Of a stretch of DNA of 64,000 bases, positions 1 through 64,000 are shown one piece after another. Each line of letters begins with the position of its first letter. Position 1 is the first letter of the stretch. The notes below the pieces were generated by a model. It worked only from the letters and a program-made list of their open reading frames with translations, searched no databases and was not told the DNA's origin. Both the position numbers and the translations under genes were made by a program. Source of the stretch: Acanthochromis polyacanthus (Eukaryota; Chordata; Actinopteri; Pomacentridae); NCBI RefSeq assembly GCF_021347895.1, contig NC_067122.1, positions 11,211,983 through 11,275,982 on the forward strand, read 5' to 3'.

Positions 1-626
1 GCAAAGATGTTGTCCACACTGCATGCTCAGTGTGTGTGAAGAGGAAAAACGAACTATGCTGCTTGATGGTGGTGTTAAAAGGCATTTCTGCGTGTACATG
101 TGTGTGTCCTTCAGTTTCTCACAAAACACACGTTGCCTCACCGTTGGATTTCTCAAGTAAAAAAAAACCTTTAAATTAAAAACATGCGAAACACACATAT
201 ATGCAACACACACACATTCACTTGCCTTTTATTCTGATGTTCTCTTCCTTTTACTTCATTCTTTCCCTGCCGCTGCCTCACCATTAATCACACGCACGCA
301 CACACATTTGCGCACACACAAACTTCCAGCCAGCAGATGGACTCATGCCAGCAGTATTTCTGATAGTTCCTTTTGTCTTTGAAGCTCTTTGGACCAAATT
401 GTTCCACTGATCATAAATGTCATATCATCCTTTCTCCCTCTCCCTCTCTCAATCTCATTCTCCTTGTGTGCCTTTGTTCTGTAATTGGCTGTGTGTGTGT
501 GAGCGTGTGCGAGGCATAGATCAAATGTTTGTGGTTTTGTTTATCATTTGACTTCATATATCTCTGGTGCCCCGATTACCTCCTCTAATGTTTTCTGTCA
601 TCCTGTCTTTCTTTCTCCGTCTCCAG
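1..626 (+). other. slit3: slit3-like intron upstream of exon A (3' part)
   Basis: This is intronic sequence ending at the acceptor that reads ctccag before exon A, with a pyrimidine-rich run (about 596-625) in front of it. It contains only short CA/TG runs. No exon-like segment, transposon end or RNA gene was recognised. Confidence 0.75.
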
Positions 627-698
627 AGACCTCAGTGAGAACCAGATCCAGTCGGTTCCAAGGAAAGCTTTCAGAGGAATCACCAGCGTCAAGAACCT
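627..698 (+). CDS. slit3: slit3-like exon A: one LRR of domain D1
   Basis: This 72-nt internal exon lies between acceptor ctccag and donor gtaagc. It encodes a leucine-rich repeat starting [15 protein letters not shown] and ending RGITSVKNL, with a leading Leu codon split across the previous junction (CT|A). SLIT proteins are secreted midline guidance ligands, and D1 is the first of four LRR domains; D2 is the Robo-binding one. The wording matches vertebrate SLIT D1, and 'FRGIT.VKNL' is closer to SLIT3 than to SLIT1 or SLIT2. The 72-nt length and the break inside Leu at both ends are the known one-exon-per-LRR arrangement of SLIT genes. Exon B continues the frame exactly. Family assignment is very secure; the paralogue call is from memory of the human proteins. 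Confidence 0.93.
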
Positions 699-1635
699 GT
701 AAGCGCAATCACTCCCTTTTTTTTTCTTCTCCTCTTTCCTCCACCATCTTCATTCCTCTTTTATTCCTGCATTCCTGATGTTATTCCTCAGTTTTCTGAA
801 AGATTGAGCCTAATTTTTTTTTATCATTTCTTTTCCAAAAATCAATACTGCTTCAGATTCTCTTAATATTTCCTGAAACTCCACTGGCTTCTTGATGGGT
901 CATGCATTACAGATTCATGCCGTGCAGACAAATGTTGGTCAGGCTCAGATAACTTGTATGTAAGTGTAGAGTATAATGCATGATTTATGAGTTATTTCTG
1001 CGCCTGGTGTCTGGTTTAAATAAAGTTGTAAGTTTTACATTTTCTTTTACAAATTCAACACCTTGACACATTTTCCACTTCCTTATGATTTACCCGGTAT
1101 TTCCATCATCCTTTCACCTCCTCTTTTCGAGCAACCTTTCTTTTCTCCCAACCTCCACCGCCCTTTTCTTCCTCTTTCTGTACTTTCACACCTTCCCCCC
1201 TTACTCCCACTTTATCTCGTCATCTTTCTGTTCCTTCCTCTCTTCTTTTCCAGAGAGGATTTGTCGTCACATCACTACCTCAATACCGCCCTGTCATTTA
1301 TTCATGATGTCCTTATCACCAATACTGTGATCAATATGCTGCCTAATCAATTCTTCCCATCAATAATGGCTGATCAATCTTGCCTCTAAACGACCAGACA
1401 GACTCTTGGGGCAGTGTCCTCGATGTGAGAGAGTTCGATAAAGACAGGCAGAATAGAACAAAATGGAGTAGAACAACAGAAGCGAGCACACCCCTGTGCA
1501 ATATCACCTAATTGTCAAGTCATTCAAAACTATATCAGTCATCACATAACTCCTAAGTTAAACAATAGGTTGTAAAATTAGAAATGAACGGTTAGGATTC
1601 ACCATATTAAAAATACAGGCCCCTCAATAGGAACT

Positions 1636-2660
1636 TAAGGCAACAAATGTCAGTACACCTTTCACTTTGTTTTTAGATGGCAGATTATATTCTCTCTGGC
1701 ATGAAAGTGATAGTGTTGCACAGATTTCTCCCTGAACGGATTCGAATAGATTCTAGTTCGATGACATACTGTTTTCACCTGCTGATTGTTCAGAAACTCC
1801 TGTAGGATTTTGGTAGTGTGCTTTGGATCATTATCATGCAGGAATATTTCTCTTCTGCCAGTTAACTGGAGACTGGGAGTGATCTCCTTTTCCGCTCATA
1901 TGTATTACTACATTCCTCATCCATGCTGCACTGTCAGGACTATGCACTCATTGTGGCAGTCCTAGTCAGGTTCACTGCAAACATTCTGGATCCCATCTGA
2001 GCTAAATACAATTGCCTGAGCTGTCACTGAATCCTTGAGCAAGTAACCCCTGAATAATGTCTGAAGCAGCCGGTCTACTGTTTGTCAGTGATAGATTGTG
2101 TAAATAGCTTTCACCCTGTCCATGGTGTCATTTTAGAAGGACGACCACTGTGGCATTGATTAGTGGTGCTATGACTCCTGATTACCTCCTCCTCCCGATT
2201 AGTGCTGCAACTGTGTTTCACCTGATTGTTTGTTGATCACAGATCATCCTGTATCCGTTTCAGTCCCTTTTTTTTCTTAAGTATTTTCCATGCGGAGCCA
2301 TGATGCAGACATGCAGATAGACACAGACCAGCGATCCAAAATTGAGATTGTTCTGGTGTTTAAAGGACTGTTTGTGATCATATTTATGCAGTTAGACTGA
2401 TTGGAAACCACAAGTCTATTCAATTTAGGTTTAATGACCACATGTTTTGGAACTTGTGTGTCCATGGTGACATTTGTATTCACTTTCTTTTGCATTGAGT
2501 TTCTACTTTAGTGCCTGTATTTTCAATATAGTTTTTCTGAAGTGTTCGTATTTGCTTACTGATAAGAAGAAATATTACTTGTCAACCAAAAACAATGCAA
2601 ATATTGAGAGATGACACATTTTAATGCACGGGGGTTTACTCACTTCTGCTGTATACTGTA
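1636..2660 (-). mobile_element. Degraded Tc1/mariner-type transposon
   Basis: The minus strand carries broken Tc1-like transposase pieces. The first is SGRPSKMTP near 2113-2150, the linker after the DNA-binding region. The second is FLHDNDPKHTTKILQEF at 1786-1844, around the second catalytic Asp of the DDE domain. These two pieces are closer together than in a full transposase, and stops lie between them, so the element is dead and internally deleted. The ends look like Tc1 terminal repeats: a cagtacacctttca-type motif near 1651-1664 and a gtttactcacttctg motif near 2633-2648, which resemble each other inverted. End positions are approximate. Confidence 0.72.
1784..2150 (-). pseudogene. Tc1-like transposase remnant
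   Basis: Only fragments of the reading frame survive: GRPSKMTP, then frame breaks and stop codons, then HDNDPKHTTKILQ. The DNDPKHT motif is the conserved block around the second catalytic aspartate of Tc1/mariner DDE transposases. No intact frame exists, so no functional product is expected. Confidence 0.7.
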
Positions 2661-4188
2661 AGTTCAGTTACTAACATCAGTTTCTGGTTGTGTGGGAGAG
2701 TTCAGGTTCATAAACAGTAGGAGACAATGAAACTGCATGCGGCTGAAAAAAACCCAGCAGATTAGCTCAACAAATCTTCTCTGACTAAATTGAAGTTTGC
2801 TGTTGTGTTTTATCAGACATGACTGACATGACAGAAGAGAAGAGGAGAAGATGAGATGGAATAACACAACAGCGCATAATAACTACAAGATGCAAAAAGA
2901 TAATAACCCATCCGTCTCCAAGCTTTATTTTACTACCAAAGCTGCTGACTGACAGAAAAAAATACAAACAGTATTCTTTGGTTAAATGAGATGGAAAGAA
3001 GAAGAGGGAGACACTGAGTCAGGGGATGATTGCATCATGATTGATTGATCTTAATATACTTGTCTTTACTCGTGTTTGCATTGCTGTGCGAATAAATAAT
3101 ATATTTTAACACCTGTCATGTGCAGAAAGATTGCAAACACATTGGGTGAATAAAATAGATAGAAATGCCTCAAAAACAGCTCTTCCCTTTTGTAGTTTCT
3201 AAACCATGATTGCGTTCAGCAATGCAAAGGTGCGTCATATTTGATTGCATACTAATTGTAGCTGTCCTATTTATCCACTGAACTACTGCTGATGAAGACA
3301 AATGAAAACAGATCGTCACTTGTTCATTTCATTCAGTTATTTAATTTCATTCTACTGATGATGTTCGGATTATAGGATCTAAAGCTTCAGATGAGCTGCT
3401 AAATGGACCATGTAGTGGGATTTATTTTCTCAACTGCTGCGCAAAAGTTTGAGAATGAACATCAGGAAGAACTTTATGTCTGCAAATACTGATGAAAACA
3501 ATGTGATATGATCAAAAGCTGTTGAACAGCTTCGAAATGAACCGCACTGGTGAGATTGTTTTCTCAACTACAGATTCTTTGTATAACAGAGGAGCGCTGC
3601 TAATTGATGTTCAAGCCTAAAAAACCCACCTTGGTCGTGACTTTTGAAACTACGATTAAGTTACTCCACAGATCAGTTTGGTGGTCCTTTTTTCATGGAG
3701 GTTTTGCACTATTTGTTCTGTCTCTCTCGACATCAAACTAATGTCTAAAGAAATGAGTTAAACAAATGAAGCTTGACATTGTGGGCCAAGTGTGGGCTAC
3801 TGCAATTATCACAGCATTTCAGTCCACTAGCAAAATCAACAGCTAGGCTTATAGAGAGCAGAGAGAATTACAACAAGTGCATGACTCTATTTCCAATACC
3901 TCGGTATAACCGGCACATATACATCCATCACTTCAAACTGCGGACTTGTATGTCCTTGGATTGTTAGGATCTACATTCTGTGCTTTTTGCACTTTTTCAT
4001 TGGGCAATCTGTGAATTGATTAATATGCATCTTGGCACAGACCAGTAATTCAGAGTTAGGCTACAGGCAAATGTGCTCCTCTGCTTAGTTTCCTCTCCCA
4101 AGTGTGATGTAAGTTCAACGTGGCCGCCAAAGTCCACAGGAGATTATTACTCTTAAGTTAAATGGGCCTGAAAGTGTCTCTACTCTGC

Positions 4189-4319
<131 letters not shown>

Positions 4320-5039
4320 TTGTAAGTAAGCGAGTGTCAGTTCTCATGGCTGGACTCCAAACCTTTGAGTTCAGGTTGGCCTCTGATCATCTAATCCACT
4401 CTCGCTTCGCACATCGGACACAATCCAAACTAAACGCCACACACCACCTTACCTCTTTGACCTTAGACTTACTCAGATATTTTCACAACTATTTGAAGTT
4501 TGGTGCCAGAAAGCAAACAACTGCAGAGCATATCACATCTCAGCTGTGACCTCACAGCACTTTGCATTTTGAGATTAATGTCTTTAAGCTCTGCTTATCC
4601 AGGGACGCTTTGCTGATTGATGATGAACTCTTTTTTTCTTTCTTTTCTTTTTTTTTTTTTTTTTTGGTGATGCCCGGCATCACATTAGTACTTTAACACA
4701 CATGAGTGCAGCCCAGTATAGCCACAGTCTCCTACAGCTGTCCCACTGGTCAGCTACAAAGTACAGTAGATGAAATTACATTTTTCCAGACATTGCACAT
4801 CTATATATTCCACTCTGTGATGCTGCACTCTGCCTTTACCTTTTTCACACCAGACTCACTGCTGTAACACGACTTCTCACTTTCTGCCAAAGCTATAAAG
4901 TCACATCAATCAAACTGGATGGTAAAAATGTCTCTCCCCCCTGTTAAAATGTTTTGCACTAAATAGCTTTGACCTACAAGGTGAATCATTTCACGTTTTT
5001 TTTCTCTTGGAATTAGGACTGACTCAGGTATATAAAGAT

Positions 5040-5900
5040 CATTCATCTCTTCCTCCTCCTCCTTTGACACCTTCCAGCACCTCCTCCACTTTCTCCTCCT
5101 CTTAACTCTCCTGATCTTCTTCCACTCTCTGCTTGCTCTTCATGTCACCACCAATGTCTCATATTCTCCTTCTTATTCTTTCCTCTGTCCATGTGTTCTC
5201 TCCTTTTCTGCTCCCCCTCAGATTGCATCATTTTCTCTATCTTCCATTATCTTACTCTGTCCCTTAATCCGCCATCACATTTTTACCCTCAATCCTTCCT
5301 ACCAATAATTATACTCTCCCATCAACCATTAGTCTTGTTTCTCTTATCATCTGTGCTTCAAACTTTCCTTCACTTTTCCAACTTTATTTCTCTTTCTACC
5401 AATTCCTGCCATTTTACCTCAGTTCCTCTTTCTCTGTTTTCATTCTGCTCTCCATCTTCATTTCTCCTTGCTCCCCTCAGTCCCCCGTCTCTTTCTTCCC
5501 TCTTTTCTCCTTGCTTTCTCCTCATTCCTCAATTCCCAGCTCCTTCCAACCAGTCCCCAGCCTTAATTTCCCTCTCTCCCACTTTTATTTCCCTCTTCAC
5601 TCTTTTCCAACCCACCCCACACTGTCCCTCCATCCCTCCCTCCATTAGACAAGGTGACTCCTGCAGTAAAAAGCTCCAACCCTCCATTATACCACAGAGT
5701 ATAAAAAAAACCTTCATGACATTCTGTCCCTGGTGGACACAGCATTGATTTTCTCATATGTCTCTCTCTCCCTCTCACTTTGTCTCTCTCTCTCTTTCCC
5801 TTGCGCTCACCCTCTCCTCTGTCTCTTTCACTGCCTCCCTCACTCTCAATCTATGTCTCCCCCTCTTTTTGTCTCTCTCACTCTCTTTCTCAGAGGGTAG
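5040..5900 (+). repeat. Long pyrimidine-rich (CT) low-complexity tract
   Basis: About 860 bp dominated by C and T with many short tcc, ctt and tctc runs. Long stop-free frames here come from base composition. The second, noisy copy at 47558 begins inside this tract's counterpart, at about 5556. Confidence 0.8.
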
Positions 5901-5994
5901 GGTCTCTATCTTTCTCTTGTGGTTGTTCCCTTTCATGCTGCCCAGTGGCTACCATAGCATTGTATGCCGTTTATTGGATTTTTTTTTCTTTCAT

Positions 5995-6120
<126 letters not shown>

Positions 6121-6877
6121 TCTGACCCTTTCGACCCCATGATCAGATGACTGCTTTGCTGAAACAGCCAAGAACCTGGCAAATACGATTACTGTAGTCC
6201 TCTGCTAACCTAAGGAGACAGGTATATGCCATACATCTGGGTGTTGGTGTGTGTATCTGCGAGCTGTCCTATACATTGTGCTGACGGCGGGTCCTGTCAT
6301 TCTACTCAGCTCAACCTGTCAGTCAAACTAAAAATGATCAACGTAAATATGGAGTTTGAATGGACAGAAAACACTGTGCCAAAATTCTTGTAATCCGTTC
6401 AATGTTTTATTCTGGCTACCGTGCATCATATCCTGGATGCTTATCTTATCATATCTAATCAGATTTTCTAAAGTCTAATCCTGCCTCAGCATTTCTTATT
6501 TTGTTTGACCATGTCATGCCTTTTCTCGGCCCCACAAAGGCTCGACATGTTAACCACATCTGTGAATGTGTCAGTGCAGCTGCTCCTGAGCTTATTACAA
6601 ACCCGGAAGGCAACATGGAAAAGCGTCTAACCCCATCTAAAAGAAATAAAATGCTGCAGAATCCCACAGTATTTTTATGTGTGCAATGTGCAATCACTGG
6701 CAAAATTTCTGTGCACATCAGTAGTAACAAATGGTAACATACTGAAAGACAAAAATACAAAAGTAGCTCCTAAATAGCAGCGAGAGTTATCTCGCCGTTT
6801 GCTCAGAAAACTGACTGACCCTTAGCACTTTTGCACTTACTACAGGTTTTTCCTTATGTCTGAATTCTTGCTTGTGT

Positions 6878-6925
6878 TGTACGTCGCTTTGGATAAAAGC
6901 GTCTGCTAAATGAAATTGTAGAATT
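6878..6925 (+). repeat. Fragment of a teleost interspersed repeat
   Basis: Contains cgctttggataaaagcgtct followed by gctaaatga, a string I recall as common in fish genomes near the end of interspersed repeats. I cannot name the family. In the noisy copy this stretch is replaced by a ~0.9-kb unrelated block. Confidence 0.5.
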
Positions 6926-8868
6926 GTAGAATAAAGTGATGAGTTTCTAGGGCGTTAATCGATGACCAGAGAGTTAACAATGTTCCATATTGTTATATAG
7001 AAACCTTGCAAAGGCAGAAGAGTGCACTGATCCTGTGAAACTCAAAATCCACGATTTCTTTTAAAGATAATGTGTCTACGTCTGTTTTCTTTAAAAGATT
7101 CCCAAAATTGCACTATTTACCAGAGCCCAAAAAATTGTATGAGTTTCATCTTTTCAACAGTTCATGAACTAACCATGTCTGATTAACAATTTTGTCACAG
7201 AAATTAACCAAATCTAATCTTGAAAATGTGATATTTTATCAGATTCCCTTTATTTCATATGTTTTATTTGAACATGAACAAAAATAAAGTGTTTACCATA
7301 AACAGAATTTGTCCAAAATAACAAAAAAATAAAAATAAAAATTCTCGTCTTGGTGCTACAAGAAGCTATTAGGGACTCGGGTGCAAATCAGTCATGTGAT
7401 TAAAAAAAAAAAACTTGGACTATCTGGCTAAATTAGGCTCAGCTGAAGGTTACACTTACAGTGAAAAAAAGTATGGAAGCAAATTAAAAATGCAAATAGT
7501 TCAATATATAAAGGAAGTGGAGCCACCAGTATTTTCTAATATTCTTAACACCTGTTGAACTGGGAAAAATGGCGAAACATGTTTCATCAAAGAAATACAA
7601 CTTTTCTTTAAACTTTTTCCATTCATGGCAATATAACTGTATTGTACTGCACTCCATTGTTGTACTGTGTCCACAGAAGTGCAGGTCTTTACATTGCAGT
7701 GAAAAATGAGCCCACAGTGAGTAAAAATATGACAAACAAAATAAAGGGTCAGGTTAAAAGCATTTTTTTTATGTTTTTCTGTAGTTTCTCAACAACAGAA
7801 TCCATGAGAAGCCTGATGCAATGTATCCCACTAAGATTCCAATACATCGTAATATGAATATACTAGTATTTAAGCTTATTTTTAAAGTCATACAGGCACT
7901 ATACAACTGCATTCAATACTTGGCTACTGTGTTGGTCTTTGCTCATCTTGTGAAGATAAATCTGATTCTCCACCGTATGTGTACAGCTATTGTCACACTT
8001 AAATCACAGCATATGTGAGGCAGTCATGTTTGGAAATATACAGCAGTAGTTGGATTACTTCGAAGCATGGACATATCAGATAAGGTGCAGCTGTTTCATA
8101 TGCCCTGACATTACACCTCAGTGCCCACACAGACATACTTTTTATCTTTTGCAGCCATCACGTCCTCATATTGTACTTTGTTTTCCATCTGCCTGTCTTC
8201 TCGCTCTCTTACCCACTTTTTTATTGTGATAAAATTTAATTCAGTTTTCCCGCTGGGTCCACCCATGCTGCACATCGACACACTCAAACTACCTCCAGGT
8301 GCTGTGGAAGAATGTGCTCACACAGTGTAATATGCAATTTCTTCAGCCAAATACAAAATACAACAATGCAGTATATCAGTGTAAGGATTTAAAAAAAAAA
8401 GAGCACACCCCATGGCTCTAGTACTTTACCTTTCTCCTTCCTGTCATCCTCTCCTTTCTTTTCTCCCTCGTAAAACACCTCCATGCTTCATGCTTCCCTA
8501 CCCACAATGCAGTGCAGGATGGCCGTTTGTCTGAATTATGACTACAGCGCCTTAGAGAGAGGTGAGAACATTGTGTCGTCTGCGTGCACGTGCACACATA
8601 GCCACACACCAGCGCTGTTGTGTGTCGCTACCATTGCAGATGTTTGCCTTCAGTTGATTTTATGTTTACCAAGAATTAAACAATTGGCAACTGGAAGCAG
8701 GCCTGAAACTACACAGAAAAAGATTAGTAACAAGCCTCTTTTCTACAGCAAGACATCCTTAAATAATTATGACAAATACAGTAATGCAATGAGATGGTGA
8801 AGAATGAAAACGTGAAAGCTGGCTTTCTCCAGTTGTTTACTCGGATTCCCATCATTCTTTGCCCCCTA

Positions 8869-8876
8869 CTCATGTC
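8869..8876 (+). repeat. Target-site duplication, left copy (ctcatgtc)
   Basis: The 8-bp direct repeat ctcatgtc flanks the 370-bp insertion at 8877-9246; the other copy is at 9247-9254. The second genomic copy shows an uninterrupted site at about 51821-51840. Confidence 0.75.
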
Positions 8877-9246
8877 AGCCTGTCCTCAAACCAAAAACGA
8901 CCACATAGGTCGTCTGTAAACGCCCGTATTACGACCGAGTGTTACGTTTTGACTATGCAGCCTCTGGCGGTTGAGTAAATATCGACACTCCGGTGTCGCA
9001 GGTGAAACCTCACCATGAACAAACTTTTATCTAACACTATCCCTATCCCTTTCCATAACCCTAAACCCGTGCTGGGAAAGTGAGGAAAAAAAGCCGTTTC
9101 GCAAGGGAAAAGCCGTTTCTCGAATTAAATCCCGTAATGCGTTCCTTTTCCCCATAGGGGCGCTAACATAAATATGCTCTCATGGGTCGTATTCCAGTGC
9201 ACGTTACATACGACCTGTGCGGTCGTATGAATTTGAGGACTTGTTG
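8877..9246. mobile_element. 370-bp non-autonomous TIR element (MITE, hAT-like)
   Basis: The left end reads agcctgtcctcaaacc and the right end, read inverted, caacaagtcctcaaattc. The match continues inward as gacc...ggtcgt..tgtaa, giving imperfect terminal inverted repeats of roughly 45 bp. The element is flanked by an 8-bp direct repeat (ctcatgtc), the size made by hAT transposases, and it has no coding capacity. It is absent from the otherwise colinear copy near 51821-51840, which independently defines its borders. The superfamily is inferred from the duplication size only. Confidence 0.75.
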
Positions 9247-10343
9247 CTCATGTCTATAAATGGCCGGACGTGGCTAATTCATTAAAGGTCATGATCAGCA
9301 GAGACCATTTCCTGAGACCAGAAAATGTCGATAGCTTTGTCTGTTCGTGTCATATTTACGTAGGTACACAGCATTGCCCTAACAGTTGTATTTGTCATTG
9401 CAGTGAAAGGAATTGTAATTCAGTTTCAATGTAAAATTGACTTAAACTCATACAGGAAAACACAACCTTTAAATATATGGTGAGTTCCAGCTAGAGTCAG
9501 ACCATGAAATTAGATTCTAGGTTTTTGTTGAGCTGCCTTTGTACAACTTGAACTTTAACATTTGACAAATATGTTTTTATCTCTTTTCGCTGTTTATTTT
9601 TCTCTGGCTAGCAGATTTCTAAAAAAAAAAGAAGCAAACGTACATTCATATTCATTTTGACTAATCTCATATGGAAAGAGAGTTGGATTGAAAACCACTC
9701 TGTGTCCTTGGCAGCATGTTCAGATCTCACTCAACAGAAGTGGACCGTGATTATGTGAAAAACATGACATTAACTCCCGTAGCCTTGAACATTCCTGAAA
9801 GCTAATTTGTCATTTGCAAGTCAAAGCCTTTCCTATATTGTTCAAATCCTAATTTATTGCATTAATCCTCAACTGTCAATGTCAGATGGTATGCATGTTG
9901 AATGGCACAATGGTCAGAATACATTCAGTTAATGGTCCCAAGAGGAGTTAGGACTGATGAGGGAATCTCATATGGCTACATCCTCTGCCTCTATCCTGCT
10001 TCTAAACATACAAATGGTTATTTTTCCTCAAATTTCCAAGTTGGGAAAGCAGTAAGATCTCACAAATGCACACTCTAGTGGAAAACGGTGACAGTCTCTG
10101 AAGAAACACAAAGAAATGAAACGACTTCCAACAGCAGATTTTTTTTTTTAAGTCTTGAGTTTGGTTCATTTCAAAAACAAAAGTGTAAAGTTGGGCAGAC
10201 TAAAAGTTTATAGCAGAAGTGACCATTCTTTTCTTAATTTCTCAATTCTTTTTTAAATTTCTGGTCAACCAAATTGTTTTTTTATCTGTAATATATATCA
10301 AGTTCCACCTCAGTCCAATAGCATTCAGAAATATCACCAAAAT

Positions 10344-10475
10344 CTCAAACGTCAGATGACTCTCTGAGGAAGACAGCAGAAGCTGTCGAAACATGTCAGC
10401 AAGGTAACCAACTTTTTCTGAATTGTTGGTAACAGTTTTGTACAGTACATAACAACAAAATGAACCTAATCCAAC
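10344..10475 (+). mobile_element. 132-bp insertion with hammerhead-like core
   Basis: Flanked by a perfect 12-bp direct repeat tatcaccaaaat at 10332-10343 and 10476-10487. It is missing from the colinear copy at about 52861-52900. Inside, CTGAGGA (10364-10370) is followed by a perfect 6-bp hairpin, GACAGC/GCTGTC (10372-10387), and then GAAA (10388-10391). This recalls the core of hammerhead ribozymes carried by Penelope-like retroelements. One extra A lies between core and stem, and stem I pairs poorly, so activity is doubtful. The family assignment is tentative. Confidence 0.6.
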
Positions 10476-12326
10476 TATCACCAAAATTAATGTAACTGTA
10501 TGTTTATCAGCACAGCTGGCTCCTACAGAAATTCTGAACTACAGAAACCCTAAATCCCTGCAACTGAATGGCAGACAATTATCAAGCAGATGCAATGCTT
10601 CTTGCTTTAATGTTAAACCTAAAAGAGTCTCTCGTGAATTTTGGAAAATTTCTACTGTGATTTGCTGAACAGTGGCCTAAAGAAAACCGAGAAAATGCTC
10701 TGTTGAGGTCTTTCAGAAATAAAAACAGCTACAGCACCACTGTTTATTCACTTTTTTTCTAGCATGTCTCCATCGCTCTTCATTCTTTATCAGCAAAAAT
10801 GTTCTGCTTCAAATCTCATTTCCCAAATTTCCAGGCAAAAATTGTGATGATTTCTAATTAACTGCGTGTTAATTTTCTGATTTGATGAAGCATTATTTGT
10901 TGAAATGCACTGGATGGAAACATAGTTGCAGCGTAACCTCATTTCTGTCTTCTGTCCTTTCATTAATTACTCAGTTACTGGTTGCTCACTGATAGATTTG
11001 TGCAGTGGCAGCGTTGCAATGTGTGTGTGTGTGTGCTTCTCAGTGCTCCAGATGGTAGCAGAGGGAAGGTTTGAATCAGTTTGCCAATAGGCCTTATGAT
11101 AGACATGATTAAACACACTAACTAATTATATGGAAGGAAATTAAATTTTGGGCCCCCTCTGTATCCTCTGTAACAAACATCCATGAGTGGAACACACGAA
11201 AGCACACAAGGACTATGAATGCAACATGATGGTACAAATACAGAGAGCCCACACAGACAAAGTCGCCCTCATCCCAGATTGATACCAATCATGTCAGCGC
11301 TAATCAGGGTGCTTGGTGAACAAAGCTGTCAGAGGAATCCAATCATATCACAGATGATGAAATCGTTTACTGTGGATGAAGATAGAAGATGAAGTACATG
11401 CTAGCAATATGAATCCAGTAGTTATTCTCCATTCGGGGAAATTACAGGTGTGAGGTTTCTGGAGGAAAGTTATAACATGCTCTCAAAGTGATCAAAAACA
11501 GTCCTATAGAGTTGAAAATTGATGGTATGAAAATATTTCACCCATTGCCTGAGAGTCCTTGTTAGCCCTAGAAAGTGGTGCGATTCTTCTAAGCTCACAT
11601 TAAGATGTCATGTGTGTCAACGGTGATAAGGTGGGTGTTGAGAGCCAAATGACAGAGCGAAAATGACACATATTAATGTTTTCTGATGTGCCAGCTTTAC
11701 ATTTATTGCTTGGTTAATCTTTAGGCAACCAAAACTGTTGACTAGGGGAAGCTCATGGTCACAGTTAACCGCTTGATCAGACAGTTCATGTCAGGCAGGT
11801 TCCACGTCTTTTTTTATTTTATTTTATTATTACTTTTAGAATAGACAGCCAATAGTTATTTCTACAAGAAATTATTTTAATTTTAAAGGCTGATACAATA
11901 GAGCCATTGTCAAACAAGTTCACATGCTGATGATTAAACCTATTAGCACCAGGTCGATCTTCACAGGACATCGAAGTTTTAAATCTGGTCTTTGTGGCAG
12001 CATTCCTCCATTGGCGCACAGGTACTGACGTGTCTTACATTAATCAGCAACGAGTGGTTTGCCAGAGCAGAAGACAGGAGCACCCATATCAAAGGAGATG
12101 AACGAGACAGCTAAAAAGTATGGTAGAACCAGTGTTGGAAGAACTATGAACAGCACATGAAGAGCCTCTAATGACATAACTCACCTTCGAGAGGAAGGAT
12201 TACAGTCTGAAACAGAAAATAACTGAACGTTTGGCATTGGTCATAACGCATCAACAGTCTCAGTATAATTACTTTCATGGCCAGAAGGGGGAGACAAAAG
12301 TTACACCCTGGAGTATTTGAACGAAT

Positions 12327-12743
12327 CAGATTTGTCAAACTCATTTTAGTTCAGGGGTCCCATACAGCCCAATTTGATGTCTAGTGGACTGGACCAGTAA
12401 AATCAGAGCATAATAATCTACTATGACAACCCCAAATTGTTTTAGTGCAAAGAAGTACATTCTGAAAATGTTCACATTTAAAGAACTATCTTTTTACAAA
12501 ACATCATGAACAGCCTGAAATGTTTTAAGAAAAAAGTGCCATTATAAAAAAATCATCCCTCAGTTCATTATTTACACACATGCGTTACAACTCGAAGATC
12601 CAATATAATATTTTACTTTATGATCAAAGCAACTTGTCAAATTTACAGTTTGCAGTTAATGTCTTCTCTGTAATTTTTACACTTAGTAAAGTCATCCCGC
12701 TGACTGGACTGGACCCTCTTGGCAGGCCAGTTTGACACCTCTG
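12327..12743. mobile_element. Non-autonomous hAT-type element, 417 bp
   Basis: The ends are cagatttgtcaaactc and, inverted, cagaggtgtcaaactgg, a TIR pattern typical of hAT elements in fish. Internal text (catacagcccaattt, ggactggacc) matches the well-known family with 'gtcaaactcattttagttcagg' ends. Flanks gaacgaat (12319-12326) and gaataaat (12744-12751) agree at 6 of 8 positions, consistent with an aged 8-bp target duplication. The counterpart in the noisy copy is at 54774-54968 and lacks the middle. Confidence 0.8.
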
Positions 12744-14394
12744 GAATAAATGGTCAATGGTTTCTTTGCAGGACTACGACTAATAACATTGTCAGCAGAC
12801 ATTGATTTTGAATGATTTTGCTAAATCCCAGATTGCTGGTTTCACTCCTTGTGCAGTGCTTGGGGCCATGGCTTCTAGCTATGGTAAAGTTAAGTTTATA
12901 GTGTTGAAAGGGTTGATTAAGGTTAGACGAAGATTGAAATTATGATTTACGGAAAGTGAATAGCAGTTGTGAATTTCAATCTCCTGCCTGACTGTCATTG
13001 CCATGTGCCTTTCTATTCATACAACCTTGAATTGAATTGCATGGATAAATCACTGACAATATTTATCCTGTACTTCAGATTCTAGGACTCAAAAAGTACA
13101 GTACTGAAAGAAGACAGGCGTTAATAACGACAGTGAACTTTAGCAGTGCAGCACAGCTCCATATGGCTGATCAGGCTGTGTGCCAGTTTGCCTTTCAAAA
13201 AAAGAAAAAAATTACATGCCTTTTAATTACATAAAACGCCAACATGGCACAACCATATGTTGATTATCCCCCAGACTCACTATATTTTCGACTCCAGTCA
13301 TTTGACAGATGCTCACATATTCAGCTCATTTTCAACAAGTGTACAAAAAGAACTCTTAGCTTTAAAACATGACTTACAACAAGAGCACAAACCCAATCAG
13401 ACTATTCTTTTATACATGTGTGCTTTTATATCATGGGTCTGATTAGTGGTCCACATCGGTGATCATCGTAATCTTCGCAAATCGTGCTCAATTAATAAAG
13501 AGCGATGTGGTAGGATGGTAAACAACTTATCTCTAAATCACCTCTAAAAAATGATCGCATTGCATCAAAGTGGATCAAAACATCTCATCAGTTTATGAAA
13601 GCCTTTGGAGGGTTGAAAATAATTATGTTGCGAGCCAAACTTGGCCTATGGCCACAGAGTGGTTTAATATTTACTGTCTTGAGTCCAAATCAAATCCATG
13701 CCAACTGTTAACAACTAGCAGTCGGTCAAAATCAGGAAAAAAAACACATGGAAAATGTGCTTTGCTGTGAACTGGTTTCTATTGCACTACTGTGAATGCC
13801 AGTGTCGCATTGAGCGCATAAGAAATGTCAAATTTGAGGTGTAATATTCAAAAAATTACAATTTGGTGTGTCTTGAATTGTTTGTCTGATGTTTTTTTAT
13901 GTCTAAACATCACGAGCTTTTGTGGTTGCGTTATGACCAGAGAACTGTAAAAAATAGAATAATTCGCATTGTACACTAAACATTTTAGCGTCTGTTTTCA
14001 CGTTTTTCTCTTGTTTATTCTTTTCGCATTTCATCGCTATCAAAGCAACCACTTTGGGGCCTTTCTTTGGCCATCTACCTGTTGAAACACAGACATATAT
14101 TGAGGTGTGCCTGTGGTGCACTATAGTAAATATACTTTTCAGACACTCTGAGGGCTTCCTCGCCTCTCAGATTCTTTTCACAGACTCACACGGGTGAACA
14201 TGCATACAAACAAAATGTGCTGCCCCTGAAGCTCTGATGTAATTTCTGTGGCCCTCCACAGAAATCCAAGCGTCTGTTTTGGGAAGCACCTTCCTCGGGG
14301 TTAAAAGCTGACATGACTGATATAACAGGTGCTGCAGTGTGCCGAGCAGATACCAGGGCTCTGTAGAGAAGAAAAAAGAGATTTAAAAGGTTGA

Positions 14395-15310
14395 TAAAAG
14401 AAAACAGGGAGAAGAAATGGATTAGCAATGGATAGATGGAGTGTGAGAAGAGAAAAGGTGAAGGGGAATCAAAGATGAGAAGAGAGGAGAGGGCACTAGA
14501 GAGAGAGAAAAAAATGGATTATGAATGGAGAGACAGAGAGAGGACATGAAAAATGGAGAAGACGAATGCTTGGAAGTATGGGGAGAAAAAATAAAAAGGA
14601 GAAGACAGCGCAGAAGTCAAAGAAAAGGGGATTAGCAATGGGGGGATCTAGAGGAAGAGAGATGAGATGGGGATGGGGGACAAGGAGGAAAAGATTAAGG
14701 TGGAATGATATGCTTTTATGTTCTAATGTCTGGAGAGCAGACAGTAACTAACAAAACCTCTGATTGTGTTTCTGTCAGTTTGTGCACATTTGAGCATTTC
14801 CTCCTTTTTGCTACATGAATCTGCGATCGTGTGTCCACCTGTCTGAGTGCGTAAGAGGCTAAATGCCACTCATCCTTCTCAGTGGTTGTAACAACACATA
14901 AGAAAAGCTAGAAGATACTTCAAAATGTCTGCCCTTTGTATGCTGTCTGTCTGATTCATCTATCTGCTCCGCCACGGCAGAAGACGACGCAGAGGGATGA
15001 ATGGATGGGAGGAAGGGAAGGAAAAGAAGAAGGGAGGAGGGAGGGAGAAGTGGAAGTTTCAGGGTTGTTGGGTTCATGGAAAAGATGGTTGGATGGCGTT
15101 GGCGAGGGGGGCTGAATACCTAGAGCAGAGCAAATTAAAGTAAAAGCTAAGGATGGATGACAGTGGGGTACAGGGTGCATCTGGGAGTCCGGCAAACAAG
15201 TCGTTGAGCAAGCTGAAGGGGGAGGAAGGGGGAGTGAGTGAGAGAGAGGAAGAGTGGGCAGGTAGTGAGAGAGGGAGAGGGAGGAAGGAAGGAGAACGGG
15301 AATGGGAGGC
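14395..15310 (+). repeat. Purine-rich (GA/GGA) low-complexity region
   Basis: Two long purine-rich stretches, about 14395-14720 and 14980-15310, are full of agaga, gagga and ggaagg runs. A further one lies at about 15430-15520. No gene or repeat family was recognised. Such tracts can form triplex structures; this is inference only. Confidence 0.7.
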
Positions 15311-15324
15311 AGAGTCGTGACTGT

Positions 15325-15425
15325 AGGTTGATTTACGGAGGCTTTCCTTTTAATGAAATTGTTTCAGTGACAGAGCCGGTAAAAGGCCCTTAATGGATTG
15401 GCTGGCCTAATGTAATGAAATTACT
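15325..15425. promoter_or_regulatory. Possible conserved non-coding element (unverified)
   Basis: Between purine- and pyrimidine-rich tracts sits a short complex block with aatgaaatt, taatgga and taatgaaatta, which look like homeodomain-type cores. Its text survives better than its flanks in the noisy copy near 58030-58100. No conservation data were available, so this is a guess from composition. Confidence 0.2.
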
Positions 15426-16036
15426 CCCTCTTTCACTACAGAGAGAGGGGGAAAAAAGAATAAAAGAGGACATGGGGAGGAGGGAGAAGAGGAGGAGGAG
15501 GAGGATGGGAGAGGAGAAATGCAATTAATATTTACAGAACAGACAAGCAGGGTGGGCTTTAGTAGCAATGGCTCGCTCGCTCTCTTCTTCGCTCTGTCTG
15601 CCTCTCTCGTCCCTCTCTCTCCCGGTGGCCAGTGTGCGCTGGGCGTGCGGCAGGGGAGGGAGGTGATAGGCTGACGCCAGGCAGGCCACTTCAGTGCACC
15701 GGTCTCCTCTCTGCGCTCTCCTTTTCCTCTCCTCTCCTCCTCAGGGCTGGCCATATCAGCGCTGAGGTGAGAGGCTTAACCTTAGCTTGTGTGCTACCGT
15801 CTGGACTAGGTGTCCCCAGAGTGTGTGTGTGTGAAAGAGAGTGTGTGTGTGTGTGAAGGAGTTAACGCCGGTGTCTCCTACCTGCTACCTTCAGCCCACT
15901 ACCGGGTATCACCTTTCACACATCCCCACATGCACACACTCTCATTCACGCAGCCCATCTTTTGTTAGTCCCTCCCCCAGCAGAGCGGACCTTGCAGACT
16001 CTTGCGCCTGACTCTCTCTCATCTCTCTCTCATCTG

Positions 16037-16074
16037 TGTGTGTGTGTCTGTGTGTGTGCGTGTGTGTTTGTGTG
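16037..16074 (+). promoter_or_regulatory. slit3: TG-rich tract next to the exon B splice acceptor
   Basis: The acceptor of exon B (tgcag at 16080-16084) lacks a normal adjacent pyrimidine run. It is preceded by interrupted TG repeats, with a CT run only further upstream (about 16011-16036). UG repeats at acceptors are TDP-43 binding sites in human CFTR exon 9, where they favour exon skipping. Whether this happens here is inference. Confidence 0.45.
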
Positions 16075-16084
16075 CACGGTGCAG

Positions 16085-16156
16085 GCAACTGGACAGCAAC
16101 CACATCAGCTGCATCGAAGATGGAGCTTTCCGAGCGCTGCGCGATCTGGAGATTCT
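16085..16156 (+). CDS. slit3: slit3-like exon B: one LRR of domain D1
   Basis: This 72-nt exon follows ...ggtgcag and is followed by donor gtaagt. It encodes [15 protein letters not shown] then RALRDLEIL, with the first G completing the Leu codon left open by exon A and the last CT opening the Leu completed by exon C. The block is nearly identical to the vertebrate SLIT D1 LRR; DLEIL is the SLIT3 form, where SLIT2 has DLEVL. It acts as one turn of the D1 solenoid in the secreted protein. Because it is 72 nt and phase-symmetric, skipping would remove exactly one LRR without a frameshift. Its copy in the noisy duplicate is barely recognisable. Confidence 0.95.
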
Positions 16157-16528
16157 GTAAGTAGAAAAAAAAAAACCTGGTCCTCCATCTCTCCTCTCCT
16201 CCTCCTCTCCTCAGTTTCCCTTTTCATGTGTAGTCTGTGAAGCAGGAATCTTGTCCTGCGCTCCCCTCTTCTCACTATCAGCTTTCTTTTCTGTCTTCTT
16301 CAGTTTCTCCGTCCTCTCATGCTTCTTTTTCCTCTCATGTAAAAATGTACATCTTACTCTCCCCGCCTGTCCTCTCACTTGTGTGTCGTCCCACATCATT
16401 CATCTACTTTTCTATCTCCTCTTTTGTCATTCTCCCTACTCTGTGTAAGAAAAGCTTTAAGTTACAGCCATTCAGAATATACAGTTTCTTTACGTGCTTT
16501 TGTGTAGGAATTATCCCTAGTGATATCC

Positions 16529-16530
<2 letters not shown>

Positions 16531-16562
<32 letters not shown>

Positions 16563-16574
16563 TGTGTGTGTGTG
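16531..16574 (+). repeat. (TG)n microsatellite
   Basis: TG array with one TA interruption near 16555, about 375 bp downstream of exon B. Confidence 0.95.
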
Positions 16575-18600
16575 CTGAGGTGCATGTCTAAGTACTTGTG
16601 CGCATTGCTTGCCAGGATGAAGCGTTGCGTACCTGTTCATTCAGCAGCAAATGTTTAGTCCTTGACTTACAATACACTGACACACACGCGATCTCAAAGA
16701 ATAGAAAAACAGTGTGTCTGCCACCTGCTGTGGTTGGCATTTTCTTTACGCTGTGTGTGTTAATGCATGTGGGTGATTCCCTCTGAATATGGGATACGTT
16801 AATGTTCTTGCGTGTTTGCTTCCAGCTGTGTGAGTGAATGTGTGTGTGTGCGTGCGCGATGAGAGGTTGTGTGCGTCTGATCTGTCCACATTTCTAGAGC
16901 TGCTCATTTGTCACTATGCTCAGAGGTGTGACTGGCGTCTGTGCAAGGCAAGCTGTGTCCGGAAAGGTGTCCACTTTACTCGCTTGTGCACCCGCGCTTG
17001 TGTGTGTCGTTGTGCACGGATGTGTGTCCGTAGTGTGCTTTTGGCACAGAAGCAGATGCCGTGCTTTGTTTCGTGCATCTTAAACCACTGCAAGAAGTGA
17101 GCTGTCAAGACGATATCCTTCTGCTAAAATACAGAATGTCAAGGTTGTGGTGTCTTGCCTTAATTTTGTGGAAAAAAAAAACAGAGCAGGAAAGAAGTTA
17201 AAGATTCCTTCTTTGGTTGGCACCAGCATTGATTAATTTGTCTGCAGTGTTGTTGGCGATGCATTTGTATTCTGTTGTATGGTGCTGAGGGGTGAAAAGG
17301 TTAGTATTGTTGCTGAATATGTTTAAAAGGAGGCAAAATATACTGCAAATGAGGCTGAGAGAAAAACAAAGAGAAGAATAAGAACAGAGATAGAAGAAGA
17401 GTAAGGAAGGGGCGACAGCAGAAGAAAGGATGGAATTAAGAGTAGAAGAAGAAGAGGCTGAAAGCAGTGTCCCAACCTTTCTGTCCATCCCCGGGTTCAT
17501 TGTACATGGATAAATGCTGGCAGATCATTACAAGTGGTTTAAGTCCAGAGATGGATGCAGAAACAAACATATAGAACAGCGCTAAAGTTGAAATTTGAAC
17601 ACAACCAGGACATTGTTGATTTTTACGGCTTTAAACGCGTTGTGACAGTAATCACAATTCATTATTTATATGTTGGGCAGCCGAATCAACTCTAATTGGC
17701 TGCTTCTGGAGGAAATCCGTCTCATTATCACACAAAGATCTACTGTACCAAGCAACGTGTTGGGAGACAGGCTATTAAAAGCAGAGGTTATTATATAAAA
17801 TGCATAAAGTCTGTGCTTAAGACATGATACAAACCAGTGCAGGATTTTAATGAAATATCTGTGTTAATCCCGAAATCTATTGGATACACGACTTCTCTTA
17901 ACAGTTGTATGTAAAAAGAAAAAAGCTAAAATGACTTTCTAATTCATTATTGAAATCAATGAATCCCCATTTGTCTGTTTAGTACAACTGTATTTTACTT
18001 GAGATTACCAGTTTAAGAATAATGGAATCAGTGATAAGATTAGAGGTGTTTTTTGTCATGATTACATGGTATTTGTGGTGTTAAAGCTCAGCAAGATTCT
18101 CAACAGTATCAGGCACATCTTGATTAGTATCCTGCTGTAGTCGGGCTGATTGTTCCTGGTGCAGTCTGGTGTTGTCTAATGTGTTCACATGAATGATTAA
18201 AGAGAGCAGAGGATACAGTGGTAAATGGTTCAATAGATGGTAACTTATGCTGTAGACCTCATCCAGTCCAAAATACAACGCCGCGCTTCAAGGCAGTATT
18301 CTTGATTTCCATTCAACCTGTCCTGATTCCTTCATCTCCACGTTTCAATCCCTTTCAGTAAAGTTAGCTTTTTTGATTCCCTGGCCTCACTTTTTTGCTC
18401 GGCGCACAATGAAAGTGATAGGGGGCAGATAGAGGGGGATCGGCAGTGCGAGATACAACATATTAGCAATTCATAAGACTCTGACAGCTGAGTGCTCGGC
18501 AGGATTTACAATTCACTGTAAATACGCAGCCGTTCCCATTCACAGCAGACAGCATGACAGCACACAGTATATTCACTGAATGTGACGTTTTAATAAAGGC

Positions 18601-18602
<2 letters not shown>

Positions 18603-18644
<42 letters not shown>
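18603..18644 (+). repeat. (TG)n microsatellite
   Basis: TG array ending in gcgcgcg-type text. Its counterpart in the noisy copy at 63895-64000 is a scrambled G/T-rich string. Short CA arrays follow at about 18757-18786 and 18803-18835, and another TG run at 18969-18999. Confidence 0.95.
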
Positions 18645-18646
<2 letters not shown>

Positions 18647-19789
18647 CGGTTTGTGCTTGTGTATGTGTGTGCAAGTATTTGTGCACGTGTGCAAAGGGCA
18701 TGAATGACAGTAAGCAATTCTGCTGCTGGACTGATCTTCATTTCAAGCATCTTAACACACACTCACACACTCTCACACACACACACAGATGTATGTATAT
18801 TCACACACATTCACACACACACGCACAAACACAGACGCAGCCCCATCTGTTCAGTTCTTGGGGTTGATTTCGTGACCGTAGTACAAAATGGGATGATAGA
18901 GATAGCAGTGATTGGAGGTCATGTGACTGCACCATCAGGTAGGTTTGTGTATTTGTGCGCGTTCACACCTGTGTGTGTCTGTGTGTGTGTGTGTGTGTGA
19001 GGATGCTGTTGTGCTTCTGCCTTTGTGAGGACCAGTTTGAGTTCAAGGCATTTTCAGAAAGCATGAGCTCCCTCTTCATCAGGCAGATGTTTGAAGGTTA
19101 AGACTTGGTTTTTAGGTTTGAATTATTCAATTTAGATCACAGTTGGTGTCGCATTAATTAGTCAATTAGACAATTGCAGGTTGTTAACCACTAACGCTGA
19201 AAATGTACAGGTTCCATGAGGTTCTTCACTGTTTCATATCACTGTAATTTGAATATCTTTGAGTCAAACTATTTTGAAATGTCACCTTGTTCTCCAAGAC
19301 ATGACAAATTATACGGGAACTGAAGAAAAATTAAAGAGTGAACAAATATTGAATAATGAAAGAGTAAATGTTAAATGGAGCTCTAGTCAAGGTGACATCT
19401 AGGATGTGGGTTGCGGCTGCATTTGGGATTAGGTGTATTACAAGAAAATGGGACCTCGCAAATACAGAAATTCAACCAAGTGTGTACATGTTTGTGCTTG
19501 CTGTCACTGAATATTCATGTGTGTGTTTGTCAGTATCCTTCAATACAGTATTTCTGTCTGAATGTACATTCTGCTATTGCTCCAAGAAACGTCTCTTTAT
19601 ATGTGTCAATGTCAATGTGCTTCTTATAGCTGTGTAGATACTAGTTAGAAATAGAAATAGAACCGTATTCTATAGACGACTGTATATAAGCTGCAGACAA
19701 ATGGAAACATGTCCTGTGTGTGTGTTCATGTGTTAAAGTCATTTGTATGTGTGTGTGCGTCATGCTAATTGAAAGAAGCGCAGCTCTCT

Positions 19790-19960
19790 GTGTGTGTGCG
19801 CCACTAATGAATCTCCACTTTAATTAATCTAGTCATTTTTAATTAGCCAATGTTTCTTGGTAGGCCAGGCTTTATCTGAGCTTAATATGTTTCACAGGAG
19901 CAGCTTTGACGAGTCAGGGCTGAATATTTGGGCGTCTGGCTCATTTTAAAAATGCTAAAT
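19790..19960. promoter_or_regulatory. Possible conserved non-coding element (unverified)
   Basis: A non-repetitive block with clustered homeodomain-like cores (ttaattaat, ttaattag, ctaatga) embedded in microsatellite-rich intron. SLIT genes are known for distant intronic enhancers, but assignment here rests on composition alone. Confidence 0.2.
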
Positions 19961-22900
19961 GGATTTTAGTTTTTTTGGTTTCATTAATCTTGTTTTAATT
20001 GTTCTCTGGAAATAAGGGAAAGTGATAGGATGTTTTTTGTTGTTGTTATTAAATGACTTGACACGTTCAAATTATTAGACATTAAAAAAGGATTGGCTTT
20101 TTAAAATATTTGACTCATGAGGAAATGAAAAAAGAACGGGTGTGCAGGCGCGACTAAAAGCAATCATCATTTGTCTTTGTTAGACAAAAACTGTTATATA
20201 TCACAAATTTCTTTTTTTAAAAGTAAATCATTGCGCGATTACATTTTTAGGTGATGCTTTTGCTTCTTTTATTTGTCAGAAATAGAACTTTTGCTTTCAT
20301 ACTGTACTGGACACTCTGAAGTAAAACCTCAGTGATCCATGAATGCTGCACAAAGAGCTAATTTCTGTGTTCTAAGAAACCAAGCCCTCCCACGAAATTT
20401 GGGAAAAGCCGGGTTGAGTTTCTGTTTCTTCATGTCCCGATGTGACAGAAGAGCTTTGCTTCCTTAAGAGGTTGAGGAAGAAAGAGGGATATGACTAAAG
20501 ACACTTTTACATTCACCATTTCCTCTGATATCCCTTCCCTTTACTCATATGTCCTTAGATAGTCTCTTTCTCTTTGGTTTCCTCCTCCCTCTGCTCTCTC
20601 TTTCATGGCTGCCAGGATGAAAGTGGAGGATTGGTGTTGTAAAAGCGAGGCAGTGCGGGGCTATGATTTATTTAGACCCAAAAGGACTGTGGTTACTATC
20701 CCATCCTTTTTGCCAGAAGAGGCAAGAGACAAGAGAGATTTTGGTGGATGAGGGAAGTGGGGGTGAGGGGGATGTTCACAAAATGGAAAAGGGCAGAAGG
20801 AAGATTTTGAGAGAAGTGAAAGAAAGGAAGGCATGTGATATTGGTGTTGTAAAAGCAGCCGGTTTCCTGGACATAATTTATTTATCCACTGTTGGACCTG
20901 AGGAGAGAAGGGAGGAGGAGGAGGAGAAACCAGGCGATACAGAGGAAGAGATAGAGAGGGAAGGAGAGAAACCCATAGATATGGGGGTAGATGATAGAAA
21001 GAAAAAGTATGAAGAGAGGAAAGGCATCAGAACAATAGACAGCTACATATTGTAAAACAGATACAGGACAAATGCAAACAAAATGCAGACAAAGCAGGCA
21101 GACAAGAACTTGTTCATTTGTTGCAGATAGAAAACAAGACAAGAAGAAAGAGATGTAGGACACAAAGGTATAAAAGACATCAGAGAGTGAAAAGGAGATG
21201 AAATGGGAGAGCGAAAAGAAGGAAGAAACACTGATGTGACATTAGCGGGTAAAAAAAAAGAAAGAACTGAGATAGAAAATAGATTGAAAAGATCAGAGTG
21301 AGGGGAGCAGGGAGGCATTAATTATTGATGGAACAAATGTCTGACTGACTGACTCAATTTGGCCCTTTGTTGTTTCCAGACCACCAAGGCTGTCAGATAG
21401 ACTCAGAACAGCGTTTCTCAAAGTAAGGATGGAGACCCCATCTGGGTTGCTGCTGTGTTGATTTTCTGGTCTTTTAAGTTTTATCAGCCTGAGCTGAACA
21501 GCAGAATTTATTTCACCGCCATCATGTAACGTATTTATTATGTTTTCATCCTCAATTCTACCACTGATCTAGACAAATAAGATTAATCTCAAACAGTAAT
21601 GGCCTTCGTCGTATATCCTACAAGCGTCATTGCATAAACATTACAGCAGAGCCTTATGTTTGCACTCAGTATCTCCCTTCTTGAAAGGCAAGCATGAGTA
21701 TGTTTAATATTCAGTTGTCAATCATAAAAGCACATACTGTTTGAGTTCAGTCGTCTATATTACCAATCACAAACTGCTGTGCTTCTGATTTATTGCTTTG
21801 GCTTTGAGTTCAACTAGACTTCTGCTGCAAGTCAGCTCAGCTTTCTTGTTAATACCCGGTGAGTTTTGGTAAGCTTTCAATACCTGAAAAATTCGAGGAC
21901 AGAGTGTTTTGGCAAGGATGTTGCAAGTCACTTTCTGAAATTAAGTTATTTGGCTTGTCCTCAAAGGCTTCTTTATGGAAAAGCATCGCCTGAGAGGAGT
22001 CGTCCTCCAGGATCAGTATAATGACCTTGAAAGAGCCATGGCAAATAAGGGTAGAGACACTAAAACTGTACTTAGATTAAAAGGTTTGTTTACAAAACAT
22101 GGATTAAATTGCAGGAAAGAGACTCGATGTGAGTGTCAGTAAGGTCAGTGTAAATGATCTTAATGGGAGAAGGAGCCAAACGAAACATTGAAAAAGTCTC
22201 CCAAAGTGGCCTAAGGTGACAGCTTTTATAGTGACTGGGATGTTTGTGTTTACTAAGACGATCCGACCTACCAATTACATGCACCTGAAGGAGACAAGGC
22301 ACAATCAAGCAAGCAGATGATTGTCTTGTTATTTTTCATGGGAAGGCTCCAACATACCTGCTATTAAGTATGTATACAGTTATAGGAAACAGAAAGTTGC
22401 TGTTTTACAGGTAGGCAGTAAGAGACAGCTTTGATGCAGAGACATCGTGTTGGTTTGAGCTGTGGGCCCTTTGCACAAGAGGGATAAAGTTGAAAAGACC
22501 GCCTGCAGTGAAAGTGAAGTTTATAATGTTGTTGACTTGTTCATGCTGGAGGAGACATCTTGAGTGGAATAATCAGTCAATGCCATGGCTGTGTACCGAT
22601 GACAGCCTCAAAAACATGGAAGCAGAAGTTCACTTGTTAAAGCTTGAAGGAACCAGTGCCTTCAACTCATAGGGTGTTGTTTTTTTTTTTAGATCAATAT
22701 TCTTCTGCAGAACTGGTTTCCCATTTAAAAATGTATAAATGAAATACATGTAGGTCATAGATGAGCTGGTGTGCTCAAACTGCAACACATAGCGAAAGAG
22801 TGAAAGGGGAAAGAGGCTGTGGCTTCACAGATCTGTGCATTCTAAATTGAGCAATGGAATAGAGATACACCTAAGACATTTTAAGGACGGAAAGGATTTT

Positions 22901-25900
22901 TTTTTCACAGCAAAAAAGTCCAAATATGTATCTCTGACACACAGATGAATTTTAATGGTTTAACTGATAACCAGAATGACTTTAAAACAGAACAAAACCA
23001 AAGATTTTCTTATTAAAAATGTCATATTTTAAACATAACCAAACACAATGGTTACACTATATATAGATTAACTGGCAGACAAACATAGTAGACATTTGGC
23101 ATTTACTATTGTGGGTGTCAATTTCAAACCATGTTGTGTAATTCAAAGCCACACACTGGGTGGGGAAATGAAGAAAACACTCTCATCCAGCATCTGTTAC
23201 TATCAAGCATCAAGGATGCCCTTTAGCAGGGCGTCTTCTCTGCTGGGAGATCCAGCTGAAAGGTATGAATGATCAGCACGGTATCTCCGAGACAGTGATA
23301 AATTCATTTTGGAGAATTCTCCCGTGCACATTTTACGTGTTAGTGTGCTTTTTTTTTGTTGAGAAGTGGGAAGAAAAACTGGAGATCAGGGTAGTGGATG
23401 AGCACGAAGAGGAGGAGTTTGTATCTTATCTCAGACCTGAAATCAAGAAAAGAAAAGTGCAAAAATGACCTTTTTAGCTTCCACACTGCCAATTATTAAT
23501 GCAAGGATCATGCAAATAACATTGATAATCAGAATCGGTAAAAATGTTTCCACATTCAGTGCTGACATTTTAAAACATCTGGCTTTCTGCAACATCTATG
23601 CAGAGCAGTTTAATTTTGCTAAAGTTGTGGCTAATATATTTTGGCTAATGTACGTCGAAGTTAAGGTGAAAATACTGGTTTAACTTGAATCATATGCATT
23701 GGTTAGAGTATAGTGCGTATTTAAGGTCAGGAAAAGATCATCCCTTGTATAACAGTTAGACCAAACTCAAACAATATTACAGCTGACGGCTCTTCTTGTA
23801 CACCAAACAGACCTTTTAAAACTGGCAATGACTCAAGCTGCTAAACCCAGTGTTGTCCTTTGTTTTACCAGACAAGTTATTTCATTGACATTCCTGCCTG
23901 TGCGCTGTGATGTCCTGCCAGGAAATAGTAGCTCTGATTATTGTTGTATGAAAGCAGCAGTTGATCCGATGATGTCCACAATGGTTTAATGATGGAACAC
24001 TACAGAGCCAAAACAAGTGTTTTTTAAAGATCCAAAAACCTTGAAATCTTCTCTTAGATTTCGACTCACATTAGACTCATTTTTTCCCCTTAAAATCACG
24101 AACACATTGCAATCCAGGGTGGCCTTATCATATTTGCCATTAAACACCTATCAGAATCAATTAGTCCAGCACAATAATTCTAAACAAGTGATTTTCCTAA
24201 TGGCGGGTGTTGCTGGTGCATGCCAATGAGCTTTGCAGTGTTCACATGAAACAAAAAGATTAATCTGGATTGCTTGACGAGCTCTTTCATCTCGACACAA
24301 GCTTTTGAAGGCTTCAGATTGGTATTGGTAGATTTTGTAAACACGTTTCACAACCTGGAACTGGTTCATCTTCTCATTATTGAAAACAACAAAGAGAATT
24401 TCTGAGAATCTGTTGCGAATTTCAGATTACGGGTCCCATCATGACTTCCAGCCTGTAAATACGTCTAATGGGACAAAAATTTTTCCACCAATATTATCAT
24501 TTCATGTGTCAATAGTCTAAGCCGTGATGCTGCCACAAACATATTGAAGGAAACTGGGACGTGACTTTATTTCAATGCATGCCCAAGAAGAGCGCCGCGA
24601 TCGTTAAACTCAGCAACCCCACAGTCGGCTTCCCTCCTAATACTTTGATTCCACCTTTTTTTCGAAAGCCTTTGGTGGTCAAAGCTGTATGTGCTCAAAC
24701 TTGTAAGGCCAATAAACACAGCAGAAGTGGAAATGTAATTATGTGATAAACACAGTCTTTATATTTGGCAGAGGAGCTGCTCGATCCACTTTGTCAGTTT
24801 GATTCCCGAGAATACCTCGCCTTTGCAATCACGTCAGCGCAGATGGTAGGCATTCCTCCTGCAGCGGCTAATGACTGTGTGTGCCAGCGTGTGTGTGTGT
24901 TTTTACTCAGCGAGAGCTAATTTAATGCTGAGTGCCAGCATTGAATGCAGGCCAGCCTTCCTCCGCTGTACCTTGAAGTCTTTCCATATACTATTCTGTT
25001 CCTTTGTGTCAATGAGCAATGCAGAATAGAAGGGGAAAAAAAACTTTCTATTCCCATAACTTGAAGTTCAAAATTTGTTTCCTGCACTTTCTCCATGTTC
25101 TGTTCAATTTGTTCCATTTGATTGCAACTTTTCTTGAGCTTAATTAACTACTGTAGTATATTCAATGTTCTCGTGGTCTAGGGATTAAGGTGACCAATCT
25201 GTAAACTGATTTCTGTAACCTTTAGCTTCCGATTTTGTCTCCAGTTGGCCAACTAGTCAAAAGTCATACTGTACGTTTTCGCTTTTTCATTTATTACTCT
25301 CTGTTCCGGTGTATTTGTCTGCAGAAAGACACAGTATGTAGGTGGTTTGCATTCACAAGGGCAAACCAATCATTGCTAATGCCCTGCAATGTCTCAATCA
25401 ATAATATATAATCTATTTTAAAGCACTTACCACATAGCTAACGCCTAATTTTGAATTCCACTGTGTTTTAGCAAGTGTGTCGGCGTGTCTTTGAATGAGT
25501 TAATCCAGTTTGCGCGTGTGTCTGCCAGGCCACATCAGAATAAATGATGGGTCCCTGTGTGATGATGAATGGTAATTTAGATTTAACATAACTGGACTAA
25601 CGAGCACACTAATGACTCCAAAGCTAGCCTGGACAGCTCTCACTCGACAGGCTCACGCCTTGCATCCCAATGAGCTGGGGAAAGGGCACCCATACACACT
25701 CAAACACACACACACGCAGGAACACACACAGGGTGGAAAAACATGCAGAAGTGTCCTAATAAATGCATGCATACACAATCATAAATTCACCAATGGTTCC
25801 GGCAGTGAAGCACACACAACACACAGGCGGCGGTTGTCTTTGTTTGTGTTCATGTGTGGGTAGTGTGTGCACAAGTGTGTATGTTTCTGGCAGCGATGTC

Positions 25901-26297
25901 AGGCTAATATGAAGCTGATTAATTAATAATAATTCATTGGCCAGTTTTCAACCAGTTGAATTAGATGCGGTTTTTGTTCACTGATCTTTCAACTCCAGTT
26001 TTTTTTTTCTTCCCCTGCTGACAATGAAGATTAATGAAAATAAATTAGAAGTGCTTGATCATTTTCAGATATAACTAGAATTAATCAGTTTAATTTTTCA
26101 AAATGTCTCTATCTCAGTCAGGAAAAATAAAGAGGGTGAATTTTCAGAGAATCATTTATCTTTTAATCTAAAAGCATTAAATTTTCTGATGAGAATGCAC
26201 AGCAGGCCCGATGTTCTGATACAAACTCTGCAGTCTGTGGCACAGTTGAACCTTTTCTTTTTCAAATTGTGCTCCTTTTCAAAAAGAAATCCTCTAT

Positions 26298-26343
26298 TAA
26301 GTATTTCTTTGAGTCACTAAAGTGTTTCTTTGAGTCACTAATG
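26298..26343 (+). repeat. Short tandem duplication of ~22 bp
   Basis: The unit tttctttgagtcactaa occurs twice in direct succession, followed by agtg and tgtg respectively. It is a simple local duplication with no evident function. Confidence 0.8.
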
Positions 26344-27669
26344 TGTACCTCGGCAGTCACTGCTTCATTAGAACTACAGTTTTTTGCTTCGCTGTTGAAT
26401 GACATGTTCAAATGCAGGATCTGACCTTATTATAGAGTTTGTACATTACCATTATGGATTTCTGAATCTACTTGTTTCCGCCCTTTGTGTACAGACTCGA
26501 TATCATCAATACCATATAAAATCAGATAATCTCTTCCCGTTTAGTCCCTGAAAAAGCCAATACGTGTCCTTCAGCACGCAACGCCTATTGAAGTGTTTGA
26601 AGTCAAAGGCACTTCTTAACCGTCACTTACTGGACATTAGTTTGGACGTGAGTTTTAGTAAAAACAAAAGAATATTTGCACAATCGCCTAACTTCTATCA
26701 TGCCATCTGTAGCTGTCTTGGCAGGTTAATGTCAGGACAGTGATGCGAACAGCTCTGGTTAGAAGACATTGAACAACTTCTGTAAAGACATGAAGGCAGA
26801 TTGAAATACAGTAGAATTACAGCATGCTGTATACATCATTCTCAACTCAGTGCAAACTTAGATATATTTAGCATACGTATATGCATAAAGAAATTAAACC
26901 TGCCGATTGCATCTTTTCTAAGGCAGTGTTCAGTATGTAGCCTCCTCATTGATTCCCCCCTGCAGGACAGCCTCCCTTTCTGCTGATACCACACAACGAT
27001 GACAGAGAGGACAAGGAAGGATTGAGCTTTAACCCCGTAACAGTCACCTCCCTCTTTAACAAAAAGCTTGGAAGCATTTTGTTCACTTAACTCTTCTTAG
27101 TGATTTGTCAAGTATGTGCCCCTGTGGACAGAAAGAAAAGATAAGAAACTGCCGTTCTGCTGTGTGAACACTCGTCTTATAAATAGGGAACTGCTACTAT
27201 TGTGATACTGGCACCATTTGAGTTGTGAGGCTTTTTGATTCAGTATGGACCATTTCCATTCAAAATGCAGAATTTTTTACTCTGTGGCCTGTGTTTGGGC
27301 GGTTAAAAGGAACATGGGTAAATGGAAAGCAGGTCAGGTGTCATGGCAGAGATGTCTACTGAACTGAATTCAATCTGGACAAACGGAAACTGTGACCAGG
27401 ACAGATAGGAACAGGTTGTGACAAACAGAGACAGATGGAGGGGAGTGAAGGCAACACGGTTAGAAAGAAAAGCAGAAAAGAGAGTTAGAACCTGCCATTA
27501 CATGACATGCCCACATCACACGACGAGTCAAGGGGTCTGAGAAGCACTCTAACGAGCAGTGGAACAACTGCATATTTTATGATCACTTTTCTCCATGAAG
27601 CAAAGCTTTCTGGTTGAGTTTGTACCACTGAGAGAGACGGAGAGAGTGAGAAAACGAGAGAGGAGTGAA

Positions 27670-27817
<148 letters not shown>

Positions 27818-27939
27818 GAGTGTGAATGTGTGGAGCAGAGGGGTTTTGGCCAACCAACGACTGTCATAATTCATAAGGGGAGACGGACAGAGTTGCTCAG
27901 TGCACTGTAACTCCACAAGGTGACTTTCACTTCGCCTGT

Positions 27940-28290
27940 AACTCTTTCTCTCTCTCTTCCTCTCAAACACACACACCGATGCACACTCTAACGCATTTTT
28001 TCATTCCTCTCTTCTCTATCTAACGTGTCTTTTCTCTTGTCTTACAGTGTGCTTTTTCTATCTTTAAGCCATTTTTTCCTTCTGTCCCAATCATTTTTTT
28101 TATTATCTGCAAGATTTGCTTTTCTGTTCTTTTACCTCCATCTTTTTTCATCCCTCTTTTCTTCTCTCTTCTCTGCCCCTCCTCTCCTCACCTCATATCT
28201 CTTCTGTATACTGATTCTCCACCTTTTGCTCCTCCCTCCTTGCTTGCTCCGGTCGTGTCTTATATTTTCGGCCTTTACCATCTAGTCTGG
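27940..28290 (+). repeat. Pyrimidine-rich low-complexity tract
   Basis: Dense ctct/ttct runs just downstream of the TG/TGCG array. No exon signature was found after its many potential AG acceptors. Confidence 0.7.
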
Positions 28291-31200
28291 TTATAAAATA
28301 TGCATGAAAATGACCTAAAACTTATTTTACTGTCGTTACCAGTTTAAGAAACTTCTGTGCTCATTTTAACAATGTACGACCAGAACAACTTTCAAGGGCA
28401 TTTTTTTTCTATTATGTCAAGGGAGAAGAGCAGGAAAAACAGAACAATATGCATCCATCCAGCTTGTAAGCTGGAGGCAGGGAATTGCATCTCCACCCAC
28501 TGAGCTGTTGACTCGATGGCCTCACCTTCACTGGGCCTCAACACTCCCTGTTTCCGTTTTTCATTTTCTTTTCTTTAAGTTGTTCTCTCGTTTTTTTTTG
28601 TTTTTTTTTAGTTAGATGTCAAACTGGCATGACTGAAAGTTTGAAAATGCAGAAAAAATGATGGAATCAGAATCATAGCATTACTCTTTAATGGTGTTTC
28701 CACCAGCACTGTTATAAGGAAATCATCCCATACACACAGAAAGGCTGCCAGAAGTACTGTACTGCCAAATGACCTGGGTAGCATGCTATATGAAAATGAT
28801 GCACCTGGGGAGAGCTAATCTGACATTTTAATGGCACGTTGAGATGAAAAGGAAGCTTTTCTGTTACACAGAAATTGGTTTAAAAAGAAATACATCCAGT
28901 CAAGATAGAAAAATAAGACATATTAGTTATTAAAATATATATTTAAAGTGTTGAAATGTCATTTTATCATGTATAATATATAAAACCTAATATTTACATT
29001 TAAATTTCCACGTTCAAATCAATATTTCAATGTCCAACTCTAAAATCTTGTTTCGGAAAATCGTAAATTCACATTAGCAATTAAAATATTGCAAATATAA
29101 ACTGCAAGATGTTTTTTTAAGTTGCTTTTCAAAAAAAAAAAAACACACATTGCCTCCGGCTAACATGAGATGACACATGATCACTGCTCCTTCATCTGCC
29201 TTAAAGCTTTTCTAGTGGAGCTCATACAACCTTGTAAATATGAATTTATGTTGAGAGAAAAGTCTAAGGGATACACAGACTGTAATGAGATTATCATATT
29301 GTTGCATATATTAATATATGCTCAATTAATGTCATCCTTTCAGTTCATTTTTAGCAAGTCTAAGTGCAAAAGCATGTTTAATCAGAGTTAAACAAGTCCA
29401 CTGTGTATCCCCAATGCATTTTCTGGCTTGTGAATTAAAAAGAAAAGCTTTTTGGGAGAGTAAGTGTGTGTGCTTTAGCTATAACTTCTGGCCATCCACC
29501 AGAAAGAAAGCAACAAATAAAGCAGTGTGGCTTCAATTAAATAATATATACTTAGAAATATCTATTGTCTTCTGCTGTTGTAAAGAAATTCAAAAGACAC
29601 AAAAAGTTTGGTCTGTTAACACTAATAGTAATTTAAGTTAATATTATGAAATCATTGGTTTCTGTGACTCTATGTGCAGCCACATTTTTTGCCTGAAGTG
29701 TAATTTGAACTTGGAACAGTTGTTTGTGCAGCTTGCTTGGTACAACTGTCAAAATTAAACCAGAGTTAGTGGGTAGAGAAAACCTTGTGTGTGTGTGTGT
29801 TTGTGTGTTTGCCCTACATGTTAGAATATCCCCAGTGCAGTTGGTGTGTCTCCAGCATCAGCCGCCCCCAGTAACGATTGCATTTCTGTGGTTGCGTCCG
29901 GCCTCCACATCTGTCTTATATCCCCGACGCGTGGGTGCTGGATCGAAGCCCCTGAAAGGAACCTAAAGTTTAGTAATACAAAGAACGGTGGATGTGTGTG
30001 TTTGTATATGTGTGCATAGTGAAGATGCTTCAAAGGCAAATTTCCTTTATTGAGATGCATATTTTGTTCCGTTCTTGTCCATGTGTGTGCCCTATATGTT
30101 CAATTATGTCTTCTTATGCGTGTGTACAAGTGTATCTGTCCGTCCACACGTGAGTGTTTTTGTGTGGGCACCGAGGGGTCAGAAGAGAACAGAGCAGTGC
30201 AGCTTTCTGCTGTTCAGTGATTTTGGTTTGGCTGGCCTTTTGGCTTTTCTTTAAGTCAGCGGCTTCAGCAGAGCCATCACACCCTGGCAACAAGCAGCAC
30301 CCTGGCGAAGACAGAGGGTCTGACCTGAAAGAGAGGGATGATGCAGTGTGGGAAAGAAAGAAAGAAACGAGACAAGATGGACGCTCAAGTCGAGAGAACG
30401 AGAGAGAGGGTCAAGAGCAAGCAGGAAAAATAAAGTTTCCAAAGCAGCTGTGTAAAACTCACTGGGAGGATGGGTGAGGAGGTGGAAAAATATAGGCAAG
30501 GGAGAGAAGCTGAGATAAAGGTGTAAGGTAACTACTGTTTTCCAAATAATGACAGCAATCTGAGACACATTTGTTTGGGATTTAGAAAAGTAGGCCTTGA
30601 AAAGGAGATAAAGCAAAACTGTTACAGCCTTTTTTCCTTTGGAATAATGATAGTGGATTTATATAGATAGGTGGAAGTAGTTAGAAAGATGGAAATGAAG
30701 GAGAAAAGAGGCGAAGTAACAGGGGATGAATGTGATAAAGAAGGAAGACACAAAGAGAAGGAGGGGAGAAGATTAGTGAGGGGAAAGAGAATGGAAGTAG
30801 GTGTGGAGACAGAGTGATATGCAGCCATCAGACAGAACAGTATTAGTGACAGTACTCTGAGTGAAAGCCAAACCAATGATTTTCACCTCAGAGTTGCACA
30901 TTTTCTGGTTTTGTTCATGCATTTGGCGCCTTTTTCCCCATGGCCTAATGCCTAGTGTAGTATTTAAACAATAGCCACGTCATAATAAACGTTACATTTG
31001 TGCTTATCTAAGTTAATTTCACCCATTTTTGTATTTGTGGTGCCATAATGAGCTTGTCCACCGGCAAAGGTTTTCACTCTGCCTTTATCGTTAATACAGA
31101 GTGCAGAGTAAAGGTCTTCCAATAGGGGTTGAGTGTTAAATTTAAACAGTCTTGCAGCTAACTCGTTCAGTTCAGTCAGTAGCAGGAGATTCGCACAGAG

Positions 31201-31585
31201 GCAGGCAGCGGCTAACGCAGAGCTTACGCAGAGGTGGGACGAGCGTCAGATATCGGAGGAGCTCGATGCCAGCAGCCTGACCCACACACAATTAATCACA
31301 TCCCACTGGGTGGCAGGACAGGAAAGAGGAGGAGAGATGGTGATGGAGTAGAGGAGGAGGGAGCGAGAGAGAAGGAGGGAGAAAGGCGATTTAGGATGGA
31401 AATCAAACAGGGCTAAGAGACAGCTGAGAAAAGATGAGAGGAGAGTAATAGAAAGAAGGAGGAGGGGAGTCAAGAAAGAGAGGCAATCTGCAATCTAATT
31501 TGTTCTCGTTTAAGGTGTAATGGTCTCATCAGCAGGTTTTTATGTACATATCTTTTTCTGTCTGTCTCCCTCCCATGTTGTTAGT

Positions 31586-31592
31586 CTTTCCT

Positions 31593-31644
<52 letters not shown>

Positions 31645-31656
31645 TCCTTTCTTTCT
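31586..31656 (+). repeat. (TTTC)n microsatellite
   Basis: Tetranucleotide array with one ttcc interruption near 31646. Confidence 0.95.
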
Positions 31657-32595
31657 GCTTCTCCAAGATTTTCATTTCAGAAACCCATAAAGCATTCATT
31701 ATTTATTATTCATTCGGAATTTGTTCGGAATGCAAGTGTGACAGATTATGAAATATCACAAAGCAAAACCTGGCATTGTGTTCTAACACTCACTCGCTCG
31801 CATACACACAAGTATTAGTTTCTCTGCTTCTCTCTCTCCTGCACTCACATACAACCTTCTGCCAAACCACATGGAATTGTCCAATGATGACCATCCTGTA
31901 TTCCTGTTTACTTAGTGTCAGTTAATTTGATTAAAATCAACATAATCAGTTTGGGGTTTTCGAGGGCAGCTTTTGTAATGTCATAACATCCAGGCTTTAA
32001 TTTGTACGCCACCTCAGAGAGTGTTTCACTGGGATACCTTAGTGTTTCCACTTTTAATCTGCTCTTTTCCAAGAATTTGTCTCATTATTGGACATAGTTC
32101 CTTCCTTTGTCCCTCGAGCGATCTAAAAAAGCTTGCAGCGTTCAGCACCCCCTGGTCTCAGTGAGAAATAATGCGAACATCCATTATTCAGTTATTCAGT
32201 TTAAAAGCACCAATACAGAAACCTTTTCTTGCCTCCATTTTGTGCTACTATGCAAAAAAGCAGACTAAATTTTGGAAATGTCAGTGTTTCACTTATTAAA
32301 TGATTTGCATTCTGTTTTTTCCACATTACATGAACAGTGGTCAGTCATATGCTAATTTCTCCTAATTGTAGACGTATACGTGGCAAGATTTGGTCATAAA
32401 ACACCCAAACTGCTAATTTTTCTCAGCCCCTTAGTGTGTGTGTTTTTTTTTGTTTTTTTTGTGGCTAAACAGTTGAGCTTTCCCAGGGTGGTTTCCAGCG
32501 GCAACACTCTGAAAATGTCAATTTTCTCAGAGATGAGTGGAGTAAATTGCACGACTTCGGTTGTTCAAACACTTGAGAGATTATTAAACCGGTCC

Positions 32596-32700
32596 TTTCA
32601 CACTCACACACACACACACACAACACACACACGTATGCATGCATGCAACAACACATGTACTCAAACGGGCGCAAACACAAATGCACACACACACACATTT
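32596..32700 (+). repeat. CA-rich microsatellite cluster
   Basis: Two short CA arrays (about 32600-32632 and 32684-32697) with gcatgcatgca and aaacaca text between them. Similar dispersed CA text continues at about 33030-33400. Confidence 0.85.
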
Positions 32701-33413
32701 GACAGATACACACAAACAAAGCACACGAACACGATTTAACACCGGGCTGAAAGGGTAACGCAGTAAAGCAGGCATTAAACCCCGTGGGAAAGTTCAAATA
32801 TGAGACAATTCAGCTGCTAAAAGCTCTTAACTCTTACACCTAAAGACCCTTAAAGCCTGTTTGCGGACGTCATAGAGCTTTAGAGCTGAGAGTTAAAGTC
32901 GTCAGGGTCAAAAATCACTTCAGTTTCCACGGTGAAATCTCCTGATCAAAAGAGACACGTACAAGGACGGGACCATTCATTCGTATATCCCACTCTTTCT
33001 CCGTCTCTCTCTCTCTCTCATCAGCCTCCCACACTCACAGGCAAACAGATACACTTATAAAGACATTCAAGCTTTCATTCACACAGTCGCATCCTTGAAA
33101 AGCCTTTATCTGTCCGCCAAACATACCCACCACCACAAATGAACAAGCAATAAATGCGGAAAAGTAGCGCCGCATGCTCCTACACACCCGAGTGGACACA
33201 CACACCTACGTATGCAGAAGCATTGTGTAGGGCTGCGCCACTGTGCGACTAAAGGTGACTGATGACTTCAAGGGTCGGTGAGTCCCGCTGTCTGACTCAG
33301 CGAGACAGAATACAGCTGTCCAGCCCACTACATGCACACAAGCGAACACATGCGCTCACACACAAGGACACACACATGCATATTCATCTCTGCATGTAGC
33401 TATAGACAGAACA

Positions 33414-33432
33414 CCCCCCCCCCCCCCCCCCC
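33414..33432 (+). repeat. Poly-C run of about 19 bp
   Basis: A homopolymer of C right after CA-rich text. Its exact length is unreliable in most sequencing data. Confidence 0.9.
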
Positions 33433-34512
33433 TCCGCTGTCTCTCTGGTGGTGATGGAGTGAATAAAAAGAGTGAAAAGATTAAATTATTAGGTGACCGA
33501 TTTGAGTGACACACATTTCAGGGGCTCTCCTCGTCTCTTTAGCTCTCCCCTCAATGAAAGAGTGAGGTGTGAAGGAGTTGCACAAATGTGTGACTGGAGG
33601 AGCAAAGTGTCCATGCGTTTGCTTTTGCCTGCTCTCCTAAAGCTGTAATGAGGCCTCAGGGAAGATGCTGAGGGCTCTTCACACAACTCAAAGAGCCTTT
33701 TAGGCCTTTCGAGAGTTGGCCCCTTTTCAGCGCCTGTGTGGGAAAGCCCTGCGAGAAATAAATTCAACTGACAACTCGCGTCAAAATAAAAAAAAAACCT
33801 GTGCTTTACTTAAATATATCGATAATAAACATCTACCATCTTTCAGAATAAATGCACATCTCTTACCTTTATTGTCATGTACTGTAGCCACTTCCTAGAA
33901 TCTTTCTCGTTCTCTACATCTTCTATATACTTGCAGACAGGTCCTTCATAATTTAAAGACCCCTTCCAGTGACAGAGTTATTAACTTGTTAAAATGTGCA
34001 GATGTCATTTAGTCGGTTGAGGATATGTCTTGTGCCAGATAAGCAGGTAGTGTCACGGTGAAGTATTTTCACTTTTAAAATGCAGCATACCAACAGTTTC
34101 AAACCAAAAGTATCTACCCTCTATGTGGGCTTTCTGTATCATTCTTCTTCTTGCCGATCACTCCAGTACAACAACATATCATTGTGTAGAGTAGTTTTAC
34201 AGTGTTTACTGCAGAGCCTTGGTGAGCTGACGTGCTCGAGCGGCAGTGAGAAGAGGTTGAGAGCTTCATGGAGCCCCACATTCTGAAGGAGCTGTTGAGC
34301 GTTAAGTTACATCTAAGCCAAAACCTCTAAATATGTTGTTTTGATACACAGAGGCAAATGTAAGAAACAGCTACATGGACAACCACTACCACAAGATGTC
34401 TGGTGTTGTAGTTGGCTTTATTGCCAATTAATCAGGACTAAGAGCTCTGAGAAGCTACAGCCAATTACTTTAAAATAAGAAGCTATTCCAGTTTTACTGA
34501 TGTTTGGCTCTT

Positions 34513-34950
34513 AAAGGAATGGTGTGACAGTTTGGGGAATGCACTCATTAGCTTCTTTGCCGGAGGTTAGAAGCAAAGATCGATGTCCCTCTCAGTTCTT
34601 TACGGTGGATATAAAGCCACTACTAGCAGCTGGTTAGCTTCACGCAAAGAGTAGAAAGAGCTCAATTTACAGAATCACCCTGCAATCACCTCTAAATGTT
34701 TAATGTTGGCTAATCCATAAAGAAGCTGTCTAAAAATGACACAGTGTGGCTTTGTGGGTCAGATTAGTTGTTGGCACGGTAACCTTCTGGAGTCTTGGTT
34801 GATTCTCTGGCAGCCTCACGGTGATGCTAACCAGCTGGTGGCTGTAGCTTCATGTTTACCACATAGGCCTGGGAGAATATCTTTGGATGCTTTCAAAAGC
34901 AAAAACATTTGGAGGTTTTAGTCGGTGCCATTTTAAAGTTTAATTTTGAT
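34513..34950. mobile_element. Degraded copy of an abundant teleost repeat
   Basis: Begins ttaaaggaatggtgtgacag and continues with tttggggaatgcact, ttagcttctttgccggag, gatcgatg and agcagctggttagctt. From memory this order matches a repeat very common in percomorph fish ('ttaaaggaatagttcgacat...' type). I cannot assign its class with certainty. The end point is approximate. Confidence 0.6.
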
Positions 34951-36004
34951 TTATGGAGTTTGTAAAAAAAAAAAAAAAAAATGTTATGCGCATAATGTGC
35001 TTTTTCTTGAGGTTTTATGTTCAGCTGAGCAGAGGCACTTTGGCAAAATAGGCTAAGAATAAAATTTAAACAAAGAGCCTCAAGTCAATGGATGAATTTA
35101 AATGTTTTTACGCCTCGCATTCCTGCAAAATCGATGCGTACATTGGCTTCACGGTTTATCTTAATACATGCTTTGAATGAGAATCAACATACCAATGTGA
35201 TACAATTTATACCTGCTTTAACCTATCCACTCCGTTTGCTGTTCACCTCATTTTATTTTCAGCCAAATAACATTTTGCATTTAGTCTGTCCAATCAATAT
35301 TTTTTCAGTCACGCCAGTGGAATTCCAATTTGGTTCCTGAAAAGATTCAATTTAGAAAACGGGCGTGTTAGCTTGATTGAACTTGATCACATTAATAACA
35401 GTGTAGCCTTTCTTTTACATTTTATTGGAGGTATTTATATAGGAGGGCATCCCACTCGGTTTTACATGATGCACTGAATGCAGCAAATTGGTGAGAGGCC
35501 TCGGATTCCTATGGAAGCATTAATTGTGATCCAAACTGCCTTTATATTTTTTTAACCAACCAGTACAACAGACTTCTTTCAACATCCTTGGGTTTCCTTT
35601 TCTCCATATATAATCCTACATAAGCCAGTTATTTCCCACCACAGCTTCCTGTAGAGGCCTGACCTTATCATAATGCTGTTATGTTGTTAGAATAATATGA
35701 AGACAGAGAATGTAAGATCAAATGGATGTAGATGCATTACACTTGTTGGCCGACTGAGGCAACTGTTGGGGGAAAATTTGGCTGAGTGTCTTTCTATTCC
35801 TGCAATGGAAATAAAACTGTTCATAGAGCTGTTAAAAGCTGTTGTTGATGAAAAGCCAACAATCAGTTTACTGACTAACTGATGGTATCATTATCATGAC
35901 ACTCTTAGTCACAATAGGACTATGGGCGTTTTATTTAAGGATTTCATGTAATCTCATAAAATCGATATTAAAAATATTAAAATTTAATTGATGCAAAAGA
36001 TGTA

Positions 36005-36186
36005 TTTTATTTTTGTAAGTAGTTTTTTTTTTTTTTTTAGGCAGACAGGAAAGTAGAGGAGAAGAATGGGAGGAAGACCTCCAGCAAAGGGGAATGAGCT
36101 GGAATTGAACCCAGGCCACTGTGTCGGGGACTATAGCTCCCATTTATGGGTCGCTCACTCAACTAGTTGAGCTATCTGGGCACCCT
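36005..36186 (-). mobile_element. tRNA-derived SINE, minus strand
   Basis: Flanked by a perfect 11-bp target duplication caaaagatgta at 35994-36004 and 36187-36197. Read on the minus strand, the head has a box A (tagctcaactagttgag) and a box B (gggttcaattcc) of RNA polymerase III promoters. A tail follows (ccctttgctggaggtc..., tttcctgtctgcct) like that of common fish SINEs, ending in an A-rich run seen as T's at about 36020-36039 on the plus strand. It is a retroposed element and not a functional tRNA gene. Confidence 0.9.
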
Positions 36187-38007
36187 CAAAAGATGTACTG
36201 TCCCATCAAGTATTGCTTTCTAATGTTTACAATTATTAAAGGGAGCTTGATCAACTGTAGCGACAATGGAGCTGTAAGTGGGCTCATAAAATTACTTTGT
36301 TGTGCTCTCACTTTGTGGCTGCTTTCCCACAATTGAGTATTGATTTAAGGTTCCAGAGCAGGCCCGAGTGCATCAGTCGGTTTTTGTTGAAGTGTTTCGT
36401 TGAAGTTTAGACATCAGTGCTTGGAAATGAGAAGTCTAATCTTCCAAAATGATTGATGAAAATTGGGATAAACTATGATGCAGAAAATGACACTTCAGTC
36501 AGATATGCTGGTACACGAAACACTGTATTCAGAAAATCAATGTATGATAAATACTGAACAACAAAATCACCATTCAAGACGTTAAAGTAGTTTTTATGAT
36601 GAGCCTTAGAATGTGTTTGGGAATTCACTAAATACTGCATTTCCTTCACTCTGCTCCTTTTTACAGACCATAACTGATGTTAGTGATTACATGAGAGACT
36701 AATCGTATTGAATGTGGAGTCAATATTGGTTGTAATCACAGTCATAAAGTTACAGTGTTATGTTGTGTTTTACTGTCTGTAGTAATTCAGATGTTCTGCC
36801 GGTGTATTGATCTGTGTCTGTTAAGGCTGATTGAGCATAATAGAGACTAATAGAAAATTCACTTTATTACACGCAGACTCGCACACTGCCAGTTGATGTA
36901 TACAACAGAAAACAAATTCCAAACAGGGACAAGCATTTCCAGGCTTCCTCTTCAGAAATATGACACCTTTGTGTGAATAAAAATCAGGATTTTCATTTTC
37001 TCCACATCTAGGGAAGTGCACATTCAAATTTGGATGTTAATAGACTTCTGACTCAGAACTGTGACCTTGTGGTTAGAGCACCTTGTACCATTTTGAAGAA
37101 ATGAAGAATTTGAAGGTCAGAAAGGTTTGGTGACCATGTAGGATATTGCTCTCTAAATGAGAACTGTCGTGGAAAAAAAATGACTTGGTTGATGGTAGAA
37201 ACAGCTGCTTTGTATGTCAGTAGACACATTTTTTTTATGTTTACACCACCTGCTGGCATGTGGGACATTTAAGATACTTATTATGAAGCGAAGAGGATAG
37301 AAAGTGCATGCAGCTTGTGCATGTTTTGACATCTGCAGATCAAACTTTCCAAATATAGGACAATTACGAGATTGAAGGTGTTCATATTTTGCTTTAGTTC
37401 CAACATTTTCTCTCTGTTTCCCCAGTAACAAAGAGGTAAGAACAGCTCATCTTCTTACAACAATTTTCCATTCGTGCAATGCAACATTTCTGCAGGGACT
37501 GTGATTTATTTGCAATGATTTAAAGAACAACAATAACACTTGGTTTGGAATATCTGTAATTTGGGTTTCGCCAACTTGTGTCATGCGGCATAATTTCGTA
37601 CAAAATAGTAATGTTGCAAAATTCCAAAAGGTGACCTTAATTTTTTTGGACTGCTGGACAATCACTTGAGGTGCTTTTCAGGTTCAGCCAAGTCTGACAT
37701 CCAGGATCTTTTAAGTGCAGCTGAAGATGTCTGAACGTCCACAAATAGCCACTAAATGTTGTGTATGTGAGAACGTGTCTGCATGAGGGAGGAAGGATTG
37801 ACGACGAAGGCTTTGACCTCAGTGTGTAGGCTGCGGCAAAGACACATATGATAGCATCGCTTTCTTTCTCTGCGCGCACACACACAGACACACAGACACG
37901 CAAACACTCGCGATAGCATCTCCCTGGTGGGTTGCCTCTAAAGAGTCTCCTCCATCACTGACTGCAGAGGCCCTTTTACTGCAACAGAGAGATCACTGCA
38001 TCGAAAG

Positions 38008-38128
38008 CACACACACACACACACACACGTTCCAGAGGCACGCAAGAATGTACATGCTGACTCAAGAAGACACACATACAATGAGCACACACACACACAC
38101 GCACACATATACAAACATGTATACGTAG

Positions 38129-38171
<43 letters not shown>
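38008..38171 (+). repeat. CA-rich microsatellite cluster
   Basis: Three CA arrays (about 38008-38028, 38085-38106 and 38132-38171) separated by short mixed text. Confidence 0.9.
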
Positions 38172-38175
<4 letters not shown>

Positions 38176-39148
38176 GGGATCATGGATCTATCCTGCTATA
38201 CCACTGCAGCGGTCACTGCAGCCTCTCTCAAATTAAAAAGAAAAAAAATCGAGCTGAATAGACATTTTATAATAGAAACATTGTGTGTTGCAAACACCAG
38301 TGTTGGATCAGTCCTTGAGCTCTCTTTAACTGTGACTGCAGAAGGAAGATTTTTTTTTTTTTTCAAACAGGCTTTTCTCAAATAATTTGTCCACAACTCA
38401 GCAAGTAAAACTCCGCTTTTAAATCAATGCATACTGAGAGTTTTCTTTTTTATACCGGGCCAGATATGAAAATGTAACACCTTATTCACCTTTGAATGAT
38501 TAAATACAGACAACATGCTGCTTTTCAAAATGATTGTTGGAATATTGATTCTTTAATGGACAAAATGCTCACAGGATCCCAACTTGGAGAGATATCTATT
38601 AATTATGTTCTGATGTAATTTACACACAAGTTAAAAGTAGAATTAAGATTGCTTTAAAACTCCCTAAAGAAATAGGAGTGTGATCCATGAATGTATATTT
38701 AGAGAAATGTGTGTATAGTTTAATTATTCAACAGGCCACATAATGCAGTAACTTCTACTCTCTTACACCACGCAACTTCAGCATGCAAAAGACAGAAAGT
38801 CCAGGGGAAGAAAGCATCCTTATTCGAAGCATAACGTCAGCCCATATGCTAATTCACAGAACATGAAATATTTTCCTAACCATATAACATCAGTTCTGAA
38901 ACATTTGTAAGTGGGGCCACAGTTACACAGCCAATGTTCTGGTTTGCACTCTGTGTTACAGCATGGTGTGTTCAGATTTGTCAAGGCTGCAGGATTACAG
39001 AGTTTAGGCTGACATACGGTTGAGAGCAAATGCACTGGAAAGTCTGCATTTGGACCAATCAGACATTTTGTACTGCAAAACTAAAGGCCTGAATTAAATG
39101 TCTGGATCAAGCAGATGTCCAGCACAGTGATCTTTTCCTGGTCGCTTA

Positions 39149-39571
39149 CACTGACCAGCCACAACATTAAAATCACTTGCTTTCTGCAGGAAACCTCGGG
39201 GGTCTTAGCATTCATGTGGATGTTACTTTGACACGTAACTAAACAAACAAAGTGCACTCCTACAGCTAAACCCTAACCCCAGAAATTGCTTAAGAATAGC
39301 TTGAGGATCACAAGCAAGAGTTCACGGTGTTGACCTGCAAGCTCCTCAGATCCCAGTATGAGCTAATATCAGTGAGATGCACTGGAGAAAACCTGATCCT
39401 CAGCAACCTCAACCCGCAACCCAAAAGAACTAAAGATCCCTTTCCAAGGTCTCAGTGCCACACCGCAGGAAACCCTCACAGGTCCGGTATCCATGCCCCG
39501 ATTGGTCGGAGCAGTTTTGGCAACAAGTAGGGGATCTACACGATATTAGGCAGGTGGTTTTATTGGTGTGT
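39149..39571. mobile_element. Internally deleted TIR DNA transposon (Tc1/mariner-like)
   Basis: The left end cactgaccagccacaacatt follows a TA. The right side has gatattaggcaggtggtttta, the inverse of the known inner end of this fish family. Internal text attcatgtggatgttacttt and gacacgtaac, and near the right cggtatccatgccccg, match pieces I recall from full-length family members, in the right order with large gaps. It is therefore a deletion derivative with no coding capacity. Superfamily and right border are tentative. Confidence 0.62.
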
Positions 39572-42500
39572 CACTGCATTTCTGTTAGTTTTGTAATGCA
39601 GCTATAATTGTTAAATAAGCTATTTCATCCCATTTGTATGTTTTGTGGGAACAAATGCTCAACACATATCCGTTGTTCAGAGGTATTCACTGAGTTGACT
39701 TTAATGCATAAAATAGAGGCAGCCTATGGCATTTTTATTAGACAATAATTATTCAAAGTCCACACTTGACAGTTTTGAAGTTTAACAGCTGGATCCTCTA
39801 CATCTTGTCAATGTTAAAGAACAAACTTCCTGCAATGACTCCTGTCTTTGCCATGTTTTTTTTTACGATCCCTTCAAATTGAAGACTATGTACAATTTTT
39901 AAGAGTGCAGCCATGGCCAGAGGCGTGTAAATAAGCTGGGAAAAATGGCCACAATATAAAACATAGTTGTGGACTTCTAAATGATGTTTTTAGTGTTTAT
40001 CTTGGCCTAAGTCAGTCCAGTCACTACTTTATTAAGGCACAGAGATGTAGAGGGGGGCTGAATGGAGTGAGTGGGAGAATAACTGACAGGGAAATTGGCA
40101 GAGGGAAATTATTGTTATTCCACAATTAAATTATATATACTGGGTGGAATCACCCCTGACAGGGCTGACCATAGCAGCGCTCCTAATGTGTGCATGTGTA
40201 TGTGAGAGTGAGTGTGAAACTTTTATCCGACTACCAAGGCCACTGAGGCTATACTGGCAGGGAGGAGAATGTAGAAAGAGAATCGGAAGGAGAGCGAATT
40301 AAAGAGAAAGGAAAGTACTAACATCAACAGAGTGAAGCAAAAACAGTCTATTTTAAGGCTGAGTGGGTGTTAGGAAAAACACAGCAAACCCCCAGTAATG
40401 AACCTATTTTGAACAGTTTGTGACGACAACAGAGTATGTAAAATAAACCATCCTTGATTTTCCGCCGGGGAAATCGGACCGCAGTCACACTGTATGTTTG
40501 GGGCGAAAAACATATTGCAGATGCTGTGAAAAACCCTTTCATCTTCAATTTGGGCCATTTTCTCAAGCAGAAATCTGACCTTGTCCTTGTCTGAAAGCAT
40601 TAAAAACACACTGTCAAATGTGAAAATGAATGGGTTTCAGATATAAAAAATGGCCGCTCAGTCTTCATTCTTCATGAAACAATGACTCTTTGAATACACA
40701 AGGTTTCGGTGATATGTAAGTAAACTAGCCCTATTTTCTATCCAGTGAAATTAATGATCCATGAAACGTGGGCAAAAACAAAGAAGAGGGTTACACTAGC
40801 TTGTGTTGGTGTTGGCTTCAGCAGGCCACCAGAAAAATTAGATTGTAGTATAAATTTTAGAGATCCCTGGATTTTTTTTTAATGTAACAATGATCTCTCA
40901 TTTACTCATGTTTAACTTTTTTTCTGTAAAAAAAAAAAAAATGACTTGAAGCCATTTGAACAGTCTCACAGGTTCTAATAAGGAGTCATTATTTTTGAAG
41001 TATAATGTTGTATTTCTCCCTAGATCTATTGGGAAATTTCCTTTCTGCTTATTTTAATCATATAGGAGCAATACTGCCAAGATCTGTTTCAAGGTCATTT
41101 ACACCTCAAATTTGATCCATTTATTGCTTCATTACAGACAGATCTGATGGATGATATGTAGTTCATTTGCATTATCTCCACCTTGACTTTCTATCACTGC
41201 AAGCTAGTTCTGATTTGAAGATGTTGCCAGGAGATCTATCTTGCTTGCTGTCCTCTTGTATCAGGAAACAAAGTAGCTCTTGTATGGTGCACGTTTTCTT
41301 TAAAAGAGCACATGATGAGGGATCTGCTATATCTCCCCACCCTCCACATGTTTCGTATATGCAGCTTTATGAGTCCGTCAATGAAATCAGATCCCCCCGT
41401 GGATCACTTTGATGAAAAGCCTTTTTTTCTGCATGTGTTTTTTTTTCTCTCCTCTCATTTCTGTCTCCATTTCTGTGTGCAAAAATCTAGAGAGAATCAA
41501 TAAGTGTTGTGTTTCTTCATTGCGCCGACTGGGACTGCGTATGTGTTTGGTTGTAATGACAGTCAACCTTGTTTTTCATTCCACTTTAGGTCGATACTGC
41601 ATATGAGACAGAGTGTAGTTTATGAAGAGCTAATAGTCAGAGACAGCAGTGACCTGGTTATGAGCTAGAAGAACAAGCACATATCAAAGAAATGTGTGTT
41701 CATATGTGTGCGCATGAATAAATAATGAGTTAAAGCTCAATATGATGACTTTGCGCAACAGCGGCACCCTGAAGAGAAAGTTAAAATTCAGAGATGCTGT
41801 GTCTTAGTTTTCATCATGAAAGAGAACCAGTGATGTTAGCTTTATGTATATTATAAATTGTCTTAGTGAGCTTTAAAATTACAATAATTTCCTGAATCCT
41901 CTGTCCTCAAATAAAGAAAAAGCATCAAAAATACACAAAAGGGGCAATATCTCATCCACAACAATGAATTAGTTTCTTAATAAACTACATTAGATGATTC
42001 CTGTTGGTCATCAGCTCTTTACATAAATTTGTTAAAAATAATTTTCACAACCAAAGGGGAAATCCAAAATGGTTCCACATTTAAGTCATGAAAAATACTT
42101 TTCTGCCTCATTGTGATTTCTCAGAAGCACAAAATGTTAGTTTTTTGTTGGTTTATGTCATGTAATTTAGCAGTCTTTTTCAACCTTTCTGAATTGTGTC
42201 CTTTCAAAATAAAGCAATGTGTACTCCCTTGTCAGGTTTAATATTGTGCATTGTAAGCCAGGAATTGACCACCATAGATTATTTGTTGATTAATTTTAAA
42301 GTCCAATGGGAAAGCAAATATATTTATGTAAAAGTAGACATAATTTGACCATTTGCAGAATTTCTTTATCGTTTGTTTAGATACCTTCAGTCCCCTCAAA
42401 TTTATTTTGCCGTGTCTTTTAGGGTTCTTGACTCACAGATTGGAGCCGGTGTCATAGAAAAAAGTCTTTATTGTCTCAACTTACTTATTTATGGAAGGCT

Positions 42501-42662
42501 ATCAGTTCAGTTTTCCTCTGTAAAAATTTAAGGGCAAAAGGGAGCAAGGACTTGAACATGTATTTTGGATGAAATTTATTTGACATTTTTAACCGTCAGA
42601 CCAATAAGTGGCACCAAAGACTGTGTTTTTCTAACAATCAGTTTTTCTGTTTCTCTGTCCAG

Positions 42663-42733
42663 CACCCTCAACAACAACAACATCACCCTCATCCCGCTGT
42701 CCAGCTTCAACCACATGCCAAGCTGCGGACACT
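42663..42733 (+). CDS. slit3: slit3-like exon C: one LRR of D1, with 1-nt deletion
   Basis: Bounded by acceptor ctgtccag and donor gtgagt. Starting with the C that completes exon B's Leu codon, it encodes TLNNNNITLIPLSSFNHMP and then should read K-L-R-T-L into exon D. The sequence reads cacatgccaagctgcgg. A vertebrate SLIT exon needs one more A (ccaaag instead of ccaag), and the exon measures 71 nt where its neighbours are 72. Uncorrected, the frame shifts to SCGH and leaves exon D out of frame. Exon identity and borders are clear. I think a consensus error in an A run is likelier than a true null allele. Confidence 0.92.
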
Positions 42734-45109
42734 GTGAGTATAACGCACAAAGACACACCACAAATTACAAACATATACTACAGACACTGACACACAGACT
42801 GTGTGGTTGCACATACGCACATGCACACAGTGGTATTGGTTCCTGCTCAACATGCACTGAACACACAAACACACACACACACACAAACACATCATGGGCA
42901 GCAGAGCTTGTGCATGATCATCTAATCATGCCATAATAAGACACCAACTCTTCTATTGTTTCATGACTGTGAATAATCATGTGGCCAGTACAAACACACG
43001 GACGCACAAAGAGATGCACAGATACAGACAGGGAAGGAGATGGATGCAGTGACAAATATGTGCAGGCACCACACACATTGATACACACACACACACATAC
43101 ACACTTGAGTAATGGTAACCTCATTAATACCACAAGAAAGGCTTGTTTAGGCTCTACAGTTCAATCTGCTTTGATTCATTAGAGGAAACCTAAGTTACTG
43201 ATGGTACTGATGTAAGCACACACAGACACACACACACGCAGACACTAACAAACACACACACAGAGTTGTGCTCCAACACGCATCCCCGGCCAAATCATCT
43301 CCTCTGACTGATTTGAGGGGGGCTTTGATTTGTGTGTGTGTTATTTTCTGTGTTTAGTTGTGTGAAGGAGATCTTACAGTTGCCAAGGCGATGGCATGAC
43401 ATCTCAAGGGAGTTTCTGCCCATAATCTCGTGGGACTGTCTGAGAGGCAGACCATTGGTTGCGTTCCTGCTGGCCACACTGGGGTTGAATTCCGCCTAAC
43501 CAGCATGCACAGAAAGGGATTTCCTCCCCAAATCACCATTTTCAAGGGGCTCTGGTGTGGTCACACAGCCCTACTTAACATTCAGAAATGGGGATTTCTA
43601 AATACACAACACAGCTACATACAAGCAGGATAACATTTTGCAGACGTTCAGTTATCTTTCATGACCATATTTTTGTTGCTCATCTTTTGACCGACAACGT
43701 CCGTCAACAGCCAATCCTAAAGTTCCCATTTTGAGCGTACTACTGTAGTTCTAGTGGCGATACAACTTGAAATCAGCCCTTTAAAGCTGGATTTCAGGCA
43801 GCAATCCAGCTACACAGTTGCCAGCTGAGTGCAGAGTTACCAATACCCAATATTTTTTAATCAGAGACCCTCGTCTGCTTCTGTTTTATGTCAACAATGA
43901 GTGACTGCCTCCTCTGATTTCCTTGTTCCTCCTCCTTTCTTCTCTCGTTCTCAGTGTTTCTTCATCAAAATTCTTCCTTCCATCTTCTAAAAAAATGCTT
44001 TATTTTGTTTTCCCTTTTTCCTCTTTTTATTTTTCTCTAATATGTCTTTACTGTGTCCTCTTGCATTCCTTTTCTCCTTACTTTGTCTTCACCTGTCCTC
44101 TTGTCCGCTTTCATCCTCCTTTTCTGTCTTTCATCTCCTTTCTGTACATGTTTATATATCCGTTTACCCTCACTTTCCTTTCACTAATCTGCCTCTTCAC
44201 CCTCCTCATTCTTCTTCTCCTTCTCACCTCCTTCTCTTTATTAAATTTTGTGTTTGTATTGAGTTTGCGGCTTTTATAAAAATGACTCATTCAATCAAAA
44301 GTCTTGAAATATCCCTGATATGATTAGCAGGGAAAGCCTAAAAATGTGTGGAAACTTCTTTAGACACAGAATGGTTTACTTCCCCTGTAGCCTTTGGCCA
44401 GTGTTATATTTTCCATGTCAGTGAGTGTGCAAGGGGGACATGAAAGTCTGCAAGAGTTTGCATCGACCTCTCTGTGGATGTTAGCCTGCAGTCCAAAATT
44501 TGTGTCCACACGGGCTGTAGTGAGCATGCACAGAGTACCTCTACTGTGCATGTATGGAACAGAGTCCTCCAGTGGACCACAAGTGAGCTACAAACTAGTA
44601 TAATAGCAACAACTACTGTGTGTCCATGGCGACTGCAGCTGCCCTTGTTCACATACCCAAGGGAGTTTAATCGAGGCTGTAAGATTCTGTGATGTCTTCA
44701 TACATTTACAATGCATGTATTTAATTTCCATATTTTCTCTCTTAATAATCCACATTTGTCTCTGTGCTATTCTTCCACTTTTCTTTCTCTTTTTCTGCAG
44801 TGTCCATGTAGTCTATGAGCGGTAATAACATCACACCATGGTGTCTCTCATTCAGAAATCTGAACCACTGAAAAGATTACAACTCCTACAGCTTATGTGT
44901 ATGTGTGTAGATGTGTGTGTGTGTGAGAGAGATGCATACATATCAGACTCACACACACTCGCCAATCCACCACGCCCATCACCTTTAGTCACCCGCAACC
45001 AGTAAGCTCAATAGACACAATCACACTGACTTACAGCTACACACAAATACATTCCACACACACACACATCCACACAAACACAGCGCTTTCCCCATACCCC
45101 CTGCCTGTT

Positions 45110-45360
45110 CCCATTCTCCCCTGTGTTTTAATCCTACTTGTCAGTAATTAAGGCTGAGCCGGGGGTGGGCCAGGACGTGGCTATCTCCAGGCGGGGGTTT
45201 GACTATAAACTGGATTTATAATGGGAGAGCGGTATTAAAACCCACTGCCCCCGCTGCTAGCATCAATGAGACCATCTCTGTTCCATAACAGGATTTGTCC
45301 TCTGCTTTATTACAAAAGGAGGCCTGTCTTCTGAAAGGCTAGATATCCCGGCTGGCATAT
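45110..45360. promoter_or_regulatory. Possible conserved non-coding element (unverified)
   Basis: A block of higher-complexity sequence (cagtaattaagg, ggctgagccggggg, ctttattacaaaagg, ataacaggattt) directly upstream of the CT array and distinct from its AT-rich, CA-rich surroundings. It could be an intronic enhancer, but there is no direct evidence. Confidence 0.22.
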
Positions 45361-45410
45361 AATACGCTGACAAGACATTCTGCTGTTCATCCGCCCTTCT
45401 CCTCCTCTTC

Positions 45411-45418
45411 GTCTCTCT

Positions 45419-45480
<62 letters not shown>

Positions 45481-45496
45481 TCTCTCTCTCTCTCTC
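45411..45496 (+). repeat. (CT)n microsatellite
   Basis: Nearly pure CT array with two small interruptions (ctctcttctc near 45420 and tccctc near 45476). Confidence 0.97.
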
Positions 45497-46773
45497 AAGG
45501 TGTCAAATGCAGCCAGTGCAGCCTGTAGAGAGTCTCAGCTCAGTGAAAGAACACCTGATGCGTTCTATATTAAGCAGCACCTGTTAATTAATGCTTCAAG
45601 TGAAATTTAAAACCGCCTATTAGTGTAAAATGTTACTCCAAACTATGTAAAATAGCAAATGGCAATTCTCATCAGCATCTTCAGTGGCGTCACCCAATGG
45701 GAGACTCAGCTATAGCATTTAATTAAACTCACTTACAACATAATGCGAAGTTTAACATAAGTGCCAATTCATGGTTTCCACGTCCCCATGGCTGCAAGCA
45801 TCTGTGGGACATAAATTTCATTATCTGCCCAAGTCTGCTCAGGTCAGCGGAAATAGTCCTTATGAAAAGTGTGTGTTCTGTGAATTACCCCCAGCAACAA
45901 GGACTCTGGAAAAATAAGTTTCCATTGCTTTTTTCATATGTACATTTTCAGTGCTATGACCACAACAATGGAAATGTTAAGCATCTCTATTATATGAGAG
46001 TAGAGGGCAATACGAGAGATGAATACAGATAAAACCAAAACTTAGTGATGGGTAGATGCCAGTAGGTGAAAAAGTGCCTCTTATCTTTGATATCATCATC
46101 AAGGGGCACACCTCATTTAATCACATGTCCAATTCTAGCCTCAATAACAGCCAGCCAAAATGACCAAAAATACTCAAAAGAAATCAAAAATATCTTTCTC
46201 AATTCATTTATTTGCTCCCACGTCTCTCCCTCTGCTCATTTTCTGATTTCGGTTTCCCCTTTTAATTTCAGCTCCCGTCTCTATGTCCACTCTTTTCATA
46301 TTGTCCAATTAGTTCTTTACTTTTTTCAACCTGTTTTCTATTAAATTCAATTCAATTTCTTCACCTTTCCAATCTCTTTCTACTTCACTCTTCCGTCTCT
46401 CTCTGTTTCTGTAATTTTTTTTTTTGAATATGTGTTCTGTCTCTAAAGGGAGTCATATTGTCACAGACCTTCGAGAAATGACAGCGGAGAATATTACTGT
46501 GTGTCTTTGTGTATGAGCGCCTGGTTTTGTGTGTGTGTGTTCAGCAATAGACGCATGATCCTGGTCAAGGATGTAAGCTGTGTGAAAAATTGAACCAACT
46601 GTATTTGAATGTTAACTCAAACACATTTGCTGCCACCGAGTGAGTGTGCTGTGGATTAACGGAGCTTCTCTCCAAAGTCAAATATTCAGATTGGATAGTC
46701 GTCGCATATTCATTTGAAAAATTAAATGAAAAACAATATTTCAGTGTGCATTTCTTCCTCCTTCTCTTCTCAG

Positions 46774-46937
46774 CCGTCTGCACTCCAACAACCTCCACTG
46801 TGACTGTCACCTGTCCTGGCTCTCTGATTGGCTCAGAGCCCGGCGGGGTTTGGCTCCCTTCACCCAGTGCATGGCCCCCGCCCACATGAGGGGCCTCAAC
46901 GTCCCGGATGTGCAGAAGAAGGATTTTATCTGTAATG
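46774..46937 (+). CDS. slit3: slit3-like exon D: end of D1 with LRRCT cap
   Basis: This 164-nt exon has acceptor ctcttctcag and donor gtgagt. After the C that completes a split Leu it encodes [20 protein letters not shown], then an Arg-rich turn, [19 protein letters not shown], and KKDFICN. The CDC and the later Cys of TQC and FIC are the four disulphide cysteines of an LRR C-terminal cap. WLSDWLR is diagnostic of SLIT D1. CMAP..RG.NV.DVQKK is the SLIT3 pattern; SLIT2 has CMGP and VQKRE. The length and the phase-1 end equal the human exon as I remember it. It closes the first LRR domain. The following exon (spacer plus the D2 N-terminal cap) is not visible downstream in this window. Confidence 0.95.
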
Positions 46938-47557
46938 GTGAGTCGACATTAACACAGATAAAATAGATCCGACTCAAATATCACAGAGCTTTAATGGCAT
47001 GTCTTCACATTCATAGAATTACTAATCTTCAATGGTCTTTATTTCCTATCAAACACCGTTAACAAAGTGTTTTCACTGGCTTTAGAATGTAAAAATATTT
47101 ATGGAGAATATGCCGGTTTTGGTTCCCATGCGACCACATGTTAATACATCAACTATGATAGTGTTACAGAGAACTACACCACGTAAAATCCTACATTTAC
47201 TGCCACAAAGTTGACCTATTTAGCAACAGTGATATGCATAATGTATAATTTAGAGAGTGGAGTCAAGAAGAAGTTGACTGTTGACTGCGGTGCTGTTGAC
47301 AGCTGACTTTTTGACGCCTTGTTTAACCAAACAGACAATGTAGTTGACCTGAGGATCATCATTACAGGCGGTGCTGTTATCGGCTCCAGACAGCACAGCG
47401 TCGAGTTTATAACACTGAAAGAATTACACCGTGTAGAGCATGCAATCAGCCAAAAAGCCAGTAATGTTATCAGCTGCAGATAGTATAGGCAGTGTTTATA
47501 GGGCTCTGATTCAGCTCTCTGTGCTAATAGACTGTCAGGCTGCTTCTCTCTCTCTCT
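46938..47557 (+). other. slit3: slit3-like intron after exon D, clean part
   Basis: Ordinary intron beginning with gtgagt. Between about 47284 and 47510 it holds diverged repeats of a ~90-bp motif (gtgctgttatcggctccaga against aatgttatcagctgcagata). It ends in a short CT run at about 47547-47556, where the noisy duplicate begins. Confidence 0.75.
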
Positions 47558-48915
47558 AGTCCCAGCCTTTAATTTCCCTCTTATCCCACTTTATTTCCTC
47601 TTACATCTTTTCCCAACCCCCCCCCCCACTGTCCCTCCATCCCTCCTCCATTTAGAACAAGGTGACTCTGCAGTAAAAAGTCCAACACACTCCATTATAC
47701 TCCAAGAGTAACAAAAACTTCATGAAATTCCCTGTCCCTGGTGGACCAGCACTGATTTTCTCATATGTCTCTCTCTCCCTTCAACGCTTTGTCTCTCTCT
47801 CCTCTTTCCCTTGCGTCACCCTCTCCTCTGTCGTCTTTTCACTGCCTCCTACTCTCAATACATGTCTCCCCTCTTTTTGGTCTCTCTCACTCTTTTTCGA
47901 GGGTAGGGTCTCTATCTTTTCTCTGGTATTGTTCCTTTCATTGCTGCCCAGTGGCTACCATACATGTTGCCGTTTTATTGGAATTTTTTTTTTTTTTTTT
48001 TTTTGTCTTTTCAACACAAAACAGCCACACACAGCCATCACACCACACACACCCACACCCACACACACACCGCACACAGACCCTTTTCGACCCCCACTAT
48101 CAGATGACTGCTTTGGCTGAACATGCAAGAACTGGCAAATACGATTTTGTATTCCTCTGCTAACCTAGGAAGACAGGTATATGCCATAATAACCACAAAT
48201 TTTCCCCGGGGTGTTGTGTTGCTGTCCTATGGCATTGTGCTGATGCGAGGTCCTGTCATCCATCTTACTCAACCTGTCAGTCAAACTACTAATGAAGTAC
48301 GTAAATATGGGAAAGGTTTGAATGTGACAGAAAACACTGTGGCAAAGAATTCTTTAATAATAACGTTCATATTTTTTATTCGGCTTAGACCGTGCATCAT
48401 ATCTTGGATGCCTATCTTTACAATATTCTTCTTATCTAATCAGATTTTCTAAAATTCTGAATCCTCTCAGCATTTCTTATCCTGTTGAGACCGTCGTCAA
48501 TGTCTTCGCCTCTCGCACAAATGGCTCGAAAATTTACTCACAGTCTGTGAATAGTGGTCCGGTGTCCTGTCGTCCTGCTGAGGACTAGATTACAAAGCCC
48601 CGGAATGTTCACACCACTGGAGATAGGGTCATAACCCCATCTGAAACAGATTAAGACTCGGCACGGAATCCCAGCAGATCATATTTGTTCTATACCAAAC
48701 GAATGTCCTCGGCAAGAGAGTGCAATAGTCCTATATAATTCTCGCTAACAAAAAAAACCAACAAATAACAATTAATTTTTTTTTCCTCTTTTTTGCACAT
48801 CCGAAGGGACAAAGTACATACTGAGAACAAAATACGAAAGTAGCTCCTAAATAGCAACGAAAAGTAACTCTCTGTTTGCCTCAGACTGACCTGACACCTT
48901 TGCAATACCCCACCA

Positions 48916-49814
48916 ACCATTAGACACATTGAAGAAATTACAAAAAATTTTCAAAATGTGGGTGGGTTGGAGATTCCTGAAGTTTAATGGATTTCTCAGT
49001 ATTTGAGTATGGTATACTGCAAACTACCCTTGGTGGCACAGTGTCAAAAGATGCGAAAATGGATGTTTTTATTATTTTTAAGCATATCACACTACTGCAA
49101 GGCATTTGCACTGACTATCTATTCCTTTTTGCTTTAATGTTGGTCAGCTGCAGTTTCCTCGCCTGCAGGCTTATAAACTGGCATTGTTAATTGGTTGACA
49201 ACTTTTCCACAGAGGAAGTACATTGTTTTGTGCATCTTCATGGATTATGTATCAAACTATACACATGGTTTGATTTAAATTCAGCAATGTGCAGATCATT
49301 GTTGGTTGCTATTTAACAATAGGTTTTTATGAGTTTTTAAAGGCCTCTTAAACATGTTATATGTATTTTTTTTTATATATATATATTATATAATGCCCTT
49401 ATCATAAAGCAAATAAGCAGTCAGTCCCCAATTGCCTGTAAGCATTTCTGCCTAAAGCAAAGTGTACTGGTGGACAGCCATTAAATACTGGATTTCAGAA
49501 TTAACCTGGGTCTCATATAGAGCAATGGCCGCATCAAGATTCAGTTTTGGTTTAAACACATATGGCTGGATTAACTCCATAGTACAGCTAGCCCTTGTGT
49601 GGAGTTTTGACAGTGTTGAGAGAGTCGTAGTTGAGGCTGGTTTGCTTTATGCCTTTTGTAGTAGTAGCAAAGGATGGGGTGAGGAAGAGGAAACTTCAAC
49701 AGATCTGCACATTCTAAAGAGAAGCAACAGTGGTAGAGTGATATCAAAGTCTTTAAGGCCAAATGGATTTTATTTTTATGACCAATGAAAGCCTTTTCTA
49801 GTTGGCAGTTTGGA
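48916..49814. other. Copy-specific block of about 0.9 kb
   Basis: Within the noisy copy this block replaces about 90 bp of the first copy (about 6843-6930, which includes the fish repeat fragment). It is AT-rich, with ttatatatatatatt near 49371-49390, and no coding signature or terminal repeats that I could recognise. It could be an insertion in one haplotype, a deletion in the other, or foreign sequence. Confidence 0.6.
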
Positions 49815-52800
49815 TATAAAGGGATGGAGTTTCTAGGACTTTACCAATGACCCAGAAGAATTTATCAAGTGTCCATGTTGTTATATAGAAACTAGCAAAG
49901 CCGAAAGAGTATTACTGATTCCTCTGACCAATCAACAATTTCTTTAATGAATACATGTTCTACATCTATGTTATCTTTAAAGTTTCCAAAATTTACACTA
50001 TTTACCAGAGCCAAGAACAGAAAGGATTGGGTCACAAATTTCATCTTTTCAACAATTCATTGAACTAACAATATGTGCATCAGTTTGGGGTCGGCAGAAA
50101 GATGAAAAACAAATCTATCTTGAAAATGTGAATATTTAATCAAATTCACTTTATTTCTCATGTCTTATAATGTGGGCAAAATAAAGTGTTTGCCTTAAGG
50201 CAGAATTTTGGTTCAAAATAATAATTAAAAAAAAGTTCGCCTTGGTGCTAAACAGAAAGCCTACTAGGGACCTCAGGTGCATCAACAGTCATAATGATGA
50301 AAATCTTTGCATCTTTGGCTTAAACTGGGTCAGGTGAATGTTAGACCTTAAACACAGAACGCCGCTGGAACAAGTTTATGGAAGCAATTAAAATGGAATA
50401 GTTCAATAAAATCAAATGGAAGTGGAGCCCCAAGTATTTTCCAGTATTTCTTAACATCCTGTTGCTGGGCAAAAATGGTTGTACAAATAGTTGGGGTTTT
50501 TTTGTTTGTTTGTTTGTTTTTTTACATTTTTAACAAAAAAAATAAATTATCAAAAGAAATGCAACTTTTCTTTATTCTTTTTTCATTCTGGCAATTAGCT
50601 GTTTGCAACTGCACTTCCTGGTTGTGCTGTTTGTGAGCCCACAGTGAGTAAAAATGTGACAACAAAACACGGGTCAGGGGCTTTAAAAAACAGATTCTTG
50701 CATGGCTTTCTGTGATTGGTTCAACAACAGCAAACCACGAGAAGCCCTGATGCAATGTTCACTCAGATTCCAATTTCAATTCGCAATTATGAATATACTA
50801 TTTTAAGTTTATTATTAAGACATACAGGCGTTTACTACTTGCATTCAATACTTAGCTACTGGTGTTGGTCCTTTTGGCTCATCGAGGAAGATATCGATCC
50901 TCCAACAGTTACTGTATATTGTACAGGCTATAGTCACGCTTTTAAATCACAGGCGATAAAATGTGAGTCCAGTTCGTGTTTGGGAAATATACGCTGTAGC
51001 TTGGATTTGCATCGAAGCATGGACACATCAGATAAGGTGCAGCTGTTTCATATGCCCTCACATTACACCCTGCAGTGCCCAACAAGACACACCTTTTATC
51101 TTTTTGCAAGCCATCCACGTCCTATATTGTTTAACTTTGTTTTTCCATTCTGCCCTGTTCTTTCTTCGCTTCTCTTACCCACTTTTTATTGTTGATAAAT
51201 TTTAATTCAGTTTCCCACCGCTGGGTCCCACCCTGCCTGCACATCGACACAACTCAAACTACCTCAGGTGCTTTGGAGAAATGTTTCACAGTGTAATATG
51301 TTAATTTCTTTCAGCCCAAATAGCAATACAAAATAACACAAGTTAAAAAAAAAAATATCAGTGCAAGGGTTTTTTTTTTAAAAAGCACCCCGTGGTCTTT
51401 TTACCTTCTCCTTCTTGTCATCCTCTCCTTTCTTTCTCCCTCGGTTAACCTCCCAATGCCTTATGCCTTCTCACATTTGCAGTGCAGGATGGCCGTTTTT
51501 GTTTTTGAATTATGAACTACATCCGCTTTAGAGAGAAGGTGAGAACATTGTGTCGTCGCGTGCAACACATAGCCAACACCAGCGCGTTGTGTGGTCCTCT
51601 GCCATTGCAGATGTTTGCCTTTCAGTCTTTTTCTGTTTACCAAGAATTTCAACAATGGACAACTTGGAAGCCAGGCCTGAAAGATAACACCAAAAGATAT
51701 AGTAACAAGCCTCATTTTTCCTACAGGGCGTAACGCAGTGAAAGGTAGAGAAATGAAGACGTGATAGCTGGGCTTTCCTCGCAAGTTGGTTTACTCCAGA
51801 TTTCCATCATCCTTTGGCCCCTACCTTCGCATCTGTAAAATGGCAGGGAACGTGGCTAAATTCAATTAAGGTCATGATCAGCAGAGACCAGGGAGAATGT
51901 CAATCGCTTTGTCTGTTGTATCATATTTACGTAGGTTAGACAGCATATTGTCCCTAACAGTTGTAATTTTTTCATTGGAGTGAAAGGCTTTGTAAATTCA
52001 GTTTCGATGTTAATTTACTTAAACCTCATACAGGAAAAAACACTTTAAATATATGGTTTAGTTCCGCCTAGAGTCCAGACTGAATTAGAATTCTGGTTTT
52101 GTGGAGCTGCCCTTTGGTACAAACTGACTTTACATTTGACAAATATGTTTTCTCTTTTCAGCTGTTATTTTTTTTCTGGCTTGATTGATTTCTAAAGCAA
52201 CGTACATTCTATTCATTTTGACGAATCTCAAGTTGATATGAAACCACTAGGTGTCCTTGGCAGCTGTTCAGATCTCAGTTCAACAAGAAGTGGAACAGTG
52301 ATTATGGTGAAAACATGACATTAATTCCTGTATGCTTGGACATCCCCTGAAGCTAATTTGTCATTTGCCCAAGTCAAAGGCCCTCTTCCATATGTTCGAA
52401 TCCTATTTATTTGCATTAATTGCCTCGACGTCAAATGTCCAGATGGTATCACGCTGAATGGCACCAATGATCAGAATACTTCGTTAAATGGTCACAAAGA
52501 GGATTGGGATTGATGAGGGGAAATCCTCATATGGTTACGTCATCCAGCCTCTACTGCTTTCTAAACTAACAAATAGTCTTTCTCAAATTTCCAGTTGGGA
52601 AGCAATAAGATCTCCAACATGCACACTCTAGTTGAAACAATAACACTCCCTAAAGAAACAAAGAATTGCAGCAACTTCCAAAAGCAGGTTTTTTCTTCTA
52701 AGTTGTTTGAGTTTGGTTTCACTTCAAAAACAAAGTGGAAAGTTGGGTTAAGACTAAAAGTTTATAGCAAGAAGAATTTAATTAACTTTTTTTTTTTTAA

Positions 52801-54773
52801 ATTTTATTTTCTGGTCAACCAATTTTCTTGTAATATATACAAGTTCCACCTCAAGTCAATAGCATTCATAAAATTAAACCGATATAATGTAATTGTAACA
52901 TTTTCCCGCACAGCTGCTCCTCTACAGAATTCAAACTAGCAGAAGCCATAAAGTCCCTGCCTAGTTGAGCACCAGACAATTATCAACAAATGCAGTCTTC
53001 TTGCTTTAATGTTAAACCTAAAAAGTCTCTCGTGAATTTTTTGGAAATTTCTGCTGTGATTTGCTTGGACAATGGCCTGAAAAAAACATAGAAATGGCTT
53101 TGTTGAGGTTCGTTCAGTATAAAAAACAGCCAAGCAATCAAGTTTTTATTTCACTTTGGGTTTTCCAGCATGTTCCATCCACCATTCATTCTTTTCACAA
53201 AAATATTCTGCTTCAAGCCTCATTTTCAAAATTTCCAAGCAAAAGTTGTTATGATTTCTATTAGCTGGCATGTTAATTTTCTGATTGAAATGAGCAATGT
53301 TTGTTGAAATGCACTGGATGGAAACATAGTTACAGTGTACTCCTTCTGTCGTCCCTGTTCTTCCATTAATTAGTTAACTGGTTCACACTGAAAGATTCGT
53401 CGCAGCGGCCAAGTTGTTGCAGTGTGTGTTTTAATGTGTGGGTGTGTGGCTTCCCAGTGTCCAGATGGTAGCAGAGGGAAGCTTTGGAAATCAGTTTTGC
53501 CCAATAGGCCCTTATGATAGGACAGATTAAACACAACTAACTAAATTATATGAAAGGAAATAATTTTTGGGCCCCTCCTGGTCTTGTCAAACATCCAATG
53601 AGTGGAAACACAACGACAGCACACAAGGACTATGATGCACATGATGGTAACCAAATACAGAGAGCCCACACAGAGAAGTCGCCCTCATTGCCAGATTATA
53701 CATCATGTCACCGCTAAATCAGGGTGCTTGGTGAACAAAGCTGTCAGAGGAATCCAATCATAATCACAGATGATGAAAATCCGTTTTACCGCGGATTGAA
53801 GAATTGGAGATGAGTACATGGCCTAGCAATACCGATCAGTTAGTTATTCCTCTATCTGGGAATTACAGGTGGTGAGGTTTCAGTCAAGGAGAAACTTATA
53901 AACATCTCTCGGAGCTGATCAAAACAGTCCTATAGAGTTTGAAAATTGAATGGTCTGAAGATATTTCCCCCATTGCCTGAGAGTCCTTGTTAGCTTTGGA
54001 AATGGTGAGATTCCTTCTACTCACATTAAGGATTATCATGTGTCCAGCGTGACATAGTGGGTGTTGAAAGAGCCAAAACCACGGAGCAAAATTGAGGCAT
54101 ATTTAGTGTTTTGTCTGCCAGCTTTCATTTAATTGTTTAGTAACTTTAGGCCAACCAAACGTTGACTAGGGAAGCTTCATGGTCAACAGTTTCACTCGTT
54201 TGGTCAGACCGTTTTCATGTCAAAGGCAGCTTTTACCCCTTTTTTAAAAATGTTTTTGTTTTTATTATATTTATTTTTTTAGAAATAGAACAGTCAAATA
54301 GTTTATCTCTAGAAGTGATAACTTTAAAGGCTGTTACGTGGAGGCCCTTGTCAAACAGCTTCACATGCTGATGTTTTAAGCCTAATCAGCAACCAGGTCA
54401 ATCTTCACAGAATTCAGAGTTTTAAAATCTGGTCCCTCTGTGGACATTCCTCCACTGGCGGACAGGTACTGATGTGTCTTACATTATCAGCAATGGTTGG
54501 TTTTCCAGAGCAGAAGAGAGGAGCAACCATATCAAGAGATGGACCGAGACAACCATGGTAAAGCCATTGTTGAGGACTGGGAAAGCACATGAAGGAGCCT
54601 CTAATGAATAACTCACATTTGAAAGGAAAGGATTATAGTTTCTGAAAGCAGAAAATAATACCGAGCGTTGGCATTGGGTCAAATAACGCATCAACAGTGT
54701 AGTATATTACTTTTCATGGCCAGAAAGGGGAGACAAAAATTAAACAACCTTGGAGATTAAGTATTGATGAATT

Positions 54774-54968
54774 CAATTGTCAAACTCATTTTTTTCAGGG
54801 TTCACTGGAACTGAACAATATGGTTTTAACTTTTAGGAGGATCAAAAACAACTTGTCAATTACATGTTTGCAGTTAATTTGTTTTTTCTTCCCTCTGTAA
54901 TTTTACACTTTTGTAAGTAGCCCACGGACTTGGACTGGACGCCTCTAACAGCCCAGTTTGACACTCTG
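54774..54968. mobile_element. Shortened counterpart of the hAT element
   Basis: The ends caattgtcaaactcatt and gtttgacactctgg match those of the element at 12327-12743. About 220 bp of its middle is missing. The neighbouring bases gatgaatt and gaataatg fit the aged flanking duplication. Confidence 0.7.
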
Positions 54969-57900
54969 GAATAATGGTCGCATGCCTGGTAATTTCTTTG
55001 CGAGGATATACCATCCTGTCAAGCAGACATTGATTTTGACTGATTTTTGCTAAATCCCAGATTTAACTGGAAATGTAGTCTTGTTGCAAGTGCTTGGGGG
55101 CCTGAACTTCCTAGCTATGGTAAAGTTTGAAAGTTTATAGTGTTTGAAAGGGTTGATAGGTTAGACAAAGATTGTAATTATGATTTAACTAAAAAAGTGA
55201 ATAGCAGTTGTGAATTTCAGTCCCTCCTGCCTGACTGTCCATCAAGATGTGCCCTTTCTATTGTAACACTTGTTAATTTGATCAACATGGGATAAATCCC
55301 TGACAATATTTATCGCTGTACTTCAGATTCTAGACTCAAAAAGAACAGTACTGAAAGTAGACAGGCGTTATAATGAGGTCAACTTTAGCAGTTGCGCAGC
55401 AACAAGCTCATATTGGCTGATCAGGCGTGTGCCAGTTTGCTTTCCTAAAAAATAAATAATAAATAAAAAATTACATGCCTTTTTAATTACAATACCAAAA
55501 CAAATGGGCCCACAAACCCATAATGTTGATAATCCCCAGAACTTCCACTTAATTAAATTTTAGACCTCCATTCCATTTTAACAAACAAAGATTGTCCTCA
55601 CACCAAATTCAAGCCTCATTTTTCAACAAGTGGTTTAAATAAAAGAAAAAAAAAACTCTTAGCTTTACTGACTTTCGACAAGGCCAAACCTTATCAGATT
55701 ATTTTTATACGTGTGTGCTTTATATCACGGGGTCCGGTTTAGTGGTCCACCACATCGGTTTGGGGATTCGTCGTAATCTTTCGCAAATCAAAAATTTATA
55801 AAGAGGCGACGTGGTACGATGGCGAACAAACCTCTTTAAAATTTCTTTCCTGAAATCACCTCTAAAAAAATTAAATTTGCAAAAATTGCCAAAGGTTGGA
55901 TTCAAAAACAATCTCAATCAGTTTCTTGAAAGCCTTGGAGGGTTGAAATAATTATGTTGCGAGCCAACCTTTTGGGCCCCCTATTGGGGGCACCCCCCAC
56001 AAAAAGAAAAAGTGGTTTAATTTATTTTACTTGTCTTTTTGAAAGTCCAAAATCGAAATTCCCAAATGCCCAAAACTTGTTAACAACCTGGCAGTCGGTC
56101 AATATCAGGATGAAAAACATGAAAATGTGGCTTTCCTGTGGACTGGTTTCTGTTACACACACTATAGTGGACACCCAGTTGCCAAACATTTTGAGGGGGT
56201 TTGGGCAAAATAAGATCTCAAATTTTGGAAAATATAACCATTTAAAAAATTAAAAATGAAAACATTTTTGGGTGGGTTTTCTTTTGAATTGTAGTTTTCT
56301 TGAGTTTTTTTTTTAAGTCCCCCCCCCTAAAATATCAACAGGAAATTTTCGTGTTTTGTGTTATGACTGAAGACCTGTAAAATAAGAATAATTCTATTGT
56401 ACACTAAACCATTTTAATGTCCGTTTTTTCACATTTTTCTCTTGTTTATTCTTTTTCGTATTTGGACAATCCAAAAGCGAAACCCAAAACTTTTTTTTGG
56501 GGGCCTTCTTTGGGCGATCTAACCTGTTGAAACGGGCAGACATAATATTGAAGGTGTGCCTGTGGTGCAACTATAGTAAATATAGCTTTTCAGACACTCC
56601 TGAGGACTTCTCGCCTCTCAGATTCCTTTTCACAGACTCACACGGGTGAAATGCATACAAACAAATGTGCTGCCCCCTGAAGCTTCCGATGTATATTCTG
56701 TGGCTCCACAGAAATCTGGCTTCTGTTTTGGGAAGGCCCAATCCTCTCAGGGTTAAAAGCTGACATCGACTGATATAAACATGGGGTGCTGCAGTGTGGC
56801 GAGCAGATCCAGGGCTCTGTAGAGAAGAAAAAAAGGATTTAAAAGGTTGATAAAGAAAAAGGGGGAAGAAATGGATTAAGCAATGGATAGATAGAGTTGT
56901 GATAGAAGAGAAAAGGTGAAAGGGGAATCAAAGATTGAGAAGAGAGGAGAGGGCACTAGGAGAGAAAAAATGGATTATGATGGAAGAGAGAAGAGGACAT
57001 GAAATGGAGAAGACGAAATGCTGGAAATATGGGGAGAAAAAATAAAAAGGAGAAGACAGGCGCAGGAAGTAAAAGAAAAAGGGATTTAGCAATGGGGGGG
57101 AATCTAGAGGAAGAGGGAAGATGAGATGGGGATGGGGGACAGGGGAAAAGGATTAAGGTGGATTGTGATTATGCTTTTATGTTCTAAATGTCTGGAGAGC
57201 AGACAGTAACTAACAAAACCTCTGTTTCTGACAGTTGGTGCACAATTTGAAGTTTCTTCCTTTTTACTGCATGAATCTGCGATTGTGTGTACCACGCTGT
57301 GCTGAGTGTGTAAGAGGCTAAATGCCAACTCATCCTTCTCAGTTGTTGTAAAGAAAACACGAGAAAAGCTGGAAGATACTTTCAAAAATGTGTCTGCCCT
57401 TTGTGTGCTTTCTGTGTCTGCGATCCATCTATCTGCCTCGCCACGGCAGAAGAAGACGCAGAGGGATGGATGATGGGAAGGAGGAAGGAAGAGAAGAAAG
57501 GGAGGAGGGAAGGGAAGAGTGGAGGTTTTCACGGTTTGTTGGGTTTCATGGAAAAATTGGTGGATGTGCTGGTGAGGGGCCTGAATACCTAGAGCAGAGC
57601 GAATTAAAGTAAAAGCTAAGGATGGATGACAGTGGGGTAATGCAGGGTGCATTTTTCTCGTGGGTAGTTAACCTTTGGCAAACACAAAGGTTTATCACGT
57701 TTTAGAATCCCCTCGATGCATGGGGGGGAGTTGTAAAAAGGGGGAGAGATAGAGGCCAGGGTTAGTGATGAGAGAGAGGGTAAGATAGGGGAGGAAGGAG
57801 GGTGCCCAAAGTCTGAGAAGGAGAACGGGAAAAAAAAAAAAATAAGTATATTTGATTGTATATTGCAGTAGTATTGTCGGTGGATTAGGCCATGTGAATG

Positions 57901-58649
57901 TTTTTTTTCACGTGGAGGCACCATGCGGTCTTTGTACAGTCGCGGCGTTGTATTCTTTGATTAATAATCGTGAGGGCTTTTTGCTTGTCTCTTTTTAAAT
58001 GGAAAGTTGTGTCATGGATCGTAGAAGCGCCGCGTAAAAGGCTCCTTTAATGATTGTGGCTGGGCCTAATGTTATGTAAATTTACTCCCTCTTTCACTAG
58101 CAAGAGAGGAGGGACAATCAATTAGTTATTATTAAGTTATGAAGGGCATGCGCATATCAGGCGAGTGTACCGGAGCAGTTTGGGTAGACAGAGTTCTTGT
58201 GGGTCTAGTCGTAGGAGGCTGACATTTGCGGGAAGAGTGAGAAATTGTGTATATTAATATTTTCTTAGTGCGTGTGATATTTCGTACATAAGCTAGGGTC
58301 TGGGCTTTAGTTATGGCATATGGCCTCGCTTCGCTCTGCCTCTTCATACTGTGCTGCCCTCTCTCGGTCCCTCTCTCTCTTCTTTCTCCTGCGGTGCAGT
58401 GTGTCGCTTGTTGGGTTGTCCATGTTTTCGTGCGTTGGTTTTTTGGTGGGCGTGTCGTGCTTTTTTATTATATCCATAATACGTAAATTGTCACTATTTG
58501 ATGGAACCGGAGAGGAGCGAGACTATGGTCTTGCCATGCTCTTGACTAGGCTGTACGCCAAGGCAGCGCCACTTCAGTGCACCGGATTTCACTCTCTGGG
58601 CTCATCTGTTTCCTCTCCTCTCCTCCTCAGTGCATGGCCATATACTAAG

Positions 58650-60640
58650 ACAATCGAGCAGATGCTGGTCACAGCTTATCGACTCTCATCAACTCTCCTA
58701 CTCCTGAAAGTACTTAGCTTATCCCATTCCTGATTCTTAAAGATCACGCAACATTCTGCAACAGATCACCACCCGCTATGCCACCGAACGACACCAATTG
58801 TCGCACCTCCTAACAGGTACTAAATTCAACACGACACAACAATAAAACAACCAACAACCCGGACTCTCATCTGGACTCTAGTGAAAAATAAGAATAAAAA
58901 ACCATAACAGCTAGAGTGTGTGTGAAGTATTGTACTGTCAACAAGTCACTTTGTGGAGCCAATAGTTCCGCTCGCAACATAGTAGTGATGTGTAATGGCA
59001 GCATGCATAACCCCGAAACAATGACAAAAATAAACAAAGAACAATACAAGAATAATTAATATGAAGCTAATATCCCACGCATGCAATCAGCACCTTTATA
59101 TCAACACGGACCACCACTAAACTACTAACATGACAATACTATAGATCCCAACAAACCACAACTAAACCAATATACCCAATAATAAATAATAATTAATCAA
59201 ACAGAGCGAATTACATTACCCCGTACACAATCACAGAAACAAATCTGTACCCCTGGACCCCTGTTATTCTCAATCACCACAACACACACGCAAACTATAT
59301 CAAGAAGAAAAATCCAACGATAAGAAAATTAAAAAAAAAAACAACAACAAAAAACCCAACATAAACCACCAACGAGTAAACAAATACCCACTTCAAATAT
59401 CATAATGCTAACTTTGTCCACACTGCTATAACCCTCGACCAAACTTCAAATTCACATATGACTTACACAAGCTGAAGCTCCACACCGACAAATATATTAC
59501 AAAATCCTAACAAACAGCCAACAACAAGACAAGAATAACAAATAATCATAATTCACTCACAAAAAAACATAGTATCAATTCACAAAAGAACCTCTCCCCT
59601 AGAAGTTAAGTTGAATTCTTAAAATAGACTACAAGATACATTACAAAAATATCAGAATTCAGTACTCTCATCCAAGTCTTATATTAACAACATAACTTAT
59701 TTCTCTTTCATTGCGTAAGCATCACTCATACGCTGTTTTATATCACTCACTAGAACTTCTCATGTCATAAAACTAATCCCATTTTTGTGTCTAAACATAG
59801 CACTTTGACTACATCTACCTTTGCGGCTTCTCTCTAACAATCTTACAGATCTGTGGAAGTTCCTCTGTCCACCCATCCTTCTGCTATCATAAGCTCATGC
59901 ACACCAGCGCTCACCTAACGAACTCTCTCAAACACTCACCTCCAAACAGAGGCTAGCTGACTATTGGTATCCCAGCATGGTTTACCAAAGCTGATCTGAT
60001 GCCGGCATTGCTCTATTAGAGTATCTGAATCAGTATTTAATGTCTTGTCCCATAATGGCTTGAGCTGATGCGCAATTGGCTGGGATCTGCCTTTCATTTC
60101 CACTGCTTATGGATGACAAGCGCATTCATTACTTTCGATTAGTATTTCCTCCACCAGCACGAGCAGAACCTAGCAACAGACATCTGCGCCTGACTTTCTC
60201 TCCCATCTCTCTCTCATACGCTTGTGTTTAGTGTCATAAAAGAATAACATGTGTGAATCCATACCTATTCGCTGGCTGTAAACTAAGGACAGACAATGAT
60301 TCACAGGCTTGGATTAATCAACCATGTTGTATAGTTTTGATTACATGTCCATAGGAATGCACACATGCTCTCTGCTGAAACGATTTGGACATGCGAGGAT
60401 CCCACAAATTTCAGCACATTGCGACCATCGTAAGATGGGTCTTTTATCTTCACGCAGCCCTACGAGGAACCAGGCTCCCTACATAATAGCAAGGGAAGAG
60501 GCGAATCTGAAAGAGGTCCAGTTGCGTGTGAATAGGTAACAAACAAAAAAAGCAACCGCTTGGTAGTCTTCCGATCTCTCATCATTGTTCTAAAAGCTCC
60601 TCCTTAATCTATATCACATCACTTTTCGATACCTCTCTTT
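58650..60640 (+). other. Scrambled A/C-rich expansion in the noisy copy
   Basis: The first copy has about 490 bp between the matching anchors (about 15740 and 16230); here there are about 2.0 kb. Much of 58740-59700 is A- and C-dominated text without repeats or genes. Recognisable islands remain, such as agtatttcctccaccagcac near 60140 and gcgcctgactttctctcc near 60187. Confidence 0.65.
60388..60535 (+). pseudogene. Unrecognisable counterpart of slit3-like exon B
   Basis: By position this should be exon B. Only scraps align: ttggacatgc, catcgtaagatgg (against catcgaagatgg) and gaatctgaaag before ataggtaacaaac. The reading frame, the acceptor and most LRR codons are lost. It is not a usable exon as written. 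Confidence 0.35.
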
Positions 60641-61454
60641 CTTTTTAGTGTGCTAGTGTATACTGTGAAGTCAGGAATCATGTCCTGTGCGTGCTCCCTC
60701 TTCTGCACTATCAGTACTTTTTCTCTTTTTCCTGGGTCCTTTTTCACTATTTTCTAGAGGTTTTTTCTTTCATTCAATCCATTTCCCTCTCCTCCACCGC
60801 TTTTCCCCCTTTTTTCCTTTCGTGTAAAAATGTTTTCATCTTCCCTCTCCTTCTCACTTGTGGTGTCCGTGTCCCACATCCTTCAATCTATCTTCTGTCT
60901 CCTTTTCATCCATTCTCTCCTTTCTCTGTGTTAGAAAGCTTTAAGTTAAAGGCCATTCAGTAAATCAGTTTCTTTTTACTGTTTTTGGTGCGGCGGAATT
61001 TTCTCCCATTAGAAATTTATCCTTGTGTGTGTGCGTGTGTGTGTGTGTGTGCTGTAGGTGCAGTTGGTTCTAAGTTCTTTTTTTCGGGTGCCGCGCAATG
61101 CTTTTTGCCAGGATGAAAAAGCCGTTTTATTGTATCCTTTGTTCATGTACAGTTCAGCAAATGTTTAGTCGTTTGACTTACACACACACCACAACACCCA
61201 CGACACACACACACACCGATCACAAAGAATTGAAACAGTGTATCTTGCCCCGTGCTGTGGTTTTGCATTTCTTTTACACATTGTGTTAATGTGTGGATTG
61301 ATTCCCTAGTGAATTGGGACACGTTATAATGTTGCACGTGTTATGGTTCCGCTGTGTGGTGCTGAGCCCGCCGTGTCACTTGTGTGTCGTCTGTAGCTTG
61401 CACCACTGCGTCAAACTGGGAGTGTGTACCATTTGACCACAGCATACTCACATA

Positions 61455-61655
61455 CTCAGTCTAGAATGATAATAGATAATATAAGATAGCATCCAATGAC
61501 ACGTTACTGTATAAGATCACTGCATTCATCAATACACACTTGAGTGACTTGACAGGTTGAGTTTAGTGGAAGACAGGGACCTGCCGTCAGCACAATGCAT
61601 AGGACGGCAACACCACACCAGTGTATGCATTTCTGTCTCTTATTAGCAGAGGATT
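61455..61655 (-). repeat. Inverted third copy of 6195-6480
   Basis: Read on the minus strand it follows 6195-6480. The clearest part is gacaggttgag...cctgccgtcagcacaatgcataggac, the reverse complement of about 6265-6320, ending in ttagcagagg. It interrupts the copy of about 16830-16873, after which colinearity resumes at gatctgtccagattt. A forward copy of the same segment also exists at about 48150-48470. Confidence 0.75.
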
Positions 61656-64000
61656 CGTGTGCGTACTGATCTGTCCAGATTTGCTTAGAGCTGCTCATTG
61701 TCACTATGTCGTATTTTGCAGGTTCCGCACCATCACAAGTCAATCTTCGGGTTGTTCTGTGTGATTGGTGCTTCAGTAGGTGGGGGTGACTTGGTCCCGT
61801 TTCTCCACTGGAATTGCCGAGGCGCAGAACATAGGAGTGAATTATACGGAAAAAAAAGGATAGAATCACACATATTCTACTAGTATAATCGTGTCGACAC
61901 CAAAGCTATTGCATGGCCACCTTGTGTGTGTTCCACTTGTGACAACAGAACAAGGATTGTGAGTGATAGAACTAAATAGTGCTTTTTTTTTTTAACTGAA
62001 ACAGATGCCTGCAGTGCTTTGTCTGTCGTGCATCTACCTTTAATCACTGCACTGAAGAAGTGAGACTTCTAAAAGAACGATATTCCTTCTGACTAAAAAA
62101 CTGACAGAAAATGTCAAGGAAGTTGTGGTGTCTTGCCTGGGTGTGGAGATATGTGATCGCGAATTAACAATGAGCGAGAGGAAGGATGAGGAGGAGTGAA
62201 GCAGTAGTGAATAGAATCGAACGGAGTAGCTGGTTGAGTCGTGGCCATGAGACACAGGGAAAGAGAGTTAGAGAGACCAAGAACAATGTGAGTTAATGTG
62301 TGTATAGGAGGCGAGACATAGTGGTTGATTTGAAGGACAGAAATGTCAAATCGGACTGTTGTCCTACGCAAGGTGGAACTAGAAAGTCTTATTGGGAAGG
62401 TTCTGTATTTGTGTTTGTCTTACTCTGTGAGGTATTAATAGGATTTGGTGAAATGGGAGCTTTTAAGATGCGGAGTTTCACTCGTTTATGTTGTTATTGT
62501 CTAAGATATTGTTTAATAGAGGCAAAATATACTGAAATTAGGTTGAGATGAAGAAAGAGAAGAATAAGAACAGAAGGTAGAGAAGAAGAAAGAAGAGGCG
62601 ACAGCAAAGAAGAAGGATGGATGAGAGTTAGAAGAAGACCGGGGAGGCGATTAGCACTTGTCCCAAGACTTTCTAGGTCTCGCTCCTCGGTACATTGTCA
62701 GTGGACAAGTGGCTTTCGAGGGATTGGAGTTTTAATATACTAGTGTTGTTTGATCCAGAAGTAGACGTGGATGAGACACATATAGAGCGTGCGAGTTGAA
62801 GGATTTGAACCAACCAGGACGTTGTTTGATTTGCATGGCTTTAAACACATGTGACAATAACAGATGCTTTAAATTTTATATGTTAGGCAGCTGAAATCGT
62901 CTAATTGGCTGCTCCTGGAGGGAAATTCCCGTCTCATTTCACACAAAATCTACTGTAACACCAAGCAACGTGTTGGGAGAAGGCTATTAAAAGCAGGATT
63001 ATTAATATAAAATTTAAGTCTGTGCTGAGGGACGATTACAAAAACCGGTGCAGCATTTTAATGAAATATCTGTGTTAATTCCAAAATCTATTGGTAACAA
63101 CGAGTTCTCCTAACAAGTTGTTAATTAAAAATGAAAAAAGCAATTATTGAACCACTGAATCCCCCATTTGTCTGTTTTTTAGACATTCGGTGTTTTTTTA
63201 CTTGAGATCACCAATTTAAAGATGTGGGAATCAGTGATAGGATTTAGTTTTTTTAAATTTTAATCATAATTAACAATGGTAATTTGTGGGGGTGTAGCCC
63301 TTCTCAAGCCAAGAATTCCCAAGCACGTGTCAGGCAGATTTTCTTTGATTAGTATCCTGCTGTAGTAAGGCTGAATTTGGTTCCTGGGTGCCAGTCCCCC
63401 GCGGGTTTGTTTTTGGTTTCCCTAATGTGGGTTCACTTGAAAAAATGATAGAGAGCAAGAGGAATAACAAAAGTGGTTGAAATGGTTTCAAATAGATTGG
63501 AAGCCCCTTGCTGGTAAAAGTCCAAAATGCAACCGTCCCCCCGCTTCCAAGCAGTATTCTTGAAAATTTTTCATTTCCCCAACCTGCCCTGATTTCTTCA
63601 TCCTCACGTTTAAGTTCCTTTCAAGTAAGTTACTTTTTTGGATTCCCCTGGCCCCTCCGCTTTTTTTGCACAGCCGCAACAATGAAAAAGTGGAAATTAG
63701 GGGGCAGATACGAGGGGGATCGGGCAGTTGGCGAAAGATACAACATATTAGCTTCAATAAGACTCTGACCAGCTGAGTTGGCTCGGCAAGGATTTTTATT
63801 ATACCATTCCCTGTAAATAACACGCAAGCCGTTGCCCTTGCCAGCGCACGCATGAAACGCACAACAGTTATATTCCAACTGAATGTGACGTTATAAAGGC
63901 GGTTGGTGTGGTGTTGGCGTTGTTGTGGTTTGGTGTGGGGGGTTTGGCCCGGTGGCGTGTGGGTGGGTTTGTGGTTTTACTTGTGGTATGCGTTTGTGCA

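What the first reader, a model, noticed from the sequence alone, without database searches (positions are those of the whole stretch)
47558..64000. Second, error-laden copy of a 13-kb slit intron segment placed downstream of exon D
The block repeats 5556 to about 18660 in order and orientation, including intron sequence on both sides of exon B. It carries dense single-base indels in place of the substitution pattern of an old duplication. It would put sequence from the exon A-B-C introns after exon D. Raw long-read gap filling, or a retained second haplotype, explains this better than biology, and any annotation of the region would be misled. A true decayed duplication remains possible.
Basis: partly seen in the sequence, partly recalled or inferred. 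Interest (0 to 1): 0.8.

Follow-up and report, generated by a model that had tools for sequence, protein, structure and literature searches.

The report
False tandem duplication inside slit gene
Part of a slit gene seems to occur twice in a row, most likely because two overlapping assembled pieces and uncorrected long-read sequence were pasted together, so it is probably an assembly error and not a real gene duplication.

Summary
Window 5552-47551 recurs at 47558-92970, about 29 kb past the window end. The second copy has two parts. Window 47558-67883 is noisy: about 71-88% identity depending on stretch and aligner, with dense indels and bursts of extra bases. Exactly 25 N follow at 67884-67908. 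Then 67909-92970 matches 22463-47551 at 99.1%. Of the last 1,000 reference bases before the Ns 880 match; of the first 1,000 after them 998 match. The bases flanking the Ns are homologous to 22462 and 22463, so nothing is missing there.

Best reading (inferred; no reads were available): two contigs overlap by 25 kb, were placed in tandem, and uncorrected long-read sequence was pasted between them. Slit exons agree. Exon C is 71 nt in both copies, each lacking a base that the other has; exon D is 164 nt in one copy and 163 in the other. Eleven slit LRR exons picked outside the duplication are all multiples of three. Three other slit-like loci each have one strong exon D match.

This is a known artefact class. 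Read platform, haplotype and the N-free join at 47557 remain open. A real duplication is unlikely (about 3%).

The parts
627..698 (+). slit LRR exon A, 72 nt, outside the duplication
5552..47551 (+). first (reference) copy of the duplicated segment, inferred right part of contig 1
16085..16156 (+). slit LRR exon B, 72 nt, in frame
42663..42733 (+). slit LRR exon C, first copy, 71 nt, lacks one base that the second copy (88079, beyond the window) has
46774..46937 (+). slit exon D (LRR C-terminal cap of the first LRR domain), 164 nt; second copy at 92195 is 163 nt
47552..47558 (.). join without Ns between the first copy and the noisy block
47558..64000 (+). noisy block, inferred uncorrected long-read sequence; continues to 67883 beyond the window (homologous to 5552-22462), then 25 N at 67884-67908 (L009:3884-3908), then clean second copy 67909-92970
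48920..49802 (.). 883 bases in the noisy block where the first copy has 76; 3' part is a dispersed repeat, 5' part has no other match found
58640..60040 (.). mostly extra sequence in the noisy block, partly A-rich; holds an inverted copy of the same repeat at 59598-60050

Best explanation
An assembly artefact: a false tandem duplication of about 42 kb inside one slit gene. Shown: clean sequence to about 47557; a 20.3-kb noisy block that repeats 5552-22462; 25 N; clean sequence that starts at the homologue of 22463, overlaps the first copy for 25 kb and runs on into further slit exons. Inferred: two contigs with an unmerged 25-kb end overlap were scaffolded as if adjacent; a gap filler (or an unpolished read end) supplied uncorrected long-read sequence that reaches leftward from contig 2; it was placed between the contigs and the remaining gap was written as 25 N. 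The true locus most likely holds this segment once, with exons A-B-C-D followed by the exon now at about 93.7 kb.
For: (1) Quality jumps at the N run: last 1,000 reference bases before it 880 match, 76 mismatch, 44 deleted, 64 inserted; first 1,000 after it 998 match, 2 deleted. (2) The 25 N are flanked by bases homologous to the adjacent positions 22462 and 22463. (3) Whole block: 967 mismatches, 736 deletion events, 1,568 insertion events; 2.38 indel events per substitution against 0.42 (one simulated old paralogue) and 4.72 (one simulated CLR-like read). Error per 200 reference bases ranges from 7.5% to 479% with inserted bases counted, median 24%. (4) The clean copies differ by 18 mismatches, 98 deletions and 80 insertions in 25.1 kb, indels clustered at about 70-75 kb and 85-93 kb, as poorly polished contig ends could look. 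(5) Exon C lacks one base in each copy, a different one in each; exon D is 163 nt in the second copy, 164 in the first. (6) Eleven slit LRR exons picked outside the duplication are 72, 75 or 144 nt. (7) Of 18 genome matches to exon D, two near-identical ones (100%, 98%) are here; three other loci (C3 twice, C15) have one match each at 57-68%, the other 13 are 33-41%. (8) Published passages describe such errors (PMC9516828; PMC8081667; PMC9635638).
Against: No reads were available, so depth and spanning were not tested, and contig borders are inferred. The block joins the first copy without Ns although it is collinear with the second; a real duplication or a chimeric read would explain that join more simply. 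Isolated substitutions in the block are transition-rich (45 to 28, ratio 1.61); none of 12 simulated settings reached that (0.31-0.79 without true divergence, 0.69-1.24 with 2-6%). The block has two repeat-bearing insertions that the first copy lacks. The second copy of exon D, 24 kb inside the clean stretch, is also short by a base, so errors are not confined to contig ends.
Confidence: 0.94

Rival explanations
1. Real recent tandem duplication of 42 kb inside the slit gene, with the second copy's first 17 kb known only from uncorrected reads. The repeat made the assembler break, and a raw read truly bridges the copies.
For: The join at 47551-47558 has no Ns; the order first copy, second copy, downstream is what a tandem duplication gives; the right 25 kb are 99.1% alike.
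Against: Exon C would be frameshifted in both copies and exon B unreadable in the second; divergence steps at the N run; if the copies were one event old, the insertions and extra substitutions of the noisy block would not sit beside 0.07% mismatches in the clean part. None of these excludes poor sequencing of a real copy.
Confidence: 0.03
2. Old decayed duplication.
For: Overall identity of the noisy block is in the range of an old paralogue; isolated substitutions are transition-rich.
Against: The same duplication is 99.1% identical from the N run on; indel events per substitution are 2.38 against 0.42 in a simulated old paralogue.
Confidence: 0.01
3. Same false duplication, but made without a gap filler: the noisy block is an unpolished chimeric or low-quality tail of contig 1 that the assembler itself left, trimmed against contig 2.
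For: The block is attached to the first copy, not to the second, and the Ns lie on its far side.
Against: Its last base is homologous to the base just before the first base of the clean stretch, which a filler or a trimming step explains but an independent contig end does not.
Confidence: 0.2

Closest known systems
False duplications in vertebrate assemblies, heterotype and homotype (PMC9516828, PMC8081667; passages)
   Same: End-to-end copies on one scaffold, an assembly gap between them, poor consensus, duplicated exons of one gene.
   Different: A long stretch of read-quality sequence lies between the clean copies as well as a gap; read depth and k-mers could not be checked.
Over-filled gap of a long-read gap filler such as PBJelly (PMC3504050, PMC9635638; passages)
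   Same: More sequence placed than the gap can hold where contigs overlap, and a residual N run of 25, the length at which PBJelly starts to count a gap.
   Different: The fill is on the first contig's side of the Ns although collinear with the second; the tool actually used is unknown.

Membership tests
False duplication (heterotype or homotype) | Near-identical copies on one scaffold | tested here: met
   22463-47551 against 67909-92970 at 99.1%
False duplication (heterotype or homotype) | Gap or incorrectly filled sequence between the copies | tested here: met
   25 N at 67884-67908, preceded by 20.3 kb of noisy sequence
False duplication (heterotype or homotype) | Haploid or lower read depth and discordant reads | not testable with these tools
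   no reads available
False duplication (heterotype or homotype) | Heterotype or homotype by single-copy k-mers | not testable with these tools
   no reads; indirect signs point both ways
PBJelly-type over-filled gap | Fill of raw-read quality | tested here: met
   fills by LR_gapcloser, PBJelly, TGS-Gapcloser and FinisherSC had mean identities of about 78-97% in the passages of PMC8848313
PBJelly-type over-filled gap | Residual gap of 25 N | tested here: inconclusive
   25 N found; PBJelly defines a gap as 25 or more N. That it writes 25 N into over-filled gaps is recalled; one search for 'PBJelly' with '25 bp gap' found no paper
PBJelly-type over-filled gap | Fill attached to the contig whose end it extends | tested here: not met
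   fill is collinear with the second clean stretch but joined without Ns to the first
True tandem segmental duplication | Divergence even along the copies | tested here: not met
   step at the N run from 880 to 998 matches per 1,000 reference bases
True tandem segmental duplication | Accurate reads spanning the junction | not testable with these tools
   no reads available

The most novel reading that the evidence does not exclude
A real, very recent 42-kb tandem duplication that repeats exons B, C and D of one slit gene, giving a first LRR domain with two C-terminal caps, hidden behind poor sequencing of the second copy.
Probability: 0.03. Interest if true: 0.5.

Novelty: not a real feature. 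Interest (0 to 1): 0.1.

Why it matters
A gene model or duplication call at this locus would be misled: exon C is frameshifted in both copies, exon B is unreadable in the noisy block, and three exons seem to occur twice. The test that exposes it needs no reads: a step in quality at an N run whose two flanks are homologous to adjacent bases of the other copy. If the reading is wrong, it would be an unusual exon duplication in an axon-guidance gene.

Tried and rejected
Old decayed duplication: rejected because the second copy is 99.1% identical from the N run on and by the indel profile. Fold-back read (missed adapter): the noisy block has two inverted self-matches (59598-60050 with 49472-49970; 61545-61643 with 48186-48283), but forward matches to the first copy lie between them and one is a dispersed repeat, so no simple fold-back. 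Platform: left open; neighbour-copying insertions and no excess of deletions in homopolymers look CLR-like, transition-rich substitutions and slight homopolymer shortening do not. CpG context of isolated substitutions: 14 of 73, no background computed, so no conclusion. Source assembly: not identified; one search by size words gave three papers, none of which I could tie to it. Which slit paralogue this is was not settled; the name rests on LRR exons, on Slit chains among the structure matches of exon D and on recalled exon layout. A third copy of exon C was not excluded by a DNA search, because searches did not complete; the exon D search shows two near-identical copies.

Limits. Simulations are one replicate per setting with rates that I chose; they show direction only. 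The windows under 15% and under 22% error are selected (2,400 and 6,900 of 16,911 reference bases) and are not used for the main counts. The eleven outside exons were picked by eye from the list; the entry at 126587 was left out because its end is unclear. The output was cut, but the rows used are at its head. One search scored 40 of 83 candidates.

Full report
Observation. The window is C10:11211983-11275982 of an assembly of 956,771,783 bases in 81 contigs. Self-alignment confirms a same-strand, collinear repeat of 5556-18616 at 47561-63914, in eight pieces at 71-79% identity. With 60 kb upstream and 80 kb downstream added, the repeat extends to 92970 against 47551. The window edge had cut it.

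Anatomy, left to right, in window coordinates: unique sequence with slit exon A at 627; first copy 5552-47551 with exons B (16085), C (42663) and D (46774); a join without Ns at 47552-47558; a noisy block 47558-67883; 25 N at 67884-67908; clean sequence from 67909 that matches 22463-47551 at 99.1% up to 92970; then unique sequence with further slit exons from about 93.7 kb. These 25 N are the only N in the 204 kb examined.

Why an artefact. The noisy block ends at the N run, and the clean sequence begins at the next homologous base, 22463 after 22462. Of the last 1,000 reference bases before the run 880 match; of the first 1,000 after it 998 match. A change of divergence exactly at an assembly gap is best read as a change of sequence quality. 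Over the whole block there are 967 mismatches, 736 deletion events (1,590 bases) and 1,568 insertion events (5,004 bases), or 2.38 indel events per substitution; one CLR-like simulation gave 4.72 and one old-paralogue simulation 0.42 with the same scoring (0.16 with a scoring that favours substitutions; the block, in selected windows, 1.21 with that scoring). Single-base insertions copy a neighbouring base in 457 of 825 cases, against 697 of 1,071 in the simulated read and 72 of 290 in the simulated paralogue. Error per 200 reference bases, inserted bases counted, has a median of 24% and runs from 7.5% to 479%.

The clean overlap. A global alignment of the two clean copies has 18 mismatches, 98 deletions and 80 insertions in 25.1 kb; a few of these lie just past the homologous end. 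Indels cluster at about 70-75 kb and 85-93 kb. The quiet middle, about 76-85 kb, has seven mismatches, six of them transitions, and two microsatellite length changes; these look like true variants between two haplotypes or copies.

Exon evidence. Exon C is 71 nt between AG and GTGAGT in both copies, and each copy has the base that the other lacks. Exon D is 164 nt in the first copy and 163 in the second. Exon B is not recognisable in the block: best local score 74, shuffled mean 70.8 and maximum 94. Eleven slit LRR exons that I picked outside the duplication are 72, 75 or 144 nt. In the genome, exon D has 18 matches: two near-identical ones here (100%, 98%), one each at C3:24.40 Mb (68%), C15:11.41 Mb (61%) and C3:31.44 Mb (57%), and 13 at 33-41%, several at the same loci and so probably other caps of those genes. 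Of the 58 matches to the first kilobase of the block, only the block itself and the first copy cover most of the query (40 of 83 candidates scored).

Mechanism (inferred). Two contigs with an unmerged 25-kb end overlap were placed in tandem by scaffolding, and uncorrected long-read sequence reaching leftward from contig 2 was placed between them. Published passages describe the elements: false duplications separated by a gap or joined by incorrect gap filling (PMC9516828); homotype duplications at contig boundaries about as long as reads (PMC8081667); over-filled gaps that expand assemblies (PMC3504050; PMC9635638; PMC7757076), with one 779-base over-filled gap in a cichlid assembly (PMC4580222); and low-identity fills by several tools (PMC8848313). 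Of all seven papers I saw passages only. One search for 'false duplication' with 'slit3' found no paper.

What does not fit neatly. The block is joined without Ns to the first copy, though it is collinear with the second; in a standard over-filled gap I would expect the Ns on the other side. Isolated substitutions (six matches on either side) are transition-rich, 45 to 28, ratio 1.61. Twelve simulated settings gave 0.31-0.79 without true divergence and 0.69-1.24 with 2-6% divergence, so neither random read error nor my mixture reproduces it; transition-biased read errors would (recalled as typical of nanopore reads, not tested). The block has 883 bases at 48920-49802 where the first copy has 76. 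In the stretch searched, 48900-49800, the 3' part matches 18 other places on many chromosomes and the 5' part none. An inverted copy of that repeat lies at 59598-60050, in a stretch with no other genome match at the search's threshold. A further extra stretch near 61.5 kb holds an inverted match to otherwise unique sequence at 6263-6325. These could mean a second haplotype, another read platform, or a poor or chimeric read. They do not by themselves favour a real duplication, because the right 25 kb is almost identical.

Verdict. Real as an observation, ordinary as an explanation: most likely an assembly error, three times longer than first seen. The odds given are my judgement.

Noticed in passing
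L022:9746 to L021:1391 and L017:2851-4496 (upstream of the window): Two inverted copies of a 1,646-bp element, 99.0% identical, each with 215-bp terminal inverted repeats; a peptide in one resembles a Tc1-type transposase (name recalled).
   Followed up: no
48920-49802 and 59598-60050: Copies of a dispersed repeat in the noisy block, in opposite orientation, not at the matching places of the first copy; weaker related matches at 22754-22921 and 68200-68350.
   Followed up: partly
59000-59600: A-rich, G-poor stretch in the noisy block (A 44-49%, G 7-8% per 200 bases), probably junk base calls.
   Followed up: partly
61545-61655: Inverted match to otherwise unique sequence at 6196-6325 (77%) inside an extra stretch of the noisy block; unexplained.
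   Followed up: partly
42663-42733: slit exon C of the first, better copy also lacks a base, so gene models here would be wrong even without the duplication.
   Followed up: yes
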